A DNA stretch of 64,000 nt from Pseudoxanthomonas suwonensis (GTDB lineage: Bacteria > Pseudomonadota > Gammaproteobacteria > Xanthomonadales > Xanthomonadaceae): positions 1,984,001 to 2,048,000 of the forward strand of contig NZ_CP011144.1 of assembly GCF_000972865.1 (NCBI RefSeq), in the 5' to 3' direction. The translations under genes and the position numbers were made by a program. Position 1 is the first letter of the stretch, and the number at the start of each line of letters is the position of its first letter. This document shows positions 1 through 64,000 of this stretch, piece after piece. Below the pieces are notes generated by a model. It was not told the origin of the DNA. It saw nothing but the letters and a program-made list of their open reading frames with translations, and did no database searches.

Positions 1-1956
1 ACCCCGATCTGGGACTACCTGGCCGGCCTGGTCGACGACCAGCGCGTGGCCGACGGCCGCGCGCTGCTGGCCACCCATCGCGACCTGCTGGCGCGGCTGC
101 AGGCCGAGTACGGCGTCGATCCGGAAACCGTGGTCGCGGTATGGGGCGTGGAGAGCGACTATGGCCGCGTCACCGGCAAGCGCGCGCTGCGTACCTCGCT
201 GGCCACGCTGGCCTGCGAGGGCCGCCGCCAGTCCTTCTTCCGCGGCGAGTTCCTGGCCCTGCTGTCGCTGCTGCAGTCGGGCGACCTGGCCGACCCGCAC
301 CTGACCGGTTCCTGGGCCGGCGCCTTCGGCCAGACCCAGTTCATTCCCAGCACCTACGCGCGCATCGCGGTCGACGGCGACGGCGACGGCCGCCGCGACC
401 TGGTCGGCAGCATCCCCGATGCGCTGGCCTCCACCGCCAACTATCTGCGGCGAGCCGGCTGGCGCCGCGGCGAGCCCTGGGGCTACGAGGTGCGGCTGCC
501 GGCCGGATTCGATGCCACGCTGGCCGGGCGCAAGGCCAAGCGGCCGCTGGCCGACTGGGTCGCGCGGGGCGTGGTGCGCGTGGACGGCGGCGCGATCGCG
601 CCATCGCAGGCGCCGGCCGCACTGCTGCTGCCGTCCGGGCCGAAGGGACCGGCGTTCCTGGCCTTCGCCAACTACGACGCGATCTATTCCTACAACGCCG
701 CCGAGAGCTACGCGCTGGCGATCGCCACCTTGGCCGACCGCCTGCGCGGCGGCAACGGCATCGCTGCCGCCTGGCCCACCGACGATCCCGGCCTGTCGCG
801 CGCGCAGCGGCGCGAACTGCAGACCCTGCTGCTGACGCGCGGCCACGACATCGGCCAGGCCGACGGCATGATCGGCAGCGCCACCCGTCGCGCGATCGCC
901 GCCGAACAGCAGCGCCTGGGCCTGCAGCCGGCCGATGGCCGTGCCGGGCGCCGCATCCTCGACGCGCTGCGCGCATCGGCGCCGGCCGCACCGGCACCGC
1001 TGCCGTCGAGCACCGCGTTCGCGTTGCCCACCGCGTATCCTTCGCTGCTGCAATCGCCCTCACCCACCTCCCGCAAGGCGCTGAACAAGATGCAGGAAGT
1101 TCCTGGCCTGGCCCTGGGCAAGTTCGAAGGACTGGACGCGCTGCTGGTCGATACCCCGCTGGCGAAGGCGGCGGTATCGCTGTTCGGCGGCCAGGTGGTG
1201 TCGTTCGCGCCGGCCGGGCAGGCCGACGTGTTCTGGCTGTCGCCGCTGCGCGCGTCGTTGCCCACGCCGATCCGCGGCGGCGCGCCGGTGTGCTGGCCGT
1301 ACTTCGGCCGCCAGGGGCAGACCAACGAGGTGCCGGCGCACGGCTTTGTGCGCACCCTGCCCTGGCAGTTGGTGGCCGCCCGCCGCGAGGCCGACGGCAC
1401 CGTGGTCCTGGAGCTGGAACCGCCTGCGCTGCAGGACCTGGCGTTGCGCCTGCGCATGCAGCTGCGCATCGGCCGCACCCTGGAGCAGCGGCTGTCGACC
1501 ACCAACACCGGGCCGGCGCCGGTGCGCTTCACCGAGGCGCTGCACAACTACTTCCGCGTCTCCGATGTCGCCGCGGTGCGCATCGAAGGCCTGGACGGGC
1601 TGACCTTCCTCGACAAGAACGATGGCGGCAACGCCCACGTGCAGCGCGGCCACTGGGACCTGCATGATCCGCGCGATCCCGGCCGTGCCGATCGCCTGTT
1701 CCCGGGCGCCGGAGGAAGCTACCGCCTGGTCGACCCGGGCCTGCGCCGGCGCATCGACCTGGATGTGCAGGACGGGCGCAGCGTGGTGGTGTGGAACCCG
1801 GGCGAGGCCGGCGCCGCGCGCATGGCCGACGTGGGCGCGCACTGGCGCGAATTCGTCTGCCTGGAAGCGGCCAACGCCGGTCCGGACGTGGTCGAACTGG
1901 CCCCGGGCGCGACGCATGCGCTGGTGCAGACCATCGCGGTGTCCCCGCTCGACTGA
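1..1956 (+). CDS. Lytic murein transglycosylase (MltB type) fused to D-hexose-6-phosphate mutarotase; 5' end outside window
   Basis: The frame is open from base 1, reading PIWDYLAGLVDD, which is typical inside MltB-family (SLT_2) transglycosylases, so the true start lies to the left. The N-terminal half cleaves peptidoglycan glycan strands. The signature VWGVESDYGR holds the catalytic Glu, and FGQTQFIPSTY follows. A peptidoglycan-binding repeat (SRAQRRELQTLL to GSATRRAIAAEQQ) comes at about 790-970. After a Pro/Ala/Ser linker the same frame continues into an aldose-epimerase-like domain (from MQEVPGLALGKFEG, base 1090, to the end) with GGAPVCWPYFGRQG and EALHNYFRVSD, as in YeaD-type hexose-6-phosphate mutarotases. 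The two halves act in different compartments, periplasm and cytoplasm. The ATG at 1090, preceded by AAGG, could therefore be an internal start giving a separate mutarotase. Domain calls are strong. Whether one polypeptide is made is uncertain. Confidence 0.85.
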   Translation, partial: TPIWDYLAGLVDDQRVADGRALLATHRDLLARLQAEYGVDPETVVAVWGVESDYGRVTGKRALRTSLATLACEGRRQSFFRGEFLALLSLLQSGDLADPHLTGSWAGAFGQTQFIPSTYARIAVDGDGDGRRDLVGSIPDALASTANYLRRAGWRRGEPWGYEVRLPAGFDATLAGRKAKRPLADWVARGVVRVDGGAIAPSQAPAALLLPSGPKGPAFLAFANYDAIYSYNAAESYALAIATLADRLRGGNGIAAAWPTDDPGLSRAQRRELQTLLLTRGHDIGQADGMIGSATRRAIAAEQQRLGLQPADGRAGRRILDALRASAPAAPAPLPSSTAFALPTAYPSLLQSPSPTSRKALNKMQEVPGLALGKFEGLDALLVDTPLAKAAVSLFGGQVVSFAPAGQADVFWLSPLRASLPTPIRGGAPVCWPYFGRQGQTNEVPAHGFVRTLPWQLVAARREADGTVVLELEPPALQDLALRLRMQLRIGRTLEQRLSTTNTGPAPVRFTEALHNYFRVSDVAAVRIEGLDGLTFLDKNDGGNAHVQRGHWDLHDPRDPGRADRLFPGAGGSYRLVDPGLRRRIDLDVQDGRSVVVWNPGEAGAARMADVGAHWREFVCLEAANAGPDVVELAPGATHALVQTIAVSPLD

Positions 1957-1987
1957 CCCGCCGTTGTGGCGCCGCCGTGCGCTCTTC

Positions 1988-2319
1988 TGTAGGAGCCGGC
2001 ATGACGGCGACACGGGCGTCGGAATCACGAGGGCGTCGCCTTTGCCGGTGGCGTCGTGTCGCCGGCTGAACCCGGCTCCTACAATGGCAGCGCCATGCGC
2101 TTTTCTGTAGGAGCCGGCATGACGGCGACACGGGCGTCGGAATCACGAGGGCGTCGCCTTTGCCGGTGGCGTCGTGTCGCCGGCTGAACCCGGCTCCTAC
2201 AACGGCAGCGCCATGCGCTTTTCTGTAGGAGCCGGCATGACGGCGACACGGGCGTCGGAACCACGAGGGCGTCGCCTGTGCCGGTGGCGTCGTGTCGCCG
2301 GCTGAACCCGGCTCCTACA
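1988..2319. repeat. Three tandem palindromic repeats (TGTAGGAGCC family), 118-bp period
   Basis: Three copies at 1988-2083, 2106-2201 and 2224-2319, each 96 bp. Each begins TGTAGGAGCCGG and ends CCGGCTCCTACA, so the ends are inverted. Copies 1 and 2 are nearly identical and copy 3 differs at a few positions. They fill most of the 595-bp gap 1957-2551, where I see no gene. The structure resembles bacterial REP/BIME elements. Single copies recur across this window. Confidence 0.9.
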
Positions 2320-2513
2320 ACGGCAGCGCGACGCAATCCCCATGCAGGAGTCAATCTATGGGCGACCCGACGCCGCGCGGCGTCGCGGCGTTCAACCGCC
2401 ACGTCCGGATCACGATTTCCCCAACCGCCCCATCGATCCCGGACTCCGGCATTCCCGCGCACCCGCTACACTTCGCGCCTTCCGGACAGGCATGGCGGGC
2501 GCCCTGATGTGGC

Positions 2514-2541
2514 GTGTCGCCGGCTGAACCCGGCTCCTACA
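2514..2541. repeat. Half-copy of the TGTAGGAGCC palindromic repeat
   Basis: Only the right half of the element is present (GTGTCGCCGGCTGAAC to CTCCTACA). It ends directly before the AAGGA that acts as ribosome binding site for the transporter starting at 2552, so it lies in that gene's leader. Confidence 0.75.
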
Positions 2542-2551
2542 AGGACCAGGC

Positions 2552-3823
2552 GTGGATCCATCCCTGCACCGGCCCGGCGTGCGACGCGCGGCGCTGGCCT
2601 TCATCTTCGTCACCGTGCTGATCGACGTGCTGGCGTTCGGCGTGATCATCCCGGTGCTGCCGCACCTGGTCGAGGAGTTCACCGGCGGCGACATCGCCAG
2701 CGCCGCGCGCTGGGTCGGCGTGTTCGGCATGGTGTTCGCCGCGGTGCAGTTCGTGTCCACGCCGGTGCAGGGCGCGCTGTCGGACCGCTACGGCCGGCGG
2801 CCGGTGATCCTGCTGTCGTGCCTGGGCCTGGGCCTGGATTTCATCTTCATGGCCCTGGCCACTTCGCTGCCGATGCTGCTGGTCGGCCGGATCATCTCCG
2901 GCATCGCCTCGGCCAGCTTCACCACCGCCAACGCCTACATCGCCGACGTCACCGCACCGGAGAAGCGCGCCAAGAGCTTCGGCATGATCGGCGCGGCGTT
3001 CGGCCTGGGCTTCGTGATCGGCCCGCTGATCGGCGGCTGGCTGGGCGGGATCGACCTGCGCCTGCCGTTCTGGTTCGCCGCCGGGCTGGCGCTGCTGAAC
3101 TTCCTCTACGGCTGGTTCGTGCTGCCCGAGTCGTTGTCGCCGCAGCGGCGCACGCCGCGCTTCGACGTCTCGCACGCCAACCCGTTCGGCGCGCTGGCGC
3201 TGCTGCGCAGCTATCCGCAGGTGTTCGGCCTGGCCGCGGTGGTGTTCCTGGCGCAGCTGGCGCACTACGTGTACCCGAGCATCTTCGTGCTGTTCGCCGA
3301 CTACCGCTACCAGTGGGGGCCGCGCGAGGTGAGCTGGGTGCTGGCGATGGTCGGCGTGCTGAGCATCGTGGTGAACGCCGGGCTGGTCGGGCGCACGGTC
3401 AAGGCGATCGGCGAGCGGCGCACGCTGCTGCTGGGGCTGGCCTGCGGCGTGGCCGGCTTCGTGGTCTACGGCCTGGCCGACCACGGCTGGCTGTTCATCG
3501 TCGGCCTGCCGGTGAGCGCGCTGTGGGCGCTGGCCGCGCCGGCCACCCAGGCGCTGATCACCCGCCAGGTCGGTCCGGAGGTGCAGGGCCGCATCCAGGG
3601 CGCACTGATGAGCCTGACCAGCCTGGCCGGCATCGCCGGGCCGATGCTGTTCGCCAACGTGTTCGCACTGTTCGTCGGCAGCAACGCGCCGGCGCAGCTG
3701 CCCGGCGCACCGTGGTTCCTGGCCGCGCTGCTGCTGGCCTGCGCCTGGGGCGTGGGCTGGCGCTACGCGCGGCCGGCGGTGGTGGCGCGGGAAGTGCCGG
3801 GCCCGGCTGCATCCGGTCGCTGA
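2552..3823 (+). CDS. MFS exporter, TetA/TCR-like
   Basis: A 423-residue inner-membrane transporter of the major facilitator superfamily, the usual length for a 12-helix drug:proton antiporter. The first helix (LIDVLAFGVIIPVLPHLV) and the loop-2/3 motif GALSDRYGRRPVI are characteristic of the Tet(A)/TCR branch. A second family-typical stretch is PEKRAKSFGMIGAAFGLGFV. It starts with GTG, preceded by AAGGA immediately after a half repeat element. It is convergent with the PepSY gene and separated from it by a strong hairpin. Substrate is unknown. Similarity to tetracycline exporters is a family trait and does not show resistance. Confidence 0.85.
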   Translation: MDPSLHRPGVRRAALAFIFVTVLIDVLAFGVIIPVLPHLVEEFTGGDIASAARWVGVFGMVFAAVQFVSTPVQGALSDRYGRRPVILLSCLGLGLDFIFMALATSLPMLLVGRIISGIASASFTTANAYIADVTAPEKRAKSFGMIGAAFGLGFVIGPLIGGWLGGIDLRLPFWFAAGLALLNFLYGWFVLPESLSPQRRTPRFDVSHANPFGALALLRSYPQVFGLAAVVFLAQLAHYVYPSIFVLFADYRYQWGPREVSWVLAMVGVLSIVVNAGLVGRTVKAIGERRTLLLGLACGVAGFVVYGLADHGWLFIVGLPVSALWALAAPATQALITRQVGPEVQGRIQGALMSLTSLAGIAGPMLFANVFALFVGSNAPAQLPGAPWFLAALLLACAWGVGWRYARPAVVAREVPGPAASGR

Positions 3824-3840
3824 AACGTCGTCCCCTCCGC

Positions 3841-3872
3841 ACCGTCGTCCCGGCGTTCGCCGGGACGACGGT
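3841..3872. terminator. Perfect 15-bp hairpin between convergent genes
   Basis: ACCGTCGTCCCGGCG, a TT loop, and its exact reverse complement. It lies between the 3' ends of the MFS gene and the PepSY gene, so it may act as a bidirectional terminator. Its core (GTCGTCCCGGCG) also belongs to the second repeat family of the window. There is no clear T tract. Confidence 0.6.
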
Positions 3873-3893
3873 GCAGGGGATGATCGTCCTGCC

Positions 3894-4325
3894 TCAATCG
3901 TTCTCCACCGCCAGGATCCTCCCGTCCTGCGGGTCGACTCTGATCTCGACTTTCCTGCCATCCTCGCGCTCGGCGTCGGCCTTCCAGATGCCGTCGTCGT
4001 AGTCGACGTCGTGGACCTTGGAGTAGCCGGCGGCGGCGAGCCGGGCCTTCACGTCCTCGGCGCTGAGATTGGAGACCACGTCCTCGGCGTACACGCGGCC
4101 GCTGGCCGGATCCACGCGCACGTCGACGCGGTTGCCGTCGGCGCTGGTGGCGTCGGTCTCCCACATGCCGTCGTCGAACTCGAGGTCGTCGATGCGGGTG
4201 TAGCCCTGCCCGGTCAGCAGCGCGCGCACCTGCGGTTCGGTCAGGGTCGCGGCGGACTTGTCGGCGAAGGCCGGGGCGGCGGCGAACGTGGCGAGCAGGG
4301 CGAGCGAAAGAGGGCGCAGGTTCAT
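3894..4325 (-). CDS. Secreted PepSY-domain protein with two repeats
   Basis: A 143-residue protein with a Sec signal peptide (LRPLSLALLATFAAAPAFA), so periplasmic or secreted. The mature part has two similar PepSY-like units: GQGYTRIDDLEFDDGMWETD and AAGYSKVHDVDYDDGIWKAD, each followed by an RVDPxxGR(V/I) strand. PepSY domains are often linked to protease inhibition or regulation. The ATG at 4325 is chosen because AGGAG precedes it and the signal peptide starts there. A longer open frame upstream runs through a repeat element and is not credible. Confidence 0.8.
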   Translation of the reverse strand: MNLRPLSLALLATFAAAPAFADKSAATLTEPQVRALLTGQGYTRIDDLEFDDGMWETDATSADGNRVDVRVDPASGRVYAEDVVSNLSAEDVKARLAAAGYSKVHDVDYDDGIWKADAEREDGRKVEIRVDPQDGRILAVEND

Positions 4326-4444
4326 CGGTAGCTCCTGTCGTAACGGGAGCGCCACCTTGAAATGGCCGGCTTCAGCCCGAGGTGAATGCGCGCGCGCATG
4401 GCCGCGGTTCATCACCGTCAACGCCGCATCGACGCCCCGCCTCT

Positions 4445-4541
4445 TGTAGGAGCCGGGTTCAGCCGGCGACACGGGCGTCGGGAATACGAGGAAGTCGCCT
4501 GTGCCGACGTGGCGTGTCGCCGGCTGAACCCGGCTCCTACA
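4445..4541. repeat. TGTAGGAGCC palindromic repeat
   Basis: Full element with inverted ends. Its right end overlaps the last codons of the NRDE gene, whose TAG stop (4537-4539 on the minus strand) is the TAG of the repeat terminus. Confidence 0.85.
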
Positions 4542-5307
4542 AAGAGCGTGCGATCGTCAGGCGCGTTTCGCCCAGCGGCACGCCCATCGGACCCCAGCGC
4601 CGCTCCACGATCACGCCGCCGCCGTCGTGGTTCAGCGCGACCACGGTACTGGCGCGCGTGCCGTAATCCTCGCCGCGGATGAATGCGGCCGACAGCCAGC
4701 GCTCGCGCTCCAGGCCGATGCCGGTGTCGGGCAGCCGCGCGTCCGGGTAGCGGGTCTCGTCGGCCAGCGCAGCGAACAGCGGCGCGAAATCCTGCCCGTC
4801 ACCGGCATCGAGCCAGTCGCGCAGGCGCGCGCCCAGCGTTTCCGCCTTCGGCCAGGGCGTGTCCAGCGCCGCATTGGACAGCACGTGCACGCCGTCGGCC
4901 AGTGTGGCCAGGCGCACCTGCGGCAGGTTGCCGACCCAGGTGCAGGCCTGCGCATCGGCCAGCAGCAGGTTGAACGGCCGGTACCGCTCGGCGCTGGGCA
5001 GCAGCGCCTGCGCGCGTCCCGGCGCGTCATCCTCGCCGCGCAGGTAGTCGCTGGCCAGCAACCCGCGCGACAGGCCGTCCTGCGGCCGGCGCAGATCGCG
5101 CACATTGGTCACCAGCGCGCAGCGGCCGCGCGCGTCCACGCCCAGCCAGGTGCCGCCGGCCTCCAGGTCGCGGCCGGCGACGATGCCGGACCCGTCGTCC
5201 CAGGCCGCCAGCGGCGCCGTCGGGCGTGCGTGGAACTCGTCGCGGTTGCCGGCCAGCAGCAGCCGCCAGCGCGGATGCGCGTTCCAGGCTAAGGCGACCA
5301 CGCACAT
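4537..5307 (-). CDS. NRDE (TANGO2-like) family protein
   Basis: A 256-residue protein starting MCVVALAW, followed by LLAGNRDEFHARPTAPLAAW. The NRDE motif and the Cys at position 2 mark this family, where Cys2 is a predicted N-terminal nucleophile once Met is removed. GGTWLGVDARGRCALVTNVR is also family-typical. The biochemical role in bacteria is poorly defined, and eukaryotic TANGO2 has been linked to heme and lipid handling. GGAG lies just upstream of the ATG. The stop codon is contributed by the adjacent repeat. The mgsA gene lies upstream in the same direction, 27 bp away, so the two may be co-transcribed. Confidence 0.85.
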   Translation of the reverse strand: MCVVALAWNAHPRWRLLLAGNRDEFHARPTAPLAAWDDGSGIVAGRDLEAGGTWLGVDARGRCALVTNVRDLRRPQDGLSRGLLASDYLRGEDDAPGRAQALLPSAERYRPFNLLLADAQACTWVGNLPQVRLATLADGVHVLSNAALDTPWPKAETLGARLRDWLDAGDGQDFAPLFAALADETRYPDARLPDTGIGLERERWLSAAFIRGEDYGTRASTVVALNHDGGGVIVERRWGPMGVPLGETRLTIARSL

Positions 5308-5334
5308 GGCGGCAGGCTCCGTATCCGGCGAAGG

Positions 5335-6216
5335 TCAGGCGGCGCGCAGCTGGGCCCGGCGCCGCGCGGCCGCGATCCAGCGCGCGGCCACGCCCGGCGA
5401 GGTGATGCACACCGCCTCGTCGGTCACCGTGGTCACCGCGCGCTCGAGCAGCTGGATGTCGGCCTCGTGCTGGCGCGCCACGTGCGGGTCCTCGAAGAAC
5501 ACCGCGCGCTGGCAGCGGTGTTCCAGCACCAGGTCGGCGATCTGCGCGTCGCCGCCCATCGGCCCGCTGAGGAAGCGGTGCGCCCACGGTGTGTCCTGCG
5601 GCCAGCCGCGGCTCCAGGCCATTTCGTTCAGGCGCTGGCCGGTGGTGCCGGTGGCCACGCGCCGGGCGAAGCGCGACAGCACGTCGTAGTGTTCGGCGGC
5701 GAAGGCCAGCATCTGCGGCTTCATCGCATCGTGCGCGATCAGCGCCAGGGTCTGCGATTCGAACGCGTGGAAGCGGTCGGCGGCAGGATCCGGCGCCAGC
5801 CCGGCGTGGATGCGCTCGTTCTCGATCCAGTCGCGCGCGCTGGCCACGGTGGAAATGAAAGGCTTGCCGTGGATCACGCACTGGCGCTTGAGCGCGATCG
5901 CTTCGGGGAAGATCGAGGATGGATCGACCGGGTCGATCAGGTAGATCGCTCCGTCCAGGGTGCGCGCGTCGCCCTCCATGCCGACCACCTCGGCGACCAG
6001 CTTCATCAGCCCGCCTTCGCGGCCGTAGGGGTAGCGCTTCAGTCCGGCATAGCCGGCGAGCATGCCGGCGGCGGCGATCGCGTCGTGGGTGCGGCCGACC
6101 GCGTGCAGGCCGAGGCCCAGTTCGCGGATGCCGGGCTCGCAGGCGCGCAGCCAGCGGAACAGCGCGGCGTCCTCGGTGGCGTGGTGCAGGCGGTTGGCGG
6201 CGAGGCCCAGGCGCAT
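5335..6216 (-). CDS. mgsA: Methylglyoxal synthase, two-domain form
   Basis: A 293-residue protein, about twice the length of E. coli MgsA (about 152). The C-terminal half (residues about 157-285) carries the family signatures: LIAHDAMKP, VATGTTGQRL, FLSGPMGGDAQIA and VFFEDPHVARQHEADI. These support conversion of dihydroxyacetone phosphate to methylglyoxal in the cytoplasm. The N-terminal half (1-130) follows the same order in eroded form: LHAVGRTHDAI, YPYGREGGLMKLVAEV, and LIDPVDPSSIFPEAIALKR. It looks like a degenerate duplicate domain that has lost the phosphate-binding TGTTG loop. Start at 6216 is the best-placed ATG, though its ribosome binding site is weak. Confidence 0.85.
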   Translation of the reverse strand: MRLGLAANRLHHATEDAALFRWLRACEPGIRELGLGLHAVGRTHDAIAAAGMLAGYAGLKRYPYGREGGLMKLVAEVVGMEGDARTLDGAIYLIDPVDPSSIFPEAIALKRQCVIHGKPFISTVASARDWIENERIHAGLAPDPAADRFHAFESQTLALIAHDAMKPQMLAFAAEHYDVLSRFARRVATGTTGQRLNEMAWSRGWPQDTPWAHRFLSGPMGGDAQIADLVLEHRCQRAVFFEDPHVARQHEADIQLLERAVTTVTDEAVCITSPGVAARWIAAARRRAQLRAA

Positions 6217-6277
6217 GTGCGTCGATCCGTGGAGTGGGTGGGTCGATGCCAGTCTAACGGCAGCACAGACCCGCCAC

Positions 6278-6375
6278 CGTCGTCCCGGCGCACGCCGGGA
6301 CCCAGCGACTTTTGCCTTTCCAGCAACCGGACGTGCGCGCACAAGTCACTGGTCCCAGCGTGCGCCGGGACGACG
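6278..6375. repeat. Inverted pair of GTCGTCCCGGCG-type repeats
   Basis: Two 32-33 bp units in opposite orientation, 6278-6310 and 6344-6375, with tails (CCAGCGACT / AGTCACTGG) facing each other. Each contains its own short palindrome (CCCGGCGcacGCCGGG). They occupy the 249-bp gap 6217-6465 between two minus-strand genes. I see no gene there. Confidence 0.8.
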
Positions 6376-6465
6376 TGGCAGGTGTTGGCGAGGGCGTGTG
6401 CCGGGTCGCGGGGCCGGAACCCCGCGACCCCGCGGATCGGGGCGGCAAGCCGCCCGCGCGTGCCG

Positions 6466-7053
6466 TCAGCGGACGAAGGCTCCGCTCCGGCGCAGGTTGC
6501 GCGTGCGCGACTGGGCCAGGAAGCTGATCGACGCGAGCAGGATGAACACCACCAGCGTGCGCGAATTGATCGGCATCATCCCGTTCGGCGCCTGCGCGCC
6601 GAAGATCAGGGCCAGGCCGGTGACGGCGAAGTACGCGCCGGCGAAGGCCGAGGACACGATGGTCAGCCAGCTGCCCAGGTAGCGGCCGCCGAACGCGCCC
6701 AGGCCGACGCCGCCGAGGGCGAGCAGGGTCAGCAGCCAGCTGTGACCGATGCCGATCAGCGAGGTGAAGAACAGCGCCACGACCAGGCCGAGGATCGCGC
6801 CGGCCGCGTACACCGCGATCCGGACGAACGAATAGAGGATCCCGCCCAATGCGGCGCCGAGCACGACCGCGATCAGGGTCTGCACCGCCGGGCTGGGCCC
6901 ACCGGCGATCGAGCCGAGGAACGCCGAGACCAGGCCGAAGCCGATGTAGAAACCGGCGAACGCCAGCACCACCCGGAACATCGCGGCACCGTAGACGATC
7001 ATCACCGTGCCGCACGCCAGGGCGATGACGCCCCACAGGAATCCGTAGTCCAT
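6466..7053 (-). CDS. Multi-pass membrane protein, DUF4203/TMEM198-like
   Basis: A 195-residue very hydrophobic protein with six or seven predicted membrane segments, beginning MDYGFLWGVIALACGTVMIV. Gly-rich helices such as LGAALGGILY, ILGLVVALFF and LALGGVGLGAFGG resemble DUF4203 proteins of unknown function. The ATG at 7053 is preceded by GGGAG. An open frame further upstream adds an Arg-rich stretch and is unlikely. The gene is divergent from the alcohol dehydrogenase gene, sharing a 162-bp promoter region. Confidence 0.7.
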   Translation of the reverse strand: MDYGFLWGVIALACGTVMIVYGAAMFRVVLAFAGFYIGFGLVSAFLGSIAGGPSPAVQTLIAVVLGAALGGILYSFVRIAVYAAGAILGLVVALFFTSLIGIGHSWLLTLLALGGVGLGAFGGRYLGSWLTIVSSAFAGAYFAVTGLALIFGAQAPNGMMPINSRTLVVFILLASISFLAQSRTRNLRRSGAFVR

Positions 7054-7145
7054 CGCACAACTCCCCGGAGGTGGATGTGCGGCGGAGCGTAGCAGACAAA
7101 ACCGGCGGCCACGGCGCGTTCGCACATGCGGGGCGGTATGGCCGA

Positions 7146-7187
7146 TTGACTTCGATCAACCGGACAGCAACGCCGCGGGTGTAGGGT
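7146..7187 (+). promoter_or_regulatory. FNR/ANR-type box and -10 element ahead of alcohol dehydrogenase
   Basis: TTGACTTCGATCAA (7146-7159) matches the FNR/ANR consensus TTGAT-N4-ATCAA in all but one half-site base. A -10-like TAGGGT lies at 7182-7187, implying a start near 7194. This puts the box centre at about -41.5, the position of class II FNR-activated promoters. The inference is oxygen-limited induction of the downstream dehydrogenase. A Clp/CRP-type regulator is an alternative reader. Confidence 0.65.
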
Positions 7188-7215
7188 GGAAATCCCCTCC
7201 CGCGAGGACCGAACC

Positions 7216-8244
7216 ATGGACAAGACGATGAAGGCCGCCGTGGTGCGCGGCTTCGGCCAGCCGCTGGCGATCGAGGAAGTGCCGGTGCCGCGACCGGGCC
7301 CGGGCGATCTGCTGGTGAAGATCGAGGCCTGCGGCGTCTGCCACACCGACCTGCATGCCGCCGAAGGCGACTGGCCGGTCAAGCCGCAGCCACCCTTCAT
7401 TCCCGGCCACGAGGGCGTGGGCCACGTGGTCGCGGTCGGCGCCGCCGTCAACCACGTCAAGGAAGGCGACCGGGTCGGCATCCCCTGGCTGTATTCGGCC
7501 TGCGGCTACTGCGAGCACTGCCTGGGCGGCTGGGAGACGCTGTGCGAGGCGCAGCAGAACACCGGCTACTCGGTCAACGGCGGTTTCGCCCAGTACGCGC
7601 TGGCCAACGCCAACTACGCCGGCCACCTGCCGGCGCAGGTCGGCTTCGTCGAGGTCGCACCGATCCTGTGCGCCGGTGTCACCGTCTACAAGGGCCTGAA
7701 GGTGACCGACACCAAGCCCGGCGACTGGGTGGTGATCTCCGGCATCGGCGGCCTGGGCCACATGGCCGTGCAGTACGCACGGGCGATGGGTTTGAACGTG
7801 GCCGCGGTGGACGTGGACGACGCGAAGCTGGCGCTGGCGAGCCGGCTGGGCGCGGCCGTCACGGTCAATGCGCTCAACACCGACCCGGCGGAGTTCCTGA
7901 AGCAGGAGATCGGCGGCGCGCACGGCGCGCTGGTCACCGCGGTCTCGCCCAGGGCCTTCGAGCAGGCGCTGGGGATGTTGCGCCGCGGTGGCACGATGTC
8001 GCTGGTCGGCCTGCCGCCGGGCGGCTTCCCGCTGGACATCTTCGGCATGGTGCTCAACGGGATCACCGTGCGCGGCTCGATCGTCGGCACCCGGCTTGAC
8101 CTGCAGGAGTCGCTGGAGTTCGCCGCGCAGGGCAAGGTCGCCGCGACCGTGGCCACCGAGAAGCTGGAGAACATCAACGAGGTGTTCGCGCGCATGCACA
8201 AGGGCGAGATCGAGGGCCGCATCGTGCTCGACCTGGCGGCCTGA
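7216..8244 (+). CDS. adhP: Zinc-dependent alcohol dehydrogenase, AdhP type
   Basis: A 342-residue cytoplasmic MDR-family enzyme interconverting alcohols and aldehydes with NAD(P). Visible are the catalytic zinc motif [24 protein letters not shown], the structural zinc cysteines in [15 protein letters not shown], and the dinucleotide-binding loop [13 protein letters not shown]. The ATG at 7216 follows GAGG and starts the usual MKAAVV region. An upstream ATG at 7186 would add ten atypical residues. The upstream FNR-like box suggests low-oxygen expression. Methylglyoxal synthase is encoded nearby on the other strand, but a shared pathway is only a guess. Confidence 0.9.
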
Positions 8245-8246
8245 TC

Positions 8247-8290
8247 AAAAAGCCCCTCTCCCTCCGGGAGAGGGGTTGGGGAGAGGGTCG
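8247..8290. terminator. Repeat-type hairpin downstream of adhP
   Basis: CCCCTCTCCC-TCC-GGGAGAGGGG (8253-8275) directly after the adhP stop codon, then a second GGGGAGAGGGT. It is preceded by AAAAAG. The sequence looks like a common xanthomonad intergenic repeat that probably doubles as a terminator. No gene is seen in 8245-8445. Confidence 0.6.
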
Positions 8291-8397
8291 GGAGGGCTGC
8301 GAAGTCACCGATCGCCGTCGCGCTGCCGCACCCTCATCCGCCTTGCGGGCATCTTCTATCCCGAGAGCACCTAGTCCCGGGGGGAGAAGGAAAAGCG

Positions 8398-8421
8398 AAG
8401 GCCCCGGCTTCCCGGGGCCTT
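8398..8421 (-). terminator. Terminator of gltD
   Basis: Perfect hairpin AAGGCCCCGG-CTTC-CCGGGGCCTT. On the minus strand it is followed by CGCTTTTCC, a usable T stretch. It lies 25 bp past the gltD stop codon. Confidence 0.75.
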
Positions 8422-8445
8422 CCTGTACTCCCGTGGCGAAGACGC

Positions 8446-14670
<6,225 letters not shown>

Positions 14671-14926
14671 CTCGAAAAACGGCGCACGGCGTGCTGTTCG
14701 CCGGACGCGGAGCGAAGGCGGCACCGCGCACAGTTTCCCCAGAAACTGACGCTACCTGTCTGTGCCACCGGTCATGCGACTAGAGCATAAGTGTTGCAGT
14801 GCCGCAACCGGACTTGGACACCGGAAAAAGGTGCATTTGCAACTGTCTGCGGCACGTCGCTCGGCCGACCCGCGCAGCGGGAGCCCAGATACCTGCGGAC
14901 GGTCTGATCGGCTGAGCGATGAAGCG

Positions 14927-15074
14927 AAAGTCGCTGGATCCCCGCCTACGCGGGGATGACGGCAGGCTGAGTCTGCACCTGTCCCGACTCGTCGTTCGCG
15001 CAGGCGAGCAAGTTCGTTTGCACCTGAACCAAGAGTGGGCGTCATCCCCGCGTAGGCGGGGATCCAGCGACTTT
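14927..15074. repeat. Perfect 35-bp inverted repeat in the gltB upstream region
   Basis: Arms 14927-14961 and 15040-15074 are exact reverse complements over 35 bases (AAAGTCGCTGGATCCC... outward tails), separated by 78 bp. Each arm has an inner palindrome CCCCGC-CTAC-GCGGGG. The 603-bp gap 14671-15273 contains this element and presumably the gltB promoter on the minus strand. No gene is visible. Confidence 0.85.
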
Positions 15075-15273
15075 GCGGCGGTGACCTTGCAGCGAGCGAC
15101 AAGACGCCGGGTGACCAGCCATGACCAGCCATTCGGCTGTTGTGAGGCGCTTCGGCTGTTGAAAAGCGCTTCCCGCCTGCGCGGGACCGACGACCTTTTT
15201 CCCTGCGCGGAGACAGGCGCGGGCAGGGGCTGACGCACCCCGCCCACGCGCCGGAGTTCCGGCCCGAGGTCCT

Positions 15274-15669
15274 TCAGCCGCAGCGCAACGCGATGATGCG
15301 GCCGCCGTCGTCCACTTCGATGTTCAGGCGTTCGCCGTCGAACTCCATCGTCACCATCTGTCCCGGCTCGAGCACGCGCACGTGGCTGGCACCGGCGTCG
15401 ACGCGTGCCTGTTCGGCCTTGGCCTCGTCGTTGCTCTGCCCGACCAGGCCCTGCACCTGGCTGGCATCGCAGGTCGGTGCCGGCGGCGGCGCGTCGGCGA
15501 TGCCGTCCGCGGGGGGCGTGGCGGCCGATTCGGCAGCCTGTTGCGCGTCGGTGAGCGCCTGTTCCTGTTCGATGCCATCGTCCTCGCCAGGCGCGACCTC
15601 GGCCGAGCAGGCGCAGAGGGCGGAGAGCAGGACCAGGGAGGGAAGGAGGCGGAGCGTGCGGACAGGCAT
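15274..15669 (-). CDS. Lipoprotein with I78-type peptidase-inhibitor domain
   Basis: A 131-residue protein with a hydrophobic signal (LPSLVLLSALCAC) ending in a plausible lipobox, then an acidic Ala/Pro-rich spacer. The C-terminal 60 residues fit the I78 inhibitor family: CDASQVQGLVGQ, SHVRVLEPGQMVTMEFDGER, and a terminal IIALRCG. The paired cysteines at both ends of the domain are typical. Such proteins are thought to protect against serine proteases in the periplasm. A second I78-like gene lies 198 bp downstream of the start region on the same strand. Confidence 0.8.
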   Translation of the reverse strand: MPVRTLRLLPSLVLLSALCACSAEVAPGEDDGIEQEQALTDAQQAAESAATPPADGIADAPPPAPTCDASQVQGLVGQSNDEAKAEQARVDAGASHVRVLEPGQMVTMEFDGERLNIEVDDGGRIIALRCG

Positions 15670-15867
15670 TGGGCGATTCCCGGTTGCGGTGCCCCAGCTT
15701 GCAGGACCAAACATTCGCGTTGCGTTAAGTCGGCACCGCCGCCTCCGGTCTCGCCGTCGTTGCCGCGGCTGTCAGCGGTCTGCCTTTCTTGAGCAGGAAG
15801 ACGCCACCGGCGCCGGAAGGCGCGATGTGACTGCCAGGATCGGCCGGCCACTTGCCGGCCGCGTGGG

Positions 15868-16206
15868 TCACCCGCAATGCAGCGCCGTGATCGCGTTGTT
15901 GCGCCCGGTCTCCACGGTCAGGCGCGGCCCGCCGTCCGCGGTCGCCTCCGGCTCGGGCAGGGTGGCGGTGGCGGGGCGGTCGTCGGCGCCGCGGATCACG
16001 CGGACCTGGGTGCTGTCGCTGTCGACCCGGGCGCGCTGGATGGTGGCGTCGGAGGCGGCCAGGCCCACCGCGCCACGAACCATGTCGACATGGCACTGGC
16101 CGGAAATCACCCCGTCGATCGGCGCCACCCCGGCGATCTGCGGTCCGGCGCAGCCGGCGAGCAGGCAGGTGGCCACGGCGAGGCTCGAAAGGGTCAGGCG
16201 GGACAT
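15868..16206 (-). CDS. Lipoprotein, divergent I78-like inhibitor
   Basis: A 112-residue protein with an unmistakable lipoprotein signal (SSLAVATCLLAGC). The remainder keeps the outline of the I78 domain seen in the next gene: an early Cys (GQCHVDMVRGAVG), STQVRVIRGADD, RLTVETGRNNAITALHCG at the C-terminus. The core is more diverged than in the neighbour. A tandem duplication with divergence is the simplest reading. The 152-bp gap 15715-15867 holds nothing I can name. Confidence 0.65.
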   Translation of the reverse strand: MSRLTLSSLAVATCLLAGCAGPQIAGVAPIDGVISGQCHVDMVRGAVGLAASDATIQRARVDSDSTQVRVIRGADDRPATATLPEPEATADGGPRLTVETGRNNAITALHCG

Positions 16207-16372
16207 GGCGGCGGTTCCGTTGGGAGGAGGCGCCCAGCCTGTGCCCGGTCGCGTCGGCGCGGGATGAAGGCGGGTATTCCGCGGCGCGATGCCCGCCCCT
16301 GCACAACGGCTATGCGACAGCGGCCGGGCGATGCGCCATGATCGGCGCTTCGACTAGAGGGGAGGAGCGTCG

Positions 16373-17683
16373 ATGCACGTCAACACACCGGAGGCCGGCA
16401 ACACCGGCGCCGCGCTTGCCCGGGGATCGTCGCGGCTGCTGCCGCTGGTGATCTCCCTGTTCTTCGCCTGGGGCTTCTGCACGGTGCTGGTCGACGTGCT
16501 GATCCCCAAGCTCAAGGCAACGTTCTCGCTGAGCTATGCCGAGGCGATGCTGACCCAGTTCTGCTTCTTCCTCGCCTACTTCGTGGTCTCGATCCCGGCC
16601 GCGCTGCTGGTCAGCCGGGTCGGCTACCTGCGCGGAATAGTAGTAGGCCTGCTGGTGATGGCCGGCGGCTGCCTGATGTTCTCGCCGGCGGCCTCGATGG
16701 GCTGGTACCCGGCGTTCCTGGCGGCGCTGTTCGTGCTGGCCGGCGGCATCACCCTAGTCCAGGTCGCGGCCAACCCGTTGGCGGCGGGGCTGGGCGATCC
16801 GGCGCGCGCACACAGCCGGCTGACCCTGGCGCAGGCGTTCAACTCGTTCGGCACCATGATCGGCCCGCTGTTCGGCTCGGCGATGATCCTGGCCGCCGGC
16901 GTGGCCGAGCCGGAGCCGGGCCTGAGCGGTGCGGCGCTGGAGGCCTTCCGGGTCGAGCAGGCCAGCCACGTGCGCCTGCCGTACATGATCATCGCCGCGG
17001 TGCTGGTCGGGCTGGCGGCGCTGTGCTGGTGGGTGCGGCGCGCGCCGGTGCCGGCGGTGCGGCCGGTCGGCCACGGCGACTACCGGCGCCTGCTCGGCAT
17101 CCCGCGGGTCAGCCTGGGCGCGCTGTCGATCTTCCTCTACGTCGGCGCCGAGGTGGCGATCGGCAGCGCCCTGGTCAACTACCTGATCATGGTCGGGGCG
17201 ACCACCTCCGAGCACGCCGCCGGCAACCTGATCGCGGTGTACTGGGGCCTGGCGATGGTCGGCCGCTTCATCGGCTCGTGGGTGCTGCGCTTCGTCGCCC
17301 CGGGGCTGGTGCTGGCGGTGTGCGCGGTCGCCGCCGCGGTGCTGGCGGTGCTGGCCGGCACCACCCTGGAAGGCACCGCCGCGGCGGTGGCGATCCTGTC
17401 GATCGGCCTGTTCAACTCGGTGATGTTCCCGACCATCTTCACCCTGTCGATCGACGGGCTGGGCGAGGACACGCCGGGCGCCTCGGGCATCCTGTGCCTG
17501 GCCATCGTCGGCGGCGCGATCGTGCCGCTGCTGATGGGCGTGGCCGCCGACCGCATCGGCCTGGCGCTGGCGCTGCTGGTGCCGGCGGTGTGCTACCTGT
17601 GGATCGCCAGCTACGGACTGCTGGTGAAGTCCGGCGCGATCGGCTCCGGCCGCGCCGCCGTGGCGGTGGCGCCGGACGCCTGA
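16373..17683 (+). CDS. Sugar:proton symporter, FucP/GluP-type MFS
   Basis: A 436-residue, 12-helix inner-membrane transporter of the FHS subfamily (fucose, glucose/galactose, mannose). The family-typical region LVQVAANPLAAGLGDPAR followed by SRLTLAQAFNSFGTMIGPLFG is clear. Helix 1 contains FFAWGFCTVLVDVLIPKLK. GGGGAGGAGCG precedes the ATG. It is 4 bp from the sugar kinase gene, so the two form an operon. Together with the AGE isomerase opposite, it suggests import of mannose or fructose. Confidence 0.85.
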   Translation: MHVNTPEAGNTGAALARGSSRLLPLVISLFFAWGFCTVLVDVLIPKLKATFSLSYAEAMLTQFCFFLAYFVVSIPAALLVSRVGYLRGIVVGLLVMAGGCLMFSPAASMGWYPAFLAALFVLAGGITLVQVAANPLAAGLGDPARAHSRLTLAQAFNSFGTMIGPLFGSAMILAAGVAEPEPGLSGAALEAFRVEQASHVRLPYMIIAAVLVGLAALCWWVRRAPVPAVRPVGHGDYRRLLGIPRVSLGALSIFLYVGAEVAIGSALVNYLIMVGATTSEHAAGNLIAVYWGLAMVGRFIGSWVLRFVAPGLVLAVCAVAAAVLAVLAGTTLEGTAAAVAILSIGLFNSVMFPTIFTLSIDGLGEDTPGASGILCLAIVGGAIVPLLMGVAADRIGLALALLVPAVCYLWIASYGLLVKSGAIGSGRAAVAVAPDA

Positions 17684-17687
17684 GGCG

Positions 17688-18629
17688 GTGGCGACCGCGG
17701 CCGCGGCGGCGGAGTCGCACGGCGGGGCGCTGCCGCGGCTGGTGGTGTTCGGCGAGGCGTTGACCGACTTCGTCCGCACCGGCACCGACCGCTGGCACAG
17801 CGTCGCCGGCGGCGCCTGCTGGAACGTGGCGCGGGTGGCGGCCACGCTCGGCGTGGCGACCGGCTGGGGCGGGTCGGTGGGCGAGGACCTGTTCGGCCGC
17901 GAGATCCTGGAGAAGTCGCGGGCGGCCGGGCTGGACCTGCGCTTCGCCCAGGTGGTGGCGGAGCCGCCGCTGGTGGCGATGGTCCACGCGCTGTCGCCGC
18001 CGCAGTACTTCTTCCTCGGCAGCGCCGACCTCGCGTTCGACCCCGCGCGGCTGCCGTCGGGCTGGGAGCGGGCCTGCGCGTACGCCCACTTCGGCTGCAT
18101 CAGCCTGGTGCGGCAGCCGCTGGGCGCGCGCCTGGTCGCGATCGCCGGGGCGCTGCACGCGTCCGGCGTGCCGGTCAGCTTCGATCCGAACTGCCGCAAC
18201 CTGATGGGTGCGGACTACCCGCCGCTGTTCGAGCGCATGGCCGCGCTGGCGGACACGATCAAGATCTCAGACGAGGACCTGCGCCAGATCTATCCGGCGC
18301 TGGATGCCGATGCAGCGTTGGCACGCGTGCGGCGCCTGGCCCCGCGCGCGGCGCTGCTCTACACGCGCGGCGCCGACGGCATGACCGCGCACCTGCCCGA
18401 AGGCCGGATCGAGCAGCCCGCGTTCGCGGTGGACGTGGCGGACACGGTCGGCGCCGGCGACGCCTGCATCGGCGGCTTCCTCGCCAGCCGGCTGCAGCGG
18501 CCCGATGCCGGCATGGAAGCGCATGTGCGCTTCGCCGCGGCGACCGCGGCGGCCGCCTGCACCCGGCCCGGCGCGCACGCGCCCACCCGCGACGAAGTCG
18601 AAACACTGCTGGCGTCCGTCCCCTTGTAG
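17688..18629 (+). CDS. PfkB-family sugar kinase (probable fructokinase)
   Basis: A 313-residue ribokinase-fold kinase. The N-terminal motif GGACWNVARVAATLG and the C-terminal signature DTVGAGDACIGGFLA, with the catalytic Asp, are intact. It starts with GTG, 4 bp after the transporter stop, with GAGG at the junction. Fructokinase is inferred from similarity to ScrK-like sequences (FGEALTDFV) and from the isomerase and transporter next to it. The stop codon TAG (18627-18629) lies within the left end of a repeat element, so the last codons TTG TAG are repeat-derived. Confidence 0.8.
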   Translation: MATAAAAAESHGGALPRLVVFGEALTDFVRTGTDRWHSVAGGACWNVARVAATLGVATGWGGSVGEDLFGREILEKSRAAGLDLRFAQVVAEPPLVAMVHALSPPQYFFLGSADLAFDPARLPSGWERACAYAHFGCISLVRQPLGARLVAIAGALHASGVPVSFDPNCRNLMGADYPPLFERMAALADTIKISDEDLRQIYPALDADAALARVRRLAPRAALLYTRGADGMTAHLPEGRIEQPAFAVDVADTVGAGDACIGGFLASRLQRPDAGMEAHVRFAAATAAAACTRPGAHAPTRDEVETLLASVPL

Positions 18630-18813
18630 GAGCCGACTTCAGTCGGCGACACGGGCGTCGGTAAAACCAGGGGAGTCGCCTGTGCCGCCGGCGTCGTGTC
18701 GCCGGCTGAACCCGGCTCCTACAACAGCTGCAGCGTCGCCGCTCCCTTGCAGGAGCCCACTTCAGTGGGCGACCCGGGCGTCGGGAACACGAGGAAGTCG
18801 CCTGCGCCGACAA
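18625..18813. repeat. One full and one partial TGTAGGAGCC palindromic repeat
   Basis: Full copy 18625-18723, partial copy about 18748-18813 (TGCAGGAGCCC start). They separate the convergent kinase and isomerase genes. The first overlaps the kinase stop codon. Confidence 0.8.
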
Positions 18814-18837
18814 CGCGTACCACCCCACAACCGTTCC

Positions 18838-20040
18838 CTAGATCACCTTCAACACCTCATAACACGCCCCCATCGTGTGGTAATCGGTCTTGCCGGCCGG
18901 ACTCTTCTCGTCGGTGAGCTTGCGGTTCTCCGGACCCAGGATGCGGTACCAGGCCCCGTGCTCGTGATCGACGAAATGCGTCCAGCTGTACTCCCAGATC
19001 CGCCCGTACCACCGCCAGTAGCCCTCGTCGCCGCTGCGGTCGGCCAGCAGCGCGGCGGTGGCCAGCGCCTCGGCCTGCACCCAGAAGTACTTGTCGGCGT
19101 CGTACACGCCTCCGTTGATGTCGTTGCCGTAGACCAGGCCGCCGTGTTCCCGGTCCCAGGCCATCGCCACCGCGCGGTCGAACAGTTCGCGCGCCCGCGG
19201 CAGGTAGGCGGGATCGGGCGCATGCCGGTCGAGGATTAGCAGCAGCTTGGCCCATTCGACCTGGTGACCGGGCTGGAAGCCCCATGGGCGGAAGATGTTG
19301 CTGCGGTCGCCGCGGTTGTAGTCCCAGTCGACCGACCAGTCGCGCTGGTAGTGCTCCCACACCAGCCCGCCGGCGAGCGCGGCCTGGCGGCCGGTTATGT
19401 TCCGCGCCAGCAACTGCGCGCGCTGCAGGTAGCGCGGCTCGCCGCTGGCCTCGTAGGCGGCCAGCCAGGCCTCGCAGGCGTGCATGTTCGCGTTCTGGCC
19501 GCGGTACGGCGAGACCGTCCAGTCGGCGCCGGCCTCGTCGGCGTACAGCCCGGGCTCCGGTTCCCAGAAGCGGTGTTCCATCAGCTCCCAGGTTTCCTCC
19601 AGCCAGGCGCGGGCCTGCTGCATGCCCGCTTCCAGCGCCTTGGCGTAGGCCAGCACCACGAATGCCAGGCCGTAGCAGTGGTTGGTCGCATCCTGCACCT
19701 GGCCGTCGTGCAGCACCCAGGCGTAGCCGCCGGTGTCCGGGTTGCGGTGCGCATCGCGCAGGAAGGCGATGCCGTGGCGCACCGCGTCCTGGTACGCCGG
19801 CTCGCCGAAGGCCTGCCAGGCCATCGAATAGTTGAAGACGAAGCGCGTGCTGCTGACCAGGTGCCGCGTACGCCGGTCGTAGACCGTGCCGTCGTCCTTG
19901 AAGAACTGGAAGAAGCCGCCGGCCGGATCGATGCAGTGCGGGTGGTAGAACCCCATCGTGCGGCGGATGTGGCCGAGCAGGAACCCGCGCGCACGGAAAT
20001 CGGGCGGGGCGGGGCTGCGGTCTGCCTCGGCTGGGCTCAT
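18838..20040 (-). CDS. N-acylglucosamine 2-epimerase (AGE)-family sugar isomerase
   Basis: A 400-residue (alpha/alpha)6-barrel enzyme of the AGE/YihS/mannose-isomerase family. Recognisable blocks are GGFFQFFKDDGTV, STRFVFNYSMAWQ, QNANMHACEAWLAAYE, and PGHQVEWAKLLLIL, including His residues expected at the active site. Members interconvert mannose and fructose or related aldose/ketose pairs. With a sugar kinase and importer alongside, mannose to fructose to fructose-6-phosphate is a coherent pathway, inferred only from context. The start at 20040 has a weak ribosome binding site, and a later start is possible. Confidence 0.8.
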   Translation of the reverse strand: MSPAEADRSPAPPDFRARGFLLGHIRRTMGFYHPHCIDPAGGFFQFFKDDGTVYDRRTRHLVSSTRFVFNYSMAWQAFGEPAYQDAVRHGIAFLRDAHRNPDTGGYAWVLHDGQVQDATNHCYGLAFVVLAYAKALEAGMQQARAWLEETWELMEHRFWEPEPGLYADEAGADWTVSPYRGQNANMHACEAWLAAYEASGEPRYLQRAQLLARNITGRQAALAGGLVWEHYQRDWSVDWDYNRGDRSNIFRPWGFQPGHQVEWAKLLLILDRHAPDPAYLPRARELFDRAVAMAWDREHGGLVYGNDINGGVYDADKYFWVQAEALATAALLADRSGDEGYWRWYGRIWEYSWTHFVDHEHGAWYRILGPENRKLTDEKSPAGKTDYHTMGACYEVLKVI

Positions 20041-20474
20041 GCGGGCGCTCGCTGTGGACAGGATCGGCGCCCGGGACGGCCGGGCATGCAGCCAAGGTTA
20101 CCAAGCCGCCCGAGCCGCCGGCCGGAAGGCGGCGGACGAAACCTGCCGGTTGCGGCATCCGTTCGTCGCACCGGTGCCGTGGCGACGTTTCCCGCGCCCG
20201 CCTCCCGCACGGCGTCGCGTTCATGAAGATCGTTCAAGGACATGAAGACGCGATGCCATGGGCGGGAGCCGCGGTGCAATCCGCAGCGGGATCCACTGCG
20301 ACCGCCGCCATGCGGAACGCCCGTGCTGCCGCCGGCGGAACGATTGCCGCCAGCTGTCCTCCCCCGAGCGCTCAGCGCGTTGGTGACGTAGCCGCACTGG
20401 AATGCGGCAGCGAGCCGGCGAAGGGCGGGAAGCGTCTACCAGCCGACCGGACGGGAAGACAACAAGGAGGCTCC
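20041..20474. other. Intergenic region between isomerase gene and eCIS regulator
   Basis: A 434-bp divergent spacer and the left border of the eCIS locus. An open frame begins at 20223 and runs into the regulator, but its first 84 residues are low-complexity and unlike any activator domain. I treat it as untranslated. No repeat, att-like duplicate of the tRNA at 60.9 kb, or integrase was found. Confidence 0.5.
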
Positions 20475-21500
20475 ATGTCGGCGACGGCGATGCAAACGGG
20501 CGCGCTGCCCAACCTGATCGGCCAATCGGAGGTGTTCCTGCGCGCGGTCGGGTTGATCGAACGCATGGCGCGCTTCGATGCGCCGGTGCTGATCCAGGGC
20601 GAGACCGGGACCGGCAAGGAACTGGCGGCGCGCGCCATCCACTACCTGTCGTCGCGGCAGCAGGCGCCGTTCGTCGCGCTCAACTGCGGGGCGATGCCGG
20701 AAGGCCTGATCGAAACCGAGCTGTTCGGCTGCGAACGCGGCGCGTTCACCGATGCGCGCCAGGCGCGCACGGGCCTGGTGGCGGCCGCCGACGGCGGCAC
20801 CTTCTTCCTGGACGAGCTCGATTCGCTGCCGCTGCGCGCCCAGGTCTCGCTCCTGCGCTTCCTGCAGGACAAGACCTATCGCCCGGTCGGCAGCATGCGG
20901 GTGCACTGCAGCGACGTGCGCGTGATCGCGGCGGCAAGCCCGCGCCTGCAGGAGATGCTGGTCGCCGGCGCGTTCAGGGACGACCTGGCGTTCCGCCTGA
21001 ACGTGCTGATGCTCGAGATGCCGCCGCTGCGCGAGCGCGGCACCGACGCGCTGCTGCTGGCCGAATACTTCATCGAGCGGCACGCATCGCACTACGGCGT
21101 GGCGCCCCGGCACCTGGACGCCCGCAGCCGGGAATGGGCCACGCGCTACCCGTGGCCGGGCAACGTACGCGAACTGGACAACCTCATCCAGCGCGCGCTA
21201 CTGCTGTCCGACGGGAAATGCCTGGACTTTTCGCTGCATGCCGCCGAAGCGGGCGTCGCGTCGCCGCCGGGCATGCCGCCGCCGGGCAGGCCGCCTTCGC
21301 AGCTGCAGAGCTACAGCGACGCCCGCGCCCAGGCCATGTCCAGCTTCGAGCGCCACTACCTGGAACACCTGATGACCGCGGCCGCCGGCAACGTCACGCG
21401 CGCGGCCCGCCTGGCCGGAAAGGAACGCCGGGCGCTGGGGAAGCTGCTCAAGAAGCACGGCCTCGACCACGCCAGCTTCCACGAGCCGGCACACGCGTAG
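20475..21500 (+). CDS. Stand-alone sigma-54 activator (AAA+ plus Fis-type HTH)
   Basis: A 341-residue enhancer-binding protein with no N-terminal sensor domain, in the style of PspF. Walker A is GETGTGKE (42-49). The sigma-54 contact loop reads GAFTDA (89-94) instead of the canonical GAFTGA. Walker B is GTFFLDELD, the arginine-finger region FRDDLAFRLN, and the domain ends RYPWPGNVRELDNLIQRAL. The C-terminus (about residues 293-335, NVTRAARLAGKERRALGKLL) is a Fis-like HTH. AAGGAGG four bases before ATG 20475 fixes the start. It sits directly upstream of a perfect sigma-54 promoter for the eCIS operon and is almost certainly its activator. Confidence 0.9.
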   Translation: MSATAMQTGALPNLIGQSEVFLRAVGLIERMARFDAPVLIQGETGTGKELAARAIHYLSSRQQAPFVALNCGAMPEGLIETELFGCERGAFTDARQARTGLVAAADGGTFFLDELDSLPLRAQVSLLRFLQDKTYRPVGSMRVHCSDVRVIAAASPRLQEMLVAGAFRDDLAFRLNVLMLEMPPLRERGTDALLLAEYFIERHASHYGVAPRHLDARSREWATRYPWPGNVRELDNLIQRALLLSDGKCLDFSLHAAEAGVASPPGMPPPGRPPSQLQSYSDARAQAMSSFERHYLEHLMTAAAGNVTRAARLAGKERRALGKLLKKHGLDHASFHEPAHA

Positions 21501-21506
21501 CGGCCA

Positions 21507-21526
21507 TCCGCGCGCTGGCGCGCGGA
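21507..21526 (+). terminator. Hairpin after the regulator gene
   Basis: TCCGCGCG-CTGG-CGCGCGGA, a perfect 8-bp GC stem starting six bases past the regulator stop codon. It has no T tract, so termination is plausible but unproven. It would insulate the regulator from the eCIS operon. Confidence 0.5.
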
Positions 21527-21570
21527 GATGTGCGGCCACCCTCCCACCGCAGCCCGGGTCCCACACCCGA

Positions 21571-21619
21571 GGGTGATCGTCGACCCACCTGCACATCGAA
21601 ACCGGGTCACGGGCGACCC
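21571..21619 (+). promoter_or_regulatory. Two GGGT-N8-ACCC inverted repeats, candidate activator sites
   Basis: GGGT-N8-ACCC occurs at 21571-21586 and 21604-21619, 33 bp apart, close to three helical turns. A shorter GGGT-N5-ACCC lies at 21556-21568. They are about 80-135 bp upstream of the predicted transcription start, the usual distance for enhancer sites bound by Fis-type HTH activators. Confidence 0.5.
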
Positions 21620-21680
21620 GCATCGCCGCCGGCACGCACTCCAGGCGTTGCAGATCAATGGCTTGGGTGCCGCGTGCGAT

Positions 21681-21695
21681 TGGCACGTGACTTGC
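21681..21695 (+). promoter_or_regulatory. Sigma-54 (-24/-12) promoter of the eCIS operon
   Basis: TGGCACGTGACTTGC matches the sigma-54 consensus TGGCACG-N4-TTGC at every defined position, with GG and GC at the required spacing. The predicted start is near 21707, 22 bp before the first gene of the operon. The activator gene lies immediately upstream. Confidence 0.85.
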
Positions 21696-21728
21696 GCCGT
21701 GTATCGGCGTCATTGCCGGGAGGCCGCC

Positions 21729-21977
21729 ATGCTCGACGAGTCCGGACTTGCGATCGAGCGCACCGTCTCGGCGATCGAGGCCTATCTGGCGCGACACCCT
21801 GCCGCCGCCGACAGCGAACAGGGCGTCGCGCAGTGGTGGTTGCCCGCGCAGGGACTCGACCCGCCGATCGAGCATGTCCACCGCGCGCTGGAAATCCTGT
21901 GGCAGCGCGGCGTCATCGAGCGCACGGCGATGCCGGATGGCGGAACGGTGTACCGCGCGGCCCGGCGGCGGACATGA
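21729..21977 (+). CDS. Small winged-helix-like protein, first gene of eCIS operon
   Basis: An 82-residue protein of unknown family. The arrangement of helix (IERTVSAIEAYLARHP), helix (IEHVHRALEILWQRGVIER) and a short hairpin (MPDGGTVYRA) looks like a small winged-helix fold. No catalytic motif is seen. GGGAGG precedes the ATG. It is the first gene after the sigma-54 promoter, and its TGA overlaps a following ATG (ATGA). It could be an operon regulator or an assembly factor. The fold assignment is by eye only. Confidence 0.6.
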   Translation: MLDESGLAIERTVSAIEAYLARHPAAADSEQGVAQWWLPAQGLDPPIEHVHRALEILWQRGVIERTAMPDGGTVYRAARRRT

Positions 21978-22051
21978 GCGCGGGCGACGGTACGCGGCCC
22001 GGCGCCGCAATGGAACGCAACGACAATGCAGGGAATCCCACCACGCGATGA
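21974..22051 (+). CDS. Possible 25-codon coupling ORF
   Basis: A 25-residue frame (MSAGDGTRPGAAM...) whose ATG overlaps the preceding stop and whose TGA overlaps the next ATG, ATGA at both ends. It could carry ribosomes across the 70-bp gap to the DUF4255 gene. It may equally be chance, as the peptide resembles nothing known. Confidence 0.25.
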   Translation: MSAGDGTRPGAAMERNDNAGNPTTR

Positions 22052-22608
22052 GCGACTTCAAGGCCATTGCAGCGGTAACCGAAACGCTCAAGGCGCTTCT
22101 CGAGCAGGAGTTGCCGGGCCTGGCGGTCGAGGTGCTCAAGTCGCCGGTCGAGCTGGGCGGCGTGGCGCCGAAGGTGAGCCTGTACCTGTACCGGGTCGAG
22201 CACAACGCGTTCGCGTCCAACCTCGACTGGCAGGCGCTGACCGAATCGCGGCTGGTGGCGCCTCCGTTTGGCCTCAACCTGCACTACCTGGTCACGCCGT
22301 ACGGCCCGGACGAGCTGGAGACGCAACGCACGCTCGGCGAAGTGATGCGCGTGTTCCACGAGAACGCGCTGCTGCGCCAGGACCATGCTGCGCTCGCGCT
22401 GCCGCTGTCCGACATGACGGAAGAGTTGCGCATCGTGCCCCGCACGTTGCCGTTGGGCGACATGCTCGACCTGTGGCGCGGCTTCGAGAAGGCGGCCTAC
22501 CGGCTGAGCACGACGTACGAAGTGTCGACGGTCCTGATCGACAGCCGCGTCACCCGCACGGTCAGGCGCGTGCAGGAACGTGTGCTGGACGTGAGCCCGC
22601 GCCGATGA
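22048..22608 (+). CDS. DUF4255 protein, eCIS tail terminator/cap (Pvc16-like)
   Basis: A 186-residue protein with the typical DUF4255 layout: N-terminal VTETLKALLEQELPG, then VSLYLYRVEHNAF, NLHYLVTPYGPDELETQRTLGEVM, and a C-terminal strand YRLSTTYEVSTVLID. In PVC, Afp and related particles this family caps the distal end of the sheath-tube. No good Shine-Dalgarno is visible, so translation may depend on the short overlapping frame upstream. Its stop overlaps the ATG of the ATPase gene. Confidence 0.85.
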   Translation: MSDFKAIAAVTETLKALLEQELPGLAVEVLKSPVELGGVAPKVSLYLYRVEHNAFASNLDWQALTESRLVAPPFGLNLHYLVTPYGPDELETQRTLGEVMRVFHENALLRQDHAALALPLSDMTEELRIVPRTLPLGDMLDLWRGFEKAAYRLSTTYEVSTVLIDSRVTRTVRRVQERVLDVSPRR

Positions 22609-24869
22609 CGCGCCTGGACGGTCCACGTCTGCCGCAAGCGCCGGCCGCCGGACCCGCGACGGAAGGCCGCGCAGCCGATTGCCTGGCCTGGACCGGGGTG
22701 CTGGTGGCCGAACTGGACCGGCGTGCGGCCCTGCTGGTCGAGGAGCTGCGGGACGGCGGCGGCATCGCGCTCAGGAGCCTGGTGGTCACCGACGCGGAAG
22801 TCGACGCCATGCTGGCTTCCGGCAGGGCCGGACACGGCGACGGGTTTGTCCCGGGCAGCCTGGCCGGATCGCTGCAGGACCCGGCCGGGACGCTGCCGTG
22901 GCGGCTGTCGGCCCTGCAGCACAGCTTCGGACTGGGCGCATTCGAACTCGATGCGCTGCTCGTCTGCCTGGCGCCGGAAATAGACCGCCGCTTCGAGCGC
23001 CTGTTCGCCTACCTCAACGACGACATGGCGAAGCCGCGGCCCTCGACCGACACCCTGCTTCGCATGCTCGCTGCGCGCCACGAGCACGTACACCTGCAGG
23101 CATGCCTGATGGCCGACGCCACGCTGTTGCGCCATGGCCTGCTGGCGAGCGACGGCGGCGACCGGGTCGCACAGGTCGGGCTGTTCCGCGTGGCCGACGG
23201 CATCGTGCGCCACCTGCTCGGGCGCGGTGGCTCCGACCCGCGCGTCGCACGCGTCCTGCTGGACGAAGAGGCGCCGCTGCTGCTGCACCGGCTCTGGCGC
23301 GCCCGGGACGAACGCGCCGTGCTGGCGGCGCTGCTGGAAGCGCGGACGGCCGCTGCCGCGGAAGACGCCGCGCCGGTTCCGCTCGTCGCCAACCTGCATG
23401 GCCGCGACGGCAGCGGCCGCGCCGACGCGGTGCGGTCGGCCTGCCGGCAGGCGGGGATCGGCTGCCTGTCGCTGGACGGCCGCGAACTCGGCCGCTGCGC
23501 CGCAGACCTGCACGCCACCCTGGCTGCCGCGCTGCGCGATGCCAGGCTCGCGGGGAGCGTCGTGTTCATCCACCACTCGGACCGGTTGCTGGACGAACCG
23601 GAGCGGCGCTCGGAATGCTGCGCAATGCTGCGAGCCTGGCTGCGCGAGTTCGGCGGCGTCCTCCTGCTGGGCTCGGAGGCGCCGCTGCCGTTCCCGGGCT
23701 GGTTCCCCTCGGCCGAGACCGCCGACATCGCCTTCCCGCTTCCCGGAATCGCGGCGCGGGAAGCTGCCTGGCGGGAAGCCCTGGACGGTACGCGGCTGGA
23801 CGACGACGAGAAGGCGGCGCTGTCGCGGTCGCTGTCGGTCAAGTTCCGGGTGACCCAGGGCGAGATCGGAACGGCCGTGCAGCATGCGCGCACGGCCCTG
23901 GACGCGGCGCCGGACTGCACGGGTCGCGCGCGCGCGCTGCACGAAGCGGTTGCGCGGGTGGCCACGCCCCGGTTGCACCAGCTGGCCGAAGCGATGCCGG
24001 CCACGCACCCGCTCGAGGACCTGGTCCTGCCTGCGGACCGCTTCGAGCTTCTCAACGACGTCATCCGCCGCGTGCAGCACCGCCGCACCGTGCTGGAGGA
24101 CTGGTGCTTCGACGCCGTGTCGGCGCGCGGCCGCGGCCTGGTCGTGCTGTTCCATGGCGCTTCCGGCACCGGCAAGACCATGGCGGCCGACGCCATCGCG
24201 CACACCCTGCGCATGAGCCTGTTCCGGATAGACCTGGCCGGGGTGGTCAGCAAGTACATAGGCGAGACCGAGAAGAACCTGCGCGCCATCTTCGACGAGG
24301 CCGACCGCGCCGATTCGGTGCTGTTCTTCGACGAGGCCGACGCCCTGTTCGGCAAGCGGTCGGACGTCAAGGACGCGCACGATCGCTACGCCAACATCGA
24401 GATCAACTACCTGCTGCAGAGGATCGAAAGCTTCGACGGCATCGCCATCCTCGCGACCAACAAGCGCGACCACCTCGACGATGCGTTCCTGCGCCGGATC
24501 CACGTGAGCATCGAGTTTCCTTCGCCGCTGGTGCCGGAGCGGCTTCGCCTGTGGGACAGGAGCTTCCCCGCCGCCGCGCCGCTGGCGCCCGACATCGACT
24601 GGGACTTCCTCGCGCGCAGCTTCGACCTCACCGGGGGCGCGATCCGCAACGCCGCCCTGGGCGCCGCCTACCTGGCCGCCGAGGCGCGCGGCGCCATCGG
24701 CATGCGCGAGGTGTTGAACGCCGTCCGCATCGAGCTGGTCAAGGCCGGCCGGCGCATGCCCGACAGCGAGTTCGGTCCGCACGCCCACCTGCTTGCGAGG
24801 GCGGCGCCGGCGCCGCAGCAGGCGCGCCGGCCGCGGACGCACGACCTGTGCACCACCCACGAGGAATGA
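22605..24869 (+). CDS. AAA+ ATPase of eCIS (Pvc15/Afp15-like)
   Basis: A 754-residue protein. The C-terminal AAA+ module has Walker A GASGTGKT (518-525), the pore-region sequence SKYIGETEKNLRAIFDEAD, Walker B VLFFDEADALFGKRS (about 572-586), and sensor/arginine region ATNKRDHLDDAFLRRI. The N-terminal 450 residues look like a second, degenerate ATPase-like domain without a clear P-loop. Each characterised eCIS carries such an ATPase, thought to act in assembly or cargo handling. It overlaps its neighbours on both sides through ATGA junctions. Confidence 0.85.
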   Translation: MTRLDGPRLPQAPAAGPATEGRAADCLAWTGVLVAELDRRAALLVEELRDGGGIALRSLVVTDAEVDAMLASGRAGHGDGFVPGSLAGSLQDPAGTLPWRLSALQHSFGLGAFELDALLVCLAPEIDRRFERLFAYLNDDMAKPRPSTDTLLRMLAARHEHVHLQACLMADATLLRHGLLASDGGDRVAQVGLFRVADGIVRHLLGRGGSDPRVARVLLDEEAPLLLHRLWRARDERAVLAALLEARTAAAAEDAAPVPLVANLHGRDGSGRADAVRSACRQAGIGCLSLDGRELGRCAADLHATLAAALRDARLAGSVVFIHHSDRLLDEPERRSECCAMLRAWLREFGGVLLLGSEAPLPFPGWFPSAETADIAFPLPGIAAREAAWREALDGTRLDDDEKAALSRSLSVKFRVTQGEIGTAVQHARTALDAAPDCTGRARALHEAVARVATPRLHQLAEAMPATHPLEDLVLPADRFELLNDVIRRVQHRRTVLEDWCFDAVSARGRGLVVLFHGASGTGKTMAADAIAHTLRMSLFRIDLAGVVSKYIGETEKNLRAIFDEADRADSVLFFDEADALFGKRSDVKDAHDRYANIEINYLLQRIESFDGIAILATNKRDHLDDAFLRRIHVSIEFPSPLVPERLRLWDRSFPAAAPLAPDIDWDFLARSFDLTGGAIRNAALGAAYLAAEARGAIGMREVLNAVRIELVKAGRRMPDSEFGPHAHLLARAAPAPQQARRPRTHDLCTTHEE

Positions 24870-24874
24870 CCGAC

Positions 24875-25219
24875 ATGGCCTGCCGGATAGTCAATCTGCA
24901 TCCCCACCCGCTGCGCATCGACCTGCGCGGCGGCGAGGTCCTGTTCCTGGCGCACAACGAGCGCTCCCGGGCCTTGCGCGAGGAAGCGCTGTACGACAAC
25001 CACTACGTCGCCGAATGGGAGCGCGCGGGCTGGTTGCGCCGGGTTCCGGCACGCATGGGGGAGGTGCGCGCCGAGGAACAGGCGCGGGCCGCCGCCCTGG
25101 CCGCGGCCGACCCGGCCGCGGAGCGCGCGCCGCCGCGCAAACGGTCGCCGGGCCCGCCCGCGGCCGCCACCCGCAAGCCGGGCGGCAAGCCCGGCACCCG
25201 GAAACAACACCAGCGATAA
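24875..25219 (+). CDS. Small hypothetical protein with basic Pro-rich tail
   Basis: A 114-residue protein not recognised. The first 60 residues (CRIVNLHPHPLRIDLRGGEVL, then LYDNHYVAEWERAGWLRRV) look folded. The tail is Ala/Pro/Lys/Arg-rich and probably disordered (PPRKRSPGPPAAATRKPGGK). GAGGA at 24861-24865 lies nine bases before ATG 24875. The overlapping ATG at 24866 leaves no room for that site, so 24875 is preferred. The gene sits between ATPase and sheath. A role in sheath assembly is only positional inference. Confidence 0.6.
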   Translation: MACRIVNLHPHPLRIDLRGGEVLFLAHNERSRALREEALYDNHYVAEWERAGWLRRVPARMGEVRAEEQARAAALAAADPAAERAPPRKRSPGPPAAATRKPGGKPGTRKQHQR

Positions 25220-25233
25220 CCGGCGACAGCCGA

Positions 25234-25260
25234 TGGCGCCGGTCCGCACGCGTGCGGCGC
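25234..25260 (+). other. Inverted repeat ahead of the sheath gene
   Basis: CCGCAC-GC-GTGCGG with outer GGCG/CGCC pairing, in the 69-bp gap before the sheath gene. This is one of the few spacers in the operon. It could be an mRNA stability or processing hairpin favouring the abundant sheath and tube products. Confidence 0.35.
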
Positions 25261-25288
25261 CGGTACCGCAACCGACAGGAGTTTCGAC

Positions 25289-27964
25289 ATGGCAGAGTAT
25301 CTCCACCCGGGCGTCTACGTCGAAGAGAAATCCAGCGGCGTGCGTCCGATCGAGGGCGTGAGCACTTCGACCGCGGCGTTCGTCGGCGAAACCGCCAAGG
25401 GCGTTCCGAACAAGGCCACTTTCGTCACCAGCTGGCGCACGTTCGTCGCCAAGTTCGGGGACGTCACCCGCGACGGCCCCTACCTGCCGTACGCCGTGGA
25501 GCAGTTCTTCTCCAACGGCGGCAAGCGCTGCTACGTGGTGCGCGCCCTGTCGGGCGCCTCGTCGCGCACGGCCGGGACCGACCTGCCCTCGCGCGAGCTT
25601 GCCGGCGCGTCCCGCAGCACGCTGCGTGTCGAAGCCAAGGGCAAGGGCGGCTGGGGCAACAGCGTGGCGGTACGCGTGGAGGACGGCTCGCTCAACCCGA
25701 CGCGCGAGTTCCGGCTCGTGGTGCTGAACGACGGGGTGCCGGTGGAGGTGTTCGACGACCTGTCCATGGACCCCGACTCGGACTCGTACGTGGAGACGGC
25801 GGTCAACGACCTGTCCGAATACATCCAGGTGCAGGACCTGCATGCGGCCACGTCGCCGCTGGCCGGAAACCCCGCCCACGCCACGGCCGTGTCCACCGCC
25901 GTACTCGCCAGCCCGGTGCCCCTGATCGCCGGCGATGCGCTGACGCTGGACATCCCGACCGCCATACCGCCGCCGCCGGCCATCGACCTGTTCGCCGTCC
26001 TCGGCGCGACGGCGGCGCCGGGCGACCTGGCCGACCTCGTCAACGCGACCTGGGGCGCCTACAACCTCACTGCTTCCATCACCGGACCGGACGATCCGGA
26101 CGGTGCGGGCAAGCTGCGCCTGCGGCACGGCGCCCAGGGCTACGAAAGCGGCTTCACCCTCGGCGGCTCCGCCACCGGCGCCGGCCGCCCGCTCGCCGGC
26201 CTGGCCGGCTTCCGGCAGGGACAAGGCGGGGCCGTGGGCGCCACGCTGCGCAGCGCAGCCGGCGCGACCTTCGATATCCAGGCCGGCGCCAACGAACTGG
26301 TGATCGCCGTCAATGGCGACAACCTGCCCGCCATCCCGCTCACCGTCAGTGCCGCGCTGCCCATCGACACCGCGGTGAACGAGATCAACAGCGCGCTGGC
26401 GCAGCATTACCAGGCCGTCGCCGGGGCCAACAAGCCGGCCATCGCGCCACTGCTCGACGTGCGCCGCAACGGCGACCGGATCTTCGTGTCCACCGCCAAC
26501 CGCGGCGCGGGCAACGCGCGGGTGCGCATCGCCGGCCCGGCTGCCGCGGCATTCGACTTCCGCCGCCTCGACGGCTCCGTGCAAGGCGCCGACGGGCCGG
26601 ACGGACAGGGCCGCAACGAACCGGCCTTCGTCCAGAGCGAGCTCGGTCCCTTCGCGCTGGAGGACGGCTCCAACCTCAAGTTCGTCGTCAACAACAGCGC
26701 CGGCGGCGCCGATTCCGCCGACGTGGTCGTCGATTTCGACAGCGCCAGCCTGCCCAACCTGCAGCAGGTCACCGCCGCCCAGGTGCGCGACCGGATCAAC
26801 GCGGCGGCGGCCGGCGCGCTGACCGCCACGGTCGAATACGGACGCGTGGTCGTGCGCCAGTCCAGGCGAGGCAACTACTACACGCTGCAGGTGGTGGACG
26901 GCAAGCTGAGCCCCAACATCCGGCTGAAGTTCAGCACCGAGAAGCAGTCGGGCTTCGCCGATGGCGACCTCGCCTCGCCCTACTTCCGGCCCGGCTTCAA
27001 CCCGGTGGCCGGCGTCAACGAGCCGCGCGAACTGGCCGGCGGCGACGACGGCAGCCCGGTCAACGGCAGCGACCTCATCGGCACCGCGGACCGCAAGACC
27101 GGCCTGCATGCGCTCGACGACGTCACCGACGTCAACTTCATCGCCATCCCCGGCGCCAGCGACCCCGCCGTGGTCAGCGCGGCCATCGGCTACTGCGCGA
27201 TCCGCCAGGACTGCTTCTACATCGCCGACGCGACCGGCAAGCGCAACCGCGACGCGCCGGCGACCGAACCGGTGCATGCGCAGGACTACATGCGCAACAA
27301 GGTCAGCCCGAAGAACAGCTACGGGGCGCTGTACTACCCCTGGCTGGAGATCGCCGACCGTGCCGGCGCGGGCCGCAATCCCAGGCGCTACGTGCCGCCG
27401 TCGGGATTCATCGCCGGGCTGTTCGCGCGGATCGACAACCAGCGCGGAGTATGGAAGGCCCCGGCCGGCACCGAGACCGGGCTGATCGGGCCGATCGGGC
27501 TGGAGTATTCGGTGACCGACGCCGAACAGGACATCCTCAACCCGATCGGGGTCAACTGCATCCGCCGCTTCGCCGACAGCGGCATCGTGGTCTGGGGCGC
27601 GCGCACGTTCGCCGCCCAAGCCGATCCGGAGTACCGCTACGTGCCGGTGCGCCGCTACACGATCTACCTGCGGCAGAGCATCTACCGCGGCACGCAGTGG
27701 GCGGTGTTCGAACCCAACGACGCACCGCTGTGGGAGCAGCTCAAGGCCAACATCGACGATTTCATGATGGGCGAGTTCCGCAAGGGCGCGCTGGCCGGCG
27801 CGACGCCGGACGAGGCCTTCAGCGTCAGGTGCGACGCCGAACTGAATCCGGAATCGGAGGTCAACGCCGGGCGCGTCAACATGGAGGTCGCGTTCGCGCC
27901 GCTGAAGCCGGCCGAGTTCGTGATCATCCGCATCAGCCAGAAGTCGCAGCGGCCGCAAGGCTGA
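25289..27964 (+). CDS. Contractile sheath protein, unusually long
   Basis: An 891-residue tail sheath protein. The start (YLHPGVYVEEKSSGVRPIEGVSTSTAAFVGET) and the C-terminal region (DVTDVNFIAIPG, YYPWLEIADR, PSGFIAGLFARIDNQRGVWKAPAG, INPIGVNCIR-like NPIGVNCIRRF, VRRYTIYLRQSIYRGTQWAVFE) are classic. Typical eCIS sheaths have 350-500 residues. The extra length is a block of about 400 residues (about 185-585), rich in small residues and beta-strand patterns, presumably a surface domain of the sheath. Only one sheath gene is present, where PVC has three. GACAGGAG precedes the ATG. Confidence 0.9.
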   Translation: MAEYLHPGVYVEEKSSGVRPIEGVSTSTAAFVGETAKGVPNKATFVTSWRTFVAKFGDVTRDGPYLPYAVEQFFSNGGKRCYVVRALSGASSRTAGTDLPSRELAGASRSTLRVEAKGKGGWGNSVAVRVEDGSLNPTREFRLVVLNDGVPVEVFDDLSMDPDSDSYVETAVNDLSEYIQVQDLHAATSPLAGNPAHATAVSTAVLASPVPLIAGDALTLDIPTAIPPPPAIDLFAVLGATAAPGDLADLVNATWGAYNLTASITGPDDPDGAGKLRLRHGAQGYESGFTLGGSATGAGRPLAGLAGFRQGQGGAVGATLRSAAGATFDIQAGANELVIAVNGDNLPAIPLTVSAALPIDTAVNEINSALAQHYQAVAGANKPAIAPLLDVRRNGDRIFVSTANRGAGNARVRIAGPAAAAFDFRRLDGSVQGADGPDGQGRNEPAFVQSELGPFALEDGSNLKFVVNNSAGGADSADVVVDFDSASLPNLQQVTAAQVRDRINAAAAGALTATVEYGRVVVRQSRRGNYYTLQVVDGKLSPNIRLKFSTEKQSGFADGDLASPYFRPGFNPVAGVNEPRELAGGDDGSPVNGSDLIGTADRKTGLHALDDVTDVNFIAIPGASDPAVVSAAIGYCAIRQDCFYIADATGKRNRDAPATEPVHAQDYMRNKVSPKNSYGALYYPWLEIADRAGAGRNPRRYVPPSGFIAGLFARIDNQRGVWKAPAGTETGLIGPIGLEYSVTDAEQDILNPIGVNCIRRFADSGIVVWGARTFAAQADPEYRYVPVRRYTIYLRQSIYRGTQWAVFEPNDAPLWEQLKANIDDFMMGEFRKGALAGATPDEAFSVRCDAELNPESEVNAGRVNMEVAFAPLKPAEFVIIRISQKSQRPQG

Positions 27965-27974
27965 GGCACGGTCC

Positions 27975-28460
27975 ATGGCGCCGCGCACCTCCCAGTTCGA
28001 TCCCTACCGGACCTTCAAGTTCAGGGTCCGCCTGGACGGCGCCATCATCGCCGGCGTCACCAAGGTCTCCGCGCTCGGCCGCAGCGTCGCGCCGAACGAG
28101 GTCAAGGAAGCCGGGGATGCGTTCGGGCCGCGGCACATGCCCGGCATGGTCAGCTTCGACGAGGTGACGCTCGAGCAGGGCTGGAGCGCCGACCGGACCT
28201 TCGAGCGCTGGGCCAACCAGGTGCTGGGGCTGCACGCCGATCCGGGCGGCGCCAAGGGCTTCAAGCGCACGGTCTTCATAGAGCTGTTCGACCTCAAGGG
28301 CAACGCCGGCAGCCCGAGCGGTTCGCCGCCGCTGCAGCGCTACAAGCTGCACCGCGCCTGGGTATCGAAGTACGTCGCGATGCCGGAACTCAATGCCGAC
28401 GGCGGTGGCGTGGGCATCTGCAGCGTGAGCCTGCGCCACGAAGGTTGGGAAAGAGTCTGA
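27975..28460 (+). CDS. Tail tube protein 1 (gp19-like)
   Basis: A 161-residue inner tube protein of the T4 gp19/Pvc1 family: SQFDPYRTFKFRVRLDG, GVTKVSALGRSV, MPGMVSFDEVTLEQGWSADRTFERWAN, then a C-terminal YKLHRAWVSKYVAMPEL. Tube subunits stack as hexameric rings inside the sheath. It lies 10 bp behind the sheath gene and resembles the next gene over its whole length, so the pair is a duplication. The less conserved copy may form a terminal ring. Confidence 0.9.
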   Translation: MAPRTSQFDPYRTFKFRVRLDGAIIAGVTKVSALGRSVAPNEVKEAGDAFGPRHMPGMVSFDEVTLEQGWSADRTFERWANQVLGLHADPGGAKGFKRTVFIELFDLKGNAGSPSGSPPLQRYKLHRAWVSKYVAMPELNADGGGVGICSVSLRHEGWERV

Positions 28461-28496
28461 ATCCGTCCGTATCCGTCTTCAGCAAGGAGCAACGAC

Positions 28497-28976
28497 ATGC
28501 CCGCACGCGCATCCCAGTTCGATCCGTTCCGCAAGTTCAAGTTCCGCATCAAGATCGCCAACCAGGTGGTGGCCGGCCTGACCAAGTGCTCGGCGCTCAC
28601 GGTCAGCGTCGAATCCAAGGAATTCCGTTCCGGCGAGATGGATAGCTTCAAGCAGAAGCTGCCCGGCATGGTCTCGTTCGAGCCCATTACCCTGGAGCAG
28701 GGCGTCACCAGCGACAAGACCTTCGAGAAATGGGCCACGGCGATGGCCAACTATCTCGGCAACAAGGGCGCGGACTCGCAGAAGACGCCGGACGATTTCC
28801 GCAAGGAGGTCGACATCGAGGTCTACAACCTCAACAACGAGCGGGTGAAGGCCTACCGGGTCTACCAGTGCTGGGTGTCGAAGTACACCGCGATCCCGGA
28901 CCTGGACGCGAACTCGGCCGACGTGATGATCCAGACGCTGGTGCTGGAGAACGAAGGCATTCAGGTCATGCAGTGA
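28497..28976 (+). CDS. Tail tube protein 2 (gp19-like)
   Basis: A 159-residue paralogue of the preceding protein: SQFDPFRKFKFRIKIANQVV, LTKCSALTVSVESKEFRSGE, LPGMVSFEPITLEQGVTSDKTFEKWA, and YRVYQCWVSKYTAIPDLDANS. It has the usual tube-protein length and a good ribosome binding site (AAGGAG). Having two tube paralogues next to the sheath is common in eCIS clusters, one forming the bulk tube and the other adapting it to the baseplate. Confidence 0.9.
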   Translation: MPARASQFDPFRKFKFRIKIANQVVAGLTKCSALTVSVESKEFRSGEMDSFKQKLPGMVSFEPITLEQGVTSDKTFEKWATAMANYLGNKGADSQKTPDDFRKEVDIEVYNLNNERVKAYRVYQCWVSKYTAIPDLDANSADVMIQTLVLENEGIQVMQ

Positions 28977-28989
28977 CGGGAGACGGCCG

Positions 28990-29751
28990 ATGGGGATGAT
29001 CGGGAATCCGGCGATGGCCGACGCGATGCGCGAAGAGTCGCTCGACGAACGCCGCCTGGTGCTGCCGACCGGCGTTTTCGACGCCGACGGACGCGCGCAT
29101 CGCTGCGTGCGCGTGCGCGAACTGACCGGCGCCGACGAGGAGGCGCTGTTCGAGCGCGGGAAGCCCGGCAATGCGTGGCGCGTCAGCGCCTTCCTGGCGA
29201 GCGCGATCGAATCGGTGGAAGGGCTGGAGGCGGGCGTGGACGCCGCGTTCGCCGCGGACCTGCAGCTGGGCGACCGCGACTACCTGCTGCTGCGCCTGCG
29301 CCAGATGGACCTCGGCGACGCGGTACACCAGGTGATGCGCTGCCCGGCGTGCCTGGAGCGGGTCGATGTGGACCTGTCGATCAGCGAGCTGCCGGTGCGC
29401 CGGCTGGACCGGCCCCAGGCCGTGTACCAGGCGGACATCGCCGGGACTGCGATGCAGCTGCGGCTGCCCACCGGCGCCGACCAGGCCGCGATCGAGACGC
29501 TGGCGATGGCCAACCCCGCCGCGGCCAACACCCGGTTGTTCGCACGCATCGTGCTCGACGTGGACGGGCAGGGCGCGCCGGACGAGGAGACCGTGCGGGC
29601 ATGGCCGTTGGCGATGCGCTCGCAACTGGTGGCCTGGCTCGAGGACCACGCCCCGGGGCCGGAACTGTTCCTGGAACTGGTCTGCCCGCATTGCCGGGCG
29701 GACATGAGCTACGCCTTCGACCTGGACGCTTTTTTTTTGCCGAGCGCGTGA
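28990..29751 (+). CDS. T4 gp26-like baseplate/assembly protein with two CxxC pairs
   Basis: A 253-residue protein resembling the T4_baseplate (gp26-like) proteins of eCIS loci: ERRLVLPTGVFDADGR, VRVRELTGADEEALFERG, and LLLRLRQMDLGDAVHQ. Two CxxC pairs (RCPACLERV around residue 118 and LVCPHCRAD near the end) look like a zinc ribbon. Near its 3' end the gene runs through nine consecutive T residues (29730-29738). A -1 slip there would bypass the TGA and add the downstream DUF6760 frame, giving a 304-residue fusion. Gene order, directly after tube genes, is where phages place frameshifted tail chaperones. Confidence 0.8.
   Translation: MGMIGNPAMADAMREESLDERRLVLPTGVFDADGRAHRCVRVRELTGADEEALFERGKPGNAWRVSAFLASAIESVEGLEAGVDAAFAADLQLGDRDYLLLRLRQMDLGDAVHQVMRCPACLERVDVDLSISELPVRRLDRPQAVYQADIAGTAMQLRLPTGADQAAIETLAMANPAAANTRLFARIVLDVDGQGAPDEETVRAWPLAMRSQLVAWLEDHAPGPELFLELVCPHCRADMSYAFDLDAFFLPSA
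29730..29738 (+). promoter_or_regulatory. T9 run, candidate -1 frameshift or slippage site
   Basis: Zero frame reads GCT TTT TTT TTG CCG AGC GCG TGA. Slipping back one base on the U run gives TTT GCC GAG CGC GTG ACC and enters the DUF6760 frame. The codon context U UUU UUU is a classical slippery heptamer. A run of nine T is striking in DNA of about 70% GC. Confidence 0.55.
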
Positions 29752-29903
29752 CCGATCTCGAGCGCCTGTACGAGGAGACCCATGTGCTTGCGATGCATTA
29801 CCACTGGTCCGAACCGCAGATCCTGGCGCTGCCGCGGAGCAAGCGCCAGCGGTACCTCGCGCTGATCGCCCGGCAGCATCCGGCATCGGGGGCTGAGGCA
29901 TGA
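29748..29903 (+). CDS. DUF6760-like small protein, or C-terminal part of frameshift product
   Basis: A 51-residue frame starting GTG (in a GTGA overlap with the previous stop). LYEETHVLAMHYHWSEPQILALPRSKRQRYLALI fits small DUF6760 proteins found next to gp26-like genes in eCIS clusters, which have a consensus of the type LYEEVAYIAYHFHW. There is no ribosome binding site of its own, so it is made by coupling, by the -1 slip at T9, or both. Its TGA overlaps the ATG of the next gene. Confidence 0.7.
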   Translation: MTDLERLYEETHVLAMHYHWSEPQILALPRSKRQRYLALIARQHPASGAEA

Positions 29904-31015
29904 ACGCCGATCGCGACGGGCAGGCGCCGGCCGAACGCTATGCGCTGGCGCGCCACGGCATGCCGTTGCCGCGCGGACCGGCCAGCGTGCCGCGGGCGCG
30001 CTGGTTGCCGGCGTCGCTGCGGGGCCGCGCGCTGCCGGAACGCATGCGCGAAGCGCCGCAGGCGCCTTTCGTGGACGCGGAGGCCGGGGAAGAGGACGGG
30101 TTCGAAACCGGAATCGGCGGGATCCTGTCGCCGTTGCCGCGGGAATCCACGGGAAGCGCAAGTGCGCCTGCCGCGGCAGCGGATGCGCCCAAGCCGCATG
30201 CGGAGGCGGCCGGGCCCTCGCCGGCGGTGCAGGGGCGCCGCGGCGAGAGCTGGAAGGAAGCGTCGACGCCGGACGCCGGACCGGCGGTGCACCCGGACGC
30301 AGCACCGGGATCGCCGGTGCGAGTGGCCACGGTGCCCGCGGAACCGGCCGCATCGCCGGCCACGATCCAGCCGCCTGCCGGCCGCGCCATGGCCGATCGG
30401 ATCCCGGGCCCGCCGCGTGCGCCATCCGCCCCGGAACCGGAACGCGCCCGCGCACCGGCAGCAGGCGCGCAGGTTGCTCCCCCAGCCGCTCCGCATGCGC
30501 ACCCTGCCGGTTCCCGGCACACGGCCATGCAGGCGCCGGCCTTGGGGCCTGGCGATGCCCGCCACTCCGGGGCGGAGCCGGTGGCATCCCGGTTGCCGCC
30601 CGGGCGCCCGCCCACGGTGGAGGCAACGGTCGCGGCGATGCCGGTGGTGGAGCAGCGATCGCCGGAGGGACCGCCGTTCCCGGTGGCGATCGAGTGCGTC
30701 GCGCGGGTCCAGGCGATGGGGACGCTGGCCTCATCGCCTGTACCTGCGCCAGCCCATGCCGCCAGCGGCACAGGCGAGCGCCCGCCGCCGGTGCGGCCGG
30801 TCGACGCGACCGTGCTGGCGGCGTTGCAGCGGCCCATGCCGCCGCCGTCGCGCACCGTCCGCCTGGACCGCGTGCAGGTGGCGGTGCAGGCGCCGGCATC
30901 GCCCATCCCACGCGCCGCCGGCGCGCCGGCCCCGCCGTCCGCCGCGCCGGCGCGGCCCCCGGCGCGCGCGGCGTCGCGCAACCCGTGGTCCGGCTATTTC
31001 GCCCGCCGGGACTAG
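29900..31015 (+). CDS. Pro/Ala-rich, mostly disordered eCIS protein
   Basis: A 371-residue protein of low complexity, dominated by Pro, Ala, Arg and Gly. No folded domain is recognised except short blocks at the ends (RHGMPLPRGPASVPRARW at the N-terminus, NPWSGYFARRD at the C-terminus). It starts in an ATGA overlap. Its position between assembly proteins and hub proteins, and the lack of any obvious tape measure in this locus, make it one candidate for a length ruler or chaperone. That is inference from position, as nothing in the sequence proves it. Confidence 0.6.
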   Translation: MNADRDGQAPAERYALARHGMPLPRGPASVPRARWLPASLRGRALPERMREAPQAPFVDAEAGEEDGFETGIGGILSPLPRESTGSASAPAAAADAPKPHAEAAGPSPAVQGRRGESWKEASTPDAGPAVHPDAAPGSPVRVATVPAEPAASPATIQPPAGRAMADRIPGPPRAPSAPEPERARAPAAGAQVAPPAAPHAHPAGSRHTAMQAPALGPGDARHSGAEPVASRLPPGRPPTVEATVAAMPVVEQRSPEGPPFPVAIECVARVQAMGTLASSPVPAPAHAASGTGERPPPVRPVDATVLAALQRPMPPPSRTVRLDRVQVAVQAPASPIPRAAGAPAPPSAAPARPPARAASRNPWSGYFARRD

Positions 31016-31026
31016 GAGCCACGGAC

Positions 31027-31554
31027 ATGAGCATCGCCGCCCGCATAGCGCCCACCCTTGCCGCCCGACAGGCACGGGCCGCCGCGCTCGCCGCGGAGCG
31101 GTCCATGCGCGACGCCTTCGTCGTGGCCCAGTTCGCCCAGCTGTGCGACTGCTTCGACGCGCTGCTGCGCGAAGCCCTGGGCATCGACGCGCGCGTGGCG
31201 ATCGCGATGGCGACGCTGACCCATGAGGTGCAAGGCCGCAGTTTCCCGACGCTCACCGTGGACACCTGGAAGGTGCGCGCGGACTTCAACGCGGTGCCGC
31301 AGACCGTCGCCTTCACGCCGCGGCTCGATTTCCGCGAGCCGGACCAGTTCGGCCTAATCGAATGCGCGCTCGACTTCGACTACGCACCGGCGCACAGCCG
31401 TGCCGACCGCACCGCGCGGCTGCTGCTGGCGCGTGGCATCCAGCTGCGCGGCAAGAGCGTCGCCGAGCTGGTGCTGCCGGTGGCCGGCGGCGTGCGCAGC
31501 CTGGTGGCCGGCGACCTGGAAGACGCGTTCGCCGTCTGGTGGCTGCGGCCATGA
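31027..31554 (+). CDS. Hypothetical eCIS protein, 175 aa
   Basis: Not recognised. It has a helical N-terminus (AARQARAAALAAERSMRDAF, then FAQLCDCFDALLREALG) and a beta-rich C-terminal half (FPTLTVDTWKVRADFN, FTPRLDFREPDQFGLIECALDFDY). GGAG precedes the ATG. The stop overlaps the next start (ATGA), so the two are probably made in fixed ratio. An adaptor role between tube and baseplate is possible by location only. Confidence 0.6.
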   Translation: MSIAARIAPTLAARQARAAALAAERSMRDAFVVAQFAQLCDCFDALLREALGIDARVAIAMATLTHEVQGRSFPTLTVDTWKVRADFNAVPQTVAFTPRLDFREPDQFGLIECALDFDYAPAHSRADRTARLLLARGIQLRGKSVAELVLPVAGGVRSLVAGDLEDAFAVWWLRP

Positions 31555-31826
31555 GCGGCCGCCACGCCACCGCGGCCCCACCGGCGCTGCACATCGGGCA
31601 GCTGCGGTTCGTGACCGACCGCGCGCTGGGCGACGGACGCGCGCGCGCGCTGGGCGAACGGTTCGCCGAGGAGCTGGGCACCGCGCTGGCGCAGGCCGGC
31701 GCCAGCGACCGGATGGACATCGGCGAACTGGTGGTGGAAGCCGGTGGCGACCAACTGGACGACCGCGCGCTGCCGCGCCTGGCCGCCGCCGTGGCCCGGC
31801 GGATCCTCGAACGCGTGCCCGACTGA
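31551..31826 (+). CDS. Hypothetical eCIS protein, 91 aa
   Basis: Unrecognised small protein. The middle is predicted helical (RARALGERFAEELGTALAQAG), and the C-terminus is a second helix (LPRLAAAVARRILERV). It is coupled to the upstream gene by ATGA and precedes the CIS-tube adaptor by 14 bp. The pattern of a short strand (LHIGQLRFVTD) followed by two helices suggests a compact alpha/beta protein. Confidence 0.6.
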   Translation: MSGRHATAAPPALHIGQLRFVTDRALGDGRARALGERFAEELGTALAQAGASDRMDIGELVVEAGGDQLDDRALPRLAAAVARRILERVPD

Positions 31827-31840
31827 GGCGGAGCCCCGAC

Positions 31841-32503
31841 ATGTCCGATTTCATCCAGCGGCCGAAACTCCTGCGAGGCGCCTTCGTCGAATACGGGCTG
31901 TCGCTGCCGCCGCTGCTTTTCGCGTTCCAGTTCAATCCGGAGACGCTGACCCGCAACCGTACCGCCAGCTACACCCCGGCCGGCGCCGACGGCAGCGGCA
32001 ACGGCTGCCGCGAGGGCAGCGAGGCGCAGCAGCGCGCCTGCCTGTCGCAGGTCCAGGTCAGCGAGGAGACCCTCGGCCTCACCCTGATGCTCGACGCCAC
32101 CGATGACCTGGACGACAACCAGATGCTGCCGGGCCAGTTCGGCATCGGTCCGCAGCTGTCGGCGCTGGAACTGATGATCTATCCCAAGACCGACCAGCTG
32201 TTCGGCTTCCCGATCGGCAACCTGCTCGGCGGGGACGACCAGTTCGGCGCCGCGAACGCCAAGACCATCCCGATCCTGCTGTTCGTGTGGGGACGCAAGC
32301 GGGTGATGCCGGTGGTGATGACCAGCCTGCAGATCACCGAGCAGGAGTACTTCCCCGACCTGAATCCCAAGCGCGCCCAGATCGCGGTCCAGCTCAAGGT
32401 GCTGGAAGGGTTCAACCCGCCGTACCTCTACTCGCACGGCTGGCGTACCGCGCTGGCGGCGATGAACCTGGCCAATATCGGAGATTTCGCCGATGTTCTT
32501 TGA
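31841..32503 (+). CDS. CIS-tube adaptor protein (Pvc7-like N-terminal part)
   Basis: A 220-residue protein with the family outline of the contractile-injection-system tube/adaptor proteins: LPPLLFAFQFNPETLTRNRTASY, LTLMLDATDD, IGPQLSALELMIYP, ILLFVWGRKRVMPVVMTSLQITEQEYFPDLNPKRAQIAVQLKVLE split over two strands. These proteins connect tube and baseplate. In PVC Pvc7 a LysM domain follows in the same chain. Here LysM is on a separate gene overlapping by 11 bp, so the function appears split. Confidence 0.8.
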   Translation: MSDFIQRPKLLRGAFVEYGLSLPPLLFAFQFNPETLTRNRTASYTPAGADGSGNGCREGSEAQQRACLSQVQVSEETLGLTLMLDATDDLDDNQMLPGQFGIGPQLSALELMIYPKTDQLFGFPIGNLLGGDDQFGAANAKTIPILLFVWGRKRVMPVVMTSLQITEQEYFPDLNPKRAQIAVQLKVLEGFNPPYLYSHGWRTALAAMNLANIGDFADVL

Positions 32504-32777
32504 TGGATCCCGCTACATCCGGGTGCCCGACGCCGCTTTCGCGGACGCCGAAGGCAGGACCGTGCAGCTCAAGTGCACGCGCGAACCGGTCGCCACGGAA
32601 CTGGCGCTGGTCTACCAGGTGCGCGAGGGCGACAGGCTCGACGCGCTGGCCAACCGCTTCTTCCACGACCCGCGCAAGTGGTGGCTGATCGCCGACGCCA
32701 ACCCCGCCGTCCTCGCCCCCGAGCAGCTGCTCGTACCGGGACGGCAGCTGCGCATCCCCCGCGACCGGGGCGCATAG
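32493..32777 (+). CDS. LysM-domain baseplate protein (gpX/gp53-like)
   Basis: A 94-residue protein. The C-terminal half is a LysM-like unit: VYQVREGDRLDALANRFFHDPRKWWLIADANP, with the family's YxVxxGDxLxxIA-type spacing and a W-rich second helix, then LLVPGRQLRIP. In phage and eCIS baseplates such domains sit in the inner ring around the hub. It overlaps the CIS-tube gene by 11 bp, so translation is coupled. Confidence 0.8.
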   Translation: MFFDGSRYIRVPDAAFADAEGRTVQLKCTREPVATELALVYQVREGDRLDALANRFFHDPRKWWLIADANPAVLAPEQLLVPGRQLRIPRDRGA

Positions 32778-32786
32778 GACGCCGCC

Positions 32787-33998
32787 ATGCCCGCGATCCC
32801 GACCCCGTCCGACCGCTCCTTCAGCTGCGCCGTCCTGGTCAACGGCCAGGCGGCGGGATCGCTGCTGCATTGCATCCGCTCGGTGACCGTGGACGAGGAC
32901 CTGGATGCCGGCTCCTCCTGTGCGGTCGAGCTGGAGGCCTGCCGCAACGACGACGGAAGCTGGCCCTACCTGGCCGACCCCAATCTCCAGGTGTGGAACC
33001 GCGTGACCGTGTACGCGGCGTTCCCCGGCCGCACCGAACTGGTGTTCGACGGCTACATCTCGCACATCAACGCGCGCACCAACGACGAGGCGGCGAACAT
33101 GACCGTGCAGATACTGGGCGTGGACGCCTCCTACCACATGAACCAGGAGGAGAAGACCCGGATCTGGCGGGGAAAGACCTACGAGAAGATCGCGAGCGAG
33201 ATCATCGAGCACTACGGCTTCAAGGCGGTCGTGGCCGATCCGCCCGGCACCGGCGAGGCGCCGCCGCAGGTCGCCCAGCGTTCCACCGACCACCGTTTCC
33301 TGCGCGAACTGGCGCGGCGGCGCGGCTACGAGTTCTACGTGCTGGGTGCGAACGCCTACTTCCGCCCGGCCGTGCTCAGCGGGCAGCCGCAGAAGCTGAT
33401 CGCGGTGAACTTCGGCGAGCAGACCAACTGCCACGGCCTGCAGTTCGATGCCGACGGCACCGCGCCCACCGAGGCCCAGGTCAGCTACTTCGACGCGATG
33501 GAAGGCCAGGCCAGGACCGACCTGGCCCACAGTTCGGGCCTGCCGTCGCTGGGAGCCGACCCGTTGTCCGCGCTGCGCGGCGCGATCCGCATGCCGCAGG
33601 CACGCCGCATCGCCCGGGGCCTGGGTTTCCACGCCGGCACCCAGGCGGCGGAATACGCGGCCGGCATGCTGCGCCGCCACGGCTGGTGGATCACCGCCCG
33701 CGGCACCCTCAACGGCCTGCGTTACGGCGCCGTCCTGCGCATCCGCAAGCTGGTCACGGTCAAGGGCGCCGGCGCCCGCTACAACGGCAACTACTACGTG
33801 CGCAAGGTCCAGCACCGCCTGGCGCCGCGCAGCTACGAGATGCAGTTCGAACTGTCGCGCAACGCACTGGGCCAGCTCGGCAGCGAGGATTTCCAGGGCG
33901 AGTCGCCGGACATGTCCATGCCGTTGGCCGCCGGTGCCGGCGCCGACAGCGACCCGATCGAAGTGGTCGCCGCCGGCCCGCGCGTGCTGCCGGCATAG
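32787..33998 (+). CDS. Baseplate hub protein, gpD/VgrG-N-like (Pvc8 part)
   Basis: A 403-residue hub protein of the phage late-control gpD family: VFDGYISHINARTNDEAANMTVQILGVDASYHMNQEEKTR, then KIASEIIEHYGF, STDHRFLRELARRRGYEFYV. These are the domains that form the trimeric hub on which the spike sits. In VgrG and Pvc8 the spike is fused. Here it is the next gene, 9 bp away. No hydrolase motif is visible. Confidence 0.85.
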   Translation: MPAIPTPSDRSFSCAVLVNGQAAGSLLHCIRSVTVDEDLDAGSSCAVELEACRNDDGSWPYLADPNLQVWNRVTVYAAFPGRTELVFDGYISHINARTNDEAANMTVQILGVDASYHMNQEEKTRIWRGKTYEKIASEIIEHYGFKAVVADPPGTGEAPPQVAQRSTDHRFLRELARRRGYEFYVLGANAYFRPAVLSGQPQKLIAVNFGEQTNCHGLQFDADGTAPTEAQVSYFDAMEGQARTDLAHSSGLPSLGADPLSALRGAIRMPQARRIARGLGFHAGTQAAEYAAGMLRRHGWWITARGTLNGLRYGAVLRIRKLVTVKGAGARYNGNYYVRKVQHRLAPRSYEMQFELSRNALGQLGSEDFQGESPDMSMPLAAGAGADSDPIEVVAAGPRVLPA

Positions 33999-34007
33999 GA
34001 GAAGCGC

Positions 34008-34910
34008 ATGAACATGGAGCGGGCGGACAGCAACCGGACCGAGAGCGATCGCATCGAGCGCCTCGAAGGCCAGTACTTCGGCAAGTACCGCGGCGTGGTC
34101 ATCGACAACAAGGACCCGCAGCAGCTGGGCCGGGTGCGGGTGTGGATACCCAGCCTGTTCCCGGTGGAAGGCGACCGCAAGCCCGGTACCGACAGCCCCG
34201 CCGTCAGCGACTGGGCCTGGCCGTGCCTGCCCTTCGGCGGCGCGGCCGGGCAGGGACTGTTCTTCGTGCCGGAGACCGGCAGCAAGGTCTGGGTCGAATT
34301 CGAGGAAGGAAGCATCGACAGCCCGATCTGGGTCGGCGTGTTCTGGTCGGCGCCCGGCGGCAACACGGAGATCCCGCCGGAGGCGGCGGACATGGAGCAG
34401 GACGAGCCCCGTCGGCGCGTGCTCAGGACCTCCAGCGGCCATGTCCTGGAGTTCTGCGACATCGACGGCAAGGAGAGCGTCACCCTGCGCCACAAGGACG
34501 GCGCGATGCTGGTCTTCGACGAGAAGGGCAGCGTCACCGTCGGCAACAAGAACGGGACCTTCCTCTACCTCAACGCCGACCAGGGCGAGCTCTCGTTCGC
34601 CGACGAGAACGGCAACAACGTGCGGCTCGGCGATTCCAGCATCACCTTGACCAACAAGGGCGGCACGGTGGTGGACATGGTCGATGCGTCCGTGCAGGTG
34701 ATCGCCAAGAACGTGATGGTGCGCAGCGACACCGTGACCCTGGGCGAGGGCGCGATGGAGCCGGCGATCCTGGGCCGCGCCTTCGCCGCGGCGTTCGACG
34801 CGCACGTCCATCCCACCGCGTTCGGCCCATCGGGCCCGCCGATACCGGTGCCGATGCCGTTGTCCTCGCCCATGCACCCGGCGATGTCCAAGTCGGTGAA
34901 GCTCAAATAG
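34008..34910 (+). CDS. Spike protein, gpV/gp5-OB-like with beta-helical C-terminus
   Basis: A 300-residue spike. The OB-fold is visible as FGKYRGVVIDNKDPQQLGRVRVWIP, then WAWPCLPFGG and FFVPETGSKVWVEFEEGSIDSPIWVG, the standard VgrG/gp5 signature. After residue 140 short strands repeat (SGHVLEFCDIDGKESVTLRHKDG, GSVTVGNKNGTFLYLNAD, SSITLTNKGGTVVDM), the triangular beta-helix of the needle. The C-terminus (AFDAHVHPTAFGPSG) is typical for spikes that receive a tip. AGGAG precedes the ATG. Confidence 0.9.
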   Translation: MNMERADSNRTESDRIERLEGQYFGKYRGVVIDNKDPQQLGRVRVWIPSLFPVEGDRKPGTDSPAVSDWAWPCLPFGGAAGQGLFFVPETGSKVWVEFEEGSIDSPIWVGVFWSAPGGNTEIPPEAADMEQDEPRRRVLRTSSGHVLEFCDIDGKESVTLRHKDGAMLVFDEKGSVTVGNKNGTFLYLNADQGELSFADENGNNVRLGDSSITLTNKGGTVVDMVDASVQVIAKNVMVRSDTVTLGEGAMEPAILGRAFAAAFDAHVHPTAFGPSGPPIPVPMPLSSPMHPAMSKSVKLK

Positions 34911-34925
34911 GAGGCCGTGTGCGCC

Positions 34926-35267
34926 ATGTCCTGCATCTGCCGGATCCCGTCGCTGCCCATGCCGCAGCTGGTCATCGCCTTGCCGATTCCCGCGCTCCCG
35001 GCGCTGCCCTCACTGCCCTCGCTGCCTGCGCTGCCGGCATTGCCCGGGTTGCCGCTGCCGTCGCTGCCGCTGCCGTCGCTGGTGATTCCGCTGCCGATCC
35101 CCGCGCTGCCTTCCCTGCCGTCGTTGCCGTCGCTGCCGCAGCTGCCGTCGTTGCCGCGGCTGCCGTCGCTGCCGCTGCCGTCGCTGGTGATTCCGCTGCC
35201 GATCCCCGCGCTGCCGGCATTGCCCTCCTTGCCGTCGCTGCCCTCGTTGCCGCCCTGTCCGTGCTGA
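34926..35267 (+). CDS. LPxLP-repeat protein at the spike-tip position
   Basis: A 113-residue protein composed almost wholly of Leu, Pro, Ser, Ala and Ile in PxLP/SLP triplets, with a Cys-rich N-terminus (MSCICRIPSLP) and a C-terminal CPC. An internal duplication is obvious: LPLPSLVIPLPIPALPSLPS recurs about 42 residues later with two substitutions. AGGAGG ends 11 bases before ATG 34926. The upstream GTG at 34917 is too close to that site. It lies directly after the spike gene, where eCIS clusters usually encode the PAAR tip, but shows no PAAR features. It may be a novel tip or a cargo-linked filament. Expression is supported by the ribosome binding site and operon position only. Confidence 0.65.
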   Translation: MSCICRIPSLPMPQLVIALPIPALPALPSLPSLPALPALPGLPLPSLPLPSLVIPLPIPALPSLPSLPSLPQLPSLPRLPSLPLPSLVIPLPIPALPALPSLPSLPSLPPCPC

Positions 35268-35283
35268 GCCGGAGGAACCCGCG

Positions 35284-35559
35284 ATGCTGAAACCAGGCTT
35301 CCTCGTCGGCGACTTCCTGGAGGCGGGCAGCATGGCCGAGGCCATCGAGCTTGCCATGGTGGAGCTCGAGCTGATCGACCTGGACGAGGAAACGCCGGAG
35401 GCCGCGGAGAACCGGCGCAAGGCGCTCATCGCCATTTCCACCGGCGTCATCAGGCACCTCAAGGCGAACATCGAGATCACGGTGGCGGTGAACCGGTTCG
35501 GCGCCGGCATACCGGCGGCCGCGACCGTGCTGTCGGGCGCCGCGGGCGCAGTGAAGTGA
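35284..35559 (+). CDS. Hypothetical small eCIS protein, 91 aa
   Basis: Not recognised. An acidic helical middle (MAEAIELAMVELELIDLDEETPEAAENRRK), then HLKANIEITVAVNRFGAG, and a Gly/Ala-rich end. GGAGG precedes the ATG. It sits between the LPxLP protein and gp25. A chaperone for one of them is conceivable. Confidence 0.6.
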   Translation: MLKPGFLVGDFLEAGSMAEAIELAMVELELIDLDEETPEAAENRRKALIAISTGVIRHLKANIEITVAVNRFGAGIPAAATVLSGAAGAVK

Positions 35560-35569
35560 GGACCGTGCC

Positions 35570-35959
35570 ATGACCGGCGAACGCTACCTGGCTTTCCCCT
35601 TCGGCCTCACCAGTGCCGGTGGCGTCGCCACCCAGGACCTCGACGGTGCGATCCGGGGCCGCATCGAGCAGTTGCTGCTCACCGCCCCGGGCGAGCGGGT
35701 GATGCTGCCCGGCTTCGGCTGCGGCGCGCGCGGCCTGGTGTTCCAGGGCAACAACGAAGTACTGGCGGCGGCCACCGAATTCACCGTGGCCAAGGCGTTG
35801 CAGTCGTTCCTGGGCCACCTGCTGATGGTCAACGCGGTGCACGTCGTCGGCGAGGAGGAGACGCTGAACATCGAAGTGGTCTACACCAAGACGCGCGACC
35901 TGGAGCGCGGCCGCGTGGTGTACCAGCTGCTGCCCCAGGAGGGAGCCGGCCGTGGTTGA
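35570..35959 (+). CDS. Baseplate wedge protein, gp25/GPW-like (Pvc9)
   Basis: A 129-residue gp25-like protein. The family pattern is clear: AFPFGLTSAGGVATQD, IRGRIEQLLLTAPGERVMLPGFGCGARGLVF, where the gp25 core motif EPR is replaced by ERVM-LPGFG spacing typical for eCIS members. gp25 starts sheath polymerisation by offering a handshake strand to the first sheath ring. It overlaps the following gene by 8 bp. Confidence 0.85.
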   Translation: MTGERYLAFPFGLTSAGGVATQDLDGAIRGRIEQLLLTAPGERVMLPGFGCGARGLVFQGNNEVLAAATEFTVAKALQSFLGHLLMVNAVHVVGEEETLNIEVVYTKTRDLERGRVVYQLLPQEGAGRG

Positions 35960-37841
35960 CTGCATCGCCGTCGATTGCGGGCGCGACCCGCCCGTCCCGT
36001 CGCCCGCCCCGCGCACCTACGCGGGCGTGGACCTGATGGCGCACGACTACGACAGCCTGCTGCGCGCGCTGCTCGACCGCTTGCCGCAGGTCGCGCCGGA
36101 CTGGCGCGACCGCAGCGAAGCCGACCCGGGCATGGTGCTGATGGAGCTGTTCGCCTATGCCGGCGACCAGCTGGGCTACCTGCAGGACCGGGTGGCGCTG
36201 GAAGGATTCCTGCGCACGGCCATGCAGCACGAGTCGGTGCGCAAGCTGCTGCGCCTGGTCGACTACGCGATGGATCCCGGCTGCGCGGGCGAGGCGCTGC
36301 TGCTGGTCGAGGCCGAGGGCGGCGAACCGCTGTTCCTGCAGGCAGGGTTCGCGGTGGCCACCGCGCCGGCCGGCGCGGACGCGGTCGTGTACGAGACCGC
36401 GGACGCCGCGGTGCTGGTCCCCGCGCTCAACCGCATCGCGCTGGCGGCGGATGCACCCTCCGGCGCGGATCGCCGCCAGGTCGTGTGCGCGGCCAACCTC
36501 GACGGGCTGGTGAAGGCCGGCGACCGCCTGCTGCTGCAGCAGTTCGACACCGGCGATCCGCGCGCCGACGCGACGCGGGCGCCCGCCGGCGAATGGATCG
36601 AGGTCGCGGCGGTCGCGCCCGGCCCGGCCACCACCCTGACCCTGGTCGAGCCGCTGGCCGCGGACTACCGCGCGGCCGGCGACCCCGCCGGCGGCATCGC
36701 CCCGGCGCGCCTGTACGGCAATGCGGTGCGCGCCACGCACGGCGCCTCGCAACGGCTCGACCTCGCCGGAACCGGCGCGGGAGGACAGGCCATCGAGCTG
36801 GAGCTGGCGCCGGTCACCCATGTGCCCGGCGAGGACGGCGTGCCCCGCGCCGAACTGCGGGTCGACGTGGACGGCGCGCGCTGGGTCGAGGTCGAGGATT
36901 TCGTCGACAGCGAGGCGCCCGACCGCCACTACCGCATCTGGCGCAGCAACAGCGGCCACTTCACCCTGGTCTTCGGCGACGGCCAGCGCGGGGCCGCGCC
37001 GGCCGACGGCGCGCGGATCGTGGTGCGTTACCGCGTGGGCAACGGCGCCGGCGGCCACGTCGCGGCCGGGCGCCTGCGGGTCTTCGACCGTGCGCTGCGG
37101 TTCCAGCACCAGGACCAGAAGATCTTGGGCGTGCGCAACCCGTTTCCGTCGGCCGGAGCACGCGATCCGGAACCGCTGGAGCGCGCGCGGCTGGCCGGGC
37201 CGTACCAGCTGCGCCGGCAGCACCGCGCGGTGGTGCCCGCCGATTACGAAGCCTGCCTCGCCGAGGGCGTGAAGCTGGGCGCGCGCCGCTACGTGCCGGT
37301 GCAGAGCAAGGCGCGGAGCCGCGCCACCGGCAGCTGGAACACGGTGTTCGTCGGCGTGGACATGCCCGATCGCCGGCCGCTGGCGGCCGTGCCGGGGCTG
37401 CGTGCCGCGTTCGAGGCGCGCCTGGCCGAGTACAGGATGGCCGGGGGGGACGTGCGCGTGGAGGACGCGCGCTACTGCCCGCTGCACCTGGGCCTGCGGA
37501 TCGAGGTGGACGGCGCGCATTTCGCGCGCGACGTGCGCGCGGCGGTCGAACGGGCGCTGGTGGGCCCGCTGTCGGGACGCACGCCGTTCTTCGGCCCCGG
37601 CCGCTTCGGTTTCGGGCAGGCGGTGTACCTGTCGGACCTGTACGCGGCGGTCGGCGCGATCGAAGGGGTGCGCTCGGTGGCGGTGACCCGTTTCAAGCGC
37701 CTGGGGAACCGCTATCCGGACTGCGAGGCGGCCGGCGCGATCCCGGTCGGTGCGCTGGAGGTGGCGCGCTGCGACAACGACCCGGCCGACACCGCGAATG
37801 GCGTGCTGTTCATCCGCACGCACGGCGGCAAGGAGGGATGA
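35952..37841 (+). CDS. Baseplate protein J-like 1 (Pvc11)
   Basis: A 629-residue wedge protein. The N-terminus has the motif DWRDRSEADPGMVLMELFAYAGDQLGYLQDRVALEGFL, characteristic of gpJ/gp6-like eCIS proteins. The C-terminal half has the baseplate-J core (GHFTLVFGDGQRGAAPADGARIVVRYRVGNGAGGHV). This family forms the iris ring joining wedges. GTG start at 35952 inside the gp25 gene. The stop overlaps the start of its larger paralogue. Confidence 0.85.
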   Translation: MVDCIAVDCGRDPPVPSPAPRTYAGVDLMAHDYDSLLRALLDRLPQVAPDWRDRSEADPGMVLMELFAYAGDQLGYLQDRVALEGFLRTAMQHESVRKLLRLVDYAMDPGCAGEALLLVEAEGGEPLFLQAGFAVATAPAGADAVVYETADAAVLVPALNRIALAADAPSGADRRQVVCAANLDGLVKAGDRLLLQQFDTGDPRADATRAPAGEWIEVAAVAPGPATTLTLVEPLAADYRAAGDPAGGIAPARLYGNAVRATHGASQRLDLAGTGAGGQAIELELAPVTHVPGEDGVPRAELRVDVDGARWVEVEDFVDSEAPDRHYRIWRSNSGHFTLVFGDGQRGAAPADGARIVVRYRVGNGAGGHVAAGRLRVFDRALRFQHQDQKILGVRNPFPSAGARDPEPLERARLAGPYQLRRQHRAVVPADYEACLAEGVKLGARRYVPVQSKARSRATGSWNTVFVGVDMPDRRPLAAVPGLRAAFEARLAEYRMAGGDVRVEDARYCPLHLGLRIEVDGAHFARDVRAAVERALVGPLSGRTPFFGPGRFGFGQAVYLSDLYAAVGAIEGVRSVAVTRFKRLGNRYPDCEAAGAIPVGALEVARCDNDPADTANGVLFIRTHGGKEG

Positions 37842-40717
37842 TGAGCATCGAAGCCGGCCTGCCCTTCGAGGCGCTGCCCGTCACCGCCAGCAACCGCCCG
37901 GCGCTGCCGCGGATCGACTACGCGGCCGACGACCTCGCCGCGCTGCGCGCGCGCCTGCTGCACCGGCTGCCCGCGGCGCTGCCCGGCTGGAACCCGGCGC
38001 TGAAGGACGCAGGCGGCGACTACGGGACGGTGTTCGTCGACCTGTTCGCCCAGCTGGCCGCCATCCTCAACGCCTACGCGGACCAGCGCGGCAACGAGGG
38101 TTTCCTGCGTACGGCCACCCTGCACCGCTCGCTGATCGACCTGTGCGCGCTGATCGACTATCGCCTGGGCAGCGGCGCCAGCGCCAGTGCGCTGCAGGCG
38201 TTCATCGCCAAGCCGGGCGAGCGCGGCATGCTGCCGGCCGGCTTCCAGCTCAATGCCGCGCCGCTGCCCTTCGAAAGCGACCGCACCGACCTGGTGTTCG
38301 AAACGCAGGCGCCGCTGGAAGTGGACGCCGCGCGCAACCTGATGCGGCTGGTGGGACACGACCGTTCCAGCCGCACGCTGCGGCTGCGCGCGGCGGCGGC
38401 GGCGGCGCAGGACGTGGCCGCGGCGATGGACGGCGTCTACGCCGGACTGCGGGCCGGCGCGCCGATCGTCTTCGACGACGGCGCCACCCTGGCGGCCGCA
38501 CCCCTGGCCGCCGCGGTCGAACAGGCCGGCGCCACGCACCTGCGCTGGACGGCCGGCGCGGCGGCGGCCGACCGCGACCTGGCCATCGCCGACCTGCGGA
38601 TACGCGCACGCGCCAGCCAGGTCATGAAGCTGGCCGCGGCCGAACGCGCCGACGAGATCGTGCTCGGCCACAACACGCTGCCGGTGGCCAACGCCGCCAT
38701 GTTCACCGTGGGCGGCGCGGTGCTGGTCGACGGCGGCGGGTTGCTCATGCCCATGCTGGTGCTGGCCAAGGACGCGGCGGCCCGCACGATCACCCTGGAC
38801 CGCGGTGTGGCCGCGTCGCTGCGGCGCTCGGCCACGCGGGTACTGGAGGGCACCGCGTGCGGCGCCGCCACCGGCACGATCCGCGCCGGCACCACGGTGC
38901 TGACCCGCGATTCCACCTCCAAGAAGAAGGACTTCCCGCACACGCCCGCGCCCGGCGACCTGCTGCTGCTGGCCGATGCGAGCGGCGTGGAACTGGCGAC
39001 CGTGGCCGGCGCCAGCGGCAGGACGATCACGCTCACCCAGCCGACCACGCGCGCGCTGCGCCCGGTGAAGCGGTCCTTCGACGAAACCGCGCGCGTGCGC
39101 TTCTACCGCGTCGCGCCCCACGATCCGGCCACCCACCAGACCCGGCTGCGGCCGCTGCTGCTGGGCGAGCTGGACGGCGTGTTCCAGGGCGGGCATACCG
39201 TGCTTGCGCTCGACAAGGCCTACGACGGCCTCGCCCCGCAGACCGTGGTGGCGCTGAGCGACGGCCGGCTGGCCATGGCGCTGCGGGTGCTGCGGGCCGA
39301 CAGCGTGGAAGGCAGGACCGTGCTGACCCTCGATGGCGTCGCCAGCGGCGCGTTCGGCGTCGCCGCGCTGGGCCTGCATGGCCCGTTCGAGCACGCCATG
39401 CGCATCGCCGGCCACGACCGCGCCGAGGCGGTGCTGGCGGCGGGCGCGTCGCAGCTGGACATCGTGGGCACCCCGCCGGGCCTGGCGGCGGGCCTGGACC
39501 TGGTGGTCGCGGACGGCACCCGCGCCGAAGGCGCGCGCATCAGCCAGGTGCAGGCACTCGCGGGCGCCACCCGGGTCGCCCTGGCGCGTCCGCTGGAGCA
39601 CGCCTACGCCCTGGGCGATACGCGCATCTACGGCAACGTGGCGGCGGTCGCGCACGGCGCCCTGGTCGCCGACGAGGTGCTGGGCAGCGGCGATCCCGCC
39701 GCCGCGCCGCAGCGCTTCGGCCTGCGGCGCCCGGCGCTGGCCTTCGTGCCCGACGCGGCCGCGCCGCGCGGGGTGGTACCGGCCGTGGACGTGCGGGTGG
39801 ACGGCGAACGCTGGACCACGGTCGACACCCTGGCCGGCAGCGGACCGCTGGACCGGCACTGCATGGTCGAGATCGACGAGCGCGAGCGCGCCACCGTCGT
39901 CTTCGGCGACGGCATGCACGGCGCCGCGCCGCCGTCGGGCCGCGACAACATCGTGGCCCGCTACCGGGTCGGCCACGGCGCCGCGGCCAACGTCGCGGCC
40001 GCGGCGATCGCCAGCATGCCGCGCGCGGCGCCCTTCCTCGAGCGCAGCTTCAACCCGGTGCCGGCCAGCGGCGGCGCCGGGCGGGAATCGCCGGCCGTGG
40101 CCAAACATCAGGCCGCGCACCGCGTGCGCACGCTGGACCGGGCGGCATCGCTGGCCGACCACGCCGATCTCGCGCTCACCTTCGCCGGCATCGCCAAGGC
40201 GCGCGCCGACCTCGAGCGCGAAGGCGCGTCCCGGCGCCGCGCGATCGTCGTCACCTGCGCCGCGGCGGGAGGCAATGCGTTGTCGCTGCCGCAGAAGGAA
40301 GCCCTGCTCGCGTTCCTGTCCACGCGCAGCGCCGCGCCCGGCCGCCTGCGCGTGCGCGGGCACCGCGCCTGGCCGGTGCGCCTGGCGCTGCAGGTGAACG
40401 TGGCCGCCAACCACCCGCAGGCGGCCGTGCAGCGCGCGCTCATGGCGGCCTTCGGTTCGCAGCCGGGAGGCGGCGGCTTCTTCGCCTTCGACCGCCGAGG
40501 ACTCGGGGTCGACCTGGCCTTGAGCGAGGTCTACCTGGCGGCCGAATCCGTCGCCGGCGTCGACCACGTGCTGGCGACCCTGTTCCATCGCGAGGGGGCC
40601 GCGCCGGAAGTGGCCGACCGCATCGCCGTGCCGGCCGATGCGCTGGCCACCGGCGGCGATCCCGGCGACCGGGCCATCGGTCGCCTGACCCTGCAGCTGG
40701 CCGGAGGACTCGCATGA
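37841..40717 (+). CDS. Baseplate protein J-like 2 (Pvc12)
   Basis: A 958-residue paralogue of the previous wedge protein. The same motifs recur: DAGGDYGTVFVDLFAQLAAILNAYADQRGNEGFL near residue 60 and ATVVFGDGMHGAAPPSGRDNIVARYRVGHGAAANV near 690. A long insertion of beta-rich sequence lies between. ATGATGA at the junction offers starts at 37838 or 37841. The AGGAGGG at 37831-37837 favours 37841. Large and small gpJ-like pairs are usual for eCIS. They form the two arms of the wedge. Confidence 0.85.
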   Translation: MSIEAGLPFEALPVTASNRPALPRIDYAADDLAALRARLLHRLPAALPGWNPALKDAGGDYGTVFVDLFAQLAAILNAYADQRGNEGFLRTATLHRSLIDLCALIDYRLGSGASASALQAFIAKPGERGMLPAGFQLNAAPLPFESDRTDLVFETQAPLEVDAARNLMRLVGHDRSSRTLRLRAAAAAAQDVAAAMDGVYAGLRAGAPIVFDDGATLAAAPLAAAVEQAGATHLRWTAGAAAADRDLAIADLRIRARASQVMKLAAAERADEIVLGHNTLPVANAAMFTVGGAVLVDGGGLLMPMLVLAKDAAARTITLDRGVAASLRRSATRVLEGTACGAATGTIRAGTTVLTRDSTSKKKDFPHTPAPGDLLLLADASGVELATVAGASGRTITLTQPTTRALRPVKRSFDETARVRFYRVAPHDPATHQTRLRPLLLGELDGVFQGGHTVLALDKAYDGLAPQTVVALSDGRLAMALRVLRADSVEGRTVLTLDGVASGAFGVAALGLHGPFEHAMRIAGHDRAEAVLAAGASQLDIVGTPPGLAAGLDLVVADGTRAEGARISQVQALAGATRVALARPLEHAYALGDTRIYGNVAAVAHGALVADEVLGSGDPAAAPQRFGLRRPALAFVPDAAAPRGVVPAVDVRVDGERWTTVDTLAGSGPLDRHCMVEIDERERATVVFGDGMHGAAPPSGRDNIVARYRVGHGAAANVAAAAIASMPRAAPFLERSFNPVPASGGAGRESPAVAKHQAAHRVRTLDRAASLADHADLALTFAGIAKARADLEREGASRRRAIVVTCAAAGGNALSLPQKEALLAFLSTRSAAPGRLRVRGHRAWPVRLALQVNVAANHPQAAVQRALMAAFGSQPGGGGFFAFDRRGLGVDLALSEVYLAAESVAGVDHVLATLFHREGAAPEVADRIAVPADALATGGDPGDRAIGRLTLQLAGGLA

Positions 40718-43395
40718 TCGACGTGCCCGCCCCGTCCCGCCAGGAAGTCGCCGCCCAGCTGTGGCGCTGGCTGCCCGGCGTCTACCGCGCCCGCGACGCC
40801 GACGGCCGGCTGCAGGCGTTCGTCGCCCTGTTCGCCGACGAACTGTGGCGCCTGCGGCGCGGCATCGAGCAGCACTACGCCGACCATTTCATCGACTCGG
40901 CGCAGGACTGGGCGGTCGCCTACCTCGCCGACCTGGTAGGCACCGAGGTCCTCTACACCGGCGAGGCGGCGAGCCTGCTCGGGATGGCCGCGCGCAACCG
41001 CGGCGACGTGAAGAACACGCTGCGCTGGCGCCGCCGGAAAGGCACCCTGGCTGGCCTGGAAGGCATTGCCCGCGACGTCGGCGGCCTGGGCGTGCACGCG
41101 GTGGAGATGTTCGAGCGCGTGGCCTGGATGCAGAACCTGGCGCACATCAAGCCGACGGCGGGATTAGCGCTCGACCTGCGGCGCGGCGAGGCGCTGGCCG
41201 CGATCCACACGCCCTACTCGCGGGCGCGCGCGCTGGCCGACCTGCGGCCGGCCGGCCAGCGCGCAGGTTGGCACCGGGTCGGCAACGTCGCGGTGTTCCA
41301 GTGGCCGATCGCCTCGTTCCCGCTGCTCGCGGCGACGCCCAGGGCGATCGGCGGCGGGCACTACACGTTCCATCCCCTGGGCCTGGACACCGCCCTCCAC
41401 GCCGGAGGCGCCACCGAAGCGCTGCGCGTGCAGGTCGCGTCGCGGCCCGGTGCGCCCGGCGCCGACATCTGCCACGCCAACGCCGACGATGTTCCCATCC
41501 GCAACCGCGACCTGCGCGAGCACGCGCGGGCCTACGTGGATTCGCCGCTGGGCTTCGCGATCCGCGAGGATGGCATCGCCCTGGTCGGCGAACCGCCGGC
41601 GCCCGGTGTCTCGCGCGAGCCGGCGCTGGACTTCGGCGAACTGGCCGGCGCCCGCGGCATGGTCGCCGCCGACCCGACGGTCTACGGCGCGGGCCTGCGC
41701 TTCGCGCTCGAGGCGGTGCGCCTGGGGGCGGTGTTCACCCTGGTCGCCAGCGTGTCCACGCCGGTGGCCTATTCCCCCGGGCAGCCGCTGGCCAGCCAGC
41801 TGCAGCTGCGCAATCCGCAGGGCCGGCTGCGGCTCGACAGCGCGACCCCGGATTTCGGCTACACCGACGGCGTCGCGCCGTTCGAACCGGACAGCGGCGA
41901 ATTCCATCATCCGGCGCTGCTGCTCCGGGTCGTCAACCAGGGCGCGGCAGCGGCCGATTTCCCCGCCAGCGAAGCGATCCTGCGCAACGCGCGCGGCCAG
42001 GCCGTGCAGGCCTACCTGCCGGCGATCGACGCGGTCGCGCCCGCGGCCGCGCACTATTTCTACGTCGCCGCCGATGGCAGCACCTACCACGCCCGCGGCG
42101 ACCATGGCGCTGGCGCCCCCGACCGCAACCCCGACGCTTCGCTGTACGGCGCCTTCTCGCTGCAGCACCTGGCGCGCGCCTCCGAAGGCCAGCGGCGCAT
42201 CCGGCCGGGGCATCCGCCGGAGCGCTGGCGTAGGGTGGTGGCCCGCTCGCTGTGCTGCCGTGACCGCCCGCTGGTACCGCCACTGGCCGCCGGTGAGGTG
42301 GCCGTGGACGCCGAACGCGGCCGCTTCGCGTTCCCTGCCGGCGAGGAGCCGGCCGGCGAACTGAGCGTGGACTTCCGCTACGGGCTCACCGCGGCCATCG
42401 GCGCCGGTCCCCATGCCCGTCCCGACCTGGCGCCGGCCCGGATCACGGTGGCGCGCACGCGCGACGCCCACCACGCGTCGCTGCAGGCGGCCATCGCCGC
42501 CGCCCCCGACGGGTTCGACGTACCGGTCGTGATCGAGATCCTGGACAGCGCCGTCTACGAGGAGGCGCTGCAGATCGGCAACCGCGATTTCCCCGGTGGC
42601 CTGGTGATCCGCGCCGCGGCGCTGCAGACCCCCTTCATCGTCAAGCCGGCGGCGGCGCCGCGGGCCCTGCGGGTGCGCGACTCGACGCTCGCGGCACTGG
42701 TCCTGGACGGCCTGGCCTTCGCCGGCGGCGCGCTGGAGGTGCAGGGCGTGGTGGGGTCGGTGATGCTGCGCCATTGCACGCTGCAGCCGGCGAGCGCGTC
42801 GCTGCGGGTGGTCCAGGCCGGGCACTGCGAGGTGGCGCTCCAGTCCTGCATCAGCGGCCCGGTGCACGTTGCCGCCGCGGCCGGAAGCTGCCAGGCGCAG
42901 GACAGCGCCATCCAGCACCCGGCCGCCAGCGTCGAGCAACCGGCCGGCGTCGACGCGGTCGAGTTCGCCAACGGCCGTGTCGTGCTCGAGCGCTGCACCC
43001 TGCTGGGCGGCCTGGCGGCGCAGCGCGCGAAGCTGTCCAACACGCTGTGCTACGGCGATCTGGCGCTGGCCGATCCGGGCGCCAGCTGCCTGCGCTTCTC
43101 GCGCCTGCCCAGGGCCTTCGACGCGGCGGCATTCCGCTGCACCACGGCCACGCCGATCTTCGTCTCCATCGACTGGGGCGACGCGGGCTACCTGCACCTG
43201 CATCCCAACTCCGCGCCCGCCCTGCTCGGCGGCGGCGAGGAAGGCGGCGAGATCGGCGCGTTCCATCGCGCCGGCCTGCCATGGCGCCTGCAGAACACCG
43301 GCCTGCGCCTCGCCGAATCGATCCCCGCGGGCCTGACCCCCCTCCAGGTCCGCGTGCTGCCGCGGCCCCGCTTCCCAGGAAATCCGTCGCCATGA
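40714..43395 (+). CDS. gpI-like wedge protein with beta-helix C-terminus
   Basis: An 893-residue protein. Residues 1-170 look like tail protein I: LWRWLPGVYRARDADGRLQAFVALFADELWRLRRGIEQHY, LADLVGTEVLYTGEAA, DVKNTLRWRRRKGTLAGLEGIARDVGG. The C-terminal third (about 580-830) shows repeated short strands with regularly placed Val, Ala, Gly and Cys (VLDGLAFAGGALEVQGVVGSVMLRHCTLQ and similar), as in right-handed parallel beta-helices. Such a domain may form a tail-spike-like appendage for target binding. The gene starts and ends in ATGA overlaps. Confidence 0.75.
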   Translation: MIDVPAPSRQEVAAQLWRWLPGVYRARDADGRLQAFVALFADELWRLRRGIEQHYADHFIDSAQDWAVAYLADLVGTEVLYTGEAASLLGMAARNRGDVKNTLRWRRRKGTLAGLEGIARDVGGLGVHAVEMFERVAWMQNLAHIKPTAGLALDLRRGEALAAIHTPYSRARALADLRPAGQRAGWHRVGNVAVFQWPIASFPLLAATPRAIGGGHYTFHPLGLDTALHAGGATEALRVQVASRPGAPGADICHANADDVPIRNRDLREHARAYVDSPLGFAIREDGIALVGEPPAPGVSREPALDFGELAGARGMVAADPTVYGAGLRFALEAVRLGAVFTLVASVSTPVAYSPGQPLASQLQLRNPQGRLRLDSATPDFGYTDGVAPFEPDSGEFHHPALLLRVVNQGAAAADFPASEAILRNARGQAVQAYLPAIDAVAPAAAHYFYVAADGSTYHARGDHGAGAPDRNPDASLYGAFSLQHLARASEGQRRIRPGHPPERWRRVVARSLCCRDRPLVPPLAAGEVAVDAERGRFAFPAGEEPAGELSVDFRYGLTAAIGAGPHARPDLAPARITVARTRDAHHASLQAAIAAAPDGFDVPVVIEILDSAVYEEALQIGNRDFPGGLVIRAAALQTPFIVKPAAAPRALRVRDSTLAALVLDGLAFAGGALEVQGVVGSVMLRHCTLQPASASLRVVQAGHCEVALQSCISGPVHVAAAAGSCQAQDSAIQHPAASVEQPAGVDAVEFANGRVVLERCTLLGGLAAQRAKLSNTLCYGDLALADPGASCLRFSRLPRAFDAAAFRCTTATPIFVSIDWGDAGYLHLHPNSAPALLGGGEEGGEIGAFHRAGLPWRLQNTGLRLAESIPAGLTPLQVRVLPRPRFPGNPSP

Positions 43396-46300
43396 AAAAC
43401 GATATCGCCAAAGTGTCGTTCGACGAACTGAACCACTTCGTCGGCGTGTTCCACCAGATGGGACGGCTGCCGCTGGAATCGGACTTCAACGAACAGAACG
43501 AACTGGTGCTGCGCCTGATCCAGCGCCTGGCCGGGGACGCGATGCACACCGGCAGCCCGAACGAGGGCTTCCGCGTGGACACGCACGTCCTGCTCGACCG
43601 GCTGGAATCGCGGCACGGCTGGACCGCCACGCCTGCGGCGGCCAGCGTGTTCGTCGACTACTTCGACCATCGCGTCGGCGACGGCAGCCTGGTGGCGTCC
43701 GGCGCGACCGCGATCGCCCGCGGGCTCGACCATCCGCTGGACCTGGCCGAGGTCGGCGAGGTGCTGGTCGCGGTCAAGGCGATGTCGACCGCGGGCCTGG
43801 CGTTCTACGTCAAGGACGCGGCGGCCACCCATGCCTTCGCCATGACCCAGGTCGCCACCGACGACGGCTGGAAGCTGCTGCGCGCGGTACCCGGCGCCTG
43901 GCCGGCGGGTTTCGCGGCCGACAGCATCGTCGAGTACGGATTCACCGGCCTGGACGCGGCTACCCGCTACGGCTTCGATTTCCTCAAGGCCGACCTGCCG
44001 CTGCGCAGCGTGGTGGCGCGCACCGAGCTGACCGACCGCTACGCCGCCGAACCGGCGGCGGCGGTGCTGTCGGTGGACGACGACCAGCGCCTGTGGGGCG
44101 GTGCCGCGGTGCAGGCCACCCAGGCCACGAGCGTCGCCTACGCATTCCCGGTGCCGGTGGACGCCTCGCGCGCGCGCCGGCTGCTGCTCGGCGTGCAGCG
44201 CGCGCCGGCGGCCGCACCGCTGTCGGTGGTGCTGCACGACGATGCCGTCCCGGCGAACACCATCACCCTGGCCGGCGCCGTCGTCACCGCGCAGGGCGCC
44301 TGGCAACGGCATGCCTTCGCCCTGCCGCAGGCTGGCGCGTTCAACTGGAGCGCGATCACCCGGCTGACCTATGCGGACCTGGACGCGGCCGCTAGCTACC
44401 GCTTCGGCCCGGTCCTGCTCGAAGCCGATCGCGCGCGCGACCTGGTGGTCATGGGCGGCGACGGCAGCGCCGCCGGTGCCGGCCGGTTCTACGGCGAGGG
44501 CCTGGCGGCGATCAAGGAGGCCCATGGCACCTACTGGACGCAGGCCGACCTGCCGCAGGCCGACCCGGCCGCGCTCGATCCGGTGGCGCCCGGCCGGCGC
44601 CGGATCGACTGGGCCTACCTCGACCTGTGGGAGCGGCCGCTGTCGTACATCGAGCGCCCCGCGCTGCGCGACGTCGCGCTCGAGGGCGACGACACCTGCA
44701 CGCGCAAGCAGCTGGTGGCGCAGGTGCGGCTGCTCAAGGGCCTGGAGGCGCCGCTGGCCGGCGCGGCGCAGCCACCGGCCGATGCGTTCGCGTTGCTGCC
44801 CCGCATCGGCAAGGGCGTGCTCTCCACCAAGGACAAGCCGGCGGCCGTGTTCGACCCGTGCGCTGACCCATGCGAGCCGGCCATCGCCGGCCCGTACATG
44901 GGCGAAGAGAACAGCCTGTTCCGGATCGAGATCCATCGCGCCGGCAACATCGGCGCCGCCGACGCGGCCGGCACCGCCTGGTTCAAGTGGTCGCGCGACA
45001 ACGCCGGCACGACCTGCGCGCTGATCGAGGACGCCGCCGGCGCCGCCACCTCGGTGGTGGTCGAGAAGCCGGAACTGTTCGCGATCGGCGACCTGGTGGA
45101 GGTGGCCGACGACCTGGTGGAACTGGTGACCGGCCCCTGCGAGGACCGCGTCGACCACACCGACCACGCGCGCGGCGAACTGCGCAGGGTGGTCACCGTC
45201 AACCTGCAGACGCGCCGGATCGGCTGGGAAGATCCGACCGTGGCCGATCCGTTGCAGGCGCGGTTCCATGCGCCGCTGCCGCGCGCGATGCTCGCGGCGC
45301 AGCACGCCAAGCTGACCCGCTGGGACGGCGTGGCGGCCTGCACCGCGGGCGACCTGGTGCTGGCCGATGGCGTGGTCGTCGAGTTCGGCGGCCAGGACCT
45401 GTGCGCGGGCGACTACTGGCAGTTCGCCACCCGCACCATCGACCGCAGCGTCGAGCGCCTGGTCGAGGCGCCCGCGCGCGGCGTGCAGCACGCCTACTAC
45501 CCGCTCGCCGCGATCCACCGCTGGCGCGAAGACGGGCCGGCGGACGAAGAAGTGGTGTTCGCCGAGGACCTGCGCCCGCGCCTGGCCGCGCTGTCGGGCC
45601 TGGATGCAAGCCGCATCGCCTACGACCCGGGCGCCGGCGCTTCGGAAACGCACATCCAGGGCTGGGGCGAGGTCACCACCGTGCAGGAGGCCATCGACGC
45701 GCTGTGCCGCGCCGACCTCACCGGCGACCTGCGGCTGCACAACCGGCTGCTCCACGGCATGGGCGTGATCTGCGGGCTGAAGCTGCGTTGCTCGAAGGAC
45801 CGCGAGAAGGTCGTGCTGACCAAGGGCTACGCCCTGGACTGCGACGGCGACCTGCTGCACGCCTCCGGCGACCGCGCGATCGACGTGGTCAAGCGGGCCA
45901 TCGAACAGGGACTGCTCGATGCCACCGGCGCCGGCAGGGTCAACATGTGGATCGAACAGGCCGCCAACGGCGTGTCCACGCACCTGGAGCCGAGCCTGCC
46001 GCAGACCTTCTGGGACTCGGTGCTGGAGGGCACCCTGCTGAAGGACTTCTGGGAGGGTTGCATCCTCTCGCTGGTGGCCTTCTTCAAGGCCCAGCTCACG
46101 CCGTTCCCGGACACCACGCTGCCGCTGTCGGACCAGCACAAGCGCCTGGTCTCGCTGCTGAACCTGCTGTGGCAGCTGGTCAACTCGGCGAGCGGGCGCT
46201 ACATCTTCCTGTCGAAGGTCGAGCACGACCTGCTGGAGAAGTTCCACGAGGACCTGAAGGAACTGCTCGCCAGCAAGACCTACTGCGCGATGTTCGACCA

Positions 46301-47693
46301 CCTGAAGCCGTTCCCCGCGTACCCCTATGCCGTGCCCACCGGCATCGACACCCTGTTCGGCATGTGGCTGCTGCATCGCCGGATCAAGCTCGACCCCTCG
46401 GGCGAGTACATCTACAGCTACGGCACCGGCCACCGCATCCAGGTGTTCGACGTCGCCGCGCGGTCCGCGGTGGCGGTGCTCGATTTCCCGGGCGCCAGCA
46501 ACCTGGACGTGCAGGACATCGCCTTCGACCCTTCCGGGACCGAGATGTACGTGGTCGGCACCCTGGTCAACGGCACCCAGGTCGACTCGGTGTTCGCCAC
46601 CGCCAGGATCACCCCGCCGGCCACCGCCGGGGCCGCGCCGGGCTACAGCTGGAGCGCCGCCAGCGTGGTGTGCGACGTCCGCTTCGTGCGCCTGGAAACG
46701 CACCCGAAGCATCGCGACGTGCTGTTCGCGATCGGCCGCAGCGACACCGCTCCGAACCGGCGCGGCGTGTACCGCTTCAACCCGGCCGCCATCCCGCTGA
46801 CCCCCAACCCCGACTGGGTCTTCAACGCCACCGGCCTGTTCGCGATCGACACCGACGGCGCGGTGGCCATCGCCGCCGAGCACAGCGGAGGCCTGCAGAC
46901 GGGCGCATTCAACGGCATCCGGCGGGTCAACCTGGGCACCACCGGGTTGTCCGTCGCGGTCGCCGTGGGCAGCGGAGAGGACTTCTGGAACGACCTGGTG
47001 GTGCACCGGGGCGCGGTCTACATGACCGGCAACCCGCCCGGGCAGAGCGAGCTCATGCGCTTCCCGGTGACGGTGGCGTCGCCGGCCGCGGTCCAGCGCA
47101 CGCCGCTGGGCGGCGCCAGTGCGTGGCGGCTGGGCTTGCTGCCGTCGCGCAACGTGCTGACCCTGGCCGATGCCAACACCTACCGCATCCGCCTGTTCGA
47201 CACCGCCGCCGGCATCCTGGACACGCGCCTGCGCATCCCGCTGCAGATCATGCCGATCTCGCTGGCGGTGCGGCCGGACGAAAAGGAAGCGTATGCGCTC
47301 AACCTGCTGTCCAACACCGTCAACGCGGTCAACGTCGCCGAACTGATCGCCGGCACGCCCAGCTTCACCCACGAACCGCCGCTCACCCTGGCCGCCTACC
47401 GCACGCAGATGCTGCATGCCTTCACCGACCTGGTCGGAGTGTTCGCCCAGTACCTGAAGGACTGCTGGTGCGACAAGTTCCTGGTCGAGTGCCACCAGTG
47501 CACCAAGGACGACAAGGTCTACCTCGGCACGATCGAGGTCAGGGACAACAAGGTGTTCCACATCTGCAACTTCAGCAAGCGCCACTACGCCAAGTCGTTC
47601 CGCACCTGGGGCTACTGGCTCTCCGCCGTGCCCCTGCTGCCGGTGCTGAAGAAGGCCTTCGCGAAATTCTGCTGCCTGAAACTGGTGCCCTGA
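43392..47693 (+). CDS. DUF6519-like protein with beta-propeller, putative tail appendage
   Basis: A 1433-residue protein. The N-terminus (MKNDIAKVSFDELNHFVGVFHQMGRLPLESDFNEQNELVLR) matches the DUF6519 outline, in which a short segment anchors to the particle (consensus around DxxxxYxxVxxQQGRVxLDADWNE). Residues about 730-790 (WGEVTTVQEAIDALCRADLTGDLRLHNRLLHGMGVICGLKL) are typical of the second half of this family. Residues about 995-1320 have repeated YSYGTGHRIQVFDV / YVVGTLVNG / YALNLLSNTVNAVNV units, a YVTN-type beta-propeller. A Cys-rich stretch (DCWCDKFLVECHQC) lies near the end. Probable fibre or receptor-binding structure. Confidence 0.7.
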   Translation: MKNDIAKVSFDELNHFVGVFHQMGRLPLESDFNEQNELVLRLIQRLAGDAMHTGSPNEGFRVDTHVLLDRLESRHGWTATPAAASVFVDYFDHRVGDGSLVASGATAIARGLDHPLDLAEVGEVLVAVKAMSTAGLAFYVKDAAATHAFAMTQVATDDGWKLLRAVPGAWPAGFAADSIVEYGFTGLDAATRYGFDFLKADLPLRSVVARTELTDRYAAEPAAAVLSVDDDQRLWGGAAVQATQATSVAYAFPVPVDASRARRLLLGVQRAPAAAPLSVVLHDDAVPANTITLAGAVVTAQGAWQRHAFALPQAGAFNWSAITRLTYADLDAAASYRFGPVLLEADRARDLVVMGGDGSAAGAGRFYGEGLAAIKEAHGTYWTQADLPQADPAALDPVAPGRRRIDWAYLDLWERPLSYIERPALRDVALEGDDTCTRKQLVAQVRLLKGLEAPLAGAAQPPADAFALLPRIGKGVLSTKDKPAAVFDPCADPCEPAIAGPYMGEENSLFRIEIHRAGNIGAADAAGTAWFKWSRDNAGTTCALIEDAAGAATSVVVEKPELFAIGDLVEVADDLVELVTGPCEDRVDHTDHARGELRRVVTVNLQTRRIGWEDPTVADPLQARFHAPLPRAMLAAQHAKLTRWDGVAACTAGDLVLADGVVVEFGGQDLCAGDYWQFATRTIDRSVERLVEAPARGVQHAYYPLAAIHRWREDGPADEEVVFAEDLRPRLAALSGLDASRIAYDPGAGASETHIQGWGEVTTVQEAIDALCRADLTGDLRLHNRLLHGMGVICGLKLRCSKDREKVVLTKGYALDCDGDLLHASGDRAIDVVKRAIEQGLLDATGAGRVNMWIEQAANGVSTHLEPSLPQTFWDSVLEGTLLKDFWEGCILSLVAFFKAQLTPFPDTTLPLSDQHKRLVSLLNLLWQLVNSASGRYIFLSKVEHDLLEKFHEDLKELLASKTYCAMFDHLKPFPAYPYAVPTGIDTLFGMWLLHRRIKLDPSGEYIYSYGTGHRIQVFDVAARSAVAVLDFPGASNLDVQDIAFDPSGTEMYVVGTLVNGTQVDSVFATARITPPATAGAAPGYSWSAASVVCDVRFVRLETHPKHRDVLFAIGRSDTAPNRRGVYRFNPAAIPLTPNPDWVFNATGLFAIDTDGAVAIAAEHSGGLQTGAFNGIRRVNLGTTGLSVAVAVGSGEDFWNDLVVHRGAVYMTGNPPGQSELMRFPVTVASPAAVQRTPLGGASAWRLGLLPSRNVLTLADANTYRIRLFDTAAGILDTRLRIPLQIMPISLAVRPDEKEAYALNLLSNTVNAVNVAELIAGTPSFTHEPPLTLAAYRTQMLHAFTDLVGVFAQYLKDCWCDKFLVECHQCTKDDKVYLGTIEVRDNKVFHICNFSKRHYAKSFRTWGYWLSAVPLLPVLKKAFAKFCCLKLVP

Positions 47694-47703
47694 GGAGCCT
47701 CCC

Positions 47704-49206
47704 ATGGCCACGAACTTCCGGAAACAGTCCGAATACACGATCCACGGCCGCGTCGTGGACCGCGCTAGCCGGGTCGGCGTGCGCGGCGTGCGCGTGGAGG
47801 CCTGGGACCGCGACACCCGCTACCACGACCTGCTGGGGCAGGTGGTCACCAACGAGGATGGCCTGTTCGCCATCGGCTTCGACAGCACCTACTTCGGCGA
47901 CTACGCGCCGGACCGGGCGCCCGACGTGTTCTTCAAGGTCTTCCTGGACGAGCGCGAAGTACTCAGCACGTTCGACCGTCCGCTCATGAATGCCGACCGC
48001 GGCACGATCCAGGTGGAGCTCGAACTGGACATGCCGCAGCTGCAGCCGGAGGGCGTCGACCGGGTCAGCGTCGAGCAGACGCTGAAGGCCGTGGACTGGT
48101 GGCGCGCCTCGGACTTCCGCGGGGTGTGGCGCGAAGGCGCCGACAAGGTCGGCACGGTCGGGAAGCTGATCGGCGGCCTGGCCGGACGCGCGGTCGGCGA
48201 TTTCGACTTCCAGCCGGTCCGCCCCCAGGGCACGCGCGAACGGGAAATCGTCAACCAGGACATCGGGTACGCGCAGCGCGCGCTGGCGCTGCAGCAGGTC
48301 GAGGTGGTGGAAGTGCGCCCGGTCGCCGAGAGCGGCGCGCGCGCCGAGCTTCGCTCGCTGAAGGACTACCCGCTCAAGCTCAGGCCGGGCGACCGGGTCA
48401 CGCTGCACCAGGAAGACGGCGTGGTGAAGTACTACAGCCGCATGCCGGAGGTCGACGCCGCCGCGGTCGATGGCCAGCTGGTGGCGCGGCTGGACGGCGA
48501 CGTGCAGTCGCTGAAGGCGCAGGTACGCGGCATCGACGCCGTGCGCGCCGAGGTGGAGAACCTCAAGGAAGTGGACGCGGCGGTCGAACGGCGCATCGGC
48601 GAGGAGTCCGGCGGCCTGCGCGAACAGGCCAGGGAGATCGAGCGCCTGCAGGGCGAGCTGGCGGACATGCGCAAGACCGCAACCGCCAAGGACGTGGAGA
48701 TCGCCAAGCTGCGCACCGACCTGGTCGCCGTGCGCAACGCCCAGGACGACCTGGCCACGCGCCTGCCGCTGGAGCGGTTGAGCGCGCTGGAGAAACGCAT
48801 CGACCTGATGTCGCCCGCCGGTCCCGTGCCGGTGCCCGTGCGCGGGCCACGCCCGGCTGCGGCGAAGAAGGCCGGTGCCGCTGCCGCGGCCGGGAGGCCT
48901 GCGGCAAGGACAGGGACCGCAGGGACGAGCGGGAGCGGGAAGCCCAAGGCGGCAAAGAAGGCCGCCGCCACCAGGAAAGCCACCGCCAGGAAATCCGCCA
49001 CCAGCAAGGAAGCTGCAGCGACCAGGAAGGCCGCGGCGACCAGGAAGTCGACAACGACCAGGAAGGCCACGGCCATCAGCAAAGCCCCCGCCACCAAGAA
49101 GGCCACCAAGGCCAAGAAAGCCACGAAACCAACCACGAAAACGACCGTGGGCGCCACCGCCAGCGGCAAGCGCAGCGGCGGCCGGAGCGGGCCCGGCCGT
49201 GGTTGA
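47704..49206 (+). CDS. Coiled-coil protein with transthyretin-like N-terminus and histone-H1-like tail
   Basis: A 500-residue protein in three parts. Residues 1-95 look like a carboxypeptidase-regulatory-like beta-sandwich (YTIHGRVVDRASRVGVRGVRVEAWDRD, VTNEDGLFAIGFD). Residues about 255-365 form a heptad-patterned coiled coil (VRAEVENLKEVDAAVERR, IERLQGELADMRKTATAKDVEIAKLR). The last 115 residues consist mainly of Lys, Ala, Thr, Arg and Ser (KKAAATRKATARKS, KKATKAKKATKPTTK), like histone H1 tails. Coiled coil length and position make it a possible tape-measure replacement, or a fibre shaft with a polycationic tail. GAGGAG precedes the ATG. Confidence 0.65.
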   Translation: MATNFRKQSEYTIHGRVVDRASRVGVRGVRVEAWDRDTRYHDLLGQVVTNEDGLFAIGFDSTYFGDYAPDRAPDVFFKVFLDEREVLSTFDRPLMNADRGTIQVELELDMPQLQPEGVDRVSVEQTLKAVDWWRASDFRGVWREGADKVGTVGKLIGGLAGRAVGDFDFQPVRPQGTREREIVNQDIGYAQRALALQQVEVVEVRPVAESGARAELRSLKDYPLKLRPGDRVTLHQEDGVVKYYSRMPEVDAAAVDGQLVARLDGDVQSLKAQVRGIDAVRAEVENLKEVDAAVERRIGEESGGLREQAREIERLQGELADMRKTATAKDVEIAKLRTDLVAVRNAQDDLATRLPLERLSALEKRIDLMSPAGPVPVPVRGPRPAAAKKAGAAAAAGRPAARTGTAGTSGSGKPKAAKKAAATRKATARKSATSKEAAATRKAAATRKSTTTRKATAISKAPATKKATKAKKATKPTTKTTVGATASGKRSGGRSGPGRG

Positions 49207-49230
49207 GACCGCAGGCGGACAGGACTCTCC

Positions 49231-49797
49231 ATGCACGCCTTGACCCGTCTTCCCAACGACGCGATGCCGGCTGGCCCGCAGTGGCCCGACCTGCTGCGCT
49301 ACGCACCAGGCACGCGCCTTCGCCTCGAAGTGGCGCTGCCCGACGCGATGCGCCAGGCACTGGAGGCGGTGAAGCCCTCCAGCGCCGCCCGCTGGCTGGG
49401 ACTGGTCGATGGCGCCCTGCTGACCGTCGAACGCCTGTCGCGTACCGCCTGCCAGGTGAGCCTGGCTGGCCGCCATGGCGGACGCGGCGAGTTCAGCGCG
49501 GTGTGCTCCGGCGAACGCGGTTATCGCCTGCGCGGCCGCCTGGACCAGGACGGATGCATGCGGATCCTCGACTGCGACCACGTGCACATCCAGACCGGCG
49601 GTGCCGGCGACGCCTACCTGGCCCAGCCGGTCGACGGCAGCTGGCGCCACCTGCTGCGGCTGTCGTATCCGAAGCGCGCCGCCGGCGCCGCCGAGGTCGT
49701 CCTCTGCGCGGCCGCGCTCGGCGGCCGGGTGACGCCGGCGCTGCAGGCGCTGCTGCCGGCGCAGCTCCTGGTGGCGCGCCTGCTGCCGCAGGCCTGA
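49231..49797 (+). CDS. Hypothetical eCIS protein, 188 aa
   Basis: Not recognised. Beta-rich sequence (ALLTVERLSRTACQVSLAGRHGGRGEFSAVCSGERGYRLRGRLD) and Cys residues scattered through the middle. It directly precedes the two giant cargo genes, so a cargo adaptor or chaperone role is possible from position. Start chosen at the ATG after CAGGACTCTCC. Confidence 0.55.
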   Translation: MHALTRLPNDAMPAGPQWPDLLRYAPGTRLRLEVALPDAMRQALEAVKPSSAARWLGLVDGALLTVERLSRTACQVSLAGRHGGRGEFSAVCSGERGYRLRGRLDQDGCMRILDCDHVHIQTGGAGDAYLAQPVDGSWRHLLRLSYPKRAAGAAEVVLCAAALGGRVTPALQALLPAQLLVARLLPQA

Positions 49798-49808
49798 GCG
49801 CGGCGGCC

Positions 49809-52800
49809 ATGAGCAGCAAGCCCGCTCAAGCCAAGGCCACGGGCCAGCGGGCATCGTCGGCGGCCACGCCCACCCGCGTCCCGGCAGCGGCGCAGGCACC
49901 GTCTCCGCAAGGCGCCGACCTGCTGCCGTCGCAACTGGGCAATCGCGGCATGCAGGCGCTACTGGGCCGCATGCAGGCGGTCGGCCGGCCGGCGTCGTCC
50001 ACACCGCACGCCGCACCGGCCAGCGCGTACGCCGGCCAGCTGGTCCGCGCCGCGCTCGCGCGGCCGGGAACGGCCTTGCCCGAGGCCAGCGCGACACGCC
50101 TGAGCGCGCTCCTGCATCAGGTGCATGCCGGGGCAAGCGAGCCGACGCGGCACAGGCCACCACAAGCATCGCCGGCCGTACTGGTGGCCGACTCTGATAG
50201 CGCTCACGAAGTCGCCGCACGTCGGGCGGCCGAAGTAGCCGAAGCGGTTCCTGCCCCGGCACCCGTGTCACGGCCACGTCGCAGCGCCGTGGTGCATGCC
50301 CGCATCCACGCCGATGCCCCCGCCGCCGCCGCGGCCCAGGCGTTGCGCGCGCGCGCATTCGCGGCCGGCGAGCACCTGTTCTTCGACACCGGGCGCTACG
50401 CTCCGCACACGCCGCACGGCGAGCGCCTGCTGCTGCACGAACTGGTGCACGTGGAGCAGCTGGCCTGGAGCCCGCACGGCCTTCTGGTGCTGCGCGACGG
50501 TGAGGAGGACGCAGCAGCGCCGACGGCTCCGTCCCCGACGGTGATGGCGGTTACCCTCGACGGCGTCGACTTCTACTTCGGCAACCGGCGCTACAGCGCC
50601 GGTTCGACCCGGGCGCAGATCTGGCCACTGGTCCTGCAACGGCTGCTCGGAACCCAGCACGATCCTTCGCGCGATGCGAGCGTGCTGGAGAGCTGGCTGC
50701 AGCATGGGGCTTCCCAGAATCTGCGCCTGATAAACGATCTACGCGTAGACCGCGCAGCCACTGCCGGCGAGGTCATGATCGGCCTGAGCCTGTCGGCGCA
50801 GGCCGTGCTCATGCTGATCGAGGTGCTGGAGGCGCCGCCGTACCGATGGCATGCCGACCTCAGCGAGGAGCAGCGCGAACTCCTGCGCGTCGGCTATGCA
50901 CTGATGAGCGCGTGGCCGCTGCTGCGGCCGCGTTTGCCCAGGTGGTACGACGAGAATATGTTCCGCCGGCAGATGGCCCAGCGTGGATCGCTTGCGCGCG
51001 ACTGGCAGCGCATGGCGCCGACCACGCCGGGCCACGAGGAGTACAGCGCCGAGAACCGCGAAGCGATGATCGAAAGCATCTTCGCGGCGCTGACCGGTCC
51101 GGTCCGCATCGTCGAGGCGATACGCCTCGACTACCGGCTCGGCGACGCGGCGGGCACCACCGGGCGCGGGTTACGGGAACGCTACCGTGCCCAGGGTGCA
51201 GTGGCGTACCGCGGGCTGTGGCGGATCGACGCACCGTTGACCGCGCGGCTGACCGAAGCACCGCCCGAGGACCGGGTTCGAAACGAGATCGCGCTGTGGC
51301 TGCTGGGCTACGTGCACACCCAGCCGGACCTTTCCGCGGCGGCGACGCTCGAAGGCACCGCGGGCCATGAAGCCAGGCTCGAGTTGCTGGGACGGCTCTT
51401 CCGCTACCTGGACCGGACCATAGGGCGCATCACACGCGGCGACGAGAGCCTGTTCAACGTACCGGCGCGTGCCACCGACCCGCCCTGGGACGCGCGGATG
51501 ACGAGCGCGCCGCCGCTGACCCCACCGCTGTATGACGCCGCGCTGCGGACCGACCACGCCTTCACCATGCAACTGGAGTTCGGCGATGTGTTCGACGCCT
51601 TTGCCGACTACGGCTACCTGTGGAAGTTCGTGCGCATCCCCGACCCCGAGTCCGGCGAGGAAGTCCCCGACCCGCTCACCGCGGCCGGCACGCGTCCGGA
51701 CTTCGGCACGGTCTTCGACACCCGGGTCGCGCGGGCACGCCGCTACAACGCCGCCGACCTCGAGCGCGTCCGCTCGCGCTTCGGCACCACGCCCTGGGGA
51801 CGGGCGATCAGCAACGCCTCGTTCGCGGCCGACCTGGTGCGGCTCAACAATGTGCTGCGCACGCTCGGCACGGTGATCCGCACCGTGCTCGAACGCCTCA
51901 CCCAGCCGCGCTACACCACCCGCATCGTGTTCCCAAGGCCGGGCATGTACGTGGTGGTTTGCCGTGCTGTTCCGGTACTGGCTGGCGACGAGGAAGTGAC
52001 GCATGCCCCAAGCGTGGCGATGCTCCCGGTGGTGGCACGCGACCCCGACGAGATGGCGATCACGCGCGTGCGCGAGTCCAGTCGCAACGAGTTCCAGGTA
52101 CGGCTGCGGCTGGCGGAGATCCGCGCGCTGCTGGATTCGCCGCTGCCGCCGGAGAACGCCGCGGAACTGCAGGCGGAGATGGAGGAACTGCAGGCGATGC
52201 TGGCGGCGCCGGGAGAGGCGCTGGTCGCCCGGCGCGAACTGCTGCGGAGCCAGGTCGCGCTGCTGCGGCGGAGGCTGGAGCTGCGCCGCCGGATCGCCGC
52301 GGCCGAGACGGCCGAACCTGCCGACCCCGGAGCGCTCGCCGCGCTGCGACGCGAACTGTTCGATGCCGGCGGAGAGACGTCTTCGGCCTGGGCCGAGCGC
52401 GAGGACGTGCGCGGCCTGGAGAGGCAACTGGAAACGCTGGGGGAAATGATCGACATGCGCGAGGAGCGGATCCGCGGCGAGCGCGGGGTCCGCTTCACCC
52501 CGCACGCCACCTTCGTGTCCGACCTGGGCCATTCCCTGGCGCTGAGCCTGGAGATGTACGACCGCGGCGTGGTCGGCGGCGCCTACCAGGTGTACATCTC
52601 CGATCTGACCACGCCGGACAGCGGCGCCACCTTGGGCTCTTCGCCCTTGAATGGCTTGCCCAACCCGCGCGTGGCCGCGGTACTGGCCGGCCTGCGCGAT
52701 CTGCTTGAAGACCACAGCGACTACGGTCGAGGCCGGGTCGCGGTACAGCTCGAAGGCGCGCTGCACACCTTGCGGGTCGAGGCCGGCACCGGCCGCATGC

Positions 52801-55076
52801 TGATGGAGGCCGTCGAGAACGGGGTCACGGTGCTGTCGCTGGCGGCGATCGTCGCGGCGCCCTTCACCGCCGGCGAAAGCCTGATGCTGCTGCTGCCGCT
52901 GGGCGCGGTCGGCGCGGTTCCGTCGGCCTACCGGCTCTACCAGCGCTACGACGAACACCGCCTGCGCTTCGACCTGGCCACGGCGATGGACGTGGTCAAC
53001 CTCGTCGGCGGGGCGATCGGCCTGGCCCACGCCGCCACGCCACTGCGCATGGTGCGCATGGGCCGGGTGATGATGGTGGCCGGCCTGGGCGCCGACGGCG
53101 CCGGCATGCTGATGATGGGCGCCGGCTTGGTGCAGCAGATCGAAGCGTTGCGCCACCTGCCCGAGCACGAGCGTGCGGCGCAACTGCTCATGATCCTGGG
53201 CGGGGCGATGATGCAGATCGGCATCCAGGCCGGTGGCATGGTGATGCATTCGCGCTACCAGGGCGCACGCGAGTCCGCCGCACCCAGGCGCGAAGGTGCG
53301 GATCCGCGCCTGGAGGCCGGCGACGCGCCGGGCTTCCGGCCGCCGCGCGAGGGCTCCTCCCCGCCGCGTGCCGATGCGACCCCGCCCGGACCGGCCGACC
53401 GCAGCACCTCCGCCGCCGCGCCGCCGCCGCGCGCTCCACCCGCGCCACCGCGCGCATCGACGCGGCGCACCCGCCGCCACGACCGGCTGATGGCGCGCTT
53501 CGAGGGCGGCATCGACTACTCGCGCCCGCCACCGGCCGCCGACGTGGCCAATCCGCCGCGGGCCGGCGAGTGCCAGCGCCGGTTGCGCACCGACGAGGCC
53601 GCCTTCAACGCCTACAACGACGCGGTGGCGGCGTCCGCCGGCCGCGAGGTGGGGCTGTTCCACAATCCGCGCACCGGCGAGTACCGGGTGATGATCGGCG
53701 ACGAGACCGGGGTCAGCGCGCCCGGCCGTTCGGGCTGGGACGCGGTGGTGCACTACCATCCGGACGGCAGCACGCGGTCGACCTTCCGCCTGCCCTCGCC
53801 CCACGACTTCCAGGGCCTGATGTTCCGCTACCTGGAAGGCGGCGGCCCGGTGCGCGAGTTCGTCGAGTTCGACATCCCGGGCGTCGGCCGCGGCCGCACC
53901 GAGTACGGCATCGATCCGGGCCACGCCGAGCCCTTCTATGTCCGCATCCACCGGCCCGGCGAGCCGCCGCAGACCCTGCGCTTCGCGCACGACGGCGCGT
54001 TCCGCACCTACTGGGGCGAACGCACCGTGTTCGTCGAACCCGGGTCGCCGCTGTACCAGTCGATGATCCGCGACATCCAGGGCTACGTCCGCTCGCTGGA
54101 CCCGGCCCAGGCCGGCGCCGCGCCCGCCCGGCGCACCGAAGCAGGAGGCGACGCCGGCGCTGCACGGCCGACCCCCGGCGCCGCCGACGCGGCCGGACCC
54201 GGGCCCGCCGCCGACTCGCCGCGCCGCGCCGGCGAGGGCGGAGAAGGCCGCCCGGCGCCCGGCGACCGCACCGCGGCAGCCAGCGAGCCAACCAGCAGCG
54301 GCCGGTTCACCGACGACGCCGGCGGGCTCACCGATGCCGGCATCGCCTTCATCCGGCGACGTTTCCGCACGGTGAGCGAATTCGGCGGCGGCCGCAGCCG
54401 CCGGGTGGCGCTGGACAACCTGAGCGACGCCCAGATCCGCAACCGTTTCTCCACCGAATCGGCCTGGCTCGAGGCGGTGGTGATCGGCGAGGTGCGGCAA
54501 TCGTGGATCGGCCGCACCAGCGCCACCGACTTCCTGCTCGACAATCCGCAGCAGACGCTGCGCAACGTGGCCACGCGCCTGGCCGCGGCGATCGAAGCGG
54601 GCGGCACCGGGCACACGCTCAACGAAGGCGTGCTGGGCCGCAATGCGCTCGATTTCGTGCGCGAGCGCGTGGCCGCCAACGATCCGGTGCTGCGCCCGGC
54701 GTGGGATGCGCTGGAAAGCAGCACCAATCCGGCGGTGCAGCGCGCGTGGAACCGCTTCCTGTTCGGCACCGAGCGCATGCCGGGCGCGACTCCCGCGGCC
54801 CGCCAACGGCACCGCCAGGCCCTGATGGACGCGCCCGGTGGCAGCGGCGAAGGCTTCGGCGCCGGCCTGGTCGGCAACAAGCGGCCGGACGTCATCGAGG
54901 TGCTGCTGAGCCGGGACGCCATCCACGTGCTGGATCCATCGCAACGCTGGGCCGACCCGGTCCACAACTTCAAGACCGCGTTCTACGAGGCAGTGCTGCG
55001 TCAGCTGATCGACGTGGGCAATGTTACTTCGGCCGACACCGGCGGCGGCGCGCGCGTGCGTCCCACGGGACTGTGA
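49809..55076 (+). CDS. DUF4157 cargo protein 1 with JAMM-like domain
   Basis: A 1755-residue multidomain protein. The N-terminus contains GNRGMQALLG (44-53). A DUF4157 region follows with the metallopeptidase-like HELVH (210-214, FFDTGRYAPHTPHGERLLLHEL). A coiled-coil stretch lies near 770-880, and Gly/Ala-rich hydrophobic helices near 1005-1145 could insert in a membrane. After a Pro-rich linker comes a JAMM/MPN-like motif: H1315-x-H1317-P, then S1330-x-x-D1333, with a candidate Glu at 1280 (REVGLFHN). After a second Pro/Ala/Gly linker, the last 260 residues form an unknown domain (SGRFTDDAGGLTDAGI to NKRPDVIEVLLSRDAIHVLDP). DUF4157 is a known marker of eCIS cargo. Toxicity is inferred. Confidence 0.75.
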   Translation: MSSKPAQAKATGQRASSAATPTRVPAAAQAPSPQGADLLPSQLGNRGMQALLGRMQAVGRPASSTPHAAPASAYAGQLVRAALARPGTALPEASATRLSALLHQVHAGASEPTRHRPPQASPAVLVADSDSAHEVAARRAAEVAEAVPAPAPVSRPRRSAVVHARIHADAPAAAAAQALRARAFAAGEHLFFDTGRYAPHTPHGERLLLHELVHVEQLAWSPHGLLVLRDGEEDAAAPTAPSPTVMAVTLDGVDFYFGNRRYSAGSTRAQIWPLVLQRLLGTQHDPSRDASVLESWLQHGASQNLRLINDLRVDRAATAGEVMIGLSLSAQAVLMLIEVLEAPPYRWHADLSEEQRELLRVGYALMSAWPLLRPRLPRWYDENMFRRQMAQRGSLARDWQRMAPTTPGHEEYSAENREAMIESIFAALTGPVRIVEAIRLDYRLGDAAGTTGRGLRERYRAQGAVAYRGLWRIDAPLTARLTEAPPEDRVRNEIALWLLGYVHTQPDLSAAATLEGTAGHEARLELLGRLFRYLDRTIGRITRGDESLFNVPARATDPPWDARMTSAPPLTPPLYDAALRTDHAFTMQLEFGDVFDAFADYGYLWKFVRIPDPESGEEVPDPLTAAGTRPDFGTVFDTRVARARRYNAADLERVRSRFGTTPWGRAISNASFAADLVRLNNVLRTLGTVIRTVLERLTQPRYTTRIVFPRPGMYVVVCRAVPVLAGDEEVTHAPSVAMLPVVARDPDEMAITRVRESSRNEFQVRLRLAEIRALLDSPLPPENAAELQAEMEELQAMLAAPGEALVARRELLRSQVALLRRRLELRRRIAAAETAEPADPGALAALRRELFDAGGETSSAWAEREDVRGLERQLETLGEMIDMREERIRGERGVRFTPHATFVSDLGHSLALSLEMYDRGVVGGAYQVYISDLTTPDSGATLGSSPLNGLPNPRVAAVLAGLRDLLEDHSDYGRGRVAVQLEGALHTLRVEAGTGRMLMEAVENGVTVLSLAAIVAAPFTAGESLMLLLPLGAVGAVPSAYRLYQRYDEHRLRFDLATAMDVVNLVGGAIGLAHAATPLRMVRMGRVMMVAGLGADGAGMLMMGAGLVQQIEALRHLPEHERAAQLLMILGGAMMQIGIQAGGMVMHSRYQGARESAAPRREGADPRLEAGDAPGFRPPREGSSPPRADATPPGPADRSTSAAAPPPRAPPAPPRASTRRTRRHDRLMARFEGGIDYSRPPPAADVANPPRAGECQRRLRTDEAAFNAYNDAVAASAGREVGLFHNPRTGEYRVMIGDETGVSAPGRSGWDAVVHYHPDGSTRSTFRLPSPHDFQGLMFRYLEGGGPVREFVEFDIPGVGRGRTEYGIDPGHAEPFYVRIHRPGEPPQTLRFAHDGAFRTYWGERTVFVEPGSPLYQSMIRDIQGYVRSLDPAQAGAAPARRTEAGGDAGAARPTPGAADAAGPGPAADSPRRAGEGGEGRPAPGDRTAAASEPTSSGRFTDDAGGLTDAGIAFIRRRFRTVSEFGGGRSRRVALDNLSDAQIRNRFSTESAWLEAVVIGEVRQSWIGRTSATDFLLDNPQQTLRNVATRLAAAIEAGGTGHTLNEGVLGRNALDFVRERVAANDPVLRPAWDALESSTNPAVQRAWNRFLFGTERMPGATPAARQRHRQALMDAPGGSGEGFGAGLVGNKRPDVIEVLLSRDAIHVLDPSQRWADPVHNFKTAFYEAVLRQLIDVGNVTSADTGGGARVRPTGL

Positions 55077-55101
55077 CCGGACGGGCCGAGGGGCAGCGCG
55101 C

Positions 55102-58100
55102 ATGAAGGCCTCCATTCGCCACAGCGCCCGGGACCGCACGCGTGCCGGTGGCGGCAAGGAAGCCGGCCGCGCCAGGAACGATGCGCCGGCGCGAGGCGAG
55201 GCGGACGCAGGCCACGGGGCCGGGCAGGTGGTGGCGCGCATGGGCAATCGCGGCCTCGCCGCCCTGCTGGGTGCGAACCCGGCGCAGGGGCCGGCGGCCG
55301 AGCGCGCCGCCGACCTGCTGGCGCAACGGGCACTGCAGATCCCGCAAGTGCCGCCGGGGTCCGATGGCCCGCCCGTGCACGGTCACCGGCAAGCCGCCGC
55401 CGACGCGCCGCCGCCACCGGACGCGCCCGCGCACGTGCGCGCCGCCGTCTCCACCCGCGGCCAATCCCTGGATCCGGAGTTGGCAGAACGGCTGGGCCGG
55501 GCCTTCGACTTCGATTTCGGCAACGTGTCCATCCATCGCGACGCGCCGGCCGCACGATCGACCGGTGCGCTGGGAGCGCACGCCTATGCCGTCGGCCGCC
55601 ACGTGGTGTTCGCCCCGGGGCAGTACGCGCCCCGATCGCCCGGCGGACAGGCGCTGATCGCGCACGAACTGGCGCACGTGGTCCAGCAGCGCCATGCCGG
55701 ACCGCGCGTGCAGCTGAAGAAGGCCCCGGCGAAGAGCGTCCCGGCGCTCACGGTGAACGGCGCCACGTTCGAGGAGGCGGCGGCGAACTTCGCGCAACTC
55801 CTGCAACAGCACCAGGAGTCGGACAAAGCCCGCATCGTCATCGTCAACGGTCCCAACGTCAGGGTCTTCGACGAGACCGGAAAACCGGTGGTCAAGACCT
55901 TCTTCCACCTGCAAAGCCCGGTCACCGTGCCGGTGGGCGTCTACCGCCAGACCAAGGGCGCGCGGCTGCGGCCCATCATCATCAACGAGGACGGCAGCTA
56001 CGGCATCGGCCACCTGAACATGGAGGGCACGCTCAACTTCGCCAAGGACATCGACGACCAGGAAGGATTCAACAAGGCGCTCGAAGGCGCCAAGTACATC
56101 TACTACGTATCCCCCAACAGCACCGCCGTGGCGGCGACCGCCGATGCCCCGGCGCCGGTCCCGATCGAGAACCTGCCGGAATTCATGGAGTTCGAGGCCA
56201 AGAGCAAGGCCAACCTGCCGGCCTGGCCGTCGGCGACCCTGCCGCTGACCTCGCAGCTGGCCACCGTCAACAGCACCGGATCCTTCATCTGCAAGGTGGA
56301 CAAGAACCAGGGCGTGAACACCCTGGACCGGGTCACCAACCTGATGCAGGCGACGCGCTTCAGGTGGGAGGTGCTCAAGCTGGACGAGACGCTGCGGGTC
56401 AAGGACAAGAAGCGCACGACCGGCTGGGATGCGGCGGCCGAGGGCTTCGCGCGCCGCAAGCGCCAGCTCAAGGACGATCGCCAGGCCATGCTGGGCGACC
56501 GGCGCCGGCAGAGCATCCCGGAAAGCGTATTCCGTTCCGCGGTCGAATCGCAGACCCGGAACGTGCGCACCGCGCTGGCCATGACCGGGCAGGCGGTGAT
56601 GACGGTCATCAATGCGATCACCGGGGGCCCCAACCAGCTGACCACCGAGGACGTGATGGACGTCCCGTTCAAGGAGCAGGGGGACTACTTCGTCCGCTGC
56701 CTGGCGACCCAGGTGGTTCCCAAGGACGCCAAGTACCGCCGCGCCACTTCCGTGTCCGGGGTCATGGTGTCGGTGTACGACATCGAGGACGTGGCCCGCG
56801 AATCGCTGTCGGGAGGCGATGAACTGAAGGCCGACGCGGAGAAGAACCGCGCCCAGGTCGAAGCCGCGCTGGCGGATCTGGACCAGGAAATCGCCAGCGG
56901 CGAAGGCGACGTGGTCATAAAACGGTCCGAGCGCGCCTACAAGGCGCTGATGCTGGGCTACTTCGAGGACCTCGCCGCCGCCGGGAGCGATCCACTGAAC
57001 GCGAAGGTGGCCGAGCAGAACCTGCTCAGGTCGCAGATCGCCTATTTCGAATCCGACGAGTATCCACCGGGCGAAAAATACCTCGCGTTCAAGGAGGCGA
57101 AGCTCGAGAAGCTGCGGGCGCGGCTCAAGATCCTGGACGCGGTGATCGCGCGCATGCGCGGCGCACTGTCGAGCCGCGATTCGCAGATCGATCCGGTGGG
57201 ATACATGCGCGCGATGCTGGTCGACGAGGTGACCAGCCAGAGGACCGAGCTGTCGTTCCACGTCGGCGAACGCAGGTACATCGCCGCCGACAAGCTCGAG
57301 GTGGTGATCGCCGACGTCACCGGTGCCACGGGCCGCACCTTCACCGGCAGCGCCAGCGGCTTCCTGGGCGCCGGGCGGCAGGACGCGTGGCTGGATGCGA
57401 TGACCGACCTGCGCCGCAACCTGAACCGCGGGCGCGGCTGGATCAGCTACGAGGTGCCCAAGCCCTACGAGAAGTGGAAGTCCGAACTGCCCAATCCGAT
57501 GAAGCTGGAGATGTCGATCAAGGCGCAGCTGAAGGAAACCGTCGACGATGCCGCCCACGCGCTCACCATCGCGGCGATCCTGGCGGCGCCCCTGACCGGC
57601 GGTTCATCGCTGGGAATCCTGGCCGTGCTGGCCCCGATCCAGGCCGGATCCAGCCTCTACAACATCGTCAACCGCGCGGTGTACGACGACCTCCAGGTCG
57701 ACGAAGAAGCGGTGTTCGACCTGATCAACATCGCCACCCTCGGACTGGGCAAGCTGTCGACCGTGGGCAAGGCCGGCTCGCGCGGCCTGGAGATAGTGGC
57801 CAGCAGCAGCAGGATCGCGATCAAGCTGATCAACGGCGGCCAGTTCATCGTGATCAGCTACCAGCTGTTCAACACGCTCATGGAATCGCAGACCGATCCG
57901 GACGCGGACCCGCGCGAGCTGCGCCGCAAGAAGCTGACGATGCTGCTGAACTGGTTCGAGCAGGCCGCGATTCCCGTCTCGGAGAAGCTGTTCAGCGAAG
58001 CCCATGGGCCCGGCAAGCGCCCCGACAAATCGAGCAAGGGCAAGGACGCGAGCCTGAGCTTCGAGGAACCGCTGGACGTGCAGGGCAAACCGCGCAAGCG

Positions 58101-59826
58101 CACGGTGAAGGAGGGCGAATTCGTCGAACCCGCCGGCAAGGCGCCGGCGAAGGCCGCCGCACCGGAACCCGTCGCCAAGGCGCCGGGGAAAGCCGCCACG
58201 CCGGAAGCCACCGCCGCCACGCCGGCCGGGGACGCGGCCGCGGCTCCCGCCCCCGCCCCCGCCGCAGTGGGCTACAAGCCCGGCAAGGCACAGTTGCGCG
58301 GCGTGCCCGGATCGCTGCACGGCAAGGTGGCGGTGGTCGAAGGCATGGGTACGGACGCGCGCGTGGTCTACAAGCGCGGCGGCAACGGCCTCATCACCGA
58401 CGTGCAGATACAGATCGGGAAAGGGGCCACCGCCGCCGACGTCAAGACGCATGCCGCCGTGGCCGAGCTGATGCTCAAGTACTCGGGTACCGGCGGGCGC
58501 ATCCGCCAGCTGCGCGATCTCTTCATCAACCTGTTCAAGGGACCCGCGGCCAAGCGGCCGCAGATCGGCAGCCGCGCATGGGAGGCGAGGTTCGAGCTGG
58601 TGAAGCTCGATCGCATGATGCGCGAGCGCCATGCGGAACTGGCCGCCATCGCCGACCAGCCCGCGGACCGGCGCGACATGGCCCGCCAGAACGAACTGAT
58701 GCGGGACCTGGATTCGCTCGAACTGCAGTACCAGGAACACGCCGCGGTCTTCAATGCCATCGAGATGGGCAACGCCCTGGGCCGCGGCTACGTGGCAGCC
58801 GAAGGGCTGGCCGCCGGCGAGCGCATGCGGATCGAGCGCAAGCTGCCCCCGGCGCCCGACGGCTATCGATGGCGTTTCCGCAAGGGCCAGCTGGAGGTGG
58901 TGGCCAAGCCGGGCAGGGAGAAGATCTACTACGACGAGAAGCAGCGCAAATTCGTCAAGGACGACCGTCCCTACGAACCCGAGCGCTTCGAACCGGGGAC
59001 CGACGCCCTCCAGGCCTTCCGCGAACTGGGCGGCTACCAGGCCGACACGCCCTTCGGCGCGTTCGTCGAGATGCTGCTGGACCAGGGACTGGTCAAGTCG
59101 CGCAAGGAAGTGATCGATGCGATAGCCGAACCGGGCAGCCGTACCTACGACACCGTCCGCGGCAAGGTGAAGGACGTCTTCAAGGCCCGGCTGGTCGAAC
59201 AGATCACCAGCCCCGCCTACCTGAAGAAGACCGCCCGCTACCGCGAAGTGCTCAAGGCCACGGGCGATCCGGCGCAGGCCAGGCGCGCGGCCGGAATGGA
59301 CGAGATGCTGCGGTTGAGCGAACGGCTCGGACCGGAGGAGCGCGGCAGCCTGGGCGAGCGGGTGTACGCCGAACTGTTCGGCTCGGGCAAGAGCACCGTG
59401 CACGTGGACATCAGTCCGGCGGAACTGGCGGCCGCCAAGGGCGTCCCCGAGAGCGCCGTCGCGCAGGGGCGCACGATCGACCGCATGGACGGCACCCGCG
59501 CGCGCGAGATCAAGAACGTCACCACCCGGCTCGGCCCGCGCGAACGCGGCCAGATCGAGGACATGCTGGCGATGGTCGGCCAGAAGGTGCAGCCGTCGGG
59601 TGGCGCGCCGCGCAGGATCGAGCAGGTATCGGTGGCCTTCCTCGATCCGAAGGGCGGGATCGCCAACGCATCGCTCGCCCACCAGATCCTGAGCGCCAAC
59701 CCGGGCGCCCCGCTCACCTTCGAGTTCCACGCCACCGACGGCAAGGTCGTGAAGGTCACGGCCAGCAACAAGGACGTACTGCTGAAGCCGGACTTCCGCA
59801 CTAAGCTTGGCCTGCCGGCCCTGTGA
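55102..59826 (+). CDS. DUF4157 cargo protein 2 with C-terminal PD-(D/E)xK-like domain
   Basis: A 1574-residue protein with a layout like its upstream neighbour. GNRGLAALLG (48-57) is followed by a full DUF4157 domain (LGRAFDFDFGNVSIHRD, then FAPGQYAPRSPGGQALIAHELAHVVQQ, HELAH at 188-192). The middle contains helical repeats and hydrophobic helices (around 820-880, AALTIAAILAAPLTGGSSLG-like). A Lys/Ala/Pro linker lies near 1010-1060. The last 100 residues contain IDRMDGTRAREIKNVTTRL: Asp1460 or 1463, Glu1469-x-Lys1471, then an alpha helix with Gln, as in PD-(D/E)xK nuclease toxins. Predicted DNA- or RNA-cutting payload. GAGGGG precedes the ATG. Confidence 0.75.
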   Translation: MKASIRHSARDRTRAGGGKEAGRARNDAPARGEADAGHGAGQVVARMGNRGLAALLGANPAQGPAAERAADLLAQRALQIPQVPPGSDGPPVHGHRQAAADAPPPPDAPAHVRAAVSTRGQSLDPELAERLGRAFDFDFGNVSIHRDAPAARSTGALGAHAYAVGRHVVFAPGQYAPRSPGGQALIAHELAHVVQQRHAGPRVQLKKAPAKSVPALTVNGATFEEAAANFAQLLQQHQESDKARIVIVNGPNVRVFDETGKPVVKTFFHLQSPVTVPVGVYRQTKGARLRPIIINEDGSYGIGHLNMEGTLNFAKDIDDQEGFNKALEGAKYIYYVSPNSTAVAATADAPAPVPIENLPEFMEFEAKSKANLPAWPSATLPLTSQLATVNSTGSFICKVDKNQGVNTLDRVTNLMQATRFRWEVLKLDETLRVKDKKRTTGWDAAAEGFARRKRQLKDDRQAMLGDRRRQSIPESVFRSAVESQTRNVRTALAMTGQAVMTVINAITGGPNQLTTEDVMDVPFKEQGDYFVRCLATQVVPKDAKYRRATSVSGVMVSVYDIEDVARESLSGGDELKADAEKNRAQVEAALADLDQEIASGEGDVVIKRSERAYKALMLGYFEDLAAAGSDPLNAKVAEQNLLRSQIAYFESDEYPPGEKYLAFKEAKLEKLRARLKILDAVIARMRGALSSRDSQIDPVGYMRAMLVDEVTSQRTELSFHVGERRYIAADKLEVVIADVTGATGRTFTGSASGFLGAGRQDAWLDAMTDLRRNLNRGRGWISYEVPKPYEKWKSELPNPMKLEMSIKAQLKETVDDAAHALTIAAILAAPLTGGSSLGILAVLAPIQAGSSLYNIVNRAVYDDLQVDEEAVFDLINIATLGLGKLSTVGKAGSRGLEIVASSSRIAIKLINGGQFIVISYQLFNTLMESQTDPDADPRELRRKKLTMLLNWFEQAAIPVSEKLFSEAHGPGKRPDKSSKGKDASLSFEEPLDVQGKPRKRTVKEGEFVEPAGKAPAKAAAPEPVAKAPGKAATPEATAATPAGDAAAAPAPAPAAVGYKPGKAQLRGVPGSLHGKVAVVEGMGTDARVVYKRGGNGLITDVQIQIGKGATAADVKTHAAVAELMLKYSGTGGRIRQLRDLFINLFKGPAAKRPQIGSRAWEARFELVKLDRMMRERHAELAAIADQPADRRDMARQNELMRDLDSLELQYQEHAAVFNAIEMGNALGRGYVAAEGLAAGERMRIERKLPPAPDGYRWRFRKGQLEVVAKPGREKIYYDEKQRKFVKDDRPYEPERFEPGTDALQAFRELGGYQADTPFGAFVEMLLDQGLVKSRKEVIDAIAEPGSRTYDTVRGKVKDVFKARLVEQITSPAYLKKTARYREVLKATGDPAQARRAAGMDEMLRLSERLGPEERGSLGERVYAELFGSGKSTVHVDISPAELAAAKGVPESAVAQGRTIDRMDGTRAREIKNVTTRLGPRERGQIEDMLAMVGQKVQPSGGAPRRIEQVSVAFLDPKGGIANASLAHQILSANPGAPLTFEFHATDGKVVKVTASNKDVLLKPDFRTKLGLPAL

Positions 59827-59846
59827 ATCCCGGACGGAGGCAGCCG

Positions 59847-60779
59847 ATGACCGACAACAACGAATACTGGGGCCTCGCGCTGGAAGGCCCGGACCCGGAG
59901 GCCGCATTGCGCTGGTTCGTGGCCCATGCCTGGGCCGGGCGCGTTCCGGAGCAATGGGTCGTCGACTACCAGGACAGGCGACCGGCGGCCGACTGGCTGG
60001 AGCGCACGGCGGCCAATGCGAAGGGCGTCGTGGCGGCCTATTTCACGGCCGACCAGAGCGAGTCGCTGATCCGCTATCCCAGCGGCCTGGTGGCCGGCCG
60101 TTTCCCGTTCACGCCCGATCCCGGTGCCGCGCTGGAACTGCTGGAGCGCGCGCCGTTCGAGGTGGCCTCGTTCGCCTCCCTGTATCCGGAGTGGGCCAGC
60201 ACCAGCACCAAGTACCGCCGTCCCAGCTTCGGCCGCAACCACTACCCGCACGGCTGGGGCTGCGCGTTCAAAGGCGCCGGGCATGAGCGCCTGGTGTCGC
60301 GCCGCTGGCTGCAGTACGGGCCATGGCGACTGCTGCAGGGGGCGGCCGACGTCAGCCTGGTCCAGTTCCATGCGCTGGACGTGCCCGCGAAGGCCGCGTG
60401 GTCACAGGCCAGACCGGGGTACAGGACCATGGGGATCGACGAAGAAGGGGGCTTCCTGCAGATTCCCTACGTCTTCGAGACGGCCCTGGCGGGACTCTAC
60501 GACGCCGGGGAACAGATGCTGCGCATGGTCGTGCTGGGCCGGGAGCCCAAGCCGGTGGAACTGCTCGATGCGCGCGCCGCGCTGAAGCAGGGAGCGCTCG
60601 CCGACGGCAAGCCGCTGAAGCGGCTGGCCTACGTGTTCCCGAAGCCGGAGGACGCGCGGCGCCACCTGCATGCGTTGTGGCTGCGCGAACTCGAATGCTG
60701 GACGGTGGTCGACGGCGTCGAACAACGCTTGGACACCGATTACCGCCCCACGCCGACGCCGCCGGACTGGGTCGCCTGA
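59847..60779 (+). CDS. Hypothetical protein adjacent to cargo 2, possible partner or immunity
   Basis: A 310-residue soluble protein not recognised: NNEYWGLALEGPDPEAALRWFVAHAWAGRVPEQWVVDYQ at the start and LRELECWTVVDGVEQRLDTDYRPTPTPPDW at the end. Many Trp and Tyr residues and no signal peptide. GGAGG precedes the ATG. It is the last gene of the eCIS operon, 20 bp after cargo 2, the usual place for an immunity protein or a dedicated chaperone. Nothing in the sequence distinguishes these. Confidence 0.6.
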   Translation: MTDNNEYWGLALEGPDPEAALRWFVAHAWAGRVPEQWVVDYQDRRPAADWLERTAANAKGVVAAYFTADQSESLIRYPSGLVAGRFPFTPDPGAALELLERAPFEVASFASLYPEWASTSTKYRRPSFGRNHYPHGWGCAFKGAGHERLVSRRWLQYGPWRLLQGAADVSLVQFHALDVPAKAAWSQARPGYRTMGIDEEGGFLQIPYVFETALAGLYDAGEQMLRMVVLGREPKPVELLDARAALKQGALADGKPLKRLAYVFPKPEDARRHLHALWLRELECWTVVDGVEQRLDTDYRPTPTPPDWVA

Positions 60780-60885
60780 TCGAAGCGAGGCGGTGCGTAC
60801 CTGGCCGCGGAGGGCTCGACCCGGTGTTCCGGGCTGCTGCCGGCATGGGCAGAGAGCAGGCAGTGGCTGAAAGCCAGTTCAGAGA

Positions 60886-60962
60886 TGGCGCGCCCGGAGG
60901 GATTCGAACCCCCGACCAATGGCTTCGGAAGCCACTACTCTATCCGGCTGAGCTACGGGCGC
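60886..60962 (-). tRNA. tRNA-Arg (anticodon CCG)
   Basis: On the minus strand: acceptor GCGCCCG paired with CGGGCGC, D-arm GCTCAGCCGGATAGAGTAG region, anticodon stem GTGGC/GCCAT with loop TTCCGAA (anticodon CCG), T-arm GGGGGTTCGAATCCC, discriminator G and encoded CCA. 77 nt. Its 3' end points toward the eCIS operon. Confidence 0.95.
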
Positions 60963-61038
60963 GTGGCCGGGCATTGTAGCGGAAAACGCCATGCCGGGCC
61001 CTGCCGTGGCATCCCCACGGACCCCGTGCCGCCTTCCC

Positions 61039-61207
61039 GTGCAGGAGTGCGGGCTTGCCGGCGACCTGGGCGTCGGGAGGATGAGGAAGTCACCTGCGCC
61101 CTGCCACCCGTCGTCCCGGCGCAGGCCGGGATCCAGTGACTCCAACTCTGCGACGATGCCGGACTGCGGGCGAAAGACGCTGGGTCCCGGCCTGCGCGGG
61201 GACGATG
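61039..61207. repeat. Partial TGTAGGAGCC element plus inverted pair of GTCGTCCCGGCG-type repeats
   Basis: Partial first-family copy about 61039-61101 (GTGCAGGAGTGCGGG start). Second-family units 61109-61140 and 61173-61207 in opposite orientation. They fill most of the 377-bp gap between the tRNA and the phosphatase gene, where no gene is seen. Confidence 0.7.
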
Positions 61208-61339
61208 GCGGTGCCGGCACCTGCACGCCCTGCGGCACCAGCACCGGTGGGTGAAGCGCGATGCGCAGCGGCACGATGCATCGGCCACAATGCGGGCCTG
61301 GCCAGGGTGGCCGCGAAGCGTCGCGAAGGAAACGCAGGA

Positions 61340-61978
61340 ATGACCTGGAACTGGCACCTGTTCATTGCACCGGGCAGCGCCCTGTTCGTGCTGCCGCTGG
61401 TGCTGGCGCTCGGTGGCCTGCTGGCGCTGCGCGAACCGGCCGCGCGCGGCGCCGTGCTGCGCTGGTGGTGCGCCGTCGGCCTGGCGGCGGCGCTGGTGGC
61501 GGCCAGCAAGATCGCCTTCTACGGCTGGGGCACCGGCATCCGCGCCTGGGACCTGACCTGTTTCAGCGGACACACGGTCATGGCGCTGGCGTTCTGGCCG
61601 GTGGCGCTGGCCCTGCTGGTGCCGCCGCGCCGCCGGGCCTGGCGGCGTACCGCCGCCGGGCTGGGCTGGCTGATCGGCGCGCTCGTCGGCATCTCGCGCG
61701 TCCCACTGGGCGCGCACCCGCCGTCGGAAGTGCTGGCCGGCGCGGCGCTGGGCGTTGCGGCAGCCGTGTATGGACTGCATGCCTTGCGGGACTACCGCTG
61801 GCCGCGAGGGCCCACCGCCGCGCTTGGCGCGCTGTGCCTGCTGGCCGCACTGTGGCTGTGGCGGCACCCGGCGCCCACGCTGCCCAGCGAGCGCTGGTTC
61901 GCCACCATCGGCGCGACCCTGGCCGACCGCGACTCACCAGTCGACCGGCACCAATGGCGCACCCCACCCCCGTTGTAG
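61340..61978 (+). CDS. PAP2-family membrane phosphatase
   Basis: A 212-residue inner-membrane protein with about six hydrophobic segments. The two better-kept PAP2 motifs are visible: CFSGHTVMA (SGH) and SRVPLGAHPPSEVLAG (SRxxxxxHxxSDV). The first motif (K-x6-RP) is only partly recognisable in SKIAFYGWGTGIRA. Members dephosphorylate lipid phosphates such as undecaprenyl pyrophosphate or phosphatidate. CAGGA lies just before the ATG. The stop TAG (61976-61978) belongs to the repeat element that begins at 61974. Confidence 0.75.
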   Translation: MTWNWHLFIAPGSALFVLPLVLALGGLLALREPAARGAVLRWWCAVGLAAALVAASKIAFYGWGTGIRAWDLTCFSGHTVMALAFWPVALALLVPPRRRAWRRTAAGLGWLIGALVGISRVPLGAHPPSEVLAGAALGVAAAVYGLHALRDYRWPRGPTAALGALCLLAALWLWRHPAPTLPSERWFATIGATLADRDSPVDRHQWRTPPPL

Positions 61979-62190
61979 GAGCCGGCTTCAGCCGGCGACA
62001 CGGGTGTCGGAACCACGAGTGCGTCGCCTGTGCCGACGTCGTCGTGTCGCCGGCTGAAGCCAGCTCCTACAACAGCCACGCCGCCCGGCTTTTCTGTAGG
62101 AGCCGGGTTCAGCCGGCGACACGGGCGTCGGAACCATGAGTGCGTCGCCTGTGCCGACGCCGTCCATCGCTGGCAAGCCCGGCTCCTACA
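61974..62190. repeat. Two tandem TGTAGGAGCC palindromic repeats
   Basis: Full copies 61974-62071 and 62095-62190 with inverted ends (TGTAGGAGCC / GGCTCCTACA). They fill the space between the convergent phosphatase and kdsA genes. The first supplies the phosphatase stop codon. Confidence 0.85.
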
Positions 62191-62201
62191 ACAGCGTCGC
62201 G

Positions 62202-63083
<882 letters not shown>

Positions 63084-63127
63084 TTATGCGCCTGCCCAAA
63101 CGCCGTTACAGCTGCACCGGCCCCTCC

Positions 63128-63261
63128 TGTAGGAGCGTACTTCAGTGCGCGACGCGAGGCGGACCAGATGGTCCCCGCGTTAAACCTCCACGCTGATCGA
63201 AACGAGGCAGGCACCGCACCGCCCCACCACATCGCGTCGCCGGCCGTACCCAACTCCTACA
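63128..63261. repeat. Diverged TGTAGGAGC palindromic repeat upstream of kdsA
   Basis: Inverted ends TGTAGGAGCGTACTTCAGT and CAACTCCTACA enclose about 100 bp of unrelated sequence. It fills most of the gap 63054-63278. No gene is seen. Confidence 0.6.
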
Positions 63262-63278
63262 ACAGCCCCGGCCGCGCC

Positions 63279-64000
63279 TCACGCGCGCCCGTACACATCC
63301 TCGAAACGGACGATATCGTCCTCACCCAGGTAACTCCCCGACTGCACCTCGATCAACTCCAGCGGCACCTTGCCCGGGTTGCGCAGGCGGTGGGTCACGC
63401 CCAGCGGGATGTAGGTGCTCTGGTTCTCCGACAGCAGCAGCACCTCCTCGCCACGGGTCACCTCGGCCGTGCCGCTGACCACGATCCAGTGCTCGGCGCG
63501 GTGATGGTGCATCTGCAAGCTCAGCGCGGCGCCGGGGTTGACCGTGATCCGCTTGACCTGGAAGCGCTCGCCCATGTCGATGGAATCGTAGGCGCCCCAC
63601 GGCCGGTAGACCTTGCGGTGGAAGGTGGGCTCCGGCCGGCCGGCGGCCTTCAGCCGCGCCACCACCGTCTTGACGTCCTGCACGTGGTCCTTGTGCGCCA
63701 CCAGCACCGAATCGTCGGTATCGACCACCACCACGTCCTGCAGGCCGATCATCGCCACCAGCCGGCGGTCGCCCCAGGCCAGGGTATCGCGGCAGTCCAG
63801 CGCGACCACGTCGCCATGGTGGGCGTTGCCGTTGCCGTCCTGCTCGGCCACCTCCCACAGCGCCGACCAGCTGCCCACGTCGTTCCAGCCCACCGCGATC
63901 GGCAGTACCGCCGCGTCGGCGGTCTTCTCCATCACCGCGTAGTCGATCGAGTCGGCCGGGCAGGCGGCGAAGGCGGCCTTGTCCAGGCGCACGAAGTCCT
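63279..64000 (-). CDS. xanB: Mannose-1-phosphate guanylyltransferase/mannose-6-phosphate isomerase, C-terminal part
   Basis: Partial: the frame continues past the right edge ([26 protein letters not shown], typical of the AlgA/XanB/ManC family). The visible 240 residues hold the end of the GDP-mannose pyrophosphorylase domain ([28 protein letters not shown]) and the C-terminal cupin isomerase domain with metal-binding residues ([47 protein letters not shown] split over strands). It makes GDP-mannose for exopolysaccharide and LPS. The start is outside the window. Confidence 0.9.

Follow-up and report, generated by a model that had tools for sequence, protein, structure and literature searches.

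A Putative JAMM-like Processing Domain with Flanking Linker Motifs in a DUF4157 Cargo Protein of an eCIS Locus of Pseudoxanthomonas suwonensis

In an eCIS cargo protein of Pseudoxanthomonas suwonensis (P0001), a domain with the metal-site residues of JAMM/MPN enzymes is located between an N-terminal DUF4157 part and a C-terminal nuclease-like tail, and in the proteins that share it a short motif recurs in the linkers on both of its sides. The best reading of this arrangement, which is based on sequence and structural models and which we consider somewhat probable, is that of a JAMM-like metallopeptidase domain working as a pre-toxin processing module that would cut its own cargo chain. The metal-site residues, the register of the fold, the position in front of variable tails and the paired motifs are the observations on which this reading is built.

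The Cargo Gene and Its Locus

The gene is found in the window (the whole stretch of 64,000 nucleotides that was analysed; contig NZ_CP011144.1, positions 1,984,001 to 2,048,000) downstream of an eCIS locus including a sigma-54 activator, an AAA ATPase, sheath, two tube proteins, baseplate, CIS_tube, hub and spike (Table 1). The original prediction, made from the letters alone, had recognised a DUF4157 eCIS cargo, an identity that is borne out both by the eCIS_core domain (PF13699, E 1e-14) and by the sheath, tube, hub, spike and ATPase genes beside the gene. In P0001 and its pieces, searched against Pfam, NCBIfam, PADLOC and PHROGs, eCIS_core is the sole named family and is accompanied by two weak unnamed PHROGs. 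Genome-wide, eCIS_core matches at E <= 0.001 are confined to two cargo proteins (49809-55076 and 55021-59826); the second has an HExxH and is devoid of the JAMM-like domain, and the two ORFs overlap where the first one ends, so that there is no space for a gene between them. The sigma-54 activator gene lies at 20223-21500 (+), upstream of the eCIS structural genes, and in Dyella (L007:11485-12891) a homologue (about 47%) directly adjoins the related cargo gene. A tRNA gene at 60889-60962 (-), just past both cargo genes, might delimit a mobile eCIS island.

Table 1. Features of the window, with positions counted from its first letter and residues numbered in P0001.
Feature	Position	Strand	Basis
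eCIS structural genes: sheath, two tubes, T4-type baseplate, CIS_tube, hub, spike	25289..34910	+	Pfam
eCIS cargo gene (P0001), 1,755 aa	49809..55076	+	ORF with Met at 49809; eCIS_core PF13699
eCIS_core/DUF4157 domain, residues 163-217	50295..50459	+	Pfam PF13699, E 1e-14; HExxH = HELVH from residue 210
Upstream linker motif copy DRSTSA, residues 1197-1202	53397..53414	+	weak: 2.9 bits with the downstream-learned matrix, threshold 9.35
JAMM-like domain, residues 1225-1432	53481..54104	+	49 proteins, alignments, AlphaFold2 model, VIA-align rows mostly MPN/JAMM
E1280, candidate general base	53646..53648	+	identical in 49/49
H1315-Y-H1317-P, candidate metal ligands	53751..53762	+	both His identical in 49/49
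R1327-L-P-S1330-P-H-D1333	53787..53807	+	R1327, P1329, D1333 identical in 49/49; S1330 = Ala in 39
Family signature VREFVEFDIPGVGRGRTEYG, residues 1348-1367	53850..53909	+	conservation; two predicted strands in model
Downstream linker motif copy DRTAAA, residues 1486-1491; proposed processing site	54264..54281	+	linker pattern; without Gly
C-terminal tail, residues 1500-1755, PD-(D/E)xK-like nuclease (D1694, D1709, K1722)	54306..55073	+	conservation; model; VIA-align rows
Second eCIS_core cargo protein, without JAMM-like domain (control)	55021..59826	+	Pfam; JAMM profile scan

Conservation of the Metal-Site Residues

An E...HxHP...SxxD zinc site of the JAB/MPN type had been predicted in this region, and the residue positions given for it are exact: E1280 follows R1279, H-Y-H-P starts at residue 1315 (window position 53751) and S-P-H-D at residue 1330 (53796), with a spacing of eleven residues from HP to S. 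The pattern H.HP.{4,20}S..D occurs once in P0001, and 73 of 20,000 shuffled versions of the protein also contain it; by itself it is therefore modest evidence, and conservation is the real test. E1280, H1315, H1317, R1327, P1329 and D1333 are identical in all 49 long proteins collected with the domain as query (see below), one of which (P0002) is the window's own, and P1318 in 48 of them. The predicted site thus holds for its Glu, two His and Asp, whereas the Ser is not conserved: the position of S1330 is occupied by Ser in ten proteins, as in that of the window, and by Ala in 39, so that the motif is better written [A/S]xxD. Among six further short carriers, mostly partial, P0052 reads HYQP, with Gln in place of the second His, and P0051 reads HFHT.

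R1327, three residues ahead of the JAMM Ser position (53787-53798 for R1327 to S1330), is invariant in the 49 proteins even though the Ser is mostly Ala; the invariant Arg and the missing Ser may mark a non-standard JAMM chemistry, and a compensation of the missing Ser by R1327 can be speculated. Beyond the metal site, the strongest conserved signature in the alignment of the domain relatives is EFVEFDIPGVGRGRTE, and the signature VREFVEFDIPGVGRGRTEYG is proposed as a putative substrate-recognition element.

Fold of the Domain

The AlphaFold2 model of the domain (ma425d43a3abc) is a confident alpha/beta domain with a pLDDT of 86.6, in which E, HxH and D are placed in the secondary-structure register that we take to be that of the JAMM/MPN+ enzymes. 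VIA-align of the model gives rows that are mostly MPN/JAMM proteins, with a best Z of 6.8, while unrelated rows reach 5.4. Foldseek against PDB and BFVD returned no match at E <= 0.001, the top PDB row being YkuJ, aligned to model residues 105-183 only. As regards sequence profiles, Prok-JAB (PF14464), RadC (PF04002) and Tox-JAB-2/DUF4329 (PF14220) gave no Pfam match, up to E 10, in any of 26 members of the alignment, Pfam and NCBIfam named no JAB domain in P0001, neither the domain nor its alignment (A1) retrieved anything relevant from PDB sequences and viral contigs scanned with profiles A1 and A2 yielded no relatives. The hhalign comparisons used family alignments from 16 of 20 (Prok-JAB), three of nine (DUF4329) and 13 of 15 (RadC) loci that yielded sequences, at least one RadC row (L041) being apparently in the wrong frame. 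None was significant (Prok-JAB, P 0.08; RadC, P 0.53; DUF4329, P 0.62 with three usable sequences only), yet HxHP and PSxxD were aligned in register with Prok-JAB and RadC.

The JAMM/MPN-like zinc site is upheld, with reservations: the residues shared by all 49 proteins, the register and the MPN/JAMM-rich VIA-align list speak for it, while Z stays below 7, and the structure and profile comparison with JAB/MPN domains that had been suggested as a check gave no significant Foldseek or hhalign match. With these reservations, sequence and model support residues 1225-1432 as a JAMM/MPN-like metal-site domain.

Relatives and Tails

The search for relatives was performed with residues 1225-1440 and covers proteins of 0.55-1.75 times the query length; it collected 49 proteins including the window's own, 46 of which have a precomputed DUF4157 domain, and the six short carriers derive from a separate search. 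Carriers are named in Litchfieldella, Dyella and Arenimonas and in MAGs of Rubrobacter and Chloroflexi. The distribution is sporadic: of 60 genomes in the family, the domain is present solely in that of the window, and of 398 sampled across the phylum it is present in three, the window's own and a distant match among them. No convincing relative was found in L002. A large protein rich in Ala, from a genome of the same class, has a remote JAMM-like segment in its middle part (HSHP; L005:1501-2046).

Behind the domain, each of the 49 long proteins continues for 143 aa or more, in a tail that belongs to one PD-(D/E)xK-like family in 40 cases and is unrelated in the other nine. The model of the tail of P0001 (me2224e32bc1e; pLDDT 88.7) gives VIA-align rows of cap-snatching endonucleases, Hjc and Cas4-like proteins, and together with the D/D/K residues likens the tail to PD-(D/E)xK nucleases, including the first two; we propose this tail as the released toxin. 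The tail profile (A4) is found in two of the 398 genomes, both of which also carry the JAMM-like domain. In the 52 long proteins considered (see below) the domain is never the C-terminal module and is constant while the tails change; it is thus placed, like a pre-toxin peptidase, directly N-terminal to exchangeable toxin domains, and the C-terminal toxin position of Tox-JAB is absent from the 49 long proteins. Three of the short proteins (P0051, P0054 and P0056) end within the domain or soon behind it, P0054 and P0056 being without part of it; they are encoded on contigs of 1.2-2.6 kb and may therefore be fragments.

These data bear on the first of the alternatives, in which the domain would be an effector delivered together with the tail nuclease and acting in the target cell, either as a JAMM isopeptidase with the deubiquitinase-like activity of the original prediction or as a nuclease, as proposed for Tox-JAB/RadC. 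eCIS are able to inject into eukaryotic cells, the metal-site residues are strictly kept, and the three short, possibly partial proteins have no tail behind the domain. In addition, PMC3482391 describes JAB domains as toxin domains of polymorphic toxins. An effector of this kind is nevertheless unlikely, and its deubiquitinase-like form is not favoured, owing to the constant, never C-terminal position of the domain before changing tails in the 52 long proteins and to the replacement of the classical Ser mostly by Ala; moreover, it leaves the penultimate position and the paired linker motifs unexplained.

Paired Motif in the Linkers

A short motif, approximately [DEG][RK][TS][M/x]AG, flanks the JAMM-like domain, with copies in the linker before it and in the linker behind it. 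GDRTMAG-like strings closely following the domain, also where the tail is unrelated, were first spotted by eye, before the linkers were trimmed. The counts refer to 52 domain-bearing proteins (the 49 together with P0057, P0069 and P0072), with wrong domain bounds (88-730) for P0027. The form [RK][TS][MATV]AG is found in 26 of the 52 proteins within the 80 residues before the domain and in 22 in the 90-residue stretch starting 25 residues before the end of the domain profile; there is one match inside the domain and none in the head (56,125 residues) or in the distal tail (11,649 residues), and 17 same-head relatives without the domain hold a single match in 22,399 residues. The wider pattern [RKQ][TS][MATVSI][AVST][GKSA] occurs in 43/52 downstream linkers (500 shuffles: mean 4.7, maximum 11) and in 35/52 upstream linkers, with densities of 10.9 and 9.4 per 1,000 residues in the two linkers versus 0.3-1.4 elsewhere. 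In the relatives without the domain it has 11 matches in nine of 17 proteins (density 0.49), a control that is not fully matched since these proteins are also without long linkers.

Unseeded EM first picked out, instead of a linker motif, the conserved termini of the adjacent domains; the linkers were then trimmed, and the best motif in 28 non-redundant downstream linkers was [EGD][RK][TS][MA]AG. The resulting matrix passes the 1% shuffle threshold in 16/28 upstream linkers versus 1/28 N-terminal control stretches, an upstream result that depends on the downstream-learned matrix because EM on the upstream set alone recovered the terminal segment of the head (HARYQG). EM on the N-terminal controls is also above shuffles (91.4 versus a maximum of 75.2), with a different and weaker motif. 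A laxer hand-made score, which about 10% of the shuffled linkers and 5/28 N-terminal controls also attain, is not part of the main evidence. Position 6 of the motif is Gly in 19/23 scored downstream and 16/19 scored upstream instances, although the score itself rewards Gly.

The copies of the window (DRSTSA and DRTAAA) are degenerate, those of the Arenimonas (L008) and Dyella (L007) proteins are nearer to the consensus, the Chloroflexi locus L010 has a compatible SQAMMSG after the domain, which was left out of the counts, and P0050 and P0069 possess the JAMM-like domain with no recognisable linker motif. In P0050 (2,831 aa) a PT-HINT domain follows the JAMM-like domain, as if HINT had taken over the release. 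Upstream and downstream copies within a protein are alike (68 of 114 identical positions versus a permuted mean of 53.9, p 0.0004), a likeness confounded by ancestry, and they use different codons in the window and in L006, L007 and L008. Because of this codon difference, we do not favour a scenario in which the domain was inserted together with DNA direct repeats.

Proposed Processing and Its Alternatives

The original prediction had mentioned, as its second choice, that the domain could process the large protein itself, and it is this self-processing that agrees best with the data, the motif copies in both flanking linkers being the reason. In such a mechanism, residues 1225-1432 would cut the linker behind them, after loading or injection, at or beside the motif (in P0001 the degenerate DRTAAA), setting the C-terminal nuclease free, and the matching motif ahead of the domain would allow a second cut, parting it from the DUF4157 part. 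Metal binding, peptidase activity, cleavage in cis, the scissile bond and the timing are features that we infer for this module. JAMM enzymes cleave after the terminal Gly of ubiquitin-like tails, and by analogy a Gly near the cut would suit them. More specifically, and with the balance somewhat against it, the JAMM-type domain might recognise both R/K-T/S-x-A-G copies and cut at both, freeing itself as well as any toxin behind it.

The cut at the motifs could instead be made by the N-terminal DUF4157 zincin (PVC metallopeptidase), itself predicted to be a peptidase, with the JAMM-like domain only positioning or regulating it. DUF4157 is the proposed autoproteolytic domain of these cargos in PMC3482391, and its HExxH is intact in 49 of the 52 JAMM-bearing proteins, the window's included. 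We judge this improbable, since the motif tracks the JAMM-like domain: the 17 relatives without it, seven of which have an HExxH in the first 450 residues, hold the single match reported above, and no motif pair is seen in the second DUF4157 cargo of the window. Furthermore, the growth inhibition by the DUF4157 cargo Cgo1 is independent of its metalloprotease motifs according to PMC8894135, a result that bears more on toxicity than on processing.

Slightly less probable still is that the motifs are landmarks for docking, folding or cassette exchange around a catalytically quiet MPN-like module. Many MPN domains are in fact non-catalytic scaffolds, and the likeness of the two copies within a protein is also expected from duplication; against this, E, H, H and D are kept in 49/49 proteins, which is not known of MPN-minus domains, and the codons differ between the copies in the loci compared. 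Lastly, a domain that is not JAMM and resembles the motif by convergence would agree with the non-significant Foldseek and profile searches and with the recurrence of the pattern in shuffles, but is very improbable in view of the residue identity, the secondary-structure register and the MPN-dominated VIA-align list.

JAMM-type metallopeptidases are known mainly for ubiquitin-like proteins; a domain cutting at both motif copies would, if true, be a sequence-specific JAMM endopeptidase that acts independently of ubiquitin, and it would serve eCIS toxins in general as a release module. How a toxin is released from eCIS cargo chains of 1,000-2,000 residues becomes directly testable with a JAMM-like module and its predicted sites, to which a possible ubiquitin-free JAMM activity is added. 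The segment behind the second motif is probably the payload, so that the module could be used as a marker for unannotated toxin domains.

Comparison with Known Systems

Geller et al. 2021 (PMC8213781) reported that the linkers between DUF4157 and toxin occasionally exceed 1,000 aa and that the role of DUF4157 is still to be studied, release and maturation being among the possibilities. A literature search, thin on subscription papers and without bioRxiv preprints, found no description of a JAMM/JAB domain in an eCIS cargo, and the main texts of PMC11297309 and PMC8213781 contain no occurrence of JAB; the flanking motif pair is new here.

The order of E, HxHP and D and most VIA-align rows are shared with the JAMM/MPN+ enzymes Rpn11, CSN5, AMSH and archaeal JAMM1, from which the family of P0001 differs in the Ser that is mostly Ala, in the Arg three residues before it in 49/49 proteins, in the HP-to-S spacing of 11, in its own C-terminal part with EFVEFDIPGVGRGRTE and in the lack of a significant sequence-profile match. 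The JAB domains of polymorphic toxins, as described in PMC3482391, are similar in being JAB-like domains of secreted toxins with E/HxH/S/D residues; they are toxin domains and proposed nucleases, whereas the domain of P0001 precedes a toxin-like tail, is flanked by motifs and has no DUF4329 match. RadC-type JABs are also known in polyvalent proteins (PMC5512222).

A constant peptidase-like domain before exchangeable toxins is shared with the pre-toxin peptidases (HINT, caspase-like, ZU5 and PVC metallopeptidase/DUF4157) presented in PMC3482391; in contrast to these, P0001 has a domain of another fold, which is a second peptidase-like domain besides DUF4157 and has paired candidate sites. The T6SS Rhs effector TseI (PMC7170923) is likewise a cargo processed at both ends with release of a C-terminal nuclease; P0001 differs in having no Rhs repeats by Pfam and in the metal-site enzyme proposed for it, instead of an Rhs-type self-cleavage.
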